Of a DNA stretch of 64,000 nt, positions 1 to 64,000 are shown in pieces (position 1 is the first letter of the stretch; the number at the start of each line of letters is the position of its first letter). This DNA is from an uncultured Microbacteriaceae bacterium (GTDB lineage: Bacteria > Actinomycetota > Actinomycetes > Actinomycetales > Microbacteriaceae). The stretch covers positions 496,001 through 560,000 of the forward strand of contig CANKXX010000003.1 of the NCBI GenBank assembly GCA_947487835.1, read 5' to 3'. The notes below the pieces were generated by a model, which was not told where the DNA came from, ran no database searches, and worked only from the letters and a program-made list of their open reading frames with translations. The translations under genes and the position numbers were made by a program.

Positions 1-799
1 CGGAGTGGCCCGTGTTGTCAAAGATGTTCCAGGCGACGCGTCCCCCCGTCGTTCCTTCGCGGATGTCGATGCCCTCCGCGGACGTGTTCGTGAAGCTCGT
101 GCTCTCGATGCGCACGTAGTCGGAGCGGTCGGGCGTGCCGGCCGCGCCGGTGACCGCAGGCCAGTCCTCCTGCGCGCTGCCGACGTAGACGCCCTCGCCC
201 GCGCCGGCACTGGCCAGGCCGGTGTCGCTGATGGCCGAGTTCCGCACGGTGACGTAGGCGCTGTTCTTCCGGACGTGGATGCCGCGCGCGCCGACCGAGG
301 TCACGCCGAGGTCCTCGAGCACGGAGTTGTCGGAGTCGGTCAGGACGATGCCGGCGGGCGACCGCGTCACGGAGAAGCCGGAGAGCAGCCACGCCTTGCC
401 GGTCAGCGTGAGCGCGGGCTCGGTGCCCGTCAGTGCGCCGGTGGTGAGCACGGCGTCCCGCGAACCCCGGAGCGTGATGGGCTCCGCCTTCGTTCCGGAG
501 CGCGCCGACCGGAAGGCGCCGGTGTACGTGCCGTCGCGCAGGCTGATCACCTGGCCGGGCACGGCGGCGTCCAGCGCGGCGCGGAGCTGCGCGGCGGTGG
601 AGACCACAACCTCGGCGGACGTGGCCGCGACCGCCGCAGCCGGGACCGGCGCCGCGGCGGCAGCCGTCATCGGCGCGAGCGCGACGACGGAGGCGGCGGC
701 GAGGGCCACCACGGTGCGGAGGACGCCGTTGCGGGAGGCGTCGGGGGCGGACAGCGGACGGCGCCGCGGCGCGGCCGCGGCTCGGAGGTGGCGGGGCAC
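1..799 (-). CDS. Secreted right-handed beta-helix protein, 3' end cut by window
   Basis: The frame read leftwards from the GTG at 799 stays open to position 1 (266 codons), so the C-terminus lies outside the window. A basic N-terminus is followed by a hydrophobic Ala/Val stretch ending in an Ala-rich AxA-type cleavage region, so I infer Sec export. The mature part begins STAAQLRAALDAAVPGQVIS and LRDGTYTG, the usual opening of chondroitinase B/alginate lyase-like (PL6) and NosD-like beta-helix proteins. Short degenerate turns of the kind SAYVTVRNSAISDTG follow. A GAGAAAG ribosome-binding site sits about 10 bases upstream. Polysaccharide binding or lysis is likely but no catalytic residues can be assigned. 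The annotated frame is not the longest open one; the longer overlapping frames are Arg/His-rich shadows. Confidence 0.72.
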   Translation of the reverse strand, partial: MPRHLRAAAAPRRRPLSAPDASRNGVLRTVVALAAASVVALAPMTAAAAAPVPAAAVAATSAEVVVSTAAQLRAALDAAVPGQVISLRDGTYTGAFRSARSGTKAEPITLRGSRDAVLTTGALTGTEPALTLTGKAWLLSGFSVTRSPAGIVLTDSDNSVLEDLGVTSVGARGIHVRKNSAYVTVRNSAISDTGLASAGAGEGVYVGSAQEDWPAVTGAAGTPDRSDYVRIESTSFTNTSAEGIDIREGTTGGRVAWNIFDNTGHS

Positions 800-1104
800 G
801 TGGGGGGCTCTTTCTCGAGTCGTCGGCCCGGGATGGGTGGGCCCGGGCGCGCGGCCGAACGAGGTGATCCCCCATTCACCGGCATGCGCGAGTATCCGGC
901 ACCCGAAGAACGAACGCAAGCCCTGGACAACCACGGATTCTGTGCATCTGCCGAGACCCGTGGGCGAGACGCTCCTCACGTCGTTCGCCGCGTCGCTCAC
1001 CGACCCCCGCGGGCGACGGGCTCCGCCCCCGCCGCACGGCATCGGGCCCGCCGGAACGCGTCCGACGGGCCCGATCGTGCCGGTCGCTCGGCGACCGGTG
1101 CGTG
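800..1104. other. Intergenic region, 305 bp
   Basis: This spacer lies upstream of the beta-helix gene and downstream of the sugar ABC operon, both on the minus strand. It contains the terminator-like hairpin listed at 1042-1074. I see no convincing promoter hexamers and no supported gene. Confidence 0.5.
1042..1074 (-). terminator. Hairpin terminator after the ABC operon
   Basis: TCGGGCCCG (1042-1050) and CGGGCCCGA (1066-1074) are perfect 9-bp arms, with an inner CGGA/TCCG pairing around an ACGCG loop. It lies about 30 bases past the stop of the binding-protein gene. There is no T-tract, as is common for GC-rich actinobacterial terminators. Confidence 0.6.
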
Positions 1105-4839
<3,735 letters not shown>

Positions 4840-4843
<4 letters not shown>

Positions 4844-5481
4844 TGCTGCACCTCGATGGACACGGGGACGACGGACACGAGCTGAGGGTTCACGCGCAGG
4901 AAGGTGCCGGTCACGGTCACCGTCTTCCCGGCGGCGGCGGCGGCGTCGAAGTCCGCGAGCACCTCCTCGCGCACGCGGTTGTTCAACTCGGTACCGACCT
5001 GCTGGTACTCCAGCTGGTTCGTGAACTCATTGAACGAGACCGTGCCGCTCACGTCGCGCAGCGCGGTGCCGTTCAACGCGGGCCCGATCTGGACCTGCAC
5101 GACGGTGCCCTCCGGCATCCCCTCGACGGTCAGGGGCAGCACGGGCGGCGTCGCCTCGCCGGCGACGCCGCTGAAGGTCACGGGGAACGCGAACGCGCTG
5201 CTCGCGCCGGACGTGTTGCCGAGCTCCGCCTCGTCCGCGCCCGTCTCCAGCTGGGTCACGAGGCCGGGCAGCTCGACGGCATTGTCCTCGACGTAGGCCG
5301 CGATCTCGTCGTACCGCTCGGCCGCGTAGTCCACGGGGTCGAAGTCGCCCTGCTCGGCGGCGGCGACCTCCTCGGTGCTGACGACCTTCACGCTCATGGC
5401 CGCGAAGACCAGCACGGCGACGGCGAGCACCGCCAGCACCATCCACGCGCGGAGCCGGGGGCGGGCCTGGGTACCGGTCAT
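4840..5481 (-). CDS. DUF2291 family exported/membrane-anchored protein
   Basis: The 213-residue product has one N-terminal membrane segment (LAVLAVAVLVFAAMSVKVV, about residues 18-36) and an extracytoplasmic domain of the DUF2291 family. Proteins of this family are commonly encoded beside ribose-type sugar ABC transporters, and here it is the first gene of that operon, overlapping the ATPase gene by four bases. Its biochemical role is unknown; an accessory function in sugar capture or transporter assembly is only an inference. I chose the ATG at 5481 because AAGGAG lies at a suitable distance upstream; the same frame also opens at 5550 but without a ribosome-binding site. Confidence 0.8.
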
Positions 5482-5542
5482 CGTCGTCGCTCCTTCGCGT
5501 AACGTGCGGGGACCCGGGCGACGCACTGCACGCGGGCTGAAG

Positions 5543-5564
5543 CGTTTCACCGCGAGGTGAAACG
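5543..5564. promoter_or_regulatory. Operator-like inverted repeat upstream of ABC operon
   Basis: CGTTTCACC (5543-5551) and GGTGAAACG (5556-5564) form perfect 9-bp arms around GCGA. The half-site GGTGAA recurs in the -35-overlapping palindrome 35 bases upstream, suggesting two sites for one repressor, this one just downstream of the predicted transcription start. Confidence 0.55.
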
Positions 5565-5596
5565 GGCAGCGCCATACTCCCAGCGCACCCGAATCC

Positions 5597-5611
5597 TGTC
5601 AACCGGTTCAC
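5597..5611 (-). promoter_or_regulatory. Promoter -35 with overlapping LacI-type palindrome
   Basis: On the minus strand TTGACA (5602-5597) is a perfect -35 box; a weak -10 GAGTAT lies 17 bases downstream at 5579-5574. The -35 box is embedded in GTGAACCGGTTGAC (5611-5598), a near-perfect palindrome with an AACCGGTT core like LacI-family operators. It would drive the DUF2291-ATPase-permease-lipoprotein operon. Confidence 0.55.
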
Positions 5612-5696
5612 CAATTTGTGACCCGGAGGCCGTCTCCTCGGTGCCGGGCCCGCATCCCGGTCGGTCAGGACCGCTCCCGGGTCGTGTCCGGGCAGC

Positions 5697-5728
5697 AAAA
5701 AAGGCTCCCGATGCTTCGGGAGCCTTTT
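5697..5728 (-). terminator. Intrinsic terminator after tRNA-Leu
   Basis: GGCTCCCG (5703-5710) and CGGGAGCC (5717-5724) form a perfect 8-bp stem with a 6-base loop. On the minus strand it is followed by six T residues and begins just after the tRNA. The AAAAAA/TTTT flanks make it potentially bidirectional. Confidence 0.85.
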
Positions 5729-5733
5729 CGTGG

Positions 5734-5817
5734 TGCGCGAGGGGGGACTTGAACCCCCATGCCCTCACGGGCACACGGACCTGAACCGTGCGCGTCTGCC
5801 AATTTCGCCACTCGCGC
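5734..5817 (-). tRNA. tRNA-Leu(CAG)
   Basis: The 84-base gene folds as a class II tRNA. The acceptor stem is GCGCGAG/CTCGCGC with discriminator A, the anticodon loop is TTCAGGT between CACGG and CCGTG, a short variable arm (GCCCGTGAGGGC) is present, and the T loop is TTCAAGT. The CCA end is not encoded. A terminator follows directly. Confidence 0.95.
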
Positions 5818-6025
5818 GTGACCAGGAAGGAGATTAGCACGACCGGCAGGATCGGCCGTAATCGCGCCCGCCCGCACCTCTATATAGGTGTGGCGCGACC
5901 GACCGTACGGGACGCCGGCACCGATCCCGCGAGGGCCGCCGCGCAGCGCGGCGGGGCCCCGATTCAACGGCCTTCCACACGACCCGGCTAACATTCTGGT
6001 AGCCATCGCACAGATCGGGACACCA

Positions 6026-6754
6026 TTGGGCATTCTGGACAGCTTTGAGAAAGGTCTCGAGCGCGCCGTCAACGGCGCCTTCGCGAAGACCTTCAAGTCC
6101 GGTCTGCAGCCCCTCGAGATCACCGCGGCGCTCCGCCGCGAGCTCGACACCAAGGCGGCCGTGGTCGACCGCGACCGCATCCTCGTGCCCAACCGCTTCA
6201 CGGCCCGCATGTCGGAGCCGGACTACGAGCGCATGACGGGCCTCGGTGAGACGCTGAAGGATGAGCTGATCCAGGCGACCCAGCGGCACGCGACCGCCCA
6301 GGGCTACCAGTTCCCGGGCGGCATCTCCATCGCCTTCCGGCGTGACACGTCGCTGCCCGAGGGCGTCCTCGCGCTCGACTCCGAGAGCGTCAAGGGAACG
6401 GTCGCCTGGAACGCCGTGCTCGACATCGGCGGCAAGCGGCACCGGCTCACCAAGCCACGCACGGTCATCGGTCGCGGCAGCGACGCGGACATCACGGTGG
6501 ACGACACCGGCATCTCCCGCAAGCACGTCGAGATCAGCTGGGACGGCAGCCGCGGCCAGGTGACCGACCTCGGCTCGACCAACGGATCGAAGCTCAACGG
6601 CGAGCGCGTGAACCGCGCCGCCCTCGCGCCGGACTCTGTCATCCAGATCGGCCGCACCACCATCGTGTTCCGCCTGCTGCCCGAGGCGTCCGACGACCGG
6701 AGCTCCGTCGACGACGCCACCCGGCGCCACGACGGATTCTGGGGAGTGTCGTGA
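6026..6754 (+). CDS. fhaA: FhaA-like protein, DUF3662 plus FHA domain
   Basis: The 242-residue product has an N-terminal DUF3662 domain (about 1-115) and a C-terminal forkhead-associated domain (about 140-225) with the phosphothreonine-binding signature VIGRGSDADITVDD, then SRKHVEI and STNGSKLNG. In mycobacteria FhaA is a Ser/Thr-kinase partner that binds phosphorylated MurJ and regulates peptidoglycan synthesis. I chose the TTG at 6026 because the sequence from there, LGILDSFEKGLERAVNGAF, matches the usual start of the family; no good ATG or GTG exists nearby. A possible -10 TAACAT lies at 5989-5994. It is the first gene of the fha-pstP-rodA-pbpA-pkn operon. Confidence 0.9.
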   Translation: MGILDSFEKGLERAVNGAFAKTFKSGLQPLEITAALRRELDTKAAVVDRDRILVPNRFTARMSEPDYERMTGLGETLKDELIQATQRHATAQGYQFPGGISIAFRRDTSLPEGVLALDSESVKGTVAWNAVLDIGGKRHRLTKPRTVIGRGSDADITVDDTGISRKHVEISWDGSRGQVTDLGSTNGSKLNGERVNRAALAPDSVIQIGRTTIVFRLLPEASDDRSSVDDATRRHDGFWGVS

Positions 6755-7353
6755 ACGGCGAGCTGACCCTCCTCCTGCTGCGGCTCGCGTTCCTCGCCCT
6801 GCTGTGGCTCTTCGTGTTCGGCATCGTCTACGCGCTCCGCACGGACCTCTTCGGGCAGCGGGTGCGCCGCCTCCCCACCGACGCGGCGCAGCAGCAGGTC
6901 GCGCCCGTGGCCGCGTCCGCTCCCGCCCCGCAGGTCTCGCCGTTCCAGACCAGCCCGGGCAGGCCCGCACCGGCCCGCCAGTCCGCGCCGATCTCGAGCC
7001 TGCCCGACGGACCGAACATGTCGCGGCCCGGTCACGAGGGCCCGATCAAGGCGACGACGACGAGCGCGCGCCGCATCGTCATCACCGGCGGTCCGCGCGC
7101 CGGCCTGGAGATCGCCCTGCAGCCCGAGCCGCTGACCATCGGCCGCTCCAGCGAGTCGGGCCTCGTCATCCGCGACGACTACACCTCGACGCACCACGCC
7201 CGGCTCCTGCTCTGGAACGACGAGTGGATGATCCAGGACCTCGACTCGACGAACGGGACGTTCCTCGCCGGCAAGCGCGTGCACGCGCCCGTCCAGGTCC
7301 CGCTGAACACGCCGATCAAGGTCGGCGCCACGACGTTCGAGCTCCGGCGGTAG
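6751..7353 (+). CDS. fhaB: FhaB-like membrane-anchored FHA protein
   Basis: The 200-residue product starts with one membrane segment (LTLLLLRLAFLALLWLFVFG), continues through a Pro/Ala-rich linker and ends in an FHA domain (about 110-198) with LTIGRSSESGLVI, STHHARLL and DSTNGTFLAG. The conserved Thr-containing linker segment before the FHA domain is where mycobacterial FhaB (FipA) is phosphorylated. The GTG start overlaps the fhaA stop by four bases. FHA proteins dock phosphothreonine peptides, so the likely partners are the kinases encoded downstream in the same operon and division proteins. Confidence 0.9.
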   Translation: MNGELTLLLLRLAFLALLWLFVFGIVYALRTDLFGQRVRRLPTDAAQQQVAPVAASAPAPQVSPFQTSPGRPAPARQSAPISSLPDGPNMSRPGHEGPIKATTTSARRIVITGGPRAGLEIALQPEPLTIGRSSESGLVIRDDYTSTHHARLLLWNDEWMIQDLDSTNGTFLAGKRVHAPVQVPLNTPIKVGATTFELRR

Positions 7354-7357
7354 GTGG

Positions 7358-8602
7358 ATGGCGACAACCACGAAGGCCGCGGCCGTATCCCACGTCGGCA
7401 AAGTCCGATCGAACAACCAGGATTCCGGCTTCGCGGGCCGCCAGCTGTTCGTCGTCGCCGACGGCATGGGCGGCCACGCGGGCGGCGACGTGGCGTCGGC
7501 CATCGCGGTGACCCGCGTCCGCGACATCGACAGCACGCAGTTCGCCACGGCGAGCGACGCGGAGAGCGCACTGCAGGCCGCGCTCCTCGCCGCGAACTCC
7601 GTGATCGCCGAGACCGTCTACGAGCACCCCGAGCTCACCGGCATGGGCACCACCGTGAGCGCGATCCTCCGGGTCGGCGACACGGTCGCCCTCGCCCACA
7701 TCGGCGACTCCCGCATCTACCTCTGGCGCGACGACGAGCTCGTGCAGGTGACGAGCGACCACACCTTCGTGCAGCGGCTCGTCGACAGCGGCCGCATCAC
7801 CCCGGAGGAGGCGCTGACCCACCCGCGGCGCTCGGTGCTCATGCGCGTCCTCGGCGACGTCGACGCCCACCCCGAGGTGGACACCCGGGTGCTCGACACC
7901 CGGCCGGGCGACCGCTGGCTGCTCTGCTCCGACGGCCTCAGCAGCTACGTGCCCGAGGAACTCATCACCAGGACCCTCGACGCCGGCCTCGACACCTACG
8001 AGACGGCCGACCAGCTGGTGCGGCACTCCCTCGACCACGGCGCCCCGGACAACGTGACCGTCGTGCTCGTGGATGTGCACGACGGCAACGGCGCGGGCGG
8101 CCCGACGCTGACGGTCGGCTCCGCGTCCGCCCCGATCGCGTTCGACAGCGAGTCCGGCCGCCGGCCGGTGCGCCTGCCGAACCTCCTGCTGCACCCCCTC
8201 CGCGTCACCGGCGTGCGACAGACCCAGTTCGAGCCGGAGTCGGACGAGTACCTCGAGGCGCTCATCGCCGAGGACAGGCGCCGGGCGCTCCGCCGCAAGA
8301 TCACCTGGTCGGTCGGCATCATCGTCATCGCCATCGCGATCCTGATCGCCGTTATCTTCGGCTACCAGTGGACGCAGAGCCGCTACTACGTCGGCGTGGC
8401 CGACGGCACCGTCGCCATCTACCGCGGGGTACAGCAGGGCATCGGCCCCATCCCGCTCTCCAGCGTGCACGAGGTTACCGACGTGCGGCTGGACGACCTC
8501 GGCGCCTTCTACCAGGGGCAGGTGGAGCGCACCATCAACGCCGACTCCCTGGGCGAGGCCGAGGACATCGTCGACCGACTGCGGACGGATGCCGATGAGT
8601 GA
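7358..8602 (+). CDS. pstP: PP2C-family Ser/Thr protein phosphatase PstP
   Basis: The 414-residue protein has a PP2C catalytic domain over residues 1-240 with the metal-binding motifs VRSNNQDSG, VVADGMGGHAGGD, IGDSRIYLW, CSDGLSSYV and PDNVTVVLVD. A single membrane segment near 312-334 (IIVIAIAILIAVIFGY) separates it from a roughly 80-residue extracellular domain. This layout is that of actinobacterial PstP, which reverses phosphorylation by PknA and PknB. Its gene lies between the FHA and SEDS genes in the conserved order, which supports a role in the same growth and division control circuit. Confidence 0.95.
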   Translation: MATTTKAAAVSHVGKVRSNNQDSGFAGRQLFVVADGMGGHAGGDVASAIAVTRVRDIDSTQFATASDAESALQAALLAANSVIAETVYEHPELTGMGTTVSAILRVGDTVALAHIGDSRIYLWRDDELVQVTSDHTFVQRLVDSGRITPEEALTHPRRSVLMRVLGDVDAHPEVDTRVLDTRPGDRWLLCSDGLSSYVPEELITRTLDAGLDTYETADQLVRHSLDHGAPDNVTVVLVDVHDGNGAGGPTLTVGSASAPIAFDSESGRRPVRLPNLLLHPLRVTGVRQTQFEPESDEYLEALIAEDRRRALRRKITWSVGIIVIAIAILIAVIFGYQWTQSRYYVGVADGTVAIYRGVQQGIGPIPLSSVHEVTDVRLDDLGAFYQGQVERTINADSLGEAEDIVDRLRTDADE

Positions 8603-9989
8603 CGCCGTGACCGAAATGATCTCTCGCGACCAGCAGCGGCCCGTCGACAAAGCCGCCGGCGTCAACGTGCCCCGGCGCCTGCGCAACCTCGAGCTGGTGC
8701 TCGTGCTCTTCGCGTCCGCCATCAACGGCGGCGCGCTCTACCTCGTGCAGCTCGGCGCGATCGGCGCCTTCGACTCCAGCTTCTTCCTGCCCGCCATGGG
8801 CCTCGCGGTGCTCGTGCTCGGCATGCACGTCGCGCTGCGCTTCATCGCGCCGCACGCGGACCCGTTCATCCTGCCCATCGCGACCCTGCTCAACGGGCTC
8901 GGCATCGCCGGCATCTACCGCCTCGACCTCGCCTACGGCGTGGCCGGCTGGGAGAGCGTGGCCGTGCGGCAGGTCGTCTGGACCGGACTCGCCATCGCCG
9001 TGGCCATCGTGGTGCTCGTGCTGCTGCGGAACCACCGCGTGCTGCAGCGCTACCGCTACAGCGCCATGTTCGTCGGGCTGGTGCTGCTCCTGCTGCCGAT
9101 GCTGCCGCTCATCGGGCGGGAGATCAACGGCGCCCGGGTCTGGATCGGCATCGGCTCCTTCTCGTTCCAGCCGGGTGAGATCGCGAAGATCGCGCTGGCG
9201 ATCTTCTTCGCCGGCTACCTCGTGACCGCCCGCGACTCGCTCTCGATGGTGGGCGCGAAGTTCCTGGGGATGCGCTTCCCCCGGGTGCGCGACCTCGGTC
9301 CCATCCTCGTGATCTGGGCGGCCGCCATGGCGGTGCTGGTGTTCCAGCGCGACCTCGGCACGTCGCTTCTCTACTTCGGCCTGTTCGTCGTGATGATCTA
9401 CGTCGCCACGGGCCGGCTCAGCTGGGTGCTGCTCGGCATGCTGCTGTTCGTCGGCGGCGCCATGGCCGCCGCGCAACTCGGCTACGTCGGCGGGCGGCTG
9501 AACGCGTGGCTCACGCCGTTCGACCAGACCGTGTACGACGCCCAGGGCGGCAGCTACCAGCTCGTCACCGGGTTGTTCGGGCTCGCCCACGGCGGACTCC
9601 TCGGCACGGGTCTCGGCCAGGGCATGCCCCATGTCACGCCGCTCGCCAACAGCGACTTCATCATCGCCAGCCTCGGCGAGGAGCTCGGCCTGGCCGGGCT
9701 GTTCGCGATCCTGGCGCTCTACCTCCTGTTCGTCTCGCGCGGGTTCCGCATCGGCTTCGCCGGGCAGGACGACTTCGGCAAGCTCCTCAGCATCGGCCTG
9801 TCGTTCGTCGTGGCCCTGCAGGTCTTCATCGTCATCGGCGGCGTCACGCGGGTGATCCCGCTCACCGGCCTGACCACGCCGTTCATGGCGGCGGGCGGTT
9901 CGTCGCTGCTGGCGAACTGGATCATCGCCGCGGTCCTCCTGCGGCTGTCCGACACCGTGCGCAACCAGCCCCGGGCGGTGGTGCAGTAG
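8589..9989 (+). CDS. rodA: SEDS peptidoglycan glycosyltransferase RodA/FtsW family
   Basis: The 466-residue protein has about ten membrane segments and SEDS-family landmarks, including WIGIGSFSFQPGEIAKIALA, FQRDLGTSLLYF and TPFMAAGGSS. SEDS proteins polymerise lipid II together with a partner class B penicillin-binding protein, here encoded immediately downstream (pbpA). The gene overlaps the pstP stop by 14 bases if the ATG at 8589 is used; a second ATG at 8595 is equally possible. The order pstP-rodA-pbpA-pknA-pknB identifies it as the elongation-type RodA copy rather than the FtsW of the dcw cluster, although the family alone does not decide this. Confidence 0.92.
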   Translation: MPMSDAVTEMISRDQQRPVDKAAGVNVPRRLRNLELVLVLFASAINGGALYLVQLGAIGAFDSSFFLPAMGLAVLVLGMHVALRFIAPHADPFILPIATLLNGLGIAGIYRLDLAYGVAGWESVAVRQVVWTGLAIAVAIVVLVLLRNHRVLQRYRYSAMFVGLVLLLLPMLPLIGREINGARVWIGIGSFSFQPGEIAKIALAIFFAGYLVTARDSLSMVGAKFLGMRFPRVRDLGPILVIWAAAMAVLVFQRDLGTSLLYFGLFVVMIYVATGRLSWVLLGMLLFVGGAMAAAQLGYVGGRLNAWLTPFDQTVYDAQGGSYQLVTGLFGLAHGGLLGTGLGQGMPHVTPLANSDFIIASLGEELGLAGLFAILALYLLFVSRGFRIGFAGQDDFGKLLSIGLSFVVALQVFIVIGGVTRVIPLTGLTTPFMAAGGSSLLANWIIAAVLLRLSDTVRNQPRAVVQ

Positions 9990-11446
9990 TGAACCGGGAG
10001 CTCAAGCGGGTGAGCGGCATCGTGCTGCTGATGTTCCTCGCCCTGTTCGTGTCCACCACCTCCATCCAGGTGTTCCAGGCCGACGGCCTGCGGCAGGACG
10101 ACCGCAACCGGCGCGCGGTGCTCGAGAGCTACTCGACCGAGCGGGGCCAGATCCTCGTGGACGGTCAGGCGATCGCCCAGTCCCAGCCGGTCGACGACCA
10201 GTACAGGTTCCTCCGCACCTACGCCGCGGGCGACCTCTACTCGGCGGTCACCGGATACTTCACGCTCGGCCAGGGCTCGTCGGGGCTCGAGGACGCGCTG
10301 AACAACGAGCTGAGCGGAACGGCGGACGCACAGTTCCTCGACGGCATCAACCGCCTCATCACCGGCCAGGACCCGAAGGGCGCGTCGGTCGAGCTGACCA
10401 TCGACCCGGCGGCGCAGCAGGCGGCCTACGACGCGCTCGGAGAGAACTCGGGAGCCGTCGTGGCGATCGCGCCGAAGACGGGCGCGATCCTCGCCATGGT
10501 GTCGAAGCGCTCCTACGACCCGAATCTTCTCGCGGTGCACGACCCGGACCAGGTGCTCTCCTCCTACCGCGCGCTCGAGTCCGATCCGGCGGACCCGCTG
10601 CAGAACCGGGCCATCGCGGGCGACCTGAACCCGCCCGGCTCGGTGTTCAAGCTCGTGGTCACGGCCGCCGCGCTCGAGAGCGGCGACTACACGCCCGACA
10701 GCACCTTCCCGAACCCGGCGACGTTCCCCCTGCCCGGCACGGAGTCCGTCGTCACGAACTCGGGCGAGGGCGCCTGCGGGAGCCTGGAGACGGTGACGCT
10801 CCGCGACGCCCTCCGGCTCTCCTGCAACATCCCGTTCAGCGAGCTCGGCATCTCGATGGGCGACGGCGCGATCCGCGACATGGCCGAGGGGTTCGGCTTC
10901 AACCAGTCCGTGGAGGTGCCGATGACGTCGACGGCGAGCGTGTACCCCACCGATGCCCTGGGCGACGCCGAGACGGCGCTGACCGCCTTCGGCCAGCAGA
11001 ACGTGCGCGCGACCCCCCTGCAGATCGCGATGGTGTCCGCGGGCATCGCCAACGGTGGCGACGTCATGCGACCCACCCTCGTGGAGAGCGTGCTGGCTCC
11101 CGACCTGCGCGAGATCCGTGGACTCGATCCGAGCGTGTTCGGCTCGCCGATCGGGGAGGACACGGCGGCCACGCTGACCGACCTCATGGTCAACAACGTC
11201 GAGGACGGCGTGGCAAGCAATGCAAGAATAGGAGGCGTCAGCGTGGCCGGTAAGACAGGAACAGCGGAGAACGGTACGGGCGAGCCCTACAGCCTCTGGT
11301 TCACCGGATTCGCCCCGGCTGACGACCCCGAGGTCGCGGTGGCCGTGGTGGTCGAGAACGGTGGCGGTCAAGGACAGTCCGGCAGGGGCAACACCCTCGC
11401 CGCGCCGATCGCGAAGCGAGTACTAGAGGCGGTGCTGAACAAATGA
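9989..11446 (+). CDS. pbpA: Class B penicillin-binding protein PbpA
   Basis: The 485-residue transpeptidase has an N-terminal membrane anchor (IVLLMFLALFVSTTSIQVF) and a dimerisation region, then the transpeptidase domain with SxxK at S218 (PPGSVFK), the SCN triad member and KTG at K422-G424 (AGKTGTAE). It crosslinks peptidoglycan made by the preceding SEDS protein. The GTG at 9989 overlaps the rodA TAG by one base, so I prefer it over the longer open frame upstream, whose translation is Arg-rich noise. The stop overlaps the start of the pknA-like kinase gene. Confidence 0.94.
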   Translation: MNRELKRVSGIVLLMFLALFVSTTSIQVFQADGLRQDDRNRRAVLESYSTERGQILVDGQAIAQSQPVDDQYRFLRTYAAGDLYSAVTGYFTLGQGSSGLEDALNNELSGTADAQFLDGINRLITGQDPKGASVELTIDPAAQQAAYDALGENSGAVVAIAPKTGAILAMVSKRSYDPNLLAVHDPDQVLSSYRALESDPADPLQNRAIAGDLNPPGSVFKLVVTAAALESGDYTPDSTFPNPATFPLPGTESVVTNSGEGACGSLETVTLRDALRLSCNIPFSELGISMGDGAIRDMAEGFGFNQSVEVPMTSTASVYPTDALGDAETALTAFGQQNVRATPLQIAMVSAGIANGGDVMRPTLVESVLAPDLREIRGLDPSVFGSPIGEDTAATLTDLMVNNVEDGVASNARIGGVSVAGKTGTAENGTGEPYSLWFTGFAPADDPEVAVAVVVENGGGQGQSGRGNTLAAPIAKRVLEAVLNK

Positions 11447-13254
11447 GACCCGGCAGCGGGGTCACCTTCGGTGGTCGGTACGAGCTCGGCAATCGCATCG
11501 CCATCGGCGGCATGGGCGAGGTCTGGGAGGCCGTCGACCGTGTCATCGGACGCACGGTGGCCATCAAGATCCTCAAGGACGAGTACCTGGGCGACCCCGG
11601 CTTCCTGGAGCGGTTCCGCGCCGAGGCGCGCCACGCCGCCCTGGTGAACCACGAGGGCATCGCGAACGTCTTCGACTACGGCGAGGAGGAGGGCAGCGCC
11701 TTCCTCGTGATGGAGCTCGTTCCCGGCGAGGCCCTCTCCACCATTCTCGAGCGCGAGCGCGTGCTGTCCACCGACAAGGTGCTGGACATCATCGCGCAGA
11801 CGGCGTCCGCCCTGCAGGCGGCCCATGCGGCCGGACTCGTGCACCGCGACATCAAGCCCGGGAACCTGCTGATCACGCCGGACGGCCGGGTGAAGATCAC
11901 CGACTTCGGCATCGCCCGCATCGCCGACCAGGTGCCGCTGACCGCGACCGGCCAGGTGATGGGTACGGTGCAGTACCTCTCGCCCGAGCAGGCGAGCGGG
12001 CACCCCGCGTCGCCCTCCACCGACATCTACTCGCTCGGCATCGTCGCGTACGAGTGCCTGGCCGGCCGGCGCCCCTTCACCGGCGAGTCGCAGGTCGCCA
12101 TCGCCATGGCGCAGATCAACGAGCAGCCGCCGGACCTGCCGGTGACCGTGCCGGACCCGGTGCGCAGGCTCGTGCTGTCCTGCATCGCGAAGAAGCCGGC
12201 CGACCGGCCCGCCTCCGCCGCCCACCTCTCCCGGGCCGCGCAGGCCCTGCGCCGCGGGGACGTGGCCGCGGCGGCCGCCTCGGTGCCCGCCGTGCTGGCC
12301 GCAGCCGCATCGACCGCCGCCACGACCGTCCTGCCCCCGACGTCGGCCTACGGGGCGACCCAGGCCACCACGATCCTGCCGAGCAGCGCCGCCGTGCCGA
12401 CGCCGCCCACCGCGACGGCGGTCGCGCCGGTGCAGCCGGAGCGCCGTAACCGGTACATGTGGCTGATCGTCACGCTGATCGTGCTCGCGGTCGGCGCCAT
12501 CGTGGTCGGCGTGCTCGCTCTGCTCTCGAACCAGGACGAGGATCCCGTCGCCTCGCCGAGCCCGTCGGTCAGTGCGTCGACCGAGCCGAGCACGACGCCG
12601 AGCACGACGCCCACGCCGGACCCCACCCCGACGAGCAACACCGTGCCCATCGACCTCGCGGACTACCAGGGCCGGAACGGCGAGGAGGTCGCCGGCGAGC
12701 TCGAGGCGCTCGGGGTCGTGCCCCGCATCGAGAACGGCAACGCGGCGACCGCCGACGACGAGGAGGGTCTGGTCTACCAGATCAACCCGCGGGGCAACGT
12801 GCAGAAGGGCACCACCGTGGTCGTGACGGTCTTCGGGCCGGTCACGCAGCCGACGCCGCCCCCCACCGCTCCCACCGCGTCCGAGACCACCATCTCCGAG
12901 GGCGACGACGTCGACATCAGCTGGCCCGCCTACAGCTGCCCGCCCGGAACCACCGTCGCCGGCTACGCGGTCGCGGTCGACCCGGCGGACGGCGTGACCT
13001 TCGACCCGCAGAATCCGACGCCCGCGAACGTGACGTCGCTCACCGTCGTCGGGCTTCCCGCCGGCGAGTCCCGGATCTCCTACCAGGCCCTCTGCGGTGA
13101 GAACGAGTCCGGCTACTCCCCCACCGTCACCATCACCGTCGAGCCCGACGAGGAGCCCACCGAGGGCGAGAACGAGGGCGCGGGCGGCGAGTCCGGCGAG
13201 GGCAACGGCGAGGAGAACGGGAACGGGAACGGCGAGGGAAACGGCAACGGCTGA
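11443..13254 (+). CDS. pknA: Ser/Thr protein kinase PknA-like with PASTA and FN3-like domains
   Basis: The 603-residue receptor kinase has a catalytic domain (about 10-270) with the Gly loop IAIGGMGEVWEA, catalytic VHRDIKPGN and DFG, a Thr/Pro/Ala-rich juxtamembrane part and a membrane segment near 339-360. Outside are a Ser/Thr/Pro linker, one PASTA domain (about 400-466) and a fibronectin type III-like domain (about 468-565) with a Gly/Glu/Asn-rich end. Mycobacterial PknA lacks such extracellular domains, so this version is elaborated. PASTA domains bind peptidoglycan fragments. The ATG overlaps the pbpA stop. The name follows gene order; functional equivalence to PknA is inferred. Confidence 0.88.
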   Translation: MRPGSGVTFGGRYELGNRIAIGGMGEVWEAVDRVIGRTVAIKILKDEYLGDPGFLERFRAEARHAALVNHEGIANVFDYGEEEGSAFLVMELVPGEALSTILERERVLSTDKVLDIIAQTASALQAAHAAGLVHRDIKPGNLLITPDGRVKITDFGIARIADQVPLTATGQVMGTVQYLSPEQASGHPASPSTDIYSLGIVAYECLAGRRPFTGESQVAIAMAQINEQPPDLPVTVPDPVRRLVLSCIAKKPADRPASAAHLSRAAQALRRGDVAAAAASVPAVLAAAASTAATTVLPPTSAYGATQATTILPSSAAVPTPPTATAVAPVQPERRNRYMWLIVTLIVLAVGAIVVGVLALLSNQDEDPVASPSPSVSASTEPSTTPSTTPTPDPTPTSNTVPIDLADYQGRNGEEVAGELEALGVVPRIENGNAATADDEEGLVYQINPRGNVQKGTTVVVTVFGPVTQPTPPPTAPTASETTISEGDDVDISWPAYSCPPGTTVAGYAVAVDPADGVTFDPQNPTPANVTSLTVVGLPAGESRISYQALCGENESGYSPTVTITVEPDEEPTEGENEGAGGESGEGNGEENGNGNGEGNGNG

Positions 13255-13316
13255 CGCCTTCCTCAGGTTCGCCCGGGTTACACTGGCCCGAGGCTAGGGC
13301 GGACTGGGAGTAGTTA

Positions 13317-15119
<1,803 letters not shown>

Positions 15120-15164
15120 CCCTTTCCGCTCCCTTCCTACAGTCCCTCTCCCCGATCCCTCTCG

Positions 15165-15304
15165 ACGGTCCCTGAGCCCGTCGAGAGGGACGCAACTCGA
15201 CCTGCGCGAGGCGCCTTTCCACGGTCCCCGAGCCTGTCGAAGGGACGCACTGAATCGCCGGGCGGCATTTCCCCACCACGGTCCCTGAGCCTGTTGAAGG
15301 GACA
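15165..15304. repeat. Three copies of a GGTCCCTGAGCCTGTCGAAGGGAC repeat
   Basis: Copies at about 15165-15191, 15221-15248 and 15279-15304 share the form GGTCCCTGAG-CCTGTCGA-AGGGAC with one to three changes each. The ends GTCCCT and AGGGAC are complementary, so each copy can form a small hairpin. The cluster fills most of the 268-bp gap after pknB. The same element recurs at 16.8, 21.3 and 42.6 kb. Confidence 0.85.
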
Positions 15305-15387
15305 GGACTGACCCCCCAACGGTATTTCCCCACATTCTCCACAGGAGCGGCAGGGACGGTGTCGGTGGTCCGGTTTTTCCTGGATGC

Positions 15388-16764
15388 ATGACCGAACGGA
15401 CCGCCCCACCGGACCCGAACCCGCCCGACACTCCGCCACCGCTCGCGGCAGCGACAGCGGACACCTTCGCCGCGATGATCGACGCCGTCACGGCCGCGGA
15501 GCGCATCGCCCGCTTCGCCCACGCCCTCCGTGCTGAGGCCATCGATCGAGCCCGCCTCTGGACCGAGAGCACGGACCTCTCCGTCTCCACCACGGGCGGC
15601 CCGCGCTGGTCCCGCGAGGTGGCGGGCCACCGCGTCCTGGTGACCGAGCTCGCGTGCGCGCTACGGATCTCCGAGCGGGCCGCAGAAAACCTCGTCGGCG
15701 AGAGCCGGGCGCTCGTGCATGACCTTCCCGCCACCCAGGACGCCCTCCGGAGCGGCCGGATCGGCTACCGCCACGCGCAGGTCCTGATCGACCACACAGC
15801 CACATTTCCGCCTGCCGGTGTGGCGGCGGTGGAGGAGGCGGTGCTGCCGAAGGCCGAGTCCCTGACGGTCCCGAAGCTCGACCGGGCTGCCCGCGACTTG
15901 CGCGAGCGTCTGCACCCGGAGTCGATCGAGGAGCGGCACACCAGGTCGGTCGCTGACCGGCGCATCGAGACGTGCCCCGCGAGGGACGGCATGGCGTGGC
16001 TGAGCGCGTTCCTCCCCGCACCCGAGGTCCTGGGCGTCGAGAACCGCCTGCGCGACATCGCTGAGCAGCTCACGGGCGAACCTGGGGAGGAGAGGACGCG
16101 CACTCAGCTCATGGCGGACGCGTTCACGGACCTCCTGCTGGACGGCACCACGATCGTCTCAGCAGACGGAGACTCCGTGGAGGAGAGGTGCACCCGGCGC
16201 ATCGACGCGCCGATCGGCACCGGCATCCGCCCGCGAGTCCTCGTGACGGTCCCAGTTCTCACCCTCCTCGGCCGATCCGAGGAGCCGGGAAGGCTCGAGG
16301 GCTACGGACCGATCGACGCGGACACCGCCCGGCGCATCGCGGCACGGGCGCGGAGCTTCACCCGCATCCTCACCCACCCGGAGACCGGAGCGGTGCTCTC
16401 AGTCGGCCGCGACCGGTACGCGGTGCCGAAGGACCTGCGTACGTGGCTCCGGGTGCGCGACGAGACGTGCCGGTTCCCCGGCTGCAACCGCAACGCGGGC
16501 CGGGCGGATGTGGATCACGTCACCGACTGGCAGTACGGGGGCGGCACCGACTACGGGAATCTGGTTCACCTGTGCCGCTCGCACCACCGGGTCAAGCACC
16601 ACACGGCGTGGTCGTCCACCTCCGCCGGAGGCGGGAGGGTGCGCTGGCTGGCGCCGAGCGGTCACGAGTACGAGACGGCACCGGCGACGCACATCCGGCC
16701 ACCGGAGCGAGAGACCCGGATGCACGGGCGGACCTCTGCCAGCGCAGAGGAGCCGCCGTTCTAG
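15388..16764 (+). CDS. DUF222/13E12-repeat HNH endonuclease protein
   Basis: The 458-residue protein has an N-terminal DUF222 domain and a C-terminal HNH nuclease domain with CRFPGCNRNAGRADVDHVTD and LCRSHHRVKHH. Such proteins are present in many copies in actinobacterial genomes and their function is not established; the HNH motif suggests DNA cutting. It splits the conserved neighbourhood between pknB and the amidotransferase gene and is flanked on both sides by copies of the dispersed repeat, which fits an inserted or mobile unit. No terminal repeats or target duplication could be made out by eye. Confidence 0.9.
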   Translation: MTERTAPPDPNPPDTPPPLAAATADTFAAMIDAVTAAERIARFAHALRAEAIDRARLWTESTDLSVSTTGGPRWSREVAGHRVLVTELACALRISERAAENLVGESRALVHDLPATQDALRSGRIGYRHAQVLIDHTATFPPAGVAAVEEAVLPKAESLTVPKLDRAARDLRERLHPESIEERHTRSVADRRIETCPARDGMAWLSAFLPAPEVLGVENRLRDIAEQLTGEPGEERTRTQLMADAFTDLLLDGTTIVSADGDSVEERCTRRIDAPIGTGIRPRVLVTVPVLTLLGRSEEPGRLEGYGPIDADTARRIAARARSFTRILTHPETGAVLSVGRDRYAVPKDLRTWLRVRDETCRFPGCNRNAGRADVDHVTDWQYGGGTDYGNLVHLCRSHHRVKHHTAWSSTSAGGGRVRWLAPSGHEYETAPATHIRPPERETRMHGRTSASAEEPPF

Positions 16765-16793
16765 AGGCGGGCATTACGCGAGGAACGTCACGT

Positions 16794-16877
16794 CGCTTCG
16801 ACAAGCTCAGCGACCGTGAGGTCACCTCGCGCGAAGGAGGGCGCGAAACTACGGTCCCTGAGCCTGTCGAAGGGACG
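16794..16877. repeat. Two dispersed-repeat copies after the HNH gene
   Basis: An inverted, diverged copy (GCTTCGACAAGCTCAGCGACC, in part at 16795-16816) and a direct copy (ACGGTCCCTGAG...AGGGACG, 16851-16877) lie between the HNH gene and the convergent amidotransferase gene. Confidence 0.8.
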
Positions 16878-16923
16878 TAATCCGGCAGCACCGCGCGAGC
16901 CGGGCAACACCAGCGGGATCAGG

Positions 16924-17562
16924 TCAGGTCAGCTTCACCAGCGGGGAGAGGTCCTTCGCCGTCTCCTTCGCGCCCGTCAGGCCGGCGGACTCCAGCCAGT
17001 TGCCGAGCATCCGGTAGCCACCCTCGGTGAGGACCGACTCGGGGTGGAACTGCACGCCGTAAATCGGTGCCGCAATGTGGCGGACGCCCATGATCACGCC
17101 GCCGCCCGTGCGGGAGGTCACGATGAGGTCGCGCGGCACCGTGTCCTCGACGATCGCGAGCGAGTGGTAGCGCGTCGCCACGAAGGGCTGCGGCACGCCG
17201 TCGTAGAAGGGGCTGCCGTCGTGGTCGATGACGGAGGTCTTGCCGTGCATCAGCTCCTCGGCGACGGTGACCGTCGCACCGAGCGCCTCCGCGATGGCCT
17301 GGTGACCCAGGCACACGCCGAGCAGCGGCTTGTCGGCTGCGAGGGCGGCCTGCACGAGCGGGATGGACACCCCAGCGTCGGCGGGCTTGCCCGGTCCGGG
17401 CGACACGAGCACCGCGTCGTACTCCGCGATGCGCTCGGCGACCGACTCGGCGGGGAAGGAATCGTTCCGCACGACCTCGGTCTCCGCGCCGAGCTGGAGA
17501 AGGTAGCCGTTCAGCGTGTAGACGAAGCTGTCGTAGTTGTCGACGACGAGTACGGAGGTCAC
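16924..17562 (-). CDS. Class I glutamine amidotransferase, TrpG/PabA type
   Basis: The 212-residue protein is a stand-alone anthranilate/aminodeoxychorismate synthase glutaminase subunit. It opens SVLVVDNYDSFVYTLNGYL and has the nucleophile in GVCLGHQAI and the His-Glu pair in VQFHPESVLTEGG. It supplies ammonia to a chorismate-using partner that is not in the window, so TrpG and PabA cannot be separated. The same gene sits next to pknB in mycobacteria (annotated trpG there). The GTG start overlaps the stop of the 52-residue membrane protein gene (GTGTGA), which supports the start over longer open reading. Confidence 0.92.
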   Translation of the reverse strand: MTSVLVVDNYDSFVYTLNGYLLQLGAETEVVRNDSFPAESVAERIAEYDAVLVSPGPGKPADAGVSIPLVQAALAADKPLLGVCLGHQAIAEALGATVTVAEELMHGKTSVIDHDGSPFYDGVPQPFVATRYHSLAIVEDTVPRDLIVTSRTGGGVIMGVRHIAAPIYGVQFHPESVLTEGGYRMLGNWLESAGLTGAKETAKDLSPLVKLT

Positions 17563-17717
17563 ACCTGCACCGTCACTTCCTGATTGTTGACGAGGGAGTC
17601 GACCCAGGGAAACACCCAGGTGACGAGAGAGAAGAGTATCCCGGCAACCAGGACGATCACCAAGAGGACCCGGAACCACACGGGCCCGGGGAGGACCCGC
17701 CACAGCGCTGCGTACAT
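17559..17717 (-). CDS. Small single-pass membrane protein (52 aa)
   Basis: An ATG-initiated frame of 52 codons encodes MYAALWRVLPGPVWF, a hydrophobic core FRVLLVIVLVAGILFSLVTW and a short polar tail VDSLVNNQEVTVQV. It lies in a tight minus-strand string: 7 bases after the sortase gene and overlapping the amidotransferase start by four bases. Codon usage and position argue that it is real, and small membrane proteins are often seen at this place in actinobacterial genomes. Function is unknown; a link to the sortase or to crgA-type division proteins is only a guess. Confidence 0.8.
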   Translation of the reverse strand: MYAALWRVLPGPVWFRVLLVIVLVAGILFSLVTWVFPWVDSLVNNQEVTVQV

Positions 17718-17724
17718 CGTGCTC

Positions 17725-18477
17725 CTACCCGTTCCCCAGTGCGGCGGACACCTCGGCGGGCGGCCCGGCCGACCGCGGCCGCCACGAGTCGAAGACGCCG
17801 TAGGCGATGATCCGCTCCGCGTCCGAGAACTGGGGATTGCAGCTGGTGAGGGTGATCACCCGGTCCGCCGGCTGCCCGTCCGCGACCGCGGGCACCGCGT
17901 TCAGCACCTCGACGCCGGACGGCGGCACGTAGTCGAGGGTGCGGAATCGGTAGGTGTACCAGCCGTCGGCCGTCTCCACGATGATGGGGTCGCCGATGCG
18001 GAGCTCCGCGATGCGGTTGAACGGCGCCCCGTGCGTCGTCCGGTGCGCGGCGACCGCGAAGTTGCCCACCTCGCCCGGCATCTGCGTGCCCGGGTAGTGG
18101 CCCACCCCGATCGTGTTGAGCACGGCCCGCGTTCCCACCCCCTCGGCGACGGGACGAACGTAGTCGGCGCCGAAGCGGGGCACGTACAGGTTCGCGAACT
18201 GCTCGCGGTCGGCGGGCACGGCGGACACCACCGGGTCACCGAACGATGCGGGATCGACCTCGACCGGTGCCTCGACCTCCGGCCCCCACTGCTCGCGCAG
18301 CTCGAGGGCCTCCGACTGCTGCTGCCCGCCCACCACCAGATCGTTGAACCAGAGCTGCCAGCCGAGGAAGAGGAAGACCAGCACCCCCGCGGTGATGAGG
18401 AGCTCGCCGAGGACACCGATCACGCTGATGCGTGGTCGAGGCCGGGCCGAGCGAACGCGGCGTGCTGTGCGGGTCAC
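17725..18477 (-). CDS. Class E sortase
   Basis: The 250-residue protein has an N-terminal membrane anchor (VIGVLGELLITAGVLVFLFL) and a sortase domain with the catalytic His in AVAAHRTTHG, Cys in TLTSCNPQ and Arg in SDAERIIAYG. Class E sortases attach surface proteins to the actinobacterial cell wall. The GTG start is preceded by TAAACT with only six intervening bases, so the mRNA is probably leaderless. The gene belongs to the conserved crgA-sortase-amidotransferase neighbourhood. Confidence 0.93.
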   Translation of the reverse strand: MTRTARRVRSARPRPRISVIGVLGELLITAGVLVFLFLGWQLWFNDLVVGGQQQSEALELREQWGPEVEAPVEVDPASFGDPVVSAVPADREQFANLYVPRFGADYVRPVAEGVGTRAVLNTIGVGHYPGTQMPGEVGNFAVAAHRTTHGAPFNRIAELRIGDPIIVETADGWYTYRFRTLDYVPPSGVEVLNAVPAVADGQPADRVITLTSCNPQFSDAERIIAYGVFDSWRPRSAGPPAEVSAALGNG

Positions 18478-18483
18478 CCTCAG

Positions 18484-18489
18484 AGTTTA
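18484..18489 (-). promoter_or_regulatory. -10 element of sortase gene, leaderless
   Basis: TAAACT on the minus strand fits TAnnnT and ends six bases before the GTG at 18477, so transcription probably starts at the start codon. Confidence 0.5.
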
Positions 18490-18569
18490 AGCGGCGGCGG
18501 CGTCCCCGGGTTTCCGGTGCGCCGGGCACCGCTGCCCGCTCCGCCAGTAGGGGGAAAGGCGCCACCCGC

Positions 18570-18575
18570 TAGAAT
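18570..18575 (+). promoter_or_regulatory. -10 element of crgA, leaderless
   Basis: TAGAAT ends seven bases before the crgA ATG at 18583; no clear -35 is present. Confidence 0.5.
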
Positions 18576-18582
18576 GCGGGGC

Positions 18583-18822
18583 ATGGCACGAGACAAGACG
18601 CGAACCCAGCCGGAACGCCCGGAGCCCGCTCCCGGCGAGAACCTGCCGAACCCGGTGTGGTTCAAGCCGGTGATGTTCGGCTTCATGCTGCTCGGCCTGG
18701 CCTGGATCATCGTGTACTACGTGAGCGGCGGCTACCCCGTGCCCGCGCTCGGCACCGGTAACATCCTCGTCGGCTTCGGGATCGCCTTCATCGGCTTCCT
18801 GATGACCACCCGCTGGCGTTAG
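18583..18822 (+). CDS. crgA: Cell division protein CrgA
   Basis: The 79-residue protein has a basic N-terminus followed by two membrane segments (VMFGFMLLGLAWIIVYYVSG and ILVGFGIAFIGFLMTTRWR), the exact plan of actinobacterial CrgA (WhiP). CrgA is a septal membrane protein that interacts with FtsZ, FtsI and other divisome proteins. The WF-P-V-MF-F motif pattern and the terminal RWR fit the family. It is transcribed divergently from the sortase gene. A much longer open frame in the same phase extends upstream but is noise. Confidence 0.95.
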   Translation: MARDKTRTQPERPEPAPGENLPNPVWFKPVMFGFMLLGLAWIIVYYVSGGYPVPALGTGNILVGFGIAFIGFLMTTRWR

Positions 18823-19061
18823 CGAGCCCTTCTCCACCCCGTCTCCGCGCTTCCGCGATGCTGGAGACGCGCGGGCCTGACCGGCACATTCGTTGTGCAC
18901 AGGGGGACAATTACACGCGTGTAACTATCCCCACTGTGGAGACAGCTGTGGATAACTCCCCCGGGTCCGGTGGAAAACTCGCCGGGCGCGCCGAACAGGC
19001 ACATCGTGGTTCGATGTGACCGACCGTTCGTTCCCTGCCGGGGGCGGCGCTGCCTGGCGTG
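18823..19061. other. Convergent intergenic region with DnaA-box-like motifs and a palindrome
   Basis: Between the crgA and rhomboid stop codons are TTGTGCACA (18893-18901), the perfect 14-bp palindrome TTACACGCGTGTAA (18911-18924), and TGTGGATAA (18947-18955), which is a perfect DnaA box on the minus strand. A TGTGGAGAC variant lies just before it at about 18935. No gene is supported here. Confidence 0.6.
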
Positions 19062-19928
19062 CTAGGCGAGCAGAACCGGCGCCACGGCGGTGCCGAGACC
19101 CAGCAGGATGACGCCGAGGCCCACGAGGGCGGCGATCTGCTGACCGCGCTTCCGCTCGGCACGCGTCTGCACGAGCACGGCCGCCACGAGCGCGCCGACC
19201 GCGAGACCGCCCAGGTGCGCCTGCCAGGAGATGTTCGGCAGGAAGAAGCCGCTCGCCAGGTTCAGCACGATGATGATGAGCAGGGAGCGCACGTTGCCGC
19301 CGAGCTGCCGCCCGAAGACGAAGAGGGCGCCCATCAGGCCGAAGATCGCGCCGGACGCGCCGACGACCGAGCCGCCCGCCAGCAGGAGCACGGCGATGGA
19401 TCCGCCGATGCCGCTCAGCAGGTAGAGCGCGAGGAAGCGCCACGAGCCCAGCATGGGTTCGAGGATGCGCCCGAAGATGTACAGCGAGAACATGTTGAAC
19501 AGGATGTGCAGCACGCTGCCGGGACTGTGCACGAACACCGCCGTCAGCACACGCCAGGGCTCGTAGAACCCGTCAGCGGGGAGCAGGAAGAGCGGGTTGA
19601 ACGCCAGAGCACCCGTGACGCCGTTGCCGAACCCGCCGGGCACCAGCTGGAGCAGCCAGATCAGCACGGTGATCGCCATGAGCGAGTACGTCACGACGGG
19701 TGCGCCGGACCGGCTCAACCGGGACACCCGGCGGGCGAGCGGCGGGCGCTGGCTCCGCATCTCCTGGCGCTGGGCACGCATGTCGTCGGGGCAGATGACC
19801 CCGACCGCGGCCGGCGTCTGGCACTCAGGGCAGATCGTGCGGCCGCAACGCTGGCAGAGCACGTAGCTCGGCCGATCGGGATGCCGGTAGCAGTATCCGG
19901 GCGCCGGATCCGGCATCCCCGCCGTCAT
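19062..19928 (-). CDS. Rhomboid family intramembrane serine protease
   Basis: The 288-residue protein begins with a zinc-ribbon-like region (CYRHPDRPSYVLCQRCGRTI, then CPEC and a further Cys), followed by six or seven membrane segments. The catalytic Ser is in GASGAIFGLMGA and the catalytic His in AHLGGLAVGA; the HILFNMFSLY helix before them is also typical. Substrates are unknown. The ATG lies directly after the stop of the cyclophilin gene on the same strand, so the two are probably cotranscribed; a second ATG four codons in is a possible start. Confidence 0.94.
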   Translation of the reverse strand: MTAGMPDPAPGYCYRHPDRPSYVLCQRCGRTICPECQTPAAVGVICPDDMRAQRQEMRSQRPPLARRVSRLSRSGAPVVTYSLMAITVLIWLLQLVPGGFGNGVTGALAFNPLFLLPADGFYEPWRVLTAVFVHSPGSVLHILFNMFSLYIFGRILEPMLGSWRFLALYLLSGIGGSIAVLLLAGGSVVGASGAIFGLMGALFVFGRQLGGNVRSLLIIIVLNLASGFFLPNISWQAHLGGLAVGALVAAVLVQTRAERKRGQQIAALVGLGVILLGLGTAVAPVLLA

Positions 19929-20468
19929 CTAGACGGTCTCGACGGAGATGCTCTCGATCACCACGTCGTCCACGGGACGGTCGCGGCGATCGGTCTGCAC
20001 CTCGTTCAGCGCGTCCACGACCTTCTTGGACTCCTCGTCGGCGACCTCGCCGAAGATGGTGTGCTTGCCCTGGAGCCAGGTCGTGGGCGTCGTGGTGATG
20101 AAGAACTGCGACCCGTTGGTGCCGCGGCCGCCCTGGATGCCCGCGTTCGCCATGGCGAGGACGTAGGGCGAGGTGAAGGTGAGCTCGGGGTGGATCTCGT
20201 CGTCGAACTGGTAGCCGGGGCCGCCGACGCCCTGACCGAGGGGGTCGCCACCCTGGATCATGAAGTCCTTGATGATGCGATGGAAGACGACACCGTTGTA
20301 CAGCGGCTCCGTGGACTTCTTGCCGGTGCTCGGGTGGGTCCACTCGATCTCCCCCGTGGCGAGACCGACGAAGTTGCGCACCGTCTTGGGCGCGTGGTTG
20401 CCGTAGAGGTTGACCTTGATGGCGCCGCGGTTGGTGGTGATCGTGGCGACGTGAGTGGTGTTCGACAT
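19929..20468 (-). CDS. Cyclophilin-type peptidyl-prolyl isomerase
   Basis: The 179-residue cytoplasmic protein has the cyclophilin core: GVVFHRIIKDFMIQGGDP, GTNGSQFFITTTPTTWL and HTIFGEV. It catalyses proline cis-trans isomerisation and corresponds by position to mycobacterial ppiA. No signal peptide is present. TAGAAT (20481-20476 on the minus strand) ends seven bases before the ATG, which predicts a leaderless transcript starting at this codon; longer upstream reading in the same frame is rejected. Confidence 0.95.
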   Translation of the reverse strand: MSNTTHVATITTNRGAIKVNLYGNHAPKTVRNFVGLATGEIEWTHPSTGKKSTEPLYNGVVFHRIIKDFMIQGGDPLGQGVGGPGYQFDDEIHPELTFTSPYVLAMANAGIQGGRGTNGSQFFITTTPTTWLQGKHTIFGEVADEESKKVVDALNEVQTDRRDRPVDDVVIESISVETV

Positions 20469-20475
20469 GGGGACG

Positions 20476-20481
20476 ATTCTA
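20476..20481 (-). promoter_or_regulatory. -10 element of cyclophilin gene, leaderless
   Basis: TAGAAT on the minus strand, with seven bases between it and the ATG at 20468. Confidence 0.5.
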
Positions 20482-20613
20482 CAGGCGCGGCGCTGAGCGA
20501 CCGGTGGGCGAGCGGTAAGCAAGGACCGTGGAGATGGGCCTATCCCTCGCATGCTCAGGGGCAGCATGCCAATATGGGAACGGTTGGCCGAACGACTTCG
20601 ATGGAGGTTCCCG

Positions 20614-21264
20614 ATGGGTCTGTCACGAAAGAACAAGCGCGAGCTCAAGAAGCTTCGCGCGCACGCCACCGACGTCTGGCAGGAGCAGCGCGACGTGCTG
20701 GAGCGTGCCAGCGCCGTGCTGCTGGAGGCGACGCACCAGGCCAAGAAGCTGTCGAACCAGCACGTCACGCCCCGCGTGCTCGGCGCCGTCGACGAGCACG
20801 TGCGTCCGACGTACGACAAGAGCCTGCTCGCGGCCCGCGCCGTCAGCGCCGCCGCCAAGGGCAAGCTCGTCGCCGACGTCGTCCCTGTCGCCTCGACGGC
20901 GATCGGCTCGGCCGTCGCCGCACTGGACCTGCTGAAGGACCCGCGCGTCCAGGACACGGTCGCGCGTGCCAAGAAGGCCAGCGTCGCCGCGACGGACGCC
21001 GGACGCAAGCTCGCCGAGAAGTACGTGCCCGGCATCGAGGCGAAGCCGGCACCCCTGCCGGTGAAGTCCGGAATGGGCGCAGGCGGCATCGTGGCGATCA
21101 CCGCCGGTGTCGTCATCGCCGCGGGCGTGGGTTACGCCTTCTGGCAGACCTTCCGCGCGGACGACGACCTGTGGATCGCTGACGAGGCGGTTCCGTCACC
21201 GGCCAAGGGACCGACCGAGACGTCGCCGACCACGGCACCGCCCGCGGACGGCTCCGCGCTGTAG
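20614..21264 (+). CDS. Unknown membrane-anchored protein
   Basis: The 216-residue protein has a very basic start (MGLSRKNKRELKKLRAHATD), a long predicted helical region rich in Ala, Lys and Glu, and one membrane segment near 165-187 (GGIVAITAGVVIAAGVGYAF). A short tail with ADDDLWIADE and then Pro/Thr/Ser follows. I do not recognise a named family. The DDDLWIADE patch just after the membrane is a likely conserved motif, as similar tails occur in actinobacterial proteins at this locus. The ATG at 20614 has GGAGG at proper spacing; the frame extends 21 codons further up without a ribosome-binding site. It is divergent from the cyclophilin gene. Confidence 0.8.
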   Translation: MGLSRKNKRELKKLRAHATDVWQEQRDVLERASAVLLEATHQAKKLSNQHVTPRVLGAVDEHVRPTYDKSLLAARAVSAAAKGKLVADVVPVASTAIGSAVAALDLLKDPRVQDTVARAKKASVAATDAGRKLAEKYVPGIEAKPAPLPVKSGMGAGGIVAITAGVVIAAGVGYAFWQTFRADDDLWIADEAVPSPAKGPTETSPTTAPPADGSAL

Positions 21265-21318
21265 CACTCTCGACCACGATGGGGTCGGCTCGCCCGCACG
21301 GGCAGCCGGCCCCTTCGT

Positions 21319-21423
21319 CGTTCCCGAGCCTGTCGACGACGGTCCCTGAGCCTGTCGAAGGCACGCACCCGAACTCCTCACGAGAACGCCGCCCCACACG
21401 GTCCCTGAGCCTGTCGAAGGGAT
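21319..21423. repeat. Three dispersed-repeat copies
   Basis: Copies at about 21319-21340 (short, CCCGAGCCTGTCGACGAC), 21338-21363 and 21399-21423 (GGTCCCTGAGCCTGTCGAAG forms). They fill the gap between two convergent genes. Confidence 0.8.
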
Positions 21424-21433
21424 GCGCCCCTTC

Positions 21434-21916
21434 TCAGGACCGTTCGGCCAGGCTGCCTGTGGCCGGCTCGACGCGGTCGAGCTCGAGGCCCACGCGCACG
21501 ATGTCGAGCGTGGTCAGCCCGGGCACCTCCTCCTCGGTGAACCAGCGGGCCTCGTCGGTCGACCCTCCGCGCTCGTTCTCGAGCATCCCGCCCGTGATCG
21601 CGGCCCGGTAGAAGATCCGGACGCCGAAGAACGGCACGCCCGAGCCGTCGAGCCGGCGGTCGCCGGGGATGGTGATCGTGTCCACGCCGAGCAGTCGCTC
21701 CACCTCGGCCGCGTAGCCGGTCTCCTCGGCGACCTCGCGCACGACGCCGTCAAGCGGATCCTCGCCCAGCTCGAGGCCACCGCCGGGAAGCGTCCAGCCG
21801 GTGCCGCCCCGGTCGTTCCAGTGCGCCAGGAGCACGCGGCCGGAGTCGCGGATGATCGCGTATGCACCCACGCGCATATGCGGGACGACGGCAGGCGCGG
21901 CGGGCAGGTCGGTCAT
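21434..21916 (-). CDS. Nudix hydrolase
   Basis: The 160-residue protein has a full Nudix box starting GGGLELGEDPLDGVV and ending REVAEETGY, which binds the metal ion used to hydrolyse nucleoside-diphosphate-linked substrates. The product is of MutT-like size. The substrate is not predictable. It sits alone, convergent with the upstream unknown gene and followed on the same strand by nothing related. The ATG at 21916 is preceded six bases upstream by AATACT, a possible leaderless -10. Confidence 0.9.
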   Translation of the reverse strand: MTDLPAAPAVVPHMRVGAYAIIRDSGRVLLAHWNDRGGTGWTLPGGGLELGEDPLDGVVREVAEETGYAAEVERLLGVDTITIPGDRRLDGSGVPFFGVRIFYRAAITGGMLENERGGSTDEARWFTEEEVPGLTTLDIVRVGLELDRVEPATGSLAERS

Positions 21917-21982
21917 GCGCCCAGTATTGCCGGGCCCTGCACCGCGCGCGACCGCGATCGTTCAATCCCGGGGGGGTGGGGC

Positions 21983-22654
21983 TCAGGCCTGGGCGGCCGA
22001 CCTCGCCCGAACGTTCGCGATGTGCTGCATCATCGCCTCGCCCGCGCGGTCCGGGTTCCCCGTCGCGAGTCCGGCGCGGATCGCCTTGTGCTCGGCGATC
22101 GCGTGGTCCGCGTCGCTAACCCCGAGGCCGGCGAACATGCGGAACCGCTGCGCCTGGCCGCCCAGCGACTCGAACGCCCTGTACAGGAACGCATTGTCCG
22201 CGCGCCGGGCGATGAGGTCGTGGAACTGCTCGTCGGCCTGCCAGTAGGTGTGGTACTCCGCGAACGTCGGTCCCTTCGGGGCCGTGGACAGCGCGACGAT
22301 CGACTGGTCGATGGCCTCGAGGAACTCGTCATCGACGTGCTCCGCCGCGAGTCTCGCGTTGGCGGGCTCGATGACCGACCGGGCATGCATCAGGTCGTCG
22401 AGCTCCTTGGGCGAGAGCATCGGGGCCGCCCGGTAGCCGCGGAGCGCCGCCCGGGTGACGAGGCCGGTGGCCTCGAGCCGGGCGAGCGCCTCGCGGATGG
22501 GCGTCTGGGACACGTCGAGGTCGCGGGCGAGCGCGTCGATGTTGAGCGGGGTCCCCGGCGGCAGCGAATCATTGAACAGCCGGGCAAGGAGTTCCTCGTA
22601 CACGCCGTCCGCGAGTGAGGTCCGCTTCGGCCGGCCTAGGGTCGGCGATGACAT
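21983..22654 (-). CDS. GntR-family regulator, FCD (FadR) type
   Basis: The 223-residue protein has an N-terminal winged helix (about 12-75) with the recognition region LARDLDVSQTPIREALARLE and a C-terminal all-helical FCD ligand domain with metal-binding-type residues in EQFHDLIARRADN and IAEHKAIRAGL. FCD regulators usually respond to sugar acids or other carboxylates. It is the last gene of the tctC-to-gntR operon, starting four bases after the pdxA-like gene, and is probably its repressor; candidate operators with GATCCTAT lie in the divergent promoter region 7.5 kb away. Confidence 0.92.
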   Translation of the reverse strand: MSSPTLGRPKRTSLADGVYEELLARLFNDSLPPGTPLNIDALARDLDVSQTPIREALARLEATGLVTRAALRGYRAAPMLSPKELDDLMHARSVIEPANARLAAEHVDDEFLEAIDQSIVALSTAPKGPTFAEYHTYWQADEQFHDLIARRADNAFLYRAFESLGGQAQRFRMFAGLGVSDADHAIAEHKAIRAGLATGNPDRAGEAMMQHIANVRARSAAQA

Positions 22655-22658
22655 CTGC

Positions 22659-23681
22659 TCACTCTCTCACGACAGAACGCGCTGCTCGACGACCCGCCAC
22701 GGCGATGGCGATGTCGAGCGCGTTCTGGCTGGAGGTCACGCTGGCGATCCCGGTGCCGGCGATGTCGAACGCCGTGCCGTGCGCCGGGGTCGCGATGACG
22801 ACCGGGAGGCCGCCCTGCATTGTGACGCCGCCGTCGAAGCCCATGAGCTTGATCGCGATCTGGCCCTGGTCGTGGTACATCGTGACGATGCCGTCGTACC
22901 GGTCCTTCGAGCCCACGAAGATGGTGTCGGACGGGAAGGGGCCCACGGCGTCGATCCCCTCGGCGACCGCCGCCTCGACGCCGGGCCGGATCACGTCGAT
23001 CTCCTCTCGGCCGAAGATGCCGTTCTCGCCGTTGTGCGGGTTGAGCGCGCACACGCCCAACCGCGGGGCGGCGATGCCGGAGTCGCGCAGGAGGTCGTTC
23101 AGCAGGCGGATGGCATCGGTGACGCCCTGGGTCGTGACGCGCGAGGCGACGTCGCGGATGCCGATGTGGGAGGTCACCCGCGCCGTCCACATGCCGGGAA
23201 TGATGTTGATCTCGCTGGTCACGCCGTCGTAGTGCAGCTCCTTGGCGAACCAGCGCAGCTCGTCCTCCTCATTCATGCCGGCGAGGTGGAGGCTCGTCTT
23301 GTTGAGCGGGGTGAACACGATGGCGCCCACCTCGCCCGCGTTCGCCAGTGCAATGGCGCGGCGGAGCTGATGCAGGGCGCGCGCGCCCGCCTCCTCGCTC
23401 ACCTGCTTCGGCGGGATCGGGGTGGTCGGCGCGGATCCGTCGTCGAGCAGCGTCGCGTAGCCCGGCCGCGGCTCGTCGCTCAGGGGGATCTCGACGCCCA
23501 CGACGGCCGCGGCGGCATCGAGCTCGCTCCGGTCGGCGAGTACGAGGATCTCCGCGGCGTGCAGGTTCGCGGGGTTGCCCAGCAGCCGTGCGGCGAGCTC
23601 GGGGCCGATGCCCGCGGGGTCACCCAGGGTCAGGGCGATGCGGGCGCGGACGGCGTCTGCTGTGGGTGTCGTGTCGGTCAT
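22659..23681 (-). CDS. PdxA family dehydrogenase (4-hydroxythreonine/erythronate-4-phosphate type)
   Basis: The 340-residue NAD-dependent oxidative decarboxylase carries the PdxA landmarks [19 protein letters not shown], the metal-binding His residues in [22 protein letters not shown] and [13 protein letters not shown], and [14 protein letters not shown]. Besides vitamin B6 synthesis, PdxA2-type members oxidise 4-phospho-D-erythronate or D-threonate to dihydroxyacetone phosphate in sugar-acid catabolism. Its place in a catabolic operon with a carboxylate transporter and GntR regulator argues for the catabolic role. The ATG overlaps the stop of the RpiB-like gene by four bases. No DUF1537 kinase, the usual partner of PdxA2, is present in the window. 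Confidence 0.9.
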
Positions 23682-24160
23682 GCGTTCGTCTCCTTCAGAG
23701 ATCCGTCGTAGGAACAGATGGCGTCGACCTTGGCAGCGGATGGCCCACTGGGGTCGAAGCGGTAGTCCAGCCACTCGCGGGCGAGGCGGCGGGCGAGCTC
23801 GAGCCCGACCACGCGCTGGCCGAAGCACAGCACCTGCGCGTCGTTGCTCAGCACCGCGCGCTCGACCGAGAACGGGTCGTGAGCGGTGACCGCGCGGATG
23901 CCCGGCACCTTGTTGGCGGCGATGGCGACGCCGAGTCCCGTGCCGCAGACCAGCAGAGCGCGGTCCGCACGGCCGTCCGCGATCATCCGCGCCGCCTCGA
24001 CGGCGACGTGCGGGTACGCGGTGTGCCCGTCGGCCGCGACGCCGACATCGACGACCGAGGCGACGCGGGCGTCGCCCTCGAGGTCGGCCTTCAGCGCCTC
24101 CTTGTAGTCGAAGCCGGCGTCGTCGCTACCGACGACGATGCGCAGGGGCGGATTCGTCAT
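23678..24160 (-). CDS. RpiB/LacAB-like sugar-phosphate isomerase
   Basis: The 160-residue protein belongs to the RpiB family. It begins [18 protein letters not shown], where the classical family has SDHAG, so the conserved His is replaced by Asp. The catalytic Cys region [20 protein letters not shown] is intact. Relatives in this family act as D-erythrulose-4-phosphate isomerases (EryI/DerI) in tetritol and apiose catabolism as well as ribose-5-phosphate isomerases. With a DhaK-type kinase and a TIM-barrel isomerase beside it, a tetrulose-phosphate substrate is the better inference. The ATG lies just before the kinase stop and has an AGAAG ribosome-binding site. Confidence 0.88.
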
Positions 24161-24162
24161 GG

Positions 24163-25905
24163 TCACTTCTCCTGTCCGGCCACGACGGGTGCCGCGGTGA
24201 CGCGGATCAACTCTTCCGCCACAACGGCCGTGATGCGAGCGAAGGACACGGCACCCGCGTCGGGGTGGCCGATGCTCTTCTCGGCGAGGGGCCGAGCGCG
24301 GCCCTTGAGGGGGCGAAGCACAGCGGTCGCGACGGCGGCCCGCTCGGCCGCATCGGCGGCGCGCGCCCATGCCGCCTGAAGGGGCAGGCCCTCCGCGGCT
24401 GCGGTCTCCAGCGCCCGGACGGCCGGCGCGAACGCGTCGACGAGGGTCTTGTCCCCCACCTCCGCCTTGCCGAGCCGCTGGATGGCGCCGAGTCCGGCCG
24501 CCGCGGCACGGGCCGACGCGGACGCGGACCCGAGGTCGTCCTCCGCCGCGAGCGAGGCACCGGCGCTGGTGAGGCAGACGCCCCAGAGCGCCCCCGACGT
24601 GCCACCGGCATGCTCGGCCCAGCCCTCGCCGGCGTCGGCGAGCACCGTTCCCACTCCCGCGCCCCGCGCAACCGCGGCGGTGGCGGACGCGACGGCGGCG
24701 GTGATGCCGCGGGCCATGCCGATGCCGTGATCCCCGTCGCCGGCAATCGCGTCGATCCGGCCGAACTCCTCCTCGGCGGCCACGACCATGTCGCGCACGG
24801 CCTCCAGGCCGCGCAGCAGGGCCGGTCCGGCCTCGGCGTGCCGAGGGTCGTCCGGTGCGACCGCGACGGTCGCGATCACCGCGTCCTCCTCGGCGGAGGC
24901 CAGGGGTGCTGCAACCGCCCCCTTGCGGAAGGCGGGCGACCAGGCGGGAGCCCCCCACAGCTCCTCCAGCTCGTCGTCGACCCAGAACAGGGTCGCCGAG
25001 ACGCCGGACATGTCGAGGCTCGTCACGAGCTCGCCCACCTCGGGCTGCACGATCGTGACGCCCGCGGCGGTGAGGAGGCGGCTGACGTGGCCGTACAGCA
25101 CGAAAAGCTCCTCGTACTTGAACGTGCCGAGGCCGTTGAGCAGTACGACCGCCCGGTCTCCCGCTCCGGCGGGCCTCTCCTCGAGCAGGCGCGCGACGAG
25201 GAGGGCGGCCAGGTCGGGGGATGCGGGGAGGTCGGCGTCGGAGATGCCCGGCTCGCCGTGGATCCCGAGCCCGATGGACATGCGGCCGGCGGGCACGGTG
25301 AACAGCGGCTCGGTCGCCCCGGGCAGGGTGCAGCCGGAGAAGGCGACCCCGAACGACCGGGTGGCCGCATTGGCGCGGCGGCCGAGGCTCTCGACGCGGT
25401 CGAGGTCGTAGCCCGCCTCGGCGGCGGCCCCGAGGACCTTGAACACCACGAGGTCGCCGGCGATGCCGCGGCGCTTCTCGATCTCGTGCATCCCGCCGCT
25501 GGCGATGTCGTCCGTCACCTCGACGACGCGCACGTCGACGCCCTCGGCGCGAAGGCGCTCCGCGGCCTGGCCGAAGTTCAGCACGTCACCGGCGTAGTTG
25601 CCGAAGCTCAGCACAACGCCGCCGCCCCGGTTCGTGGCGCGGGCGACGCGGCAGACCTGGCCCGCGGAGGGTGAGGCGAAGATGTTGCCGTAGGCGGCGC
25701 CCGTGGCGAGACCCGGCCCGACGAGTCCGGCGAACGCGGGGTAGTGGCCGGAGCCTCCGCCGATCACGACGGACACCGATCCGGCCGCGGGCGGGGAGCT
25801 GCGAACGACCCCGCCGTCGACGACCCGAAGGCTCGGGTGGGCGGCGGCGAATCCGGCGAGCGCATCGTCGGCGAAGGTGGCGGAGTCGTAGTCCAGGACG
25901 GTCAC
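24163..25905 (-). CDS. DhaK-DhaL fusion kinase (dihydroxyacetone/erythrulose kinase family)
   Basis: The 580-residue protein joins a DhaK domain (about 1-325) and a DhaL domain (about 370-575). The DhaK part has [25 protein letters not shown] and GLGIHGEPG with His216, the residue that binds the keto substrate covalently in characterised DhaK proteins. The DhaL part has [14 protein letters not shown], whose Asp residues hold Mg-ATP. Fused ATP-dependent kinases of this kind phosphorylate dihydroxyacetone or, as LerK, L-erythrulose. The GTG start overlaps the TIM-barrel stop by four bases. The substrate here is inferred, from context, to be a C3 or C4 ketose. Confidence 0.92.
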
Positions 25906-26915
25906 GAGACCAGCTCCTGACCCAGAGCCCGGCCCTGCACCGCGGACGCGTCGGCCGCGCGGGATCGCCCGGGTCCGGAGACGCTCCGGTCGGCCCGGGG
26001 CAGCACGCGACGCAGGTAGTCGTGGTTCTGCGCGCTCACGCCGAGGCCGTCGCCACCGTAGTGCTCGCAGACGAACATCCCGCGGAAGCCGAGCGCGACG
26101 GCGTCCCGCACCGCGTGCCGGTAGTTGATGAGCCCGAGCTCGAGCGGCGCCGGGATGGCGGTGTAGGTGCCGGTGACCGGGTCCTCGTCGCGGTAGTAGT
26201 TCTTCACGTGCCAGTAGTTGGCGTGCGGCAGGGTCGCGGCGAGGGTCTCGCGCCAGTCGTCGATCGGCCGGTGCAGGCGCACGAGGTTGCCGACGTCGGG
26301 GTTGAGTCCGACGTTGTCCAGGCCGACCTCGGTGACGAGCCGGACCGAGCTCTCCGCCGTGCCGAGGTAGGTGTCCTCGTACATCTCGAGCGTGAGCTCG
26401 ATGCCGAGAGACGCCGCGTGCCGGCCGAGGTCGGTGATCCGGTCGACCGCGCGCTGCCAGTTCTCGGGGTCGTCGGGTGCGTCGATCTCGCCCTGCGCCG
26501 TCCAGAACCAGAGCCGCTCGCGCTGCTCGGCCGTGAGCGGCCGGTGGAAGCCGACCGACACGACGCCCGCGCCCAGCCGGGCGGCCGCGTCGAGCGTGCG
26601 GTGGGAGTACGCGAGGTTGTCCTCGCCGGTGACGGGGTCGAGCACGCTCGACCGGACGATGCACACCGAGGACAGCTCCACGCCGCCCTGCCGTCCCGCC
26701 TCGGCGAGCTCGTCGAGCCGCGGCGCGGACAGGTCGCCCACGCGCAGCCAGTTGTCGTTGAGCTCGACGCGGTCGAACCCGGCGTCCGCGACCTGGTCGA
26801 ACACATCCGCCCAGGCCTCGCCGTCCGCGTCCTGCGTCCGGATGCTGTCCGCGCCCACGGCGGGGAACTGCAGCATGGCGGCCGCGATGGGCCAGTTGTC
26901 TCGATTCAGGGTCAT
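25902..26915 (-). CDS. Xylose-isomerase-like TIM barrel sugar isomerase/epimerase or decarboxylase
   Basis: The 337-residue protein belongs to the AP-endonuclease-2-like TIM-barrel superfamily (sugar phosphate isomerase/epimerase). Probable metal ligands are visible in LTLEMYED, LNPDVGN, YWHVKNYY and FVCEHYGGDG. Members include L-erythrulose-1-phosphate isomerase (LerI) and 3-oxo-isoapionate decarboxylase (OiaC), both from pathways that also use a DhaK-type kinase and an RpiB-type isomerase. Which reaction applies here cannot be told. The ATG overlaps the tctA stop (ATGA) and its own stop overlaps the kinase start. The C-terminal 35 residues are low-complexity Ser/Arg/Ala. Confidence 0.85.
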   Translation of the reverse strand: MTLNRDNWPIAAAMLQFPAVGADSIRTQDADGEAWADVFDQVADAGFDRVELNDNWLRVGDLSAPRLDELAEAGRQGGVELSSVCIVRSSVLDPVTGEDNLAYSHRTLDAAARLGAGVVSVGFHRPLTAEQRERLWFWTAQGEIDAPDDPENWQRAVDRITDLGRHAASLGIELTLEMYEDTYLGTAESSVRLVTEVGLDNVGLNPDVGNLVRLHRPIDDWRETLAATLPHANYWHVKNYYRDEDPVTGTYTAIPAPLELGLINYRHAVRDAVALGFRGMFVCEHYGGDGLGVSAQNHDYLRRVLPRADRSVSGPGRSRAADASAVQGRALGQELVS

Positions 26916-28441
26916 CGCGCGTCCTCGCGTTCGTCGTCGGAGATGGGGGTGCGTGTCGGGCGCGGCGAGCGGCGGACCGCGACGCGGGCGGCGATCTTCG
27001 GTCCGACCATGAGCGCGACGGCGAAGAGCAGCACCACGACGCTGATCGGGCTCTGCAGCAGGATCAGGAAGCTGCCCTGACCGAGCGCCGAGGTCTGCAC
27101 GAGCGCCTTCTCGAACAGCGGGCCGAGCACCAGGCCGAGCACGAGTGGCGCCATGGGGAGGTCGAGCTCCTTCATGATCCAGCCGATGATGCCGAAGATC
27201 AGCACCAGCAGCACGCTGAACATGTTGTTGCTCACCGAGTACGCGCCGACGAAGCTCGTCAGCAGGATGATCGGGTACAGGTAGCCGTACGGGATGCGGA
27301 GCATCTGGGCGAAGACCGGCGCCAGCGGCAGGTTGAGCACGAGCAGCATGACGTTGCCGATGAAGAACGACACGAGCAGGCCCCAGATCAGGGTCGGCTG
27401 CGTCTCGAACAGGCGCGGTCCGGGCTGCAGGCCGTAGATGGTGAACGCGCCGAGCAGCACCGCGGTGGTTCCGCCGCCAGGGATGCCGAGGGCGAGCGTC
27501 GGCACGAAGTTCGCGTTCGCTGCCGCGTTGTTCGCGCTCTCCGGGGCGGCGACGCCCTCGATGGCGCCCTTGCCGAACATCGCCTTGCGCGGGGAGACGC
27601 GCTTCTCGATGCCGTAGGCCATGAACGACGCGAGCGTGGAGCCGGCGCCGGGCAGGATGCCGAGCACGAAGCCGATGCCGCTGCCGCGGAGGATCGGGCC
27701 GGCGCTGCGCTTGAGCTCGGAACGGCTGATCACCATGTCCCGGAAGCGGGTGCGGATGGGAGCGTCCGCGCCCATCCGGATCTGATGCAGCACCTCGCCG
27801 ATCGCGAACAGGCCGATCATCACCTCGATGAACGGGATGCCGCCGAGCAGGTTGATGTTGCCGAACGTGAACCGCGCGTCGCTGAAGCCGGTGGCGACGC
27901 CGACCGTGGAGATGAGCAGGCCGGCGGCCGCCATCATCAGTCCGCGGGACAGCGCGCCGCCTGCGAAGCTGACCACGATGATGAGGCCGAGGATCATGAT
28001 GGCGAGGTTCTCGACCGGCCCGAAGTTCAGGGCCAGGTCCGCCAGCGGCGGCGCCAGCGCCATGAGCAGCGCCAGCGAGATGATCGCGGCGACGAAGGAC
28101 CCGATCGCGCTGATGGCGAGGGCGGATCCGGCTTTGCCGTTCTTCGCCATCTGATAGCCGTCGAGCGTCGTGACGACGCTCGCCGCCTCTCCGGGTGTCG
28201 AGATCAGCACGGACGTGATGGTGCCGCCGTACTGGGCGCCGTAGTAGATGCCGGCGAGCATGATGAGGGCGGTGACCGGCTCGAGCGTGAGCGTGAGCGG
28301 GATGAGGATGGCCACACCGGTGGTGGAGCCGAGCCCGGGCATGAGCCCGATGACGGTGCCGAGGAGCACACCGATGAAACACCACAGCAGGTTCTCGGCG
28401 GTGAAGGCCGTCGAGAAGCCGAGGATGAGGTTGTCGATCAC
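26912..28441 (-). CDS. tctA: Tripartite tricarboxylate transporter large subunit TctA
   Basis: The 509-residue integral membrane protein has about eleven to twelve segments and the TctA hallmarks GLMPGLGSTTGVAIL, GIYYGAQYGGTITSVLI-type loop, GILPGAGSTLASFMAYG and AAPESANNAAANA followed by LALGIPGGGTTA. It is the channel subunit of a secondary, binding-protein-dependent carboxylate importer. It lies 8 bases after the tctB stop and overlaps the TIM-barrel gene. The transported compound is probably a sugar acid given the downstream enzymes. Confidence 0.94.
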   Translation of the reverse strand: MIDNLILGFSTAFTAENLLWCFIGVLLGTVIGLMPGLGSTTGVAILIPLTLTLEPVTALIMLAGIYYGAQYGGTITSVLISTPGEAASVVTTLDGYQMAKNGKAGSALAISAIGSFVAAIISLALLMALAPPLADLALNFGPVENLAIMILGLIIVVSFAGGALSRGLMMAAAGLLISTVGVATGFSDARFTFGNINLLGGIPFIEVMIGLFAIGEVLHQIRMGADAPIRTRFRDMVISRSELKRSAGPILRGSGIGFVLGILPGAGSTLASFMAYGIEKRVSPRKAMFGKGAIEGVAAPESANNAAANANFVPTLALGIPGGGTTAVLLGAFTIYGLQPGPRLFETQPTLIWGLLVSFFIGNVMLLVLNLPLAPVFAQMLRIPYGYLYPIILLTSFVGAYSVSNNMFSVLLVLIFGIIGWIMKELDLPMAPLVLGLVLGPLFEKALVQTSALGQGSFLILLQSPISVVVLLFAVALMVGPKIAARVAVRRSPRPTRTPISDDEREDAR

Positions 28442-28449
28442 GGAGGCTC

Positions 28450-29064
28450 CTAGATGATTCCGAGAAGGCCCTGCGGCAGGGGTACCCGCAACAACGCGAC
28501 GAAGATGGCGTAGGTGACCGCGCCGGCGGCGACGGAGACGATGGCGGCCGGCAGGACCTTGCGTCCCTCGACCACGACCGCGATCACGAAGATGAGCAGT
28601 ACGAAGGCGATGAGGAAGCCGACGAGCTGCACGGCGATCAGCGCGACCACGACGAGCCCGAGCACGACCGCGAGCATGCGGTTGCGCTGCTTCTGCGTGC
28701 GGCCGAAGATGTCGAGGTCGTCGCCCGTGTCGGGCACGTGGAAGGCCTCCGTGCCGGTCGACACCGCACCCGGGTCACCGGGCGTGTACCCGATGACCCC
28801 GCCGTGCCCGGTCCGGACCGGCTCGACGGTGTCGAGGATGAGTTCGGCCTGGGTGGGCAGGTCGGTGCGGCGCCGGAGCCGCCCGACCAGGTCGAGGAGT
28901 GCGAAGAGCGCGACGAGGCCGCCCGAGAAGGCGGGAAGGAACCCCGGTCCGATCTCCCCTCCCTCGACGGTCACTCCGTAGCCGATCCCGCCGACGACCG
29001 CGGCAACGCCGAGGACGGCGAGCACGACGCTGGCGATCAGGCCGCCCCGCTGCGCGACGGTCAC
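28450..29064 (-). CDS. tctB: Tripartite tricarboxylate transporter small subunit TctB
   Basis: The 204-residue protein has four hydrophobic segments, two at the N-terminus (GGLIASVVLAVLGVAAVVGG and LVALFALLDLVG) and two or three at the C-terminus (MLAVVLGLVVVALIAVQLVG, IAFVLLIFVIAVVV, AGAVTYAIFVALL), separated by a polar loop of about 60 residues that is longer than usual. This matches TctB, the accessory membrane subunit. The GTG start overlaps the tctC stop by four bases. Confidence 0.88.
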   Translation of the reverse strand: MTVAQRGGLIASVVLAVLGVAAVVGGIGYGVTVEGGEIGPGFLPAFSGGLVALFALLDLVGRLRRRTDLPTQAELILDTVEPVRTGHGGVIGYTPGDPGAVSTGTEAFHVPDTGDDLDIFGRTQKQRNRMLAVVLGLVVVALIAVQLVGFLIAFVLLIFVIAVVVEGRKVLPAAIVSVAAGAVTYAIFVALLRVPLPQGLLGII

Positions 29065-30026
29065 TCGGCGAACACCACTTCGAGGTCGGCGGTGTTTCCG
29101 GCGAGGTACTCGCTGAACTCGTCGCCGTACACGGCGTTCGCCTGCAGGTAGTTGCTCTCGATGTACTCGGTGTAGGCGTCGCTCTCCTCGTACGCCTGGC
29201 CCGCCTCGATCCAGTACTGCGTCTGGTCCTCGGTGATGCCGCCGGGGGCGATGAAGCCGCGGTACTGGGCGAAGGCGACGTCGATGCCCTGCTCCTTGGC
29301 GGTGGGGATGTCGCTCAGCGCCTCGTACTCGTAGCGCTCCTCGGAGAAGGCGCACAGGGCCTTGAGGTCGCCGGCCTCGAGCTGCGCCACGACCTCGGAC
29401 GGGTTCAGCGAGGCGACGTCGATCTGGCCGCCGAGGAGTGCGGTGAGCACCTCGCTGCCGGACTCGAACGGCACCCGGTCGAACTCGACGTCCTGGTCGG
29501 ACTCGACGAGGGTGAAGACGATCTCGTCGAGGCTCGTCGCGCCCGAGACCGCGGCGACGACGCGCTCGTCCTTGGCGGCGTCCACGACGTCGGAGCACGT
29601 GTCGTACGGGGCGTCGGGCGCCACGACCAGCAGCGTGTAGTCGTCGCCGAGCTTCATGATCGGGGTGAAGTCCTCGTAGGTGAACTCCACGTCCTGGGTC
29701 ACGGGCAGTGCCAGCAGGGCCGTCTCCGAGGCGAGCAGGTAGTTGCTCTTGCCGTTCTGGGAGAGGAAGTAGGAGTAGCCGACGGCGCCCGAGCCGCCCT
29801 CCCGGTTCTCGACGCTGATGTTCAGGCCGGTGCCCTCCTCGAGGCCGGAGGCGATGGCGCGGCCGGACTGGTCGCTTCCGCCGCCGGCGCCCATGGGCAC
29901 GACCATCGTGACGTTGCCGGAGGGCGCGCCGTCCGCCGCGGGCTCGGCCGAGGCGCCGCATCCGGTGAGGGCGAAGAGGGATACCGCGGCGAGTCCTGCG
30001 GCGGCGAGGGGGGTGCGTGACTTCAT
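29061..30026 (-). CDS. tctC: Tripartite tricarboxylate transporter binding lipoprotein TctC
   Basis: The 321-residue exported protein has a lipobox ALTGC with the modified Cys at residue 23 and a Bug/TctC-type ligand-binding fold with VTMVVPMGAGGGSDQSGRAI, VENREGGSGAVGYSYF and LTALLGGQIDVASLNPSEVV. It captures a carboxylate outside the cell and passes it to TctAB. It is the first gene of the eight-gene minus-strand operon ending in gntR. I chose the ATG at 30026 because it gives a standard signal peptide; the frame extends further upstream into the promoter region. Confidence 0.93.
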   Translation of the reverse strand: MKSRTPLAAAGLAAVSLFALTGCGASAEPAADGAPSGNVTMVVPMGAGGGSDQSGRAIASGLEEGTGLNISVENREGGSGAVGYSYFLSQNGKSNYLLASETALLALPVTQDVEFTYEDFTPIMKLGDDYTLLVVAPDAPYDTCSDVVDAAKDERVVAAVSGATSLDEIVFTLVESDQDVEFDRVPFESGSEVLTALLGGQIDVASLNPSEVVAQLEAGDLKALCAFSEERYEYEALSDIPTAKEQGIDVAFAQYRGFIAPGGITEDQTQYWIEAGQAYEESDAYTEYIESNYLQANAVYGDEFSEYLAGNTADLEVVFAE

Positions 30027-30080
30027 CGTCTGGGTCTCCAGTGATCCATGCGCGGGGTGCCGATCACCGGGCGCGGATGC

Positions 30081-30111
30081 ATTATCGCATATAAAATAGG
30101 ATCTACGCCAA
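30081..30111 (-). promoter_or_regulatory. Predicted tctC promoter with operator-like motif
   Basis: On the minus strand TTGGCG (30111-30106), a 19-base spacer and extended -10 TGCGATAAT (GATAAT 30086-30081). The spacer holds GATCCTAT (30103-30096), a motif repeated in the divergent promoter. Confidence 0.5.
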
Positions 30112-30135
30112 CCGGACATTTCTGAGTGCAGAGGA

Positions 30136-30171
30136 TTGACACCGTCCCGCGAATCGTCGATCCTATAGGAC
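30136..30171 (+). promoter_or_regulatory. Predicted MFS promoter with operator-like palindrome
   Basis: A perfect -35 TTGACA (30136-30141) is followed by the near-palindrome ATCCTATAGGAC (30160-30171) covering the -10 region. It contains the same GATCCTAT word (30159-30166) as the tctC promoter, in inverted orientation 63 bp away, so one regulator (probably the GntR protein) may control both. Confidence 0.5.
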
Positions 30172-30238
30172 TATTGCCCGCTTCGGTCGGGTGACGCACG
30201 ACACAAGCAAGACATCGTCAAGACGAAGGAGTCACAGA

Positions 30239-31564
30239 ATGTCGACCACGTCCGTGCGGCCGCCAGCCACCGAGAAGCGCTCGAATGTGCGCCTGCAGAT
30301 CTTCGGGGTGCTGTGGATCCTCGTGCTGCTGAACTTCATCGATCGCGCCGCGCTCTCCATCTCCATGCCGTTCATCAGTGAGGAGTTCGACCTCACCCCG
30401 GAGCTGCAGGGCTGGCTGCTCGGCTCGTTCTTCTGGACCTACCTGCTGTTCCAGATCCCTGGCGGCTGGATGCTCGACCGTTTCGGGCCGCGCAAGGTCG
30501 TCGGCTGGGCGGGCGCGCTCTGGGGCGGCTTCCAGCTGCTCGGCGGGCTGGCCACGAACGGCATCTTCCTCACCGCGACCCGCCTCGGCCTCGGCGCGAC
30601 GGAGGCGCCCGTCTTCCCGGCCGGGTCGAAGCTCAACTCCCGCTGGCTGCCGTCCCGGGAACGGGCCCGCGGCGCGACCTTCATCGACGCGGCCGGCCCC
30701 TTCGGGTCCGCGGTCGGCGGCATCGTCGTCACCGCCCTCATCGGCCTGACCGGCGGCTGGCGCATGGCGTTCGTCATCACCGGCGCGCTCACCATCGTCG
30801 TCGCCGTCCTCTACTACCTGTACCTCAAGGACAGCCCCGAGCAGCACCCGAAGGTCAACGACGCCGAGCGTGCCTACATTGCGAGCGACCGCGACGTCGC
30901 GGACATCGACGACAACGCTCCGCTCCCCCGCGCGGTCGACTACGTCCGCTCCTCGAGCTTCTGGGGTCTCTGGCTCGGCCGCCTCGGCTGGGCGACGGTG
31001 TGGTGGGGCATCATCTCCTGGACACCGTCCTACCTCGCGAACGTCATGAACTTCGACCTGGCGGCGCTCGGCTGGGGCACGTTCGCCGTCTACGGCATGG
31101 GCGTGCTCGGCCAGCTGGTCGCCGGCTGGGCGACGGACCGCTTCCGTGCCCGGACCACGGACTACAACCGGGTCATGAAGACGATCCTCGCCATCTCCGG
31201 CGTCGGCACCATCGTCCCCATCCTCACGCTCCCGCTCATCGACGACGGCTACACCGCCCTCGTCGCCCTCGGCATCGCCGTCTTCTTCAACCAGTTCGGC
31301 GGGGTCTACTGGGCGTTCCCCTCCTGGCTCGCGCCCAAGAAGCAGGTCGGCACGGTCGGCGGAGTGATGAACGTCGCGTCGAGCGCCGGCGGCGGCCTCG
31401 CCCCGGTCGTCATGGGCTACGCCATCGCCGCGGGCGGCGGGTCCTACACCGGGTCGTTCGTCTTCCTCGCGATCGCGGGCGGGCTGTACCTTCTTGGCTC
31501 GATGGTCGTCAACTTCAACAAGCCGCTCGCCGCAGCCCGACGCACCGCCGCGGTCCGCGGCTAG
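30239..31564 (+). CDS. MFS transporter, anion:cation symporter type
   Basis: The 441-residue protein has twelve membrane segments and resembles the ACS family of sugar-acid transporters (glucarate, hexuronate, tartrate). Visible features are LNFIDRAALSISMPFISEEF at the first helix, GGWMLDRFGPRKVVG as the loop 2-3 motif A, and RLGLGATEAPVFPAGSKL. It probably imports an organic anion with protons. The ATG at 30239 has AAGGAG ten bases upstream. It is divergent from the tct operon, 212 bp apart, and is followed 15 bases later by the lactonase-type gene, so it may be a second uptake route for the same substrate class. Confidence 0.9.
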   Translation: MSTTSVRPPATEKRSNVRLQIFGVLWILVLLNFIDRAALSISMPFISEEFDLTPELQGWLLGSFFWTYLLFQIPGGWMLDRFGPRKVVGWAGALWGGFQLLGGLATNGIFLTATRLGLGATEAPVFPAGSKLNSRWLPSRERARGATFIDAAGPFGSAVGGIVVTALIGLTGGWRMAFVITGALTIVVAVLYYLYLKDSPEQHPKVNDAERAYIASDRDVADIDDNAPLPRAVDYVRSSSFWGLWLGRLGWATVWWGIISWTPSYLANVMNFDLAALGWGTFAVYGMGVLGQLVAGWATDRFRARTTDYNRVMKTILAISGVGTIVPILTLPLIDDGYTALVALGIAVFFNQFGGVYWAFPSWLAPKKQVGTVGGVMNVASSAGGGLAPVVMGYAIAAGGGSYTGSFVFLAIAGGLYLLGSMVVNFNKPLAAARRTAAVRG

Positions 31565-31579
31565 GCTGGCTCCCCCACC

Positions 31580-32503
31580 GTGAGCGCCTACACCGGCCCC
31601 ATTGTCGACGCGCACCACCACTTCTGGCAGCCGGAACTGGGCCGCCAGCCGTGGCTGCTGCCGGATGCGCGGATCCCCTTCCGCTACGGCGACTACGAGA
31701 GCATCAAGCGCTCCTACCTGCCCCCCGACCTCCTCCGGGACGCGGCCGGACTCGACATCGTGGGCACGGTCACCATGGAGACCGAGTGGGATCAGGACGA
31801 CCCGGTCGGCGAGATGGACTACACCGAGGCGGTCGCGGCCGAGTACGGCCTACCCAGTGCCGCTGTGGCGCACGCCGTGCTCCGTGATCCGGCCGTCGAG
31901 GGCGTGCTCGAGCAGCTCGCGCAGCGCCCGCTCGTCCGGGCGGTCCGGAACAAGCCGGGCGATGCACCGTCCGCCGCCGCGGCCGCCGACCGGCCGAGCC
32001 TGCTGACCGACGCGCGGTGGCAGGCCGGCTACGCACTCCTGCACCGCTACGGCCTGGACTTCGAGCTCCAGGTGGCGTGGTGGCACTTCGCGGAGGCGGC
32101 GGAGCTGATCGCGCGCCATCCGGAGACCCACGTGACCATCAATCACACCGGGCTGCCGTCCGACCGCTCGCCGGAGGGGATCGCGGGCTGGACGGCGGCG
32201 CTCCGGCTGCTGGCGCGCTTTGACAACGTGGCGATCAAGATCTCCGGCATCGGACTGCGCGGGGTGCCGTGGACGGTGGAGGACAACCGGCCGATCGTCG
32301 AGACCACGGCCGAGATCTTCGGCGCCGACCGCATCATGTTCGCCAGCAACTTCCCCGTCGATGGCCTCACCGGGTCCTACCGGGACATCTACGGCGGCTT
32401 CGTGGAGATCGCGAGCGACTGGTCGCGGGACGAGCAGCGCGCAGCCTTCGCCGGCAATGCCGTGCGGTACTACCGACTCCCCGCGGACCTCCTCAGGGAG
32501 TGA
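31580..32503 (+). CDS. Amidohydrolase-2 family sugar lactonase
   Basis: The 307-residue metal-dependent hydrolase opens IVDAHHHFWQPELGRQPWLL, which is the metal site and start of the COG3618 group. That group contains L-fucono-, L-rhamnono- and galactaro-lactonases. Other landmarks are TVTMETEWD, VTINHTGLPSD and IMFASNFPVDGL with the final metal-binding Asp. It would open a sugar lactone to the aldonic acid. The GTG start lies 15 bases after the MFS gene, so they are cotranscribed. Its position beside a carboxylate transporter operon fits supply of the acid to the same pathway. Confidence 0.88.
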   Translation: MSAYTGPIVDAHHHFWQPELGRQPWLLPDARIPFRYGDYESIKRSYLPPDLLRDAAGLDIVGTVTMETEWDQDDPVGEMDYTEAVAAEYGLPSAAVAHAVLRDPAVEGVLEQLAQRPLVRAVRNKPGDAPSAAAAADRPSLLTDARWQAGYALLHRYGLDFELQVAWWHFAEAAELIARHPETHVTINHTGLPSDRSPEGIAGWTAALRLLARFDNVAIKISGIGLRGVPWTVEDNRPIVETTAEIFGADRIMFASNFPVDGLTGSYRDIYGGFVEIASDWSRDEQRAAFAGNAVRYYRLPADLLRE

Positions 32504-32564
32504 CCGTCCGCGTCAGGACGGTCGGCGCGAGCGAACGAGCACGATTCGCCGGACAAAGAAGGGG

Positions 32565-32637
32565 TGGAGCCTAGGAGAATCGAACTCCTGACATCCTGCT
32601 TGCAAAGCAGGCGCTCTACCAACTGAGCTAAGGCCCC
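32565..32637 (-). tRNA. tRNA-Ala(TGC)
   Basis: A 73-base tRNA: acceptor GGGGCCT/AGGCTCC with one G-T pair and discriminator A, D arm GCTCAGTTGGTAGAGC, anticodon loop TTTGCAA with anticodon TGC, T loop TTCGATT. CCA is not encoded. Confidence 0.96.
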
Positions 32638-32714
32638 GATCGCCGGGCTGACCCCGGCGGGATGTGGTGCGTGGAAAACGGACGACCACGTGGGATCCGA
32701 TGTCGGATCCCTTG

Positions 32715-32788
32715 TGGGGCTACCAGGACTTGAACCTGGGACCTCTTCGTTATCAGCGAAGCGCTCTAACCGCCTGAGCTATAGCCCC
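32715..32788 (-). tRNA. tRNA-Ile(GAT)
   Basis: A 74-base tRNA: acceptor GGGGCTA/TAGCCCC with discriminator A, D arm GCTCAGGCGGTTAGAGC, anticodon loop CTGATAA with anticodon GAT, T loop TTCAAGT. It lies upstream of tRNA-Ala on the same strand, the common Ile-Ala order outside rRNA operons downstream of gyrA in actinobacteria. Confidence 0.96.
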
Positions 32789-32871
32789 GATTGGGCATGT
32801 TTACGTTACCGTATGCCCGCCGGAATTCCGAATCGGCGCCCGCCGGAGCGGCCGCCGACCGGACGGACCGA

Positions 32872-33274
32872 TCAGTTGTTGGTGAAGCCGACGAGCAGGC
32901 CGCCGGTGATCCGCACGCTCAGGTTGTAGAGCAGCGCGGCGATGGCGCCGAGCGCCGTCAGCACGACCACGTTGAGCAACGCGACGATGATCGAGAAGCC
33001 CATCACCTGGGGCAGCCCGACGATGCTGTCGAGCCGGAAGTCCGACCCCTCGCCCGCGACGTCCTGGAACAGCTGGCTCACCGACTCGAAGATGCCGGTG
33101 GACGCGATGACGCTCCAGACGAGGAACACCACGACGACGAGCACGATGCCGAGGACCACGGAGATGAGGAACGACAGCTTCAACGCCGACCAGAAGTCGA
33201 TGTACACGAGTTTCAGCCGCACCTGCTTGGTGGAGGCAGCGCGCGAAGATTTCTTCGCGAGCTTCTCGGCGACA

Positions 33275-33282
<8 letters not shown>
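32872..33282 (-). CDS. DUF3566 membrane protein downstream of gyrA
   Basis: The 136-residue protein has two membrane segments ([19 protein letters not shown] and [20 protein letters not shown]) and the DUF3566 pattern with [18 protein letters not shown] at the N-terminus. Its mycobacterial counterpart also follows gyrA. The function is not established. The ATG overlaps the gyrA stop by eight bases, so the two are translationally coupled, and the tRNA-Ile and tRNA-Ala genes follow on the same strand. Confidence 0.92.
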
Positions 33283-35866
<2,584 letters not shown>

Positions 35867-35949
35867 GCTTCTCTCGTTCTTCTACTTCGTCTGGCGTGCG
35901 TCGAGGACGGCGGCGGGCGTGCGGCATCGGATGCCGGCACGGCGGACCG

Positions 35950-38085
<2,136 letters not shown>

Positions 38086-38170
38086 TCATTCTACCAAGCC
38101 CGGGCTCTTCGCCCGGCCGAAAACGGCGATCTGGGGCGTTTTCTCGCTGCTGGTGAACGTTTATGGGTCC

Positions 38171-38737
38171 CTAGCCGTAAGTATCGCGAGGACCGCGCCC
38201 TGGAATAGATTTGGGACCGCGTTTCCAGGACGGGGCGTCCGGCCCCTGGAAACGGATCGACTGCACTCCGGCGTCCGGGTACTTCTCGGCGATGCGCGTG
38301 GTGATCTGCACGCGCATCAGACGCAGCTGGGTCGCCCAGGCGGTGGACTCGCACTCCACCGTTAGCGTGCCGTTGTCGATGCCGGTCGGATGCGAGTGCG
38401 CGGCCGTCTCCTCACCCGCGATCTCTGTCCAGGCCAGCATCAGGTCGGACTGCGCGAGGGAGGAGTCCCAGCCGAGGCGGGCGGTGAGCCCCTGCACGAT
38501 GTCGCCGAGCCGGTCCGGGTCGCGCCCGGGCGCGAACGGCACGCTGTCGCCCGCCTTCTTCACCCTGCGCTTGCGGGCATTGGCCCCGCGCACCGCGGCG
38601 CTGCCGAAGACGCGGCGGAACCGCTGGTACACCGCGACCGACTCGCTCTCCGCCCCGTCGTCGAACTCGTCCCCACCCGCGTCTGCGTCCGGCCCTGGGG
38701 CGCCGGGGCCCGTCATCTCAGCCATTCCCGGCCTCAC
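38171..38737 (-). CDS. dciA: DciA/DUF721 replicative helicase loader-like protein
   Basis: The 188-residue protein has a C-terminal DUF721 (KH-like) domain from about residue 80 with AWTEIAGEETAAHSHPTGI and LTVECESTAWATQLRLM, and a disordered acidic N-terminus. DciA interacts with the replicative helicase DnaB and promotes its loading, and is found between recF and gyrB in actinobacteria (Rv0004 position). The GTG start overlaps the recF stop by four bases; an ATG four codons later is an alternative. Confidence 0.9.
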   Translation of the reverse strand: MRPGMAEMTGPGAPGPDADAGGDEFDDGAESESVAVYQRFRRVFGSAAVRGANARKRRVKKAGDSVPFAPGRDPDRLGDIVQGLTARLGWDSSLAQSDLMLAWTEIAGEETAAHSHPTGIDNGTLTVECESTAWATQLRLMRVQITTRIAEKYPDAGVQSIRFQGPDAPSWKRGPKSIPGRGPRDTYG

Positions 38738-39966
38738 TCATTGGCGTGCTCACCGTTCGCCGACGCATCGTTCCCCGTCTCACCGTTCCCGGCCTCGTCG
38801 ACGATGCTGCCCGCCGCGATGCGGACGGTGTGGGCGCGCAGCCCCTCGGGAACGTCCCCGTAGACGGCCGCGGTGATGAGCACCTGCTCGTAGTCGGAGA
38901 TGGCGTCCGCGAGCCGGATCCGGCGCGACTCGTCGAGCTCGGCGAAGACGTCGTCGAGGATGAGCACGGGGTCGCCGCTCGCCGACTCCCGGCGGAGGAT
39001 CTCCGCGGATGCCAGCTTCAGGGCGAGCGCGAACGACCAGGATTCACCGTGGCTCGCGTAACCCTTGGCGGGGAGTCCGTTGAGCGCGAAGACGATGTCG
39101 TCGCGGTGCGGGCCGGCGAGGGTGATGCCGCGGTCGAGCTCGCGCCGGCGCAGGCGCTGCAGCGCGGCCGAGTACCGCGTCGCGATCGCGGCGGGGTTTG
39201 CCCGATCCTCCGCGGTCATGGAGTCCAGAGGCGCCGACCCCTGCTGATCGTCGTCGTCGGGGTCCGCGCCGAGCACGCTGAGCGACGCCACGAGGGTCGG
39301 ACCGTGGTCGGCACCGGCCACCGCGGCGTATCCGCTCCGCACGTGCGGGGCGAGCTCGGCCACCAGCCGGCTGCGCGCGGCGATGATCTCCGAGCCGAGG
39401 GCGACCAGGCGCTCGTCCCAGATGTCGAGGGTGCTGAGCGACGCGGCCTTCGCGCCCGTCGCCCGCGCCGACTTGAGCAGGGAGTTGCGCTGCTTCAGCA
39501 CGCGCTCGTAGTCGGCGAGCACCCCGGAGAGCCGGGGCGTGCGCAGCACGAGGAGCTGATCGAGGAACCGGCGCCGGCCGGACGGGTCGCCGCGCACGAG
39601 CGCCAGATCTTCAGGCGCGAACAGCACGCTGGAGAAGTAGCGCGGCAGCTCCCGCGTTTTCACGACGGAACGGTTCACCTGGGCGCGGTTCGCGCCCACC
39701 CGGTTGAGCTCCACCTCGACGAGCTTCTCGCGCCCGTCGTGCTGGAGCCTCGCCCGGATCACCGCCGACGGCTGGTCCTGACGGATCAGCGCCTGGTCGG
39801 TGGACACCCGGTGCGAGCCCAGGGTGCTGAGGTAGCCGAGCGCCTCGACGAGGTTGGTCTTGCCCTGTCCGTTGCTTCCGACGAACAGGTTGGGACCGGG
39901 CTCGAGCGAGACGTCGGCCTCCCGGTAGTTGCGGAAGTCGCGCAGGGCGAGCTGCCGCACTAGCAT
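38734..39966 (-). CDS. recF: DNA replication and repair protein RecF
   Basis: The 410-residue SMC-like ATPase has Walker A GSNGQGKTNLVEALGYL, the signature region ALKLASAEIL preceded by SHGESWSFAL, and Walker B PVLILDDVFAELDESRR. It loads RecA at single-strand gaps with RecO and RecR. The C-terminal 25 residues are a Gly/Asn/Glu-rich tail. Start ATG at 39966 begins MLVRQLALRDFRNYREADV, the standard family start, so the long open extension upstream is rejected. The stop overlaps the dciA start. Confidence 0.96.
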   Translation of the reverse strand: MLVRQLALRDFRNYREADVSLEPGPNLFVGSNGQGKTNLVEALGYLSTLGSHRVSTDQALIRQDQPSAVIRARLQHDGREKLVEVELNRVGANRAQVNRSVVKTRELPRYFSSVLFAPEDLALVRGDPSGRRRFLDQLLVLRTPRLSGVLADYERVLKQRNSLLKSARATGAKAASLSTLDIWDERLVALGSEIIAARSRLVAELAPHVRSGYAAVAGADHGPTLVASLSVLGADPDDDDQQGSAPLDSMTAEDRANPAAIATRYSAALQRLRRRELDRGITLAGPHRDDIVFALNGLPAKGYASHGESWSFALALKLASAEILRRESASGDPVLILDDVFAELDESRRIRLADAISDYEQVLITAAVYGDVPEGLRAHTVRIAAGSIVDEAGNGETGNDASANGEHANE

Positions 39967-39977
39967 CGCGCCACGCG

Positions 39978-40862
39978 CTACCGCCTCTTGACCGCGTGCC
40001 CGCCGAACTGGTTGCGCAGGGCGGCGACCGCCTTCATGGCGGGCGAGTCGTCCTGGCGCGAGACGAACCGCGCGAAGATCGAGGCGCTGATGGTGGGCAC
40101 CGGGACGGCGTTGTTGATGGCCTCCTCGATGGTCCAGCGTCCTTCGCCGGAGTCCTCCACGTAGCCGGCCACGTGCTCCAGCTTGGGGTCCTCGTCGAGC
40201 GCGCGCACGAGGAGCTCGAGCAGCCAGGAGCGCACGACGGTGCCCTGCTGCCACGCCTTGAAGGTGCCCGGGACGTCCTTGATCACGTCGTTGCGCGCCT
40301 CGAGCAGCTCGAAGCCCTCGGCGAAGGCCTGCATCATGGCGTACTCGATGCCGTTGTGCACCATCTTCGCGTAGTGCCCGGCACCGGTCCCACCGGCGTG
40401 CACGAAGCTCTCCTCGCGGGGGCCCTCGGGGCGCAGCGCGTCGAAGACGGGCATGAGGCGCTCGACCTGCTCGGCCTCCCCGCCGGCCATGAGGCCGTAG
40501 CCGTTCCGGGCGCCCCAGACACCGCCGGAGACCCCGACGTCGACGTAGTTGACGCCCGTGTGGGCGAGCAGCTCGGCGTGCGCGAAGTCGTCGGTGAACT
40601 TGGAGTTGCCGCCGTCGATGAGGAGGTCGCCCTCCTCGAGCAGGCCGCTGAGGTGGGCGATCACGTCATGCGTGATCTTGCCGGACGGCACCATGACCCA
40701 GACGATGCGGGGCGTGGGGAGTGCGGCGACGAGATCCCGGAGCTCCGGGACGTCGGAGACGTCCGGGCGCGTGTCGTAGCCGGTGACCTCAATGCCGTTC
40801 GCCTCGAGACGGGCGCGCATGTTGTTGCCCATTTTGCCAAGGCCGACGAGACCGATGTGCAT
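39978..40862 (-). CDS. gnd: 6-phosphogluconate dehydrogenase, short (decarboxylating) form
   Basis: The 294-residue enzyme has the NAD(P)-binding motif IGLVGLGKMGNNMRARLE, the substrate motif DVGVSGGVWGARNGYGLMAGG, and the catalytic HAGGTGAGHYAKMVHNGIEYA. Its length fits the NAD-preferring GndA/YqeC-like short form. It oxidises 6-phosphogluconate to ribulose 5-phosphate. The dnaN-gnd-recF order also occurs in Streptomyces, so this metabolic gene is a stable member of the origin region. It begins 27 bases after the dnaN stop and ends 11 bases before recF. Confidence 0.95.
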   Translation of the reverse strand: MHIGLVGLGKMGNNMRARLEANGIEVTGYDTRPDVSDVPELRDLVAALPTPRIVWVMVPSGKITHDVIAHLSGLLEEGDLLIDGGNSKFTDDFAHAELLAHTGVNYVDVGVSGGVWGARNGYGLMAGGEAEQVERLMPVFDALRPEGPREESFVHAGGTGAGHYAKMVHNGIEYAMMQAFAEGFELLEARNDVIKDVPGTFKAWQQGTVVRSWLLELLVRALDEDPKLEHVAGYVEDSGEGRWTIEEAINNAVPVPTISASIFARFVSRQDDSPAMKAVAALRNQFGGHAVKRR

Positions 40863-40889
40863 GTGTGTTCCTCCTCGTAGGGGCGGGGA

Positions 40890-42038
40890 TTACCGGAGCA
40901 GCAGGTTGGGCTGCAGCAGGTACCTGTAGTTGTCCGCCCCGGCCTGATCCTTCGAGGACTGGCTCGTGATCAGCACCGGCCCGGGCTTGTTCGGGTTGTC
41001 CGTCTTCGTGAACGAGAGACGGACGAACTCGCTGTGCACGGCACCGAGGCCGTCCAGCAGGAACTGCGGCTTGAGTGACACGACGGTGTCGCCACCCGTG
41101 AGGAGAGCGTCGATGCTCTCCGATGCCTGGGCCTGTTCTGATCCGATCGCCTCGAGCGTCAGCCCGTCGATCGTGAAGGTGAAACGCAACGCGGCCTCGC
41201 GCTCGAGGACGAGCGCGACGCGTCGTGTCGCCTCGATGAGCTCGGCCGTGTTGATGACCGCGTAGTTCTCGACGGTCTCGGGGAACAGCCGCTTGACGGG
41301 CGGGAAGTTGCCCTTGATGAGGAGCGAGGTCACGGTCTTGCGGTCGGCGCTGAACGCGATGAGCTCACGTTCGTCGGTGTGGGTGATCGCCACGGAGATG
41401 GTGCCGCTGTGGCCGAAGGTCTTGCCGACCTCCTGCAGCGTGCGCGCCGGCACGAGCGCCGAGAGGGTCTCGGACTGCGCGTTGTCGCCGCGATCCCAGT
41501 CGATCTCCCGCACCGCGACGCGGTATCGGTCGGTGGCGATGAGGCCGAGGGTGTTGTCGCCGACCTCGAGCTGCACGCCCGTGATGACGGGGGTGACATC
41601 GTCACGGGAGGCGGCGACGGCCACCTGGGACACCGCGGTGGCGAAGGAGTCGGCGGGAAGGAGCCCGGTCTGCGCCGCGATCTCCGGAAGGCTGGGATAT
41701 TCCTCCACCGGCATGCTCAGCAGGGTGAAGTGCGCGGCGCCGCAGGTGACGCTGATGCGGGACTCGTCGGTCGAGAACTGCACCGGTGCGTTCGGCAGGC
41801 GGTTGGCGATGTCGGCGAGCAGCCGGCCGGACACCAGCACGCGGCCGGTCTCCTCGATCTCCGCGTCGATGCGGGTCCGGGCGGAGACCTCGTAGTCGAA
41901 CGACGAGAGCGTGAGCCCGTCCTCGTCCGCCTCGAGAAGCACACCGCTCAGGATCGGCAGGGTCGTGCGCTGAGGGAGGAGCTTCACGGCAAAGGAGACG
42001 GCCTCGCTGAACACGTCACGGTTCGCCTGAAACCTCAC
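40890..42038 (-). CDS. dnaN: DNA polymerase III sliding clamp (beta subunit)
   Basis: The 382-residue protein begins VRFQANRDVFSEAVSFAVKL and has three clamp domains with LPILSGVLLEADEDGLTL, YPSLPEI and LFPETVENYAVINTAELIEA. It forms the ring that tethers polymerase to DNA. I chose the GTG at 42038 because AGGGGTG lies six bases before it; the frame opens 13 codons earlier without support. It follows the oriC spacer. Confidence 0.95.
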   Translation of the reverse strand: MRFQANRDVFSEAVSFAVKLLPQRTTLPILSGVLLEADEDGLTLSSFDYEVSARTRIDAEIEETGRVLVSGRLLADIANRLPNAPVQFSTDESRISVTCGAAHFTLLSMPVEEYPSLPEIAAQTGLLPADSFATAVSQVAVAASRDDVTPVITGVQLEVGDNTLGLIATDRYRVAVREIDWDRGDNAQSETLSALVPARTLQEVGKTFGHSGTISVAITHTDERELIAFSADRKTVTSLLIKGNFPPVKRLFPETVENYAVINTAELIEATRRVALVLEREAALRFTFTIDGLTLEAIGSEQAQASESIDALLTGGDTVVSLKPQFLLDGLGAVHSEFVRLSFTKTDNPNKPGPVLITSQSSKDQAGADNYRYLLQPNLLLR

Positions 42039-42245
42039 TGCACACCCCTGTCTGGAAATACGAAGACGGTCGATCAACTCTAGCCGCAGGCATTTCGCCA
42101 GCTCCGGAGGACCGCAGACAGCAACGGTACACCCCAGCGGAGAGGCGGCCCGCCGCCCACCGGGCGGACGGAGGCGGAGCCGGAAAAGTTATCGGGCGGA
42201 TGGAAGAAAGGGTTAAAGAACAATTGTGTTAACGGCTGTGGAATC

Positions 42246-42254
42246 TGTGGACAA
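42246..42254 (-). promoter_or_regulatory. DnaA box TTGTCCACA
   Basis: TGTGGACAA on the plus strand, i.e. TTGTCCACA on the minus strand, a form of DnaA box common in high-GC actinobacteria. Confidence 0.8.
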
Positions 42255-42361
42255 CTCCGCGCAGCCCAGTCGGCAGTAGGGAACTACACGGGTGGAAGTT
42301 GTGAGCAGCCTGTTGGCGGAGCGGGGAGGACGGTCCCACGGAGGCATGACAAGAATTCTTG

Positions 42362-42434
42362 TTGTTCACATCCTGGCCACCGAAGTGAACAGCGCTCTCG
42401 GCGGTTCTCCACAGTTATCCACAGGTTCTGCACA
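42362..42434 (+). promoter_or_regulatory. DnaA box cluster
   Basis: TTGTTCACA (42362-42370), TTCTCCACA (42405-42413), the consensus TTATCCACA (42415-42423) and TTCTGCACA (42426-42434) lie on the same strand. The middle pair is spaced by one base, which suggests cooperative DnaA binding. Confidence 0.75.
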
Positions 42435-42604
42435 ATGTGTGAAAACCCCCGAATCCGATCCGCACAGGGCCGCTGACGGCCGCTGAGGCCCTGTCCCGAG
42501 CCGGCATCGACCCTCTGAAACGGGTGTGCGAACGTGCGCTGGACCCTGCTTCGGCCGGCTGGACCGGCGTGCAAGAGGGGGCGGAAACGGAGGCACGTCC
42601 CGTA

Positions 42605-42773
42605 GCTTCGACAGGCTCAGCGACCGTGCAACCGGCCCCGCGAGGCGCCTCGCGACCTGCGACCGACGTCGTGCGAGGGGCGGCGGCAAAGACGGTCCCT
42701 GAGCCTGTCGAAGGCGCCCGTCGCCCCGAGTCCGCGGGTTCCTTACTACGGTCCCTGAGCCTGTCGAAGGGAC
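42605..42773. repeat. Three dispersed-repeat copies in oriC spacer
   Basis: One inverted copy (TTCGACAGGCTCAGCGACC, about 42606-42626) and two direct copies (GGTCCCTGAGCCTGTCGAAG, about 42693-42714 and 42749-42773). Confidence 0.8.
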
Positions 42774-42801
42774 GCATGTCGCCCTCTCCCCGGCTGCACG
42801 C

Positions 42802-42876
42802 CGCGCCCCTGCCCAGGCACGAGGATCCTCCCCAGCTTTTACCTGCGCAGAAACCTCCTGCCTGGGCAGGGGCGCG
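42802..42876. repeat. 18-bp perfect inverted repeat with 39-bp loop
   Basis: CGCGCCCCTGCCCAGGCA (42802-42819) is exactly complementary to TGCCTGGGCAGGGGCGCG (42859-42876). The loop contains two small palindromes, GAGGATCCTC (42821-42830) and CTGCGCAG (42843-42850). It lies 100 bases downstream of the dnaA stop and could terminate dnaA transcription or be a mobile palindromic unit. Confidence 0.85.
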
Positions 42877-42976
42877 AGAGGTCGCGGGGACGAGCGGACG
42901 CAGCGCCTGCGGGCACGCAGGAGAACGGAACGCGGACCACTCCCCCGCGCACGAAGCACCCGCCGAACGGAGCGGG

Positions 42977-44395
42977 TCAGATCTTGTAGCGGTGGTCCTG
43001 CTTGATGCGGCTCGTGAGCTCGGTCACCTGGTTGTAGATGGACCGGCGCTCCTTCATGAGCTCCGTGATCTTCTTGTTCGCGTACATGACCGTGGTGTGG
43101 TCGCGGTTGCCGAACAGCTGACCGATCTTCGGCAGCGACAGGTTCGTCAGCTCCCGGCACAGATACATGGCGATCTGCCGCGCGGTGGCGATCGCCTGGG
43201 AGCGCGAGGTGCCGTACAGGTCGTCCACCGTGAGCTTGAAGTAGCTGGCGGTGTGGTTGATGATGTCGACCGGCGCGATCACGTTGTCGTCGTCGAGCGT
43301 GATCAGGTCCTTGAGCACGGTCTGCACGAGCGCGAGGTCGACGGCCGTGCGGTTGAGGCTCGCGAACGCGGTCACCCGGATGAGCGTGCCCTCGAGCTCG
43401 CGCACGTTCGAGGTGACCTTCGTGGCCATGAACTCGAGGATGTCGTCGGGCACCTGCAGCTTCTCGCTCTGCGCCTTCTTCCGGAGGATCGCGATGCGCG
43501 TCTCCAGGTCCGGCGCCTGCACATCGGTGATGAGGCCCCACTCGAAGCGCGACCGCATGCGGTCCTCGAACCCGGTGAGGTGCTTCGGCGGCAGGTCGCT
43601 GGTGATCACGACCTGCTTGTTGTGGTCGTGCAGCGTGTTGAAGGTGTGGAAGAAGGCCTCCTGGGTGGAGTCCTTCCCCTGCAGGAACTGGATGTCGTCG
43701 ATCAGCAGGATGTCGATGTCGCGGTACCGGGACTGGAACAGCGACGACCGGTTGTTCGCGATCGAGTTGATGAAGTCGTTGGTGAACTCCTCGGAGCTCA
43801 CGTAGCGCACCCGGATGCCCGGGTACAGGCTCATCGCGTAGTGCCCGATAGCGTGCAGGAGGTGGGTCTTGCCCAGCCCGGACTCGCCGTAGACGAACAG
43901 CGGGTTGTACGCCTTCGCCGGCGCCTCGGCCACGGCCACCGCGGCGGCGTGCGCGAAGCGGTTGGAGCCGCCGATGACGAAGTTGTCGAAGCTGTACTTG
44001 GGGTTGAGCCGCGAGTCGGACCGGCTGTGCGCCGGCGGCATCGCCGTGACGGTCGGCACCTTGGGCGTCTCGATGTACGGCTGATCCACCTGCTCGGTGC
44101 GGCGCTCGTAGGAGTCCTGCCCGATCTCCGGATTGACGACGATGGCGAAGTTCGTGACGCCGAAGCTGTCGTCGACGGAGCCGATGGCGTTGAGCAGGGG
44201 CACGCGCACGCGCTGCTCGAGCATCCCTCGGGTCAGTTCGTTGGGCACCTCGAGGTAGATGGTGCCGGTCATGACGCCCTTGGGCTCGACAAGGCTGATG
44301 AAGCCGTGCAGCTGAGGGGTGATGCGGTCGTCTGCGGTGAGCGACCCCATGATCGAGTCCCAGATCTCACGAGTCGGGTCGGGGCTCTGCTGCAT
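42977..44395 (-). CDS. dnaA: Chromosomal replication initiator protein DnaA
   Basis: The 472-residue protein has domain I opening DPTREIWDSIMGSL, a short linker domain II, the AAA+ domain III with Walker A VYGESGLGKTHLLHAIGH and Walker B DILLIDDIQFLQGK, and the helix-turn-helix domain IV with the signature LPKIGQLFGNRDHTTVMYA. It binds the DnaA boxes in oriC and opens the origin. The ATG at 44395 has GAGGGG six bases upstream; an ATG eight codons earlier (44419) is a possible alternative. DnaA boxes in the upstream spacer suggest autoregulation. Confidence 0.96.
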   Translation of the reverse strand: MQQSPDPTREIWDSIMGSLTADDRITPQLHGFISLVEPKGVMTGTIYLEVPNELTRGMLEQRVRVPLLNAIGSVDDSFGVTNFAIVVNPEIGQDSYERRTEQVDQPYIETPKVPTVTAMPPAHSRSDSRLNPKYSFDNFVIGGSNRFAHAAAVAVAEAPAKAYNPLFVYGESGLGKTHLLHAIGHYAMSLYPGIRVRYVSSEEFTNDFINSIANNRSSLFQSRYRDIDILLIDDIQFLQGKDSTQEAFFHTFNTLHDHNKQVVITSDLPPKHLTGFEDRMRSRFEWGLITDVQAPDLETRIAILRKKAQSEKLQVPDDILEFMATKVTSNVRELEGTLIRVTAFASLNRTAVDLALVQTVLKDLITLDDDNVIAPVDIINHTASYFKLTVDDLYGTSRSQAIATARQIAMYLCRELTNLSLPKIGQLFGNRDHTTVMYANKKITELMKERRSIYNQVTELTSRIKQDHRYKI

Positions 44396-44502
44396 CGTTC
44401 CCCTCGTCGTACTCGTCATGATCTGTGTGCCCTCGTGTCCTCGACTGCAGGGCTTGCGGCCCGGTCGGTTGCGTCGCGCTGGTGTGGACGTGGGGAGTTA
44501 CT

Positions 44503-44525
44503 CACATACTTATCCACCGTATGTG
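44503..44525 (+). promoter_or_regulatory. DnaA box inside a 7-bp inverted repeat
   Basis: TTATCCACC (44510-44518), a one-mismatch DnaA box, is bracketed exactly by CACATAC (44503-44509) and GTATGTG (44519-44525). It lies about 110 bases upstream of the dnaA start. Confidence 0.6.
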
Positions 44526-44661
44526 GGAAACCGGCACAGCAGTCTCCTCGCACGAGCGACGCCGTTCGGGTGTGCAGCCCCTCACGCTAGATGAGGCCGC
44601 GGGCGAGAACAAATTCACCCTAAGTCCACCGGCATGTCAATACCGCGTTGGGGGGAGGCGG

Positions 44662-44670
44662 TGTGGATAA
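44662..44670 (-). promoter_or_regulatory. DnaA box TTATCCACA
   Basis: TGTGGATAA on the plus strand is a perfect consensus DnaA box on the minus strand, 24 bases before the predicted rpmH -35 box. Confidence 0.75.
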
Positions 44671-44811
44671 TCGGAGGTTGCGCAGCCGTTGGTTTGACCG
44701 GACGGGTCGAAGGCCGTAGTTTTAATCAGTTGACCCCGCAGCCATACCGGGCTGCCCCATTCTTCCCGGCCGACCTTTCGGTTCGTGGATGACACCTGTG
44801 GAGATCACCTC

Positions 44812-44949
44812 ATGAGCAAGAGAACGTTCCAGCCGAACAACCGCCGCCGCGCCAAGGTGCACGGCTTCCGCCTCCGTATGCGCACGCGCGCCGGCCGCGC
44901 CATCCTCGGCGCTCGTCGCCGCAAGGGGCGCACCGAGCTCTCCGCGTAA
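44812..44949 (+). CDS. rpmH: 50S ribosomal protein L34
   Basis: The 45-residue very basic protein [20 protein letters not shown] continues [20 protein letters not shown] and ends TELSA, full-length L34. It is a component of the large ribosomal subunit. It heads the plus-strand rpmH-rnpA-yidD-yidC-jag-rsmG block that leads away from oriC. GGAGA precedes the ATG. Confidence 0.97.
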
Positions 44950-44957
44950 CACCACCC

Positions 44958-45299
44958 GTGTTGGCCAAGGCCAATCGCGTGACGTCCGGCGCCGACTATC
45001 GAGCAATCGTGCGGCGCGGACGTCGCGCAGGTGGCGCCAACACGGTGTGCTACATCCGCAGGTCGCCTGCCGAGACGCCGGCCCGGTTCGGGTTCATCGT
45101 GTCGAAGAAGGTGGGCACCGCCGTGCGCCGCAACCTGGTGCGGCGCCGGATGAAGGCTGTCGCCTACGAGTACGTCGACCGGCTCCCCGCTGGATCGGAC
45201 ATCGTCGTCAGGGCGCTTCCAGGTGCCGATCAAGCGTCGTGGGATACCCTGCACGCAGAGATTTCGGCTGCACTCGACAGAAACTTCGGAACAGTATGA
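44958..45299 (+). CDS. rnpA: Ribonuclease P protein component
   Basis: The 113-residue basic protein has the RnpA signature FGFIVSKKVGTAVRRNLVRRRM, which contacts the catalytic RNA in tRNA 5' maturation. The GTG start lies 8 bases after rpmH; a TTG follows as the second codon. Its stop overlaps the yidD start. Confidence 0.95.
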   Translation: MLAKANRVTSGADYRAIVRRGRRAGGANTVCYIRRSPAETPARFGFIVSKKVGTAVRRNLVRRRMKAVAYEYVDRLPAGSDIVVRALPGADQASWDTLHAEISAALDRNFGTV

Positions 45300-45604
45300 G
45301 CAGGGTCATCACCTTCCTCCTGCTGCTCCCCCGGAACCTGGTCGTTCTGCTGCTTCGGGCTTACCGCGCGGTGATCTCGCCTCTGTACGGCGACGTGTGT
45401 CGTTACTACCCCTCCTGTTCGGCCTACGGGCTGCAGGCGGTGCAGGAACACGGCGTCGTCGTGGGCGGGTTCCTCACGGTCCGCCGCATCCTGCGTTGTC
45501 ACCCGTGGGCGGCAGGCGGCATCGATGACGTGCCGAGACGCAAGACCCGCCGATACGCACTGACTCGCTTCGGATTCGTTGTAGCCGGCCACGGAAAGGG
45601 CTAA
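45296..45604 (+). CDS. yidD: Membrane protein insertion efficiency factor YidD
   Basis: The 102-residue protein has an N-terminal amphipathic/hydrophobic helix (FLLLLPRNLVVLLLRAYRAV) and the YidD core YPSCSAYGLQAVQEHG with RRILRCHPWAAGGIDDVP. It assists membrane protein insertion with YidC, encoded next. The ATG overlaps the rnpA TGA. Confidence 0.95.
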   Translation: MSRVITFLLLLPRNLVVLLLRAYRAVISPLYGDVCRYYPSCSAYGLQAVQEHGVVVGGFLTVRRILRCHPWAAGGIDDVPRRKTRRYALTRFGFVVAGHGKG

Positions 45605-45614
45605 CCAACCACAC

Positions 45615-46574
45615 ATGGACATCATCGGCACGATCCTCTGGCCCATCAAATGGGTCATCGAGCTGATCCTCGTCGGCTTCCACACCCTCTGGTCGTCCAT
45701 CGGCATGGACCCGGACGCCGGCATCACCTGGATCCTGTCCATCGTCGGCCTGGTGCTCATCGTCCGCGCGGCCCTGATCCCGGTGTTCGTCAAGCAGATC
45801 AAGAGCCAGCGCAAGACCCTCGAGATCGCGCCGCAGCTCAAGAAGATCCAGGACAAGTACCGCGGCAAGCGCGACCAGTTCTCCCGTGAGGCCATGTCCC
45901 GCGAGACCATGGAGTTGTACAAGCGCACGGGGACGAACCCGCTGAGCTCCTGCCTCCCGCTGCTCCTGCAGATGCCGATCTTCTTCGGCCTGTTCTCGGT
46001 GCTCAACGACGCGCAGCACGACAAGGCCGGGGTCGGCCTCCTGAGCCGCCAGCTCGCGGACTCCTTCGCCAACTCGGAGCTCTTCGGTGCGCCGCTGCGC
46101 GCCACGTTCATCGACAACGGCGGCAACGCCCTGGTGATGGTGATCGCCGCGGTCATGGTCGTACTCATGACGGTGTCGCAGTTCATCACGCAGCTGCAGA
46201 TCATGGCGAAGAACATGTCGCCCGAGGCGAAGAACAGCCCGATGTTCCGCCAGCAGAAGATCCTGCTCTACATCCTTCCCCTCGTCTTCGCCGTCTCCGG
46301 CGTGGCCTTCCCGCTCGGCGTGATGTTCTACTGGCTCACCTCGAACTTCTGGACCATGGGTCAGCAGTTCCTCGTGATCCGCAACATGCCGACGCCCGGC
46401 AGCGAGGCCGCCGCGGCCCGCGAGGCACGTCTCGCCCGCCGAGGCAAGCTGCCCGAGGTGGAGTCCGCCGGGGCCGGCGGCAACACCGTCGTCATCGAGG
46501 AGAAGCGCCCCACCCAGCGCGCACAGCCGGTCGGAAAGGCCCGTGCGAAGAAGACCGGAGGAAAGAAGAGATGA
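45615..46574 (+). CDS. yidC: Membrane protein insertase YidC
   Basis: The 319-residue Oxa1/YidC family protein has five membrane segments, including GITWILSIVGLVLIVRAALI, and the conserved region TGTNPLSSCLPLLLQMPIFFG, with the hydrophilic-groove Arg in the first core segment. The C-terminal 60 residues are basic (AREARLARRGK... to KTGGKKR), as in Gram-positive YidC proteins that bind ribosomes. It inserts proteins into the membrane alone or with Sec. The stop overlaps the jag start. Confidence 0.96.
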   Translation: MDIIGTILWPIKWVIELILVGFHTLWSSIGMDPDAGITWILSIVGLVLIVRAALIPVFVKQIKSQRKTLEIAPQLKKIQDKYRGKRDQFSREAMSRETMELYKRTGTNPLSSCLPLLLQMPIFFGLFSVLNDAQHDKAGVGLLSRQLADSFANSELFGAPLRATFIDNGGNALVMVIAAVMVVLMTVSQFITQLQIMAKNMSPEAKNSPMFRQQKILLYILPLVFAVSGVAFPLGVMFYWLTSNFWTMGQQFLVIRNMPTPGSEAAAAREARLARRGKLPEVESAGAGGNTVVIEEKRPTQRAQPVGKARAKKTGGKKR

Positions 46575-47104
46575 GCGACGTGACGGACGACATCCAGACG
46601 GTCGACCAGCCGGACGTGCTCGTCGACAGCCGCGACGAGGCACCGATCTCGCAGCTCGAGGAGGAGGGCGACGTCGCCGCCGACTACATCGAGGAGCTGC
46701 TCGACATCTGCGACCTCGACGGTGACATCGACATCGAGGTGCGTGCCGGACGCGCATACGTGTCGGTGACCGCGGGCGCCGACAGCAACATCAGCGTCCT
46801 CTCCCAGCCCGACACGGTCAGCGCTCTCCAGGAGCTCACCCGCCTCGCGGTGCAGAGCAAGACCGGTGCGTTCTCCCGCCTCATCCTCGACGTCGGCGGG
46901 TCGCGCGACGCTCGGCAGGCCGAGCTGTCCCAGCTCGTCGACCGTGCCATCGGCCGCATCGAGGCAGGCTCGTCCTCCGCCGCCCTTCCGCCCATGTCGT
47001 CGTACGAGCGCAAGCTCGTGCACGACCTGGTGTCGTCGCGCGGCTACACCTCGGAGTCCGAGGGCGAGGGCCGCGACCGCCACACGGTCATCTCGCCGGC
47101 GTAG
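46571..47104 (+). CDS. jag: RNA-binding protein Jag/KhpB-like (KH and R3H domains)
   Basis: The 177-residue protein has a KH-like domain (about 45-115) and a C-terminal R3H domain with MSSYERKLVHDLVSSRGYTS. The N-terminal Jag_N domain found in Firmicutes is missing and replaced by a short acidic segment, as is usual in actinobacteria. It binds RNA; its targets are unknown. The ATG overlaps the yidC stop by four bases. Confidence 0.93.
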   Translation: MSDVTDDIQTVDQPDVLVDSRDEAPISQLEEEGDVAADYIEELLDICDLDGDIDIEVRAGRAYVSVTAGADSNISVLSQPDTVSALQELTRLAVQSKTGAFSRLILDVGGSRDARQAELSQLVDRAIGRIEAGSSSAALPPMSSYERKLVHDLVSSRGYTSESEGEGRDRHTVISPA

Positions 47105-47118
47105 GCGCAGCGGAACCC

Positions 47119-47781
47119 GTGACGGATCAGATCGACTCCTCCGCCCCGCTCCCGATCGCCTCCCTCGAGGCCGAGCCGGGTGCGGCTGCGGAGTTGTTCG
47201 GTGACCGCATCGAACTCGCCCGCGCCTTCACGGCGAACCTCGCGAAGCACGGCGAGGAGTTCGGCCTCATCGGGCCGCTCGAGCTCCCCCGGCTGTGGAC
47301 GCGGCACATCCTGAACAGCGTGCTCGTCGCACCTCTGCTGCGGCCGGGCATCGTCGGTGACGTCGGCAGTGGCGCCGGCCTTCCGGGCCTGGTGCTCGCG
47401 ATCGCGCGGCCGGACGTGTCCTTCGTGCTCATCGAGCCGATGGAGCGCCGGGTGAAGTGGCTGCAGGACCAGGCAGCCGAGCTGGCGCTCGACAACGTCA
47501 CCGTGCTCCGGGCGCGCGCCGAGGAGGCGGTGGACCAGGTGTCGCTCGACCAGGTCACCGCGCGGGCCGTCAGCGCCCTGTCGAAGCTCGTGCCGATCAC
47601 GGTTCCGCTCGTGCGGGACGGCGGGGAACTCGTGTTCCTCAAGGGTGCGAACGCCCAGAAGGAGATCGACGCGGCGGCCAAGGTCATCCGCAAGTACCAC
47701 CTCACGGATGTCGAGGTGCTCGTGCTCGGCGAGGGTGTGGTTCCGGAGGTCACCCGGGTCATCCGGGCTACAGTGGACTGA
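47119..47781 (+). CDS. rsmG: 16S rRNA (guanine-N7) methyltransferase RsmG
   Basis: The 220-residue protein is a Rossmann-type methyltransferase with the SAM motif VGDVGSGAGLPGLVLAIARP, the conserved FVLIEPMERRVKWL and the RAVSALSKLVPI motif of RsmG (GidB). It methylates G527 of 16S rRNA; loss of the family causes low-level streptomycin resistance. The GTG start is 14 bases after jag. Confidence 0.95.
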   Translation: MTDQIDSSAPLPIASLEAEPGAAAELFGDRIELARAFTANLAKHGEEFGLIGPLELPRLWTRHILNSVLVAPLLRPGIVGDVGSGAGLPGLVLAIARPDVSFVLIEPMERRVKWLQDQAAELALDNVTVLRARAEEAVDQVSLDQVTARAVSALSKLVPITVPLVRDGGELVFLKGANAQKEIDAAAKVIRKYHLTDVEVLVLGEGVVPEVTRVIRATVD

Positions 47782-47871
47782 CCCGCTCCACCACCACTCC
47801 TCCACATCCCCGATCTCCCGGGAGTGAGCAGCTCCCCCGATGCCGCGCCGCGCGGTCCAGACGCCGGTCGC

Positions 47872-47877
47872 TACACT
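47872..47877 (+). promoter_or_regulatory. Possible parA -10 element
   Basis: TACACT fits TAnnnT and lies 30 bases before the chosen parA GTG. It supports that start, because the earlier GTG at 47824 would lie upstream of this promoter. Confidence 0.4.
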
Positions 47878-47907
47878 CAGCGCGACCAGAACGAGAAGGT
47901 TTTCGAC

Positions 47908-48834
47908 GTGACACAGCCCGACGAGAAGACGGTGAACACCGGATCCGCGGGCGGCTTCGACGATTCCACTCCCCTGGCTCGGGAGATCTCCGAGATCACG
48001 CGCCGTCGCAACGCCCTCGCGACCCAGGTGTTGCCGCTCCCCGACGCGACGCGCGTGTTCACCGTCGCGAACCAGAAGGGCGGGGTGGGTAAGACCACCA
48101 CGACCGTGAACCTGGCGGCCGCGCTGGCCAAGTCGGGTGCGCGCGTCCTGGTCATCGACCTCGACCCGCAGGGCAATGCGTCGACAGCCCTCGGTGTGGA
48201 GCATCGGGCGGACACGATCAGCGTCTACGACGTGATCATCGACGATGCTCCCATCGAGGACGTCATCCAGAAGAGCCCTGAGTTCGACACGCTGTTCTGC
48301 GTGCCGGCGACAATCCACCTCGCCGGTGCCGAGATCGAGCTCGTCTCTCTCGTCGCCCGGGAGCAGCGGCTGCGCACCGCACTCGAGCGCTTCGCCACCG
48401 AGAGTGGCGAGGAGCCGTTCCACTACATCTTCATCGACTGCCCGCCGTCGCTCGGGCTCCTCACCATCAACGCGTTCGTCGCCGCGCGCGAGGTGCTCAT
48501 CCCCATCCAGTGCGAGTACTACGCGCTCGAGGGGCTGAGCCAGCTGCTCAAGAACATTCAGTTGATCGAGAAGCACCTCAATCCGCAGCTCGTGATGTCG
48601 ACGATCCTTCTCACCATGTACGACGCGCGCACGAACCTCGCCCAGCAGGTCGCGCAGGATGTGCGTTCGCACTTCCCCAACGAGGTGCTCTCGACGATCA
48701 TCCCCCGCTCGGTCCGCATCTCGGAGGCTCCGAGCTACGGGCAGAGCGTCATCAGCTACGACAAGAACTCCCCCGGCTCGCTCTCGTACCTCGAGGCGGC
48801 GGCGGAGTTGGCACGACGAGGAGCACCTGAGTAA
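47908..48834 (+). CDS. parA: Chromosome partitioning ATPase ParA
   Basis: The 308-residue protein has the deviant Walker A VANQKGGVGKTTTTVNLAAA, DLDPQGNASTALG, FIDCPPSLGLLT and Walker B region typical of ParA/Soj. It forms dynamic complexes on DNA that move ParB-parS complexes. I chose the GTG at 47908 because AGAAGG lies eight bases upstream; the frame also opens with GTG at 47824, where no spaced ribosome-binding site exists. parB follows with a one-base overlap. Confidence 0.93.
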   Translation: MTQPDEKTVNTGSAGGFDDSTPLAREISEITRRRNALATQVLPLPDATRVFTVANQKGGVGKTTTTVNLAAALAKSGARVLVIDLDPQGNASTALGVEHRADTISVYDVIIDDAPIEDVIQKSPEFDTLFCVPATIHLAGAEIELVSLVAREQRLRTALERFATESGEEPFHYIFIDCPPSLGLLTINAFVAAREVLIPIQCEYYALEGLSQLLKNIQLIEKHLNPQLVMSTILLTMYDARTNLAQQVAQDVRSHFPNEVLSTIIPRSVRISEAPSYGQSVISYDKNSPGSLSYLEAAAELARRGAPE

Positions 48835-49865
48835 TGGCGACCAAGCGAACCGGACTGGGCAGAGGCATCGGCGCCCTCATCCCCTCCATGGACGAGACCC
48901 GTGAGCGCCCCGTCGACGTGTTCTTTCCGACCACGGCACGGGACGCCGCGAATGGGACGTCGCCGGTGGTGCGGGACGCCGGCAGAATGGCTCCTGTAGC
49001 ACGCGACTCGAACGCCAGTACTACTAATGATGATGAGCCACAGCTTGTGGCGGTACCTGGCGCCCGTCTCGCGCAGCTGAACCCGGCCGACATCGTGCCG
49101 AACGCTCAGCAGCCGCGGTCCGACTTCCGGGAGGACGACCTCCAGGAGCTCGTCGTGTCCATCCGAGAGTTCGGTGTCCTGCAGCCGATCGTGGTTCGGC
49201 CGGCCACCGGCCTCCCCGGTGGTGCTCACTACGAGCTCGTCATGGGTGAGCGCCGTCTCCGCGCGACGAAGCTCGCGGGGCTCGACAGCATTCCCGCGGT
49301 GGTCAAGGAGACTGCCGATGACGCGATGCTTCGCGACGCCCTGCTCGAGAACCTGCACCGGTCGCAGCTGAATCCTCTCGAGGAGGCGAGCGCGTATCAG
49401 CAGCTCCTCGCCGACTTCGACATCACCCAGGAGCAGCTCGCCAACCGCATCGGCCGGTCACGCCCCCAGATCTCCAACACGCTCCGTCTGCTGCGCCTGC
49501 CTGCTCAGTTGCAGCAGCGTGTTGCTGCCGGTGTATTGAGCGCCGGCCACGCCCGTGCGATCCTCTCGGTCGGCGACCACGACGGCATGCTGCGCCTCGC
49601 CGACAAGATCGTGAACGAGGACCTCTCTGTTCGTGCCGCCGAGGCCGCCGCGGCGAACATGTCGCGTCTCCCCCGCGCTCGCCTCGCGCCCGGCCCGAAG
49701 CAGGTGCACCTGAGCGAGGTCGCGGAACGCCTCGGCGACCGCTTCGACACCAGGGTCAAGGTGAACCTGGGCGCGAAGCGCGGCCAGATCGTCATCGAGT
49801 TCGCTACGGTGGGCGACCTCAACCGCATCGCTGCGGAGATGGGCGTCGACGGCTTCACGCGCTGA
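48834..49865 (+). CDS. parB: Chromosome partitioning protein ParB
   Basis: The 343-residue protein has the N-terminal CTPase/sulfiredoxin-like fold (QQPRSDFREDDLQELVVSIR, MGERRLRATKLAGL, DALLENLHRSQLNPLEEA), a helix-turn-helix (ITQEQLANRIGRSRPQISNT) and a C-terminal dimerisation domain. It binds parS and spreads as a clamp; five candidate parS sites lie within 2 kb downstream. The N-terminal 80 residues, including the ParA-interacting start GRGIGALIP, form a long linker. Confidence 0.96.
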   Translation: MATKRTGLGRGIGALIPSMDETRERPVDVFFPTTARDAANGTSPVVRDAGRMAPVARDSNASTTNDDEPQLVAVPGARLAQLNPADIVPNAQQPRSDFREDDLQELVVSIREFGVLQPIVVRPATGLPGGAHYELVMGERRLRATKLAGLDSIPAVVKETADDAMLRDALLENLHRSQLNPLEEASAYQQLLADFDITQEQLANRIGRSRPQISNTLRLLRLPAQLQQRVAAGVLSAGHARAILSVGDHDGMLRLADKIVNEDLSVRAAEAAAANMSRLPRARLAPGPKQVHLSEVAERLGDRFDTRVKVNLGAKRGQIVIEFATVGDLNRIAAEMGVDGFTR

Positions 49866-49937
49866 CGGCAGCTGTTCGTGACGCGCTGTGGCTGCGGGGC
49901 TCGTTAGCGTCGAGGCTTTGATCGCGAGATGCGGCAT

Positions 49938-49951
49938 GTTTCACGTGAAAC
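49938..49951. promoter_or_regulatory. parS site 1 (perfect)
   Basis: GTTTCACGTGAAAC, the exact 14-bp ParB-binding palindrome, 73 bases after parB. Confidence 0.95.
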
Positions 49952-50430
49952 GGTCGACACAGGCCGTCTCCAGCACAAGGCCCCGGTCAGGCCCATATTT
50001 GCATCAGGGATAGGGACAGCGCGGGTTGGACGTCTGTCGCTCCGCTGGCCATCATCGGCCAGGTCGGACGATTGAACCCTGAACTGCGCTGCACGGAAAT
50101 GGGTTGAGCTGAGTTCGCTGGCGAGTGCTAGTCCATGAGTTGCTCTTGGCTGGTGGCATATGTACGTAGCGCGTTGCCACTGCGGATGTCCTGCGGGTGC
50201 CGATGATGCTGATTCGAGTCCGTAGACGGTACCCATATGTAGGCGCGCCTCGATTAGGAGGGTCGGCCGGGCCTCCCGAATTGTGGCCCAAGTGGCGGTT
50301 ACCCCGTCCTTGGAGTCCCGCGGTCGGGGTGAGCTTGGTGTGCCCGACACGTACCGAGTGTGATTCCGCCCAGCGAAGCAGGGAAATGCAGCGCATCGGC
50401 TGAAATTTCTAGATATGAGCGCCCTAGTTG

Positions 50431-50458
50431 CCTAGGTACCTAGGTACCTAGGTACCTA
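50431..50458. repeat. Tandem 8-bp repeat CCTAGGTA
   Basis: Three and a half units of CCTAGGTA. Each unit contains CTAG, a rare tetramer in bacterial DNA, and the array alternates the palindromes CCTAGG and GGTACC. Confidence 0.9.
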
Positions 50459-50494
50459 AGGGGTCAATGATTCGTGCGCCGATGCAGTGTGTCT

Positions 50495-50508
50495 GTTTCA
50501 CGTGAAAC
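50495..50508. promoter_or_regulatory. parS site 2 (perfect)
   Basis: GTTTCACGTGAAAC, flanked by T and A so that the full 16-bp consensus is matched. Confidence 0.95.
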
Positions 50509-50604
50509 ATCTGCACCGTCTCGGATCGCTAGCTGGATAGAGGTACGGCGAGAGAGCGGTGCGGTGCCGCGCTGCGCTGCGGTGAATGCGGCGTACAAAG
50601 TCGC

Positions 50605-50670
50605 GTGCCGGTGCCGGTGCCGGTGCCGGTGCTGGTGCTGGTGCTGGTGCCCGTCCTGGTGCTGGTGCTG
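50605..50670. repeat. Tandem 6-bp repeat GTGCCG/GTGCTG
   Basis: Eleven hexamer units: four GTGCCG, three GTGCTG, one GTGCCC, one GTCCTG and two GTGCTG. No supported gene reads through it. Confidence 0.9.
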
Positions 50671-50958
50671 GTCGCCGTTGGCCTCTTCACCGTGTGAAGG
50701 CAGTTCGACGGGCACACGTCGCCAGGTAGGGCAATCTCTCGATCCTGATGCAGGCTATCCCACGGCTTCCGGCACCAGTTCGAGCGAACCGCGTTGCGTG
50801 GACCACCGGTTCACGCGGAACGTGTACCCGGTCTCAGTGATTCTTCGTGGCGGACGGCGAGCAGGGTGTTGTCTCAGGGTGAGCCACCGGCGGTGTAGAG
50901 CCGCAAGGGCACGGCGGCGTGACCGCGACCGACACCCAAAGTCACATCCACGTCAGCC

Positions 50959-50972
50959 GTTTCACGTGAAAC
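50959..50972. promoter_or_regulatory. parS site 3 (perfect)
   Basis: GTTTCACGTGAAAC. Confidence 0.95.
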
Positions 50973-51275
50973 GGCGCCAAGAATTCGCGATCAACGTGTG
51001 GTTGGCTCTGTCGATGGCTGAGCAGTGCGGAATCATCTCGCTACTGTTGCTCGATCGATTCGTCGGCACGGTAGCGGTAGAAAAGTCGTCATATTTGCAA
51101 CGCAAGGCCTACAGCGCCTTCTGGAGCGGGACGGCAGCTCGGAGTAGTGAACATCCCGAGGCGGCACCGCCACGCAGGAGACTTCTCCTTGTAGCCACGG
51201 GTGCATCGCAGCTCGCTGTCGCGTGGCCAGGCTGTGTCGGGACGCCAGTACCAGTGGCAACACATATCGGGGGGC

Positions 51276-51289
51276 GTTTCACGTGAAAC
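51276..51289. promoter_or_regulatory. parS site 4 (perfect)
   Basis: GTTTCACGTGAAAC. Confidence 0.95.
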
Positions 51290-51801
51290 GCGTCCTCCAC
51301 GGGGCCGAAGCCGTAACGATGCGCTACACGCAAGGTGGCGCACATGGAGGTGAGTGTCGGTCGCGCTTCCCATTTCCGACGGTTGCCGACGTCCTAGTCG
51401 GGTTCTTGCGCCGCCTGGCCGGCGGGGGCATATGCGCATGCCCATAGTGCTGCTTTGTCGAGTGGCCCTACGAGCACGGGTGGGGGGCAGGTGGGCCACC
51501 AGGTCGCGGTAGTCAGAGTGTCTACCGTTGGTTGCGGCCCTCGCATTGCTGTGTGACCGGAAGAGGGTCCGTGTCGCGGGGCTCATTTCGCGTCGTTGTC
51601 TCCTGTACGCCCATACCGCCGCCCCTTACATACCCCGGCTGTTTGAATCGATTCAGGCACTGATAACGGCCGACCGTGTCGATTACACTCGAAGACCAGT
51701 GACGGCAGACTACCTCGGTGCCCGCATACCCCGAGCGTTCACAGGGGCAGGCGGGCTAGAACGTGCCTGTTCTCAGCGGGATCTCGACCCGGAGCCCGAC
51801 T

Positions 51802-51815
51802 GTTTCACGTGGAAC
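51802..51815. promoter_or_regulatory. parS site 5 (one mismatch)
   Basis: GTTTCACGTGGAAC, one base off the consensus in the right half-site. Confidence 0.75.
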
Positions 51816-51972
51816 ATTACCCGTAGACGGTAATAGGGCGAGAGCGGGCTCCGCGGCCTCTGCCCGACGGGGGGCTAGGGCGACCCGAGGTTGCTATCCG
51901 CGGGCAGCGGGCGACGTGAGCGGCGATTCAGGATCCCGCCCGAGTGGGCAAAGCGAGCAAGCGGCCCGGTTA

Positions 51973-52941
51973 CTACTCCGCCGAGGCGGCGAGGATGGCA
52001 AGCTCCGCGAGGGCGCGGTAGATCTCGCCGAGGTCGTGTTCGGACGCCTCGATGCCCTGCGGCACGAGGGAGGTCTCCGTCAGGCCGGGGAGGACGTTGA
52101 CCTCGAGGAACCAGGGGGTGCCCTGATCGTCGACGATGAAGTCGACGCGCGAAATATGACGGAGTCCCAGGGCCTGGTGAGCGGCGATGGCAGCGGCCGC
52201 GGCGGCCGCAGCTACGTCGGTATCGAGGCGCGCAGGAGTGAAGAAGCGAGTCTCACCGGCGTTGTAGCGCGAAGCGAAATCATAAACCCCTGATCGCGGG
52301 ACGATTTCGGTGGCCGGTAATGCGGTCGGGCCGTCGGTGGTCTCGATGACCCCGATCGAGATCTCGCGTCCGGTAATGCGGCGCTCGATGAGCGCGACGT
52401 CGCCGTAGGTGTACGCGTCGACCATGGCGGAGGGCAGGTCGGCGGAATCGTCGACGAACGACACGCCTTGCGCGGAACCGCCCTGGGCGGGCTTGACGAC
52501 GAGCGGCAGGTCGAGGGATCGCAGCACGCTGGAGAGGACGCTGCTGGCGCCGAGCTCTCGGAAGGTGTCCTTCGGCAGGGTGATCGACTCCGGCGTCTGC
52601 ACGCCCACACGCCCGACGAGCGTCTTCGCCGTCGGCTTGTGCCAGGCGAGCCGTGCTGCATCGCTGGGGGAACCGACGTAGGGGATGCCGGCGTGCTCGA
52701 GAAGGGCGAACAGCGCGCCGTCCTCGCCGCTCGCGCCGTGCAGGGCGGGCCAGACGACGTCGGGGCGCACCTCGTCGAGGTAGGGGAGCAGCGTGGCGTC
52801 AGGATCGCGCAGGACGACGGTGGCACCGCGGTGACGGAGTCCGTCGGCCACGCGCCTTCCACTGCGCAGCGACACGTCACGCTCGTGAGAGATGCCGCCC
52901 GCGAGGACGACGACGGAGAGGGGAGCCTGGGTGGGTGTCAT
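51973..52941 (-). CDS. D-alanine-D-alanine ligase-like ATP-grasp protein
   Basis: The 322-residue protein opens SVVVLAGGISHERDVSLRSG, the Ddl N-terminal motif, and has PLVVKPAQGGSAQGVSFV and the C-terminal metal-binding FLEVNVLPGLTETSLVPQ. ATP-grasp ligases of this type join D-alanine residues for peptidoglycan precursors. It is about 30 residues shorter than typical Ddl and may be a second, divergent ligase, so I do not assign the symbol. It starts 7 bases after the aminotransferase stop, which suggests an amino-acid-linked operon. Confidence 0.85.
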   Translation of the reverse strand: MTPTQAPLSVVVLAGGISHERDVSLRSGRRVADGLRHRGATVVLRDPDATLLPYLDEVRPDVVWPALHGASGEDGALFALLEHAGIPYVGSPSDAARLAWHKPTAKTLVGRVGVQTPESITLPKDTFRELGASSVLSSVLRSLDLPLVVKPAQGGSAQGVSFVDDSADLPSAMVDAYTYGDVALIERRITGREISIGVIETTDGPTALPATEIVPRSGVYDFASRYNAGETRFFTPARLDTDVAAAAAAAAIAAHQALGLRHISRVDFIVDDQGTPWFLEVNVLPGLTETSLVPQGIEASEHDLGEIYRALAELAILAASAE

Positions 52942-52948
52942 GGCGGGC

Positions 52949-54274
52949 CTAATCGAGGTCGGGCGGCGGGCTGGCGTAGTGGGGGTCGATCCGTGCGCTC
53001 TCGAGCAGTCCTGTGCCGGCGAAGGTCTGCAGCAGGTCGAGCTCGCCGTTGATCACCGTGGCGAGCCGGCGAATACCCTCGCGGATGCGCTCCGGCGTCG
53101 GGTAGCAGAACGACAACCGCATCGCGTGCCGACCCCGCCCGTCGGCGAAGAAGGCGGTGCCCGGCGTGTACGCGACGAGCTCCTTCACGGCACGCGGCAG
53201 CATCTGCTTCGAGTCGAGGGTGTTCGGCAGGGTCAGCCACACGTAGAAGCCGCCATTGGGCACGGTCCACTGCAGCTGCGGGAGGTACTCGCTGAGCGCG
53301 CGCACCATCGCGTCACGCCGCTCCCGGTAGACCCCACGGAACGTGTCGATCTGCCCCTGCCAGTCCGCCGTCGCGAGGTACTCCGACACGACCAGCTGGT
53401 TGAACGAGCTGGGGGAGAGGATGGCGGACTCCGCGGCGAGGATCAGCTTCTCGCGGATGGCGTGCGGGGCGAGGGCCCAGCCCACCCGGAAGCCGGGCGC
53501 CAGCGTCTTGGAGAATGAGCCGAGGTAGATGACCCCCTCCTCGTCCACCGCCCTTAGCGCCTCTGGCGGCTTCTCGTCGAAGTACAGGAGGCCGTAGGGG
53601 TTGTCCTCGAGCACGAGGATCTCGTTGCTGCGCGCGATGTCGAGGATCTCGGCTCGGCGCGACGCGCTGAGCGTCACCCCGGCAGGGTTGTGGAAGTTCG
53701 GGATCGTGTACAGGAACTTGATGGTGCGCCCCTCGGCTCGGAGGCGGGCGATCGTCTCGCGCAAGGCCTCCGGGATGAGCCCGTGCTCGTCGATGGCGAC
53801 GTGCGAGACGTGCGCCTGGTACGAGCGGAACACCCCGATGGCTCCGACGTAGCTGGGCGCCTCGGCGAGGATGACGTCGCCGGGATCGATGAACAGCTTC
53901 GTCACGAGGTCCAGGGCCTGCTGCGAGCCGGTCGTCGTCACGATGTCATCGACGCTGCCGGAAACGCCCTCGAGCGCCATCACGTCGAGGATCTGCTCGC
54001 GCAGCGCGGGGATGCCCTGGCCGGATCCGTACTGCAGGGCAACAGGACCCTTGTCGCGCATCACGCGCTCCATGGCCGTGGTGATGAGGTGCGACGGAAG
54101 TGCTGATACGACAGGCATTCCGCCGGCGAGGGAGACGACCTCGGGCCGGGAGGCGACGGCGAAGAGGGCGCGTACCTCCGAGGCGCTGAGGCCTGCCGTG
54201 CGCTGCGCATACTGGGAGTACCACGGGTCGAGGTTCGTGCCCGGCAACCCGCGTCCGTCAGCCGGTGTGTTCAC
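52949..54274 (-). CDS. PLP-dependent aminotransferase (MocR/LysN-like class I)
   Basis: The 441-residue fold type I aminotransferase has the PLP-binding Lys in GSFSKTLAPGFRVGWALAPH, YTIPNFHNPAGVTLS with the conserved Asn, and LEDNPYGLLYF. It resembles alpha-aminoadipate/multi-substrate aminotransferases of the Aro8/LysN group, without the DNA-binding domain of MocR. The substrate is not defined; linkage to a D-Ala ligase-like gene hints at amino-acid metabolism. The GTG start is six bases after TAGGCT (54286-54281), so the mRNA is probably leaderless. Confidence 0.9.
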   Translation of the reverse strand: MNTPADGRGLPGTNLDPWYSQYAQRTAGLSASEVRALFAVASRPEVVSLAGGMPVVSALPSHLITTAMERVMRDKGPVALQYGSGQGIPALREQILDVMALEGVSGSVDDIVTTTGSQQALDLVTKLFIDPGDVILAEAPSYVGAIGVFRSYQAHVSHVAIDEHGLIPEALRETIARLRAEGRTIKFLYTIPNFHNPAGVTLSASRRAEILDIARSNEILVLEDNPYGLLYFDEKPPEALRAVDEEGVIYLGSFSKTLAPGFRVGWALAPHAIREKLILAAESAILSPSSFNQLVVSEYLATADWQGQIDTFRGVYRERRDAMVRALSEYLPQLQWTVPNGGFYVWLTLPNTLDSKQMLPRAVKELVAYTPGTAFFADGRGRHAMRLSFCYPTPERIREGIRRLATVINGELDLLQTFAGTGLLESARIDPHYASPPPDLD

Positions 54275-54280
54275 CGGTCC

Positions 54281-54286
54281 AGCCTA
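54281..54286 (-). promoter_or_regulatory. -10 element of aminotransferase gene, leaderless
   Basis: TAGGCT on the minus strand, six bases before the GTG at 54274. Confidence 0.5.
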
Positions 54287-54340
54287 TCCGCGCGGGAGTG
54301 CGGCCCCGACCGCCACGCACGCGACCCCGGGTACGACGGA

Positions 54341-54369
54341 GGCCCGCCCCGGACGAACCGGGACGGGCC
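54341..54369 (-). terminator. Hairpin terminator after trxA
   Basis: GGCCCGCCCCGG (54341-54352) and CCGGGACGGGCC (54358-54369) form a 12-bp stem with one mismatch (or G-U) around a 5-base loop, 21 bases past the trxA stop. No T-tract follows. Confidence 0.7.
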
Positions 54370-54390
54370 ACCATGCGGATCAGGACGTGC

Positions 54391-54714
54391 CTAGCCGAGG
54401 AAGTCGGCGAACTCCTTCTCGAGGGCCGGCTTCGGCTTCGCGCCGATGACGGTCTTGACGACCTCTCCGCCCTGGAACACCTTCATCGCGGGGATGGAGG
54501 TGATCTGGTACTTCATGGCCGTCTCGGGGTTGGCGTCAACGTCGAGCTTCACCAGGCGGATGCCCGGGTTCTCGGCCGCGATCTGGTCGAGCACGGGTGC
54601 GACGGCCTTACAGGGGCCGCACCACTCCGCCCAGAAGTCCACGAGCACCGGGGTGCTCGAGTCGAGCACGTCGTTCTGGAAGCTTGCGTCGGTCACATTC
54701 TTGGCGTTCGACAT
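54391..54714 (-). CDS. trxA: Thioredoxin
   Basis: The 107-residue protein has the redox motif FWAEWCGPCKAVAPVLDQIA and the cis-Pro region ITSIPAMKVFQGGE. It reduces cytoplasmic disulfides and is recharged by TrxB, encoded just upstream on the same strand. GAGGAG lies upstream of the ATG. A hairpin terminator follows. Confidence 0.96.
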   Translation of the reverse strand: MSNAKNVTDASFQNDVLDSSTPVLVDFWAEWCGPCKAVAPVLDQIAAENPGIRLVKLDVDANPETAMKYQITSIPAMKVFQGGEVVKTVIGAKPKPALEKEFADFLG

Positions 54715-54789
54715 ATCTGTCTCCTCACTGTCGTTATTTGGTCGGCCGCGCGCCGGATCGGCGTGGGCTGGTCGGGAAGCGCGTGGCGG

Positions 54790-55812
54790 CTAGGCCGACG
54801 CGACGAGCTGGCCGTCGCTGGTGACGGTGCTGCCGGCGGCGGGCGAGGCCGCGGCGATCGACTCACCCGCGGCCGACGAGAGCAGCTGCTCGGGCAGGGT
54901 CGCGAGGTAGTGCTCGGCGTCGAGAGCCGCCACGGTGCCGGATGCGGCGGCCGTGATCGCCTGGCGGTAGGTGGGGTCGATCACGTCGCCCGCGGCGAAG
55001 ACGCCGGGCAGGTTCGTGCGCGACGACCTGCCGTCCACGGCGATCGTGCCCTCGACCGTCAGGTCGAGCTGCTTGTGGAAGAGGTGCACGCGGGGGTCGT
55101 TGCCGATGGCGATGAAGAGGCCGTCGAGCGCCAGCTCGCGGGTCCCGCCGTTCACCGTGTCCCTGAGGACGACACCGTTGACCTTGTCGCCACCGAGGAT
55201 CTCCTCGACGGTGGCGTTCCAGATAAACTCGATCTTCTCGTTGGCGAACGCACGCTCCTGCATGATCTTCGAGGCGCGCAGCGTGTCCTTGCGGTGGATG
55301 ACGTAGACCTTGTCGGCGAACCGGGTGAGGAACGTCGCCTCCTCCATGGCGGAGTCGCCGCCGCCCACGACCGCGATGGTCTTCTGACGGAAGAAGAATC
55401 CGTCGCAGGTGGCACACCAGGAGACCCCGTGGCCGCTGAGGCGGTCCTCCGACGCGAGGCCCAGCTTGCGATACGCGGAGCCGGTCGCGGCGACGACCGC
55501 GAGGGCCTCGTGCGTCTCGCCGGAGCCGAGCGTGATCTTCTTGACCTCACCGGTCAGGTCGACCTCGGTGACGTCGTCGTAGACGACCTCGGTGCCGAAG
55601 CGCTCGGCCTGGGCCTGGAAGTGCTCCATGAGCTCCGGGCCCTGCACGCCGTCCGGGAAGCCGGGGTAGTTCTCGACCTCGGTGGTGTTCATCAGCTCAC
55701 CGCCCGCCTCGACCGAGCTCGCGATGAGCAGCGGCTTCAGGTTGGCGCGTGCCGCATAGATGGCGGCGGTGTAACCGGCGGGCCCCGAACCGATGATGAC
55801 GATCTGACGCAC
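54790..55812 (-). CDS. trxB: Thioredoxin reductase
   Basis: The 340-residue flavoenzyme has the FAD motif IIGSGPAGYTAAIYAARANL, the redox disulfide VSWCATCDGFFF, the NADPH motif VVGGGDSAMEEATFL and the second FAD motif GVFAAGDVIDPTYRQA. A C-terminal extension of about 25 residues is Ala/Ser-rich. It reduces thioredoxin with NADPH. It heads the trxB-trxA unit, whose promoter matches the SigR/SigH type. Confidence 0.96.
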   Translation of the reverse strand: MRQIVIIGSGPAGYTAAIYAARANLKPLLIASSVEAGGELMNTTEVENYPGFPDGVQGPELMEHFQAQAERFGTEVVYDDVTEVDLTGEVKKITLGSGETHEALAVVAATGSAYRKLGLASEDRLSGHGVSWCATCDGFFFRQKTIAVVGGGDSAMEEATFLTRFADKVYVIHRKDTLRASKIMQERAFANEKIEFIWNATVEEILGGDKVNGVVLRDTVNGGTRELALDGLFIAIGNDPRVHLFHKQLDLTVEGTIAVDGRSSRTNLPGVFAAGDVIDPTYRQAITAAASGTVAALDAEHYLATLPEQLLSSAAGESIAAASPAAGSTVTSDGQLVASA

Positions 55813-55876
55813 GGAAATTCTCCCTCAGAGATTGTGGCTGTCGATATCCGGCTCGCACCGGCTCAACGGGGGGTAT

Positions 55877-55902
55877 AACACCCCCACGGTATCCGCTATT
55901 CC
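55877..55902 (-). promoter_or_regulatory. SigR/SigH-type ECF promoter of trxBA
   Basis: On the minus strand GGAAT (55902-55898) and GTT (55879-55877) are separated by exactly 18 bases. GGAAT-N18-GTT is the established consensus of the thiol-stress sigma factors SigR (Streptomyces) and SigH (mycobacteria), whose core regulon includes trxBA. The start would lie about 55-60 bases before the trxB ATG. It also overlaps a GGGGGT/ACCCCC inverted repeat at 55869-55885. Confidence 0.8.
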
Positions 55903-56035
55903 CCGCCTGGAGCGCCCCTGTTACAGTCGCGTTCAGCGGCTTCCCGGCCTGATCGGGCGGCCGAACGGCGGCCGTCGAGGGGCCGCCGACACCGGGCGCG
56001 ACGGGCTGCCGGCGGCCTTGATCGAGCGGGTTCCG

Positions 56036-57655
56036 CTACCGCGTCCGGCGCAGGCGGGCGGCGATGGGGGCGATGAGCGTGTCGAGCTCGGCAGAGCGCA
56101 TGAGCCGCAGCATGCCCGCGTAGACGCCGCTCATCACGGCCCCGATCACGAGCATCGACAGGAGGGCGGCGATGACGCTGGAGACGGCGTAGCCGCCCTG
56201 GTGCGTGCCGCCGAGGACGAACAGCACCGCGACCCCGACCAGCACGGCGAGGAGCGCGGCGACCGAGAACTGCACGAGGCTGCGCAGGATGCGACGCCCG
56301 TCCAGTCGCCGCAGCCGCTTCCGCAGCAACCATGCCGCGAGCAGCGCCTGAGCCACTCCGGTCACCGTGGACACCAGCGCGAGGCCCACGGCGATCCACT
56401 CCACCGGCAGCAGGGTGCAGGCGAGCGAGCCGAGCACGAAGAGCACGACCTGGAACAGCGTGAAGAGGAACGGCGTCCGGGTGTCCTCGAGCGTGTAGAA
56501 CGCCCGCTGGATCATGAACAGCACGCTGAACGCGGTGAGCCCGAGGATGTACGCGATGAGCACGTTCCCGAGCCCCTGCACGCCGTCGAACCCGGTCTCG
56601 AAGACGCGGCTGAACGGGTACGCGGCGACGGCGATCACCGCGGTGGCGAGCACGATGAGCAGGGAGATCACGCGCACGGCGGCGGAGAAGTCGGTGCGCA
56701 CGGCCGCGAGGTCGTCGTTGGCCGCGTGCGTGCTCATCCGGGTGAAGTAGGCGGTGGCGATGGACACGGTGGCGACGGAGTGCGGCAGCATGAAGATCAG
56801 CCACGCGGTCTGCAGGGTCGCCACGGATGCCGCGACGCCGAACGCCACGTTCGCGACGTTGGTCTGCACGATCCCGGCCAGCTGGGTGATCAGGATCATG
56901 CCGAAGGTCCAGCCCGCGATCCGGCCGGCCTTGCCGAGGCCGACGCCGCGGAAGCGGAAGTCCGGCCGGTAGGAGAGGCCGCTGCGGCGCCAGAAGTAGA
57001 AGAGGATGAGCGCCTGGGCCGCGACGCCGAGCGTCGCGCTGCCGCCGAGGATCGCGATCTTGTCGGGCGTCCACTCGTCGAACGTGCGGGCGCCGTTGGG
57101 GTCCGCGCCGAACAGCGCGCTGAACACGAGCAGGCCGGCGATGGCGACGACGTTGTTGAGCACCGGCGACCAGGTGAACGGACCGAAGGAGCCGCGGGCG
57201 TTCAGCACCTCGCCGAGGACGGCGTAGAGGCCGTAGAAGAAGATCTGGGGGAGGCACCAGAAGGCGAACGCGGTCACAAGCGCGAGCTCCTGGTCGCCGA
57301 GGTCGACGCCGTACAGGCGGGCGATCAGCGGGGCGCCGAGGGTCGCGAGCAGGGTTGTGGCGGCGAGCACGACGAGGGCGATGGTGACGAGCCGGTTGAT
57401 GTAGGTGCGCCCGCCGTCCTCGTGCTTGGCGGCCCGCACGACCTGCGGCACGAGCACGGCGTTCAGCACGCCGCCCGCCACGATGACGTAGATGTTGTTG
57501 GGCAGCTGGTTGCCGATGCCGAAGGCGTCCGCGCTCGCGCTGCCCACGACACCGATGGTCTGGGCGAGCACGATGACCTTGAGGAAGCCGAGCACGCGGG
57601 AGACCAGCGTGCCCGACGCGAGGAGTGCGCTCGCGCGCCCGATGCCGCTAGCCAT
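56036..57655 (-). CDS. murJ: Lipid II flippase MurJ (MviN family)
   Basis: The 539-residue protein has about fourteen membrane segments, with the MurJ N-terminus ASGTLVSRVLGFLKVIVLAQ, ASADAFGIGNQLPNNIY and the repeated LVTAFAFWCLPQIFFYGLYA and QRAFYTLEDTRTPF motifs. It moves lipid II across the membrane for peptidoglycan synthesis. Unlike mycobacterial MviN it has no C-terminal pseudokinase domain. The ATG overlaps the DUF6049 stop by eight bases. Confidence 0.95.
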   Translation of the reverse strand: MASGIGRASALLASGTLVSRVLGFLKVIVLAQTIGVVGSASADAFGIGNQLPNNIYVIVAGGVLNAVLVPQVVRAAKHEDGGRTYINRLVTIALVVLAATTLLATLGAPLIARLYGVDLGDQELALVTAFAFWCLPQIFFYGLYAVLGEVLNARGSFGPFTWSPVLNNVVAIAGLLVFSALFGADPNGARTFDEWTPDKIAILGGSATLGVAAQALILFYFWRRSGLSYRPDFRFRGVGLGKAGRIAGWTFGMILITQLAGIVQTNVANVAFGVAASVATLQTAWLIFMLPHSVATVSIATAYFTRMSTHAANDDLAAVRTDFSAAVRVISLLIVLATAVIAVAAYPFSRVFETGFDGVQGLGNVLIAYILGLTAFSVLFMIQRAFYTLEDTRTPFLFTLFQVVLFVLGSLACTLLPVEWIAVGLALVSTVTGVAQALLAAWLLRKRLRRLDGRRILRSLVQFSVAALLAVLVGVAVLFVLGGTHQGGYAVSSVIAALLSMLVIGAVMSGVYAGMLRLMRSAELDTLIAPIAARLRRTR

Positions 57656-60002
57656 GCGTCGACCTCTGTTCGTCTGCGGTGACGGGACCCGCGTCGTCGC
57701 GCCCACCCTGCTCGTCCTGCTCGCCGGAGATGTCCCGTTCGATCTCCTCGCGCTCCCGCCGGCGCTTGCGCACGCTTCGGACGATGCCGAAGCCGAACAG
57801 GAGAAGCACGCCGATGCCGGCGATCAGGATCGCGATCGTCTCCCAGCCCGCTCGGATCTCGACGTCGATGGGTGCCACCCCGCCGACGGCGACGGTCCCG
57901 TCGACGCTCGTGAGGGAGACGAGGATGGTGGACGGCCCGTTCGACACCGAGCGAACGGGCAGCGTTGCACGCTGCGAGGCGTTCGGCGGCACCGTGACAG
58001 TCGCCGACCCCTCGACCTGAGCGCGGGCGTTGATCGTGCGCCCGGTCACCAGAACCGTGACCGGCTGGTCCAGCCGGTTCTCGATGCGGACGGGGAGGGG
58101 AACGTTGTCGCCCAGTACCTGAACGACGCTCGACCCGCCCACGTGCACCGAGCCGAGGATCTCCGCGGCGAGGGTCTGCTGATCCTTCGCGACGGTGTAC
58201 CAGCCGGGGAGGGACTCGAGCCACCCCACAGACAGAAGGGCGAGCACGTTCATCCGCTGCTCGCCGGTCAGCAGCTCCGGGCGCTCGAGGACCACGGAGA
58301 AGGCCCCCATCTGCGACTCGCCGGAGAACACGGCGCCCATGGTGGCGACCCGGTCGACCTGTTCCGGCTGGTCGTCGACGGTCACGGTGGTCGGCTCGGC
58401 CGCGAACGCCCGGTCGAGCGTTGCCGACCCGCCCCAGGGGAGCACGGCGAGGGCGTCGAGTGTCTCGACGACGCGCTGCCCGGTCGACGCGGGCCGGTCG
58501 AGGGCGGCCAGCAGCCGGCGGCTCTCGCCGGGCTGCTCGCGGGTGATGGCCGCCAGCTCGGCGGTCAGCTTCGACATCGCGTTGCGGAACTCGACCTCGC
58601 TGCCCGCGGTCATCGCGGCATTGAGCAGGTCCGACAGCACGCCGTCCGAGATGAGCACGTCCGTGTCGCCCGCGGTGCCCAGCGCGTCCGGGGTGCCGTC
58701 GGACGGGAGCGACAGGTTGTCGCTGTCCAGGACGGTGGTGCCGATGCCGCTCGTGCCGAACACCGACAGGGCCGCCGAGGTCACGGTGTTCGGCGCCGGC
58801 CAGGCGATGTCGTCGCGGGTGTAGTCCCATTCGAGCAGCTGCTCGAGCGAGGGGACGGCCGGCTCCTCCGGGGCGGGCGTCGGGGCAGGGTCGCTCGAGG
58901 AGGGCGCTGCGTCGCCGGTGCCGTTCTCCGAGTCGCTGTCGTCGCCGTCACCTCCGTCACCTCCGTCGCCGCCATCGCCCGACGGGACCCCGGTGGAGTC
59001 GCTGCCGAACGGATCCGATCCCGAGAGGCCTGCGCCCGGCGTCTCCTCGCCGGACTGCCCCTCGGGAAGCGCGGCCGGGTCGAAGTCCGCCGGGTCGAGG
59101 GCGTAGTCCACGGAGATCGGCCGAAGCAGCTCCTGGGCACCGGCCTGTGGCTGCAGGGCCACGTCGGCGTCTGCATACGCGAGAGGGAATATGTCGTTCG
59201 GGATCGCATCCAACCTGTTCAGCCACGCCACCGCGGTGTCCGGGGCCGAGCCGCCGAGGGCGCGGATCGACAGGATGATGCGCGGATCCACCCCGATCGC
59301 CACCTCGGGCCGCTGGGAGAGCGAGTCGAGCTGCCGGGTGAGCACTCCGGCCGGCGCGGTGAAGTCTGCAAGCGCCTCGGCACCGAGGATGCCTTCGGTC
59401 GTGCCCGGCACCGTGAGCGGCGCGAGCACCGTCACAGCGGCGCGGGCCGTGGAGTCGCCGGGGTACCAGACGGAGGTGCCGCGGCCCTCCGCGATGACGG
59501 CGTTGTCGCTCACCAGGCGGGCGGCGAGGCCACGGGGGCCGAAGGAGGAGGCGGACGACGGGAGCTCCAGTGCGTCGACGGGCACGACGACGGGCGGCAG
59601 CAGCAGCGTCGTACCCGGCGCGATCTCCCCTGTCGGGTTCGCCCCGAGGAAGGCACCGGGCCTGCGCTGCGACTCCTCCTCGGGCGCGAGCCACTCGGCC
59701 AGGTCCTCGCGCGTGTCGAGCAGGGTCCGGTTGATGTAGACGTTGACCTCGCCCGGGGCGACGGACGACTCCGAGTCGTTGCGGATGCTCACGGTCACGG
59801 AGAGGGTTCCCTCGGGGGTCATGACCCCACCGTCGGCCGGGGTCACCTCCACGCTCACGCCCTCTGTCGCCGCGGCCGCGGGGGTCGCCGGTACCGCGAC
59901 CGACGCGACGGCGAGGAACGAGGCGCTCGCCAGAACGGCGGCAGCGGCGCGTAGGAGCCTTTTCGAGCGTCGGCCGGCACGGGATCCGGGCACTGCCTCC
60001 AT
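57648..60002 (-). CDS. DUF6049 exported membrane-anchored protein
   Basis: The 784-residue protein has an N-terminal signal peptide (LLRAAAAVLASASFLAVASV, ending in an Ala-rich site), a large extracytoplasmic part with Ig-like regions and a low-complexity Asp/Gly/Ser insert near residue 350, and a C-terminal membrane segment (ETIAILIAGIGVLLLFGFGI) with a charged cytoplasmic tail. It matches the actinobacterial family next to murJ (Rv3909 position). The function is unknown; its fixed place before murJ suggests an envelope role. TAGAAT ends seven bases before the ATG at 60002, so that start is preferred to an earlier open extension. Confidence 0.88.
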   Translation of the reverse strand: MEAVPGSRAGRRSKRLLRAAAAVLASASFLAVASVAVPATPAAAATEGVSVEVTPADGGVMTPEGTLSVTVSIRNDSESSVAPGEVNVYINRTLLDTREDLAEWLAPEEESQRRPGAFLGANPTGEIAPGTTLLLPPVVVPVDALELPSSASSFGPRGLAARLVSDNAVIAEGRGTSVWYPGDSTARAAVTVLAPLTVPGTTEGILGAEALADFTAPAGVLTRQLDSLSQRPEVAIGVDPRIILSIRALGGSAPDTAVAWLNRLDAIPNDIFPLAYADADVALQPQAGAQELLRPISVDYALDPADFDPAALPEGQSGEETPGAGLSGSDPFGSDSTGVPSGDGGDGGDGGDGDDSDSENGTGDAAPSSSDPAPTPAPEEPAVPSLEQLLEWDYTRDDIAWPAPNTVTSAALSVFGTSGIGTTVLDSDNLSLPSDGTPDALGTAGDTDVLISDGVLSDLLNAAMTAGSEVEFRNAMSKLTAELAAITREQPGESRRLLAALDRPASTGQRVVETLDALAVLPWGGSATLDRAFAAEPTTVTVDDQPEQVDRVATMGAVFSGESQMGAFSVVLERPELLTGEQRMNVLALLSVGWLESLPGWYTVAKDQQTLAAEILGSVHVGGSSVVQVLGDNVPLPVRIENRLDQPVTVLVTGRTINARAQVEGSATVTVPPNASQRATLPVRSVSNGPSTILVSLTSVDGTVAVGGVAPIDVEIRAGWETIAILIAGIGVLLLFGFGIVRSVRKRRREREEIERDISGEQDEQGGRDDAGPVTADEQRSTHG

Positions 60003-60009
60003 TCGTGCG

Positions 60010-60015
60010 ATTCTA
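60010..60015 (-). promoter_or_regulatory. -10 element of DUF6049 gene, leaderless
   Basis: TAGAAT on the minus strand, seven bases before the ATG at 60002. Confidence 0.55.
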
Positions 60016-60064
60016 GGGGCAGGGCCGGGGCAGCCCCTGAACCGCCCCGCCCGCGCCCCCGATC

Positions 60065-60070
60065 TAGACT
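60065..60070 (+). promoter_or_regulatory. -10 element of cca, leaderless
   Basis: TAGACT, six bases before the ATG at 60077. The divergent leaderless promoters of DUF6049 and cca face each other within 74 bp. Confidence 0.55.
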
Positions 60071-60076
60071 TGGGGG

Positions 60077-61501
60077 ATGCAGAGCGTCGCAACGGCCCTC
60101 GCGCGGCTGGCCGAGCTCGCCGCGTCGCCCGCCGTCTCCACCCTCGCATCCGCGTTCTCCGCGGCCGGTCTCGAGCTGGCCCTCGTGGGCGGCCCGGTGC
60201 GCGACGCCTTCCTCGGCACCCGGTCCGTCGACCTCGACCTCACCACGAACGGCACGCCCGAGCAGGTGCTCGACGTCGTCGTGCCGCTCGCCGACGCGCA
60301 CTGGGAGACGGGACGCCAGTTCGGCACCATCGCGGCCCGCGTCCGCGGCGAGACGGTGGAGATCACCACCTATCGCGCCGACTCCTACGACGGCGAGTCC
60401 CGCAAGCCCGAGGTGCAGTTCGGCGACAGTCTCGAGGACGACCTCATCCGCCGCGACTTCACGGTCAACGCGTTGGCCCTTCGCCTGCCCGAGATCGTGC
60501 TCGTCGATCCGTCCGGCGGGCTCGAGGACCTCATGGCCGGGGTCCTGCGCACGCCCGTCGCCCCGGAGCGCTCGTTCGGCGAGGATCCCCTGCGCATGAT
60601 GCGCGGCGCGCGCTTCGCCTCCCAGCTCGGGTTCCGGCTCGACGACGCCGCGTTCTCGGCGATGGGGGCCCTAGCCGACCGCATCACGGGCATCTCGCTC
60701 GAGCGGGTCAACGACGAGCTGTCCAAGCTGCTGCGGACCGACGCGCCGCGCGCGGGGCTCCGCATCCTCGTCGACAGCGGGATCGCCGACCGCGTGCTGC
60801 CCGAGCTGCCCGGCCTGCGGCTGACCATGGACGAGCACCACCACCACAAGGACGTGTACGAGCACTCGCTCACCGTGCTCGACCAGGCGATCGACCTGGA
60901 GAAGGAGCGGAACCCCGAGGGCAAGCCCGATCTCGTGCTGCGCCTGGCCGCCCTGCTGCACGACATCGGCAAGCCGGCGACGCGCCGGCTGGAGGGCGGC
61001 GGCACCGTCACCTTCCATCACCACGACACCGTGGGCGCGAAGATGGCGAAGAAACGGCTCCGCGAGCTCCGCTACGACAACGACACCATCCGCGACGTTG
61101 CGCGGCTGATCGAGCTGCACCTGCGGTTCTTCGGCTACAGCGACGGGATCTGGACGGACTCTGCCGTGCGCCGCTACGTGCGCGACGCGGGCGATCAGCT
61201 CGAGCGCCTGCACATCCTCACCAGGGCCGACGTCACGACCCGCAACGTGCGGAAGGCCGACCGCCTGGCCTTCGCCTACGACGACCTCGAGGACCGGATC
61301 CGCGCGCTCCAGGAGGAGGAGGGCCGGGCGGCCCTGCGACCCGACCTCGACGGCCAGCAGATCATGGCGATCCTCGACCTCACGCCGGGCCCGGATGTCG
61401 GCGCCGCGTACCGCTTCCTCATGGAGCTGCGGCTGGACGAGGGCCCGCTCGGCGAGGAGGAGGCCACCCGCCGGCTCCTCGCCTGGTGGCGGGACCGCTG
61501 A
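60077..61501 (+). CDS. cca: CCA tRNA nucleotidyltransferase
   Basis: The 474-residue class II enzyme has the nucleotidyltransferase motif LVGGPVRDAFLG with SVDLDLTTNG, the basic RRDFTVNALAL, EDPLRMMRGARFASQLGF, and an HD domain with LAALLHDIGKPATRRLEGG. It adds or repairs the 3' CCA of tRNAs, which matters here because none of the tRNA genes in the window encodes CCA. The gene is divergent from DUF6049-murJ, the usual actinobacterial arrangement (often named pcnA). Confidence 0.95.
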   Translation: MQSVATALARLAELAASPAVSTLASAFSAAGLELALVGGPVRDAFLGTRSVDLDLTTNGTPEQVLDVVVPLADAHWETGRQFGTIAARVRGETVEITTYRADSYDGESRKPEVQFGDSLEDDLIRRDFTVNALALRLPEIVLVDPSGGLEDLMAGVLRTPVAPERSFGEDPLRMMRGARFASQLGFRLDDAAFSAMGALADRITGISLERVNDELSKLLRTDAPRAGLRILVDSGIADRVLPELPGLRLTMDEHHHHKDVYEHSLTVLDQAIDLEKERNPEGKPDLVLRLAALLHDIGKPATRRLEGGGTVTFHHHDTVGAKMAKKRLRELRYDNDTIRDVARLIELHLRFFGYSDGIWTDSAVRRYVRDAGDQLERLHILTRADVTTRNVRKADRLAFAYDDLEDRIRALQEEEGRAALRPDLDGQQIMAILDLTPGPDVGAAYRFLMELRLDEGPLGEEEATRRLLAWWRDR

Positions 61502-62380
61502 GTGGGCGCCACCCTGCGTCGGCGCGAGGCCGTCACCGCCTACGCGCTGCTCGCCCCGAGCCTGTTCGGCGTCGTGGCGTTCCTGGTGCTGCCGATCTTC
61601 GTCGTGCTCTGGCTCGCGTTCCAGGACTGGGACCTGCTCGCCCCTCTGCAGTTCGTGGGACTCGACAACTTCTCTTCCGTGCTCACGGACGCGCAGTTCG
61701 GGCGCTCGCTGCTCGTCACCCTGCTGTTCGTGCTGCTCGTCATCCCCGTGCAGACCGGGCTGGGGCTCTTCGCGGCGTCGCTGCTGACCCGGGGACTTCC
61801 GGGGTCGACGATCCTGCGCACGATCTACGTGCTGCCCTGGATCTGCGCGCCCCTCGCGCTGGGCGTCGTGTGGAAGTGGATCTTCGCGCCGACCGACGGC
61901 GCCCTGAACGCGCTGCTCGGCTTCCGCGTCGAGTGGCTGTCGAACCCGGACCTCGCCCTGCCCGCGGTGGCCGCGGTGACGATCTGGTCGCAGGTCGGCT
62001 ACGTGACCCTGTTCTTCATGGCCGGCCTGACGTCGATCCCCGACATGTTCCTCGAGGCGGCGCGCATCGACGGGGCGTCGCCCTGGCAGATCTTCTGGCG
62101 GATCAAGGTGCCGCTGCTGCGCCCGACGACGTTCTTCGTGCTCGTGACCGGCATCATCTCGAGCTTCCAGGTCTTCGACACCGTGTACGCCCTCACGCCG
62201 AACGGCGGTCCGCAGGGCAGCACGGACGTCATCGCCGCACGCATCTACTACGAGGCGTTCGACAGCTTCGACCTCGGTCGCGCCTCGGTGATGGCGCTGG
62301 TCCTGCTCGTGATCCTCGTGGGGGTCACCCTCCTGCAGCAGCTCTACTTCCGGAAGAGGATCACGTATGAGCAGACGTGA
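61502..62380 (+). CDS. Sugar ABC transporter permease (MalF/UgpA-like)
   Basis: The 292-residue protein has six membrane segments and the EAA loop EAARIDGASPWQIFWRIKVP that contacts the ATPase. It begins with GTG immediately after the cca stop with no gap. It pairs with the next permease and the binding protein to import a sugar or oligosaccharide. No ATPase gene is seen in the window; such CUT1 systems often share MsiK. Confidence 0.92.
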   Translation: MGATLRRREAVTAYALLAPSLFGVVAFLVLPIFVVLWLAFQDWDLLAPLQFVGLDNFSSVLTDAQFGRSLLVTLLFVLLVIPVQTGLGLFAASLLTRGLPGSTILRTIYVLPWICAPLALGVVWKWIFAPTDGALNALLGFRVEWLSNPDLALPAVAAVTIWSQVGYVTLFFMAGLTSIPDMFLEAARIDGASPWQIFWRIKVPLLRPTTFFVLVTGIISSFQVFDTVYALTPNGGPQGSTDVIAARIYYEAFDSFDLGRASVMALVLLVILVGVTLLQQLYFRKRITYEQT

Positions 62381-63224
62381 TCGGCCGGGCGGACGCGACC
62401 GCCCCGGCGTGCTCGCCACCCTCGCCATCTACGCGGTCCTGCTGGCCGGTGCCGTGATCACGCTCGGCCCGTTCGTGCTCAGCGTGCTCACCTCGTTCAA
62501 GTCTCCCGGTCAGTTCGCCCGCGAGCCGGCGCTGACACTGCCCGCGCCGTTCACCCTCGAGAACTACGCCCAGCTGTTCGGTCCGCGCGTGGACTTCACC
62601 CGGGCGGTGCTCGTCACGTTCCTCGTGGTGCTCGTCGTGACGGCGGGGCAGATCGCCTTCTCCGTTCTTGCCGCATATGCCTTCGCGCGCATGCGCTTCC
62701 CGGGTCGGGAGGCGCTGTTCTGGGTGTACCTGGCCACGCTCATGGTTCCGGCCATCGTCACGCTCATCCCGCTCTACCTGCTGCTGACGGAGTCCGGGCT
62801 CCGCAACACGTTCTGGGCGCTCGTGCTGCCCGTCGCCTTCGGCTCGCCGTACGCGATCTTCCTGCTGCGCGAGTACTTCCGCGGCATCCCGCAGGAGCTG
62901 ATCGACGCGGCGCGGCTCGACGGGGCGGGCACGCTGGTCACCCTTGTCGACGTCGTGGTGCCGCTGTCCCGCCCGATCCTCGCGACGCTCACGCTCATCA
63001 CGGTCGTGACCCACTGGAATAACTTCCTCTGGCCGCTGATTATCACCAGTGGGGAGCAGTGGCGGGTCGTCACGGTCGCCACAGCGAACCTGCAGAGCCA
63101 GTACAACGGGAACTGGACGCTGGTCATGGCGGCCACGACGCTCGCCATCGCGCCGCTGCTGATCCTGTTCATCATCTTCCAGCGGCAGATCGTCCGGTCC
63201 ATCTCCATCACGGGCTTCCGCTAG
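62367..63224 (+). CDS. Sugar ABC transporter permease (MalG/UgpE-like)
   Basis: The 285-residue protein has six membrane segments and the EAA loop variant IDAARLDGAGTLVTLVDVVV. The N-terminus is a short basic segment (MSRRDRPGGRDRPGV) before the first helix. The ATG overlaps the preceding permease gene by 14 bases, so they are coupled. It is the second half of the CUT1 channel. Confidence 0.92.
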   Translation: MSRRDRPGGRDRPGVLATLAIYAVLLAGAVITLGPFVLSVLTSFKSPGQFAREPALTLPAPFTLENYAQLFGPRVDFTRAVLVTFLVVLVVTAGQIAFSVLAAYAFARMRFPGREALFWVYLATLMVPAIVTLIPLYLLLTESGLRNTFWALVLPVAFGSPYAIFLLREYFRGIPQELIDAARLDGAGTLVTLVDVVVPLSRPILATLTLITVVTHWNNFLWPLIITSGEQWRVVTVATANLQSQYNGNWTLVMAATTLAIAPLLILFIIFQRQIVRSISITGFR

Positions 63225-63303
63225 CCCGCTGCGTCCTCGGTCCCGGTTCGCGGCACCGATCCCCAGAGCACTCGTCCACCACCCGGTCCCCAGCAGGAGA
63301 AGA

Positions 63304-64000
63304 ATGCCCAAGCGTTCCACCACCATCGCCGTCGGCGCCGCCGCGGCCGTCGTCGTCATCGGCGGCGCCGCCACCGCCATCGCCCTGTCCGGATCCGGCG
63401 GAGCCGGGGACGCCGGTGGGGAGGGGACGACCGTCACCGTGCGGCTCTGGGACGAGCAGGTGGAGGAGGCGTACGAGGAGTCCTTCGACGCATTCGAGGA
63501 CCAGAACCCCGACATCGACGTCGAGATCGAGCACGTCGCGTACGCCGACTACTTCGACAAGCTGCGCACGGACGTCGCCGGCGGCAGCGCGGACGACATC
63601 TTCTGGGTCAACAACAGCTACTTCGGCGCGTACGCCGACAACGGCAACCTCCTGAACATCGACGAGACGCTCGGCGCCGAGGCGAAGCAGGCGTGGGAGC
63701 CGAAGGTCGTGGAGCAGTTCACCCGCGACGGCGCGCTCTGGGGCGTGCCGCAGCTCACCGACGCGGGCATCGCGCTGTACTACAACAGGGCGCTGCTGGA
63801 CGAGGCCGGCATCACCCCCGAGCAGTTGAACGCGCTGGCGTGGAGCCCGGACGCCGCGCAGGACACGTTCCTGCCGGTGCTGCAGAAGCTCACGAAGGAC
63901 GCGGCGGGGAACACCGCCGACGCCCCCGGTTTCGACCCCGATGCCATCGCGCAGTACGGCTTCAACGCCTCCAACGACCTGAACGCGATCTACCTGCAGT
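63304..64000 (+). CDS. Sugar ABC transporter substrate-binding protein, 3' end cut by window
   Basis: The frame from the ATG at 63304 (AGGAGAAG upstream) runs to the window end, 232 codons. An N-terminal hydrophobic segment (TIAVGAAAAVVVIGGAATAI) lacks a lipobox Cys, so the protein may stay anchored by its signal or be released. The mature part opens VTVRLWDEQVEEAYEESFDA and has GSADDIFWVNNSYFGAYADN and LWGVPQLTDAGIALYYNRAL, a CUT1 solute-binding fold (SBP_bac_1). Its place after the two permease genes fixes its role in the same importer. The ligand is unknown. Confidence 0.9.
   Translation, partial: MPKRSTTIAVGAAAAVVVIGGAATAIALSGSGGAGDAGGEGTTVTVRLWDEQVEEAYEESFDAFEDQNPDIDVEIEHVAYADYFDKLRTDVAGGSADDIFWVNNSYFGAYADNGNLLNIDETLGAEAKQAWEPKVVEQFTRDGALWGVPQLTDAGIALYYNRALLDEAGITPEQLNALAWSPDAAQDTFLPVLQKLTKDAAGNTADAPGFDPDAIAQYGFNASNDLNAIYLQ

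Follow-up and report, generated by a model that had tools for sequence, protein, structure and literature searches.

A gene-free parS array between parB and ddl as the probable centromere of a Microbacteriaceae chromosome

Why does a chromosome of the Microbacteriaceae carry more than 2 kb of DNA without a recognisable gene between parB and ddl, and what are several parS sites doing there? The DNA analysed here (the window) is a 64-kb stretch from an uncultured member of the family. Its parB-ddl gap spans positions 49866-51972 (2107 bp) and is bounded exactly by the stop of parB and the stop of ddl. The original prediction placed four perfect and one single-mismatch parS sites in this 2.1-kb gene desert, and all five were found, at consecutive spacings of 557, 464, 317 and 526 bp. 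The features of the locus are as follows.

47824-48834, forward strand: parA (Pfam AAA_31, 1.5e-59)
48834-49865, forward strand: parB (Pfam HTH_ParB, 4.4e-34; ParB_N, 8e-32)
49866-51972, no strand: gene-free parS array, the parB-ddl convergent gap; longest non-coding stretch of the 64-kb window
49938-49951, no strand: parS 1, perfect match
50423-50458, no strand: CCTAGGTA tandem repeat, 4.5 copies, self-palindromic, inside the gap
50495-50508, no strand: parS 2, perfect match
50605-50677, no strand: GTGCCG/GTGCTG simple repeat, 12 copies, inside the gap
50808-50821, no strand: possible decayed parS, perhaps chance, 3 mismatches, inside the array
50959-50972, no strand: parS 3, perfect match
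51276-51289, no strand: parS 4, perfect match
51802-51815, no strand: parS 5, one mismatch
51973-52941, reverse strand: ddl, D-Ala-D-Ala ligase, convergent with parB (Pfam Dala_Dala_lig_C, 5.6e-41)

The sites themselves are canonical and of an already known kind. The parS palindrome GTTTCACGTGAAAC is commoner than chance in the window, where seven matches with up to three mismatches were counted against 0.86 expected and none of 100 shuffles reached seven. Across the whole assembly (3,901,513 bases in 32 contigs), a scan allowing two mismatches returned five places, all of them inside the parB-ddl gap; a backwards control pattern gave two matches in the same genome-wide scan. The neighbourhood is that of a chromosomal ParABS centromere, with parA and parB encoded near oriC genes and the sites concentrated at the origin region: dnaN, dnaA, rnpA, yidC, jag and rsmG (identified by visual inspection of the translations) adjoin parAB, and this oriC-type gene order is kept in relatives. 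The ParB translation contains a GERRLR stretch, which we take to be the CTP-binding motif, and the genome has an SMC-like gene (PF02463 above cut-off, 1557-codon frame). The reading that we prefer, with a probability of about 0.78, is that the gap is the entire centromere of this chromosome, a gene-free parS array between two convergent genes.

The absence of any believable gene from the desert, also part of the original prediction, was borne out. In a codon-usage scan of the whole window, positions 49860-51975 (2116 bp) formed the longest stretch without a coding-like segment, and none of seven gap ORFs, including all five of more than 100 aa that lie wholly inside the gap, matched a Pfam family. 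The best coding score in the gap, 16.1 (shuffles 7.6), comes from an ORF spanning a simple repeat. Within the genome, gap DNA recurs only as the GTGCCG-type simple repeat and the local self-palindrome, with 40 of 86 first-look candidates scored; on the same scoring, similar short copies of the GTGCCG/GTGCTG repeat lie at ten other places in the genome.

These results bear on two alternatives. The gap could be a decayed gene or mobile element that chanced to carry parS, as the original prediction had allowed with its mention of a decayed locus; the G+C content (62.7%, five points under the 67.8% of parB), several chance ORFs and the simple repeats are what such a remnant might leave. We consider this very improbable, since residual coding or homology to known genes or elements is what would mark such a locus, and the gap shows neither: there is no coding-like segment, no Pfam match in the seven ORFs, no match in a comparison with phage and plasmid DNA, and nothing homologous in the corresponding gap of either of two congeners, whose own gaps have coding scores near those of shuffles (10.3 vs 6.2; 5.2 vs 6.1). 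Long non-coding DNA adjoining essential genes might equally make the parB-ddl gap a regulatory or non-coding RNA locus, a reading that we find scarcely credible. Neither a known RNA family nor conservation in congeners was found: Rfam gave no match in the gap (two weak matches of 42000-53000 fall outside it), the gap shows no homology to that of P. deserti or P. psychrotolerans, and scans for sigma-70-type promoter-like or terminator-like patterns, which are weak in GC-rich actinobacteria, gave none at the gap. As no terminator-like site was seen, read-through from parB or ddl is possible.

The two congeners are Planctomonas deserti and P. psychrotolerans, which belong to the same genus as our genome. 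Overall, 91% of the window aligns to the matching P. deserti contig at 90% identity, and the interior stretches of at least 150 bp that remain unaligned measure 186 bp, 2449 bp and, at the parS gap, 2131 bp; no alignment covers the opening 1040 bases of the window either. The flanking genes align at 83-98%, with the alignment reaching the parB stop and restarting 22 bases inside ddl, and inside the 2107-bp gap nothing matches P. deserti except 38 bp that surround a parS. Elsewhere in the locus, intergenic DNA retains 74-95% identity, the lowest values being those of trxB-murJ (74%) and dnaN-dnaA (76% over 463 of 576 bp). With parS masked, the gap gave a local score of 29 against its P. deserti counterpart (2544 bp long), for which 40 shuffles averaged 28 and reached 33 at most, and a score of 26 against that of P. 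psychrotolerans (25.8 for shuffles). The sites were found in all three species: the gaps of the window, P. deserti and P. psychrotolerans contain 5, 6 and 5 parS, respectively (4, 4 and 3 of them perfect; the other two in P. deserti have one mismatch each), and in both congeners every exact parS of the genome sits in this same parB-ddl gap. Because only 67.8% of 4-fold sites are identical between the window and P. deserti, survival of the 14-bp parS by chance is very unlikely.

How the loss of similarity between the sites is to be read depends on what neutral change can do. In our simulation, substitutions with moderate small indels nearly abolished blastn coverage at such a distance, so that the lost alignability can be explained neutrally and our claim is one of no sequence constraint outside parS, not of a rate above neutral. 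A faster-than-neutral turnover of the gap was accordingly dropped after this simulation of neutral substitution and indels. In one Leifsonia pair whose 4-fold identity is comparable (71%), however, 97% of the gap can still be aligned. An inversion of the gap in P. deserti was also considered and not accepted, the reverse-strand score of 36 lying below the highest of 40 shuffles (37).

Two further differences from P. deserti lie elsewhere in the window. Positions 30108-32556, the 2449-bp stretch, are missing from the matching contig, a difference in gene content; by eye, the ORFs 30191-31564 and 31580-32503 are transporter-like and amidohydrolase-like, respectively. The dnaN-dnaA region holds the runner-up non-coding stretch of the window (42030-42979, 950 bp), of which 42488-42600 is unaligned to P. 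deserti, and SLSKG and PVEG-like frame stretches there suggest palindromic repeats.

Gap turnover was also followed in 42 locus pairs with a parAB nucleotide identity of at least 80% and gaps of at least 300 bp. At most 10% of the shorter gap aligned in 35 of these pairs, and intergenic controls of the 42 aligned over 20-100%; the pairs are mostly Cryobacterium and non-independent, and the controls, being short and containing promoters, provide no neutral standard. The seven exceptions comprise few-parS Leifsonia pairs (up to 97%), Cryobacterium L039/L043 (31%), L039/L042 (17%) and L085/L091 (11%). Selection keeps the parS sites and not the surrounding sequence, and probably keeps the open space too. 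The last point is where a neutral explanation departs from ours: parS could have settled in a tolerant gap in which functionless DNA then accumulated, so that only the sites are selected and neither length nor the absence of genes means anything. The lack of detectable conservation outside parS, the simple repeats and the sufficiency of neutral divergence with indels to explain the lost homology are all as this explanation would have it, and so is the variation of gap length from 0 to 2.5 kb among relatives.

The distribution of parS across the family speaks to the same question. Among 77 loci with ddl (76 of 80 named relatives plus the window; the 4 of 81 without a ddl match were left out), gap length scales with parS number (Spearman 0.83), and the number of parS upstream of the parB stop trades off against the number in the gap (-0.63). 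A genus-balanced set of 67 genomes plus the window covers 68 of 85 genera of the family; the 17 genera left out have the ParB proteins of lowest similarity, and among them g85 shows 4-10 exact parS in every one of five genomes. At least three parS occupy a parB-side gap of at least 300 bp (hereafter "down") in 10 of the 68 genera and the rsmG-parA gap ("up") in 15, whereas no genus has such arrays in both gaps and 43 have them in neither. Median numbers of parS per locus stretch are 5 (down), 5 (up) and 2 (neither), where upstream counts can be low because contig ends truncate the loci of some relatives. Exactly two parS are present in 23 of the 43 "neither" genera, both of them upstream in 22 of the 23, and the members of this pair sit near the starts of rsmG and parA, upstream of the parB stop by roughly 2.5-3.4 kb and 1.9-2.4 kb; both sites are missing from the window and from P. 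deserti.

A tree was built by a quick method from six concatenated proteins (2088 columns), with weak support for 25 of its 65 inner branches. It requires at least 15 changes among the three states, with 7 for down and 9 for up, and the starred branches alone force 5 (down) and 9 (up); such counts do not tell gain from loss. The distribution of parS in relatives is not random, and the family has repeatedly built gene-free parS arrays on either side of parAB. The original proposal that the desert is retained as a centromere is upheld here, in that it holds the only recognisable parS of the genome, encodes no known protein family and has non-randomly placed counterparts in relatives. Neither a conserved protein family in the gap nor a random scatter of parS across relatives, the two results that would speak against that proposal, was found. 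Microbacterium mangrovi (L067:466-7039) has 18 parS (at most one mismatch) in 6.6 kb, upstream of and at the parA start.

Gene freedom and parS go together in these two slots. No coding score above 20.2 occurs in any of 25 genus-level arrays, and left-out scores of real genes (rnpA, trxA, rsmG and parB; n = 570) have a median of 48.7 with a 10th percentile of 12.7, so that short genes could escape the scan. With a score of 20 as our own choice of gene-free cut-off (array L178, at 20.2, is just above it), 26 gene-free gaps of at least 600 bp carry parS and one does not, compared with six and six for coding-like gaps (Fisher P 0.0017, genus-balanced); coding-like stretches occur in 6 of the 32 parS-bearing gaps of this comparison. 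In Agromyces (L064 and L088) a coding-like stretch lies behind rsmG, and in Humibacter (L063 and L162) a score of 33-34 was obtained between two edge parS sites. The 1.2-kb parB-ddl gap of one of the latter (L063:9015-10095), with its edge pair of parS, has a coding-like interior that is partly conserved in L073 (72% over 196 bp). Other gaps near the origin are different: parS is found in none of 50 dnaN-dnaA gaps (median 396 bp) and none of 62 dnaA-rnpA gaps (median 470 bp; presumably including rpmH), and a single parS is found in 7 of 61 AAT-trxA gaps, so that parS does not simply drop into any gap near oriC.

Set against these results, the purely neutral explanation appears rather unlikely to us. 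It does not lead one to expect that 26 of 27 gene-free gaps of at least 600 bp carry parS, that the number of sites scales with gap length, that arrays arise repeatedly, or that the window and P. deserti both keep more than 2 kb despite having no sequence in common. Moreover, deletion bias tends to remove useless DNA from bacterial genomes, which should have purged such a gap.

The co-occurrence of arrays and gene-free gaps could also have the reverse cause, namely that the desert arose through ParB silencing: genes close to numerous loading sites would have been repressed and then lost, and the absence of genes would be a consequence. Plasmid ParB does silence genes several kb from parS, but B. 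subtilis ParB at its native level leaves neighbours unsilenced, both according to one source (PMC7333895). In addition, parA, parB and ddl, whose expression is required, sit right beside the array, and gap growth seems a better description than gene loss, ddl being the next recognised gene after parB in most of the 68 genera whether the gap is short or long. We therefore regard silencing as an improbable origin of the desert.

How, then, might a gene-free parS array grow? Among 51 arrays (gaps of at least 300 bp, at least three parS, coding score of at most 25), internal repeats of at least 40 nt, with parS masked, were present in 12 and absent in 39. None of 102 shuffles and none of 51 coding stretches had such repeats, and among 79 other intergenic stretches just one did; counted in 500-bp windows, the figures were 14 of 141 versus 0 of 46. 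The repeat period falls within 3 bp of a parS-parS distance in three of the 12: Leifsonia virtsii (L089) has repeat units in which four parS, one with a mismatch, follow one another at exactly 106 bp, the parS-bearing units of Cryobacterium sp. N22 (L039) measure 442-532 bp, and a 394-bp period fits the parS spacing in L176. The period fits no parS distance in the other nine, thus spacer DNA duplicates without parS too. Head-to-tail units carrying the binding site, the hallmark of a satellite, are present in these three relatives; the window array shows no internal repeat of at least 40 nt (parS masked, low complexity filtered). Sites also accumulate at gap edges. Where a parB-side gap of at least 600 bp has parS, a site lies within 100 bp of the parB stop in 23 of 33 cases and of the other edge in 21 of 33 (8.7 expected), and the two edges of rsmG-parA gaps have such sites in 8 and 15 of 29 (5.6 expected). 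This pile-up would fit growth of DNA between the sites of an originally short gap.

The suggestion that the array is spaced for ParB spreading fared less well. In the window, parS spacing is indeed more even than random placement (CV 0.20, P about 0.013), but neither P. deserti (P 0.09) nor P. psychrotolerans (P 0.23) is significant alone, and the pile-up at gap edges runs against it. Among 38 arrays with at least four sites, the mean P was 0.34 for the 21 down and 0.29 for the 17 up; the P values are non-uniform (KS 6e-6), with just 4 of 38 below 0.05 and same-genus arrays not independent. Even spacing as a general rule was given up, and a mild tendency is retained. Over 185 intervals in the 51 arrays, the median spacing is 263 bp and the smallest 25 bp.

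ParB is known to load at parS, to spread to neighbouring DNA and to recruit SMC (PMC7333895, PMC7083940, PMC7022226 and PMC8357415). By analogy with such ParABS systems, ParB dimers would load with CTP at each parS of the gap, form closed clamps and slide onto adjacent DNA, and the five loading sites within 1.9 kb would form a single zone that ParA moves and at which SMC is loaded, the gene-free DNA giving room for clamps with little transcription. Our inference is that the array serves as a single, compact loading zone within gene-free DNA. According to two sources (PMC7333895, PMC7083940), a single parS is often enough in the bacteria studied, so five sites and 2 kb are perhaps unneeded. An array would start as a small parS-bearing intergenic gap and grow locally, with parS and its flanking DNA duplicated in tandem in some lineages, and the copies would drift until parS alone is recognisable; the window would be past that stage, if it occurred.

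Taken further, these arrays might be satellite-like centromeres: they would grow by repeated tandem duplication of parS with its spacer, form a gene-free tract selected for length but not for sequence, be replaced in their entire sequence from one sister species to the next and move from one side of parAB to the other, as eukaryotic neocentromeres shift. The window would then be a switched, fully drifted end state in which the sites that many relatives have before rsmG and parA are gone. We hold this view tentatively, with the odds somewhat against it. As an analogy only, eukaryotic satellite centromeres share the conservation of position and function while the DNA between sites differs between sister species, the growth by tandem duplication (here in some lineages) and the shifts of position over time; unlike them, parS is sequence-specific and conserved, the arrays measure kilobases and not megabases, and there is no histone-like mark. 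Plasmid centromeres built of tandem repeats also exist, such as sopC of the F plasmid. sopC likewise has ParB-type sites side by side in non-coding DNA beside the par operon, and some relatives of the window have true tandem units of this sort (106 bp in L089). In contrast to sopC, the arrays described here are chromosomal, use canonical parS at 0.03-1.6 kb spacing and have diverged units, and the window has no visible repeat unit.

The closest chromosomal comparison is with Corynebacterium glutamicum, which has the canonical palindrome at several mostly intergenic sites of the origin region and encodes ParA, ParB and SMC; whereas its ten parS extend over 35 kb (PMC7083940), the window has five in one 2.1-kb gene-free stretch and the genome has no other parS with up to two mismatches. 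The array is thus an unusual form of the canonical parS cluster, being gene-free, expanding and side-switching. What appears to be new is a gene-free tract holding all parS of a genome, the repeated origin of such arrays in either of two slots across a family, the unalikeness of sister arrays and the tandem growth in some relatives; among the matches listed in the open-licence literature, no title or opening of an abstract describes such arrays. The family provides a natural series in the same two slots, from two-site loci through small parS pairs and tandem arrays to drifted arrays, and the origin of multi-parS centromeres is therefore directly testable. The series suggests that length and gene freedom around parS may themselves be selected. 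In B. subtilis, clustering of strong parS has been linked to the avoidance of SMC collisions (PMC8357415), which is a possible advantage of clustered sites.

Beyond the family, exact parS were found in 90 of 119 genomes in a sample of the order. Eight clusters were picked among the matches listed for their dense look: L189, L190, L192 and L193 have 6-10 parS (at most one mismatch) between rsmG and parA, L191 and L195 have four between parB and ddl, the parS of L196 are scattered, and the position of L194 could not be placed. With clusters in both gaps outside the family, the two-slot habit may be older than the Microbacteriaceae. Two of these loci, each from another family of the order, are worth recording: L193:4146-6305 has ten parS (at most one mismatch) in 2.2 kb of rsmG-parA DNA, and L195:5847-11314 has parS clusters just upstream of the matched part of parB, between parB and ddl, and between an aminotransferase gene and trxA.
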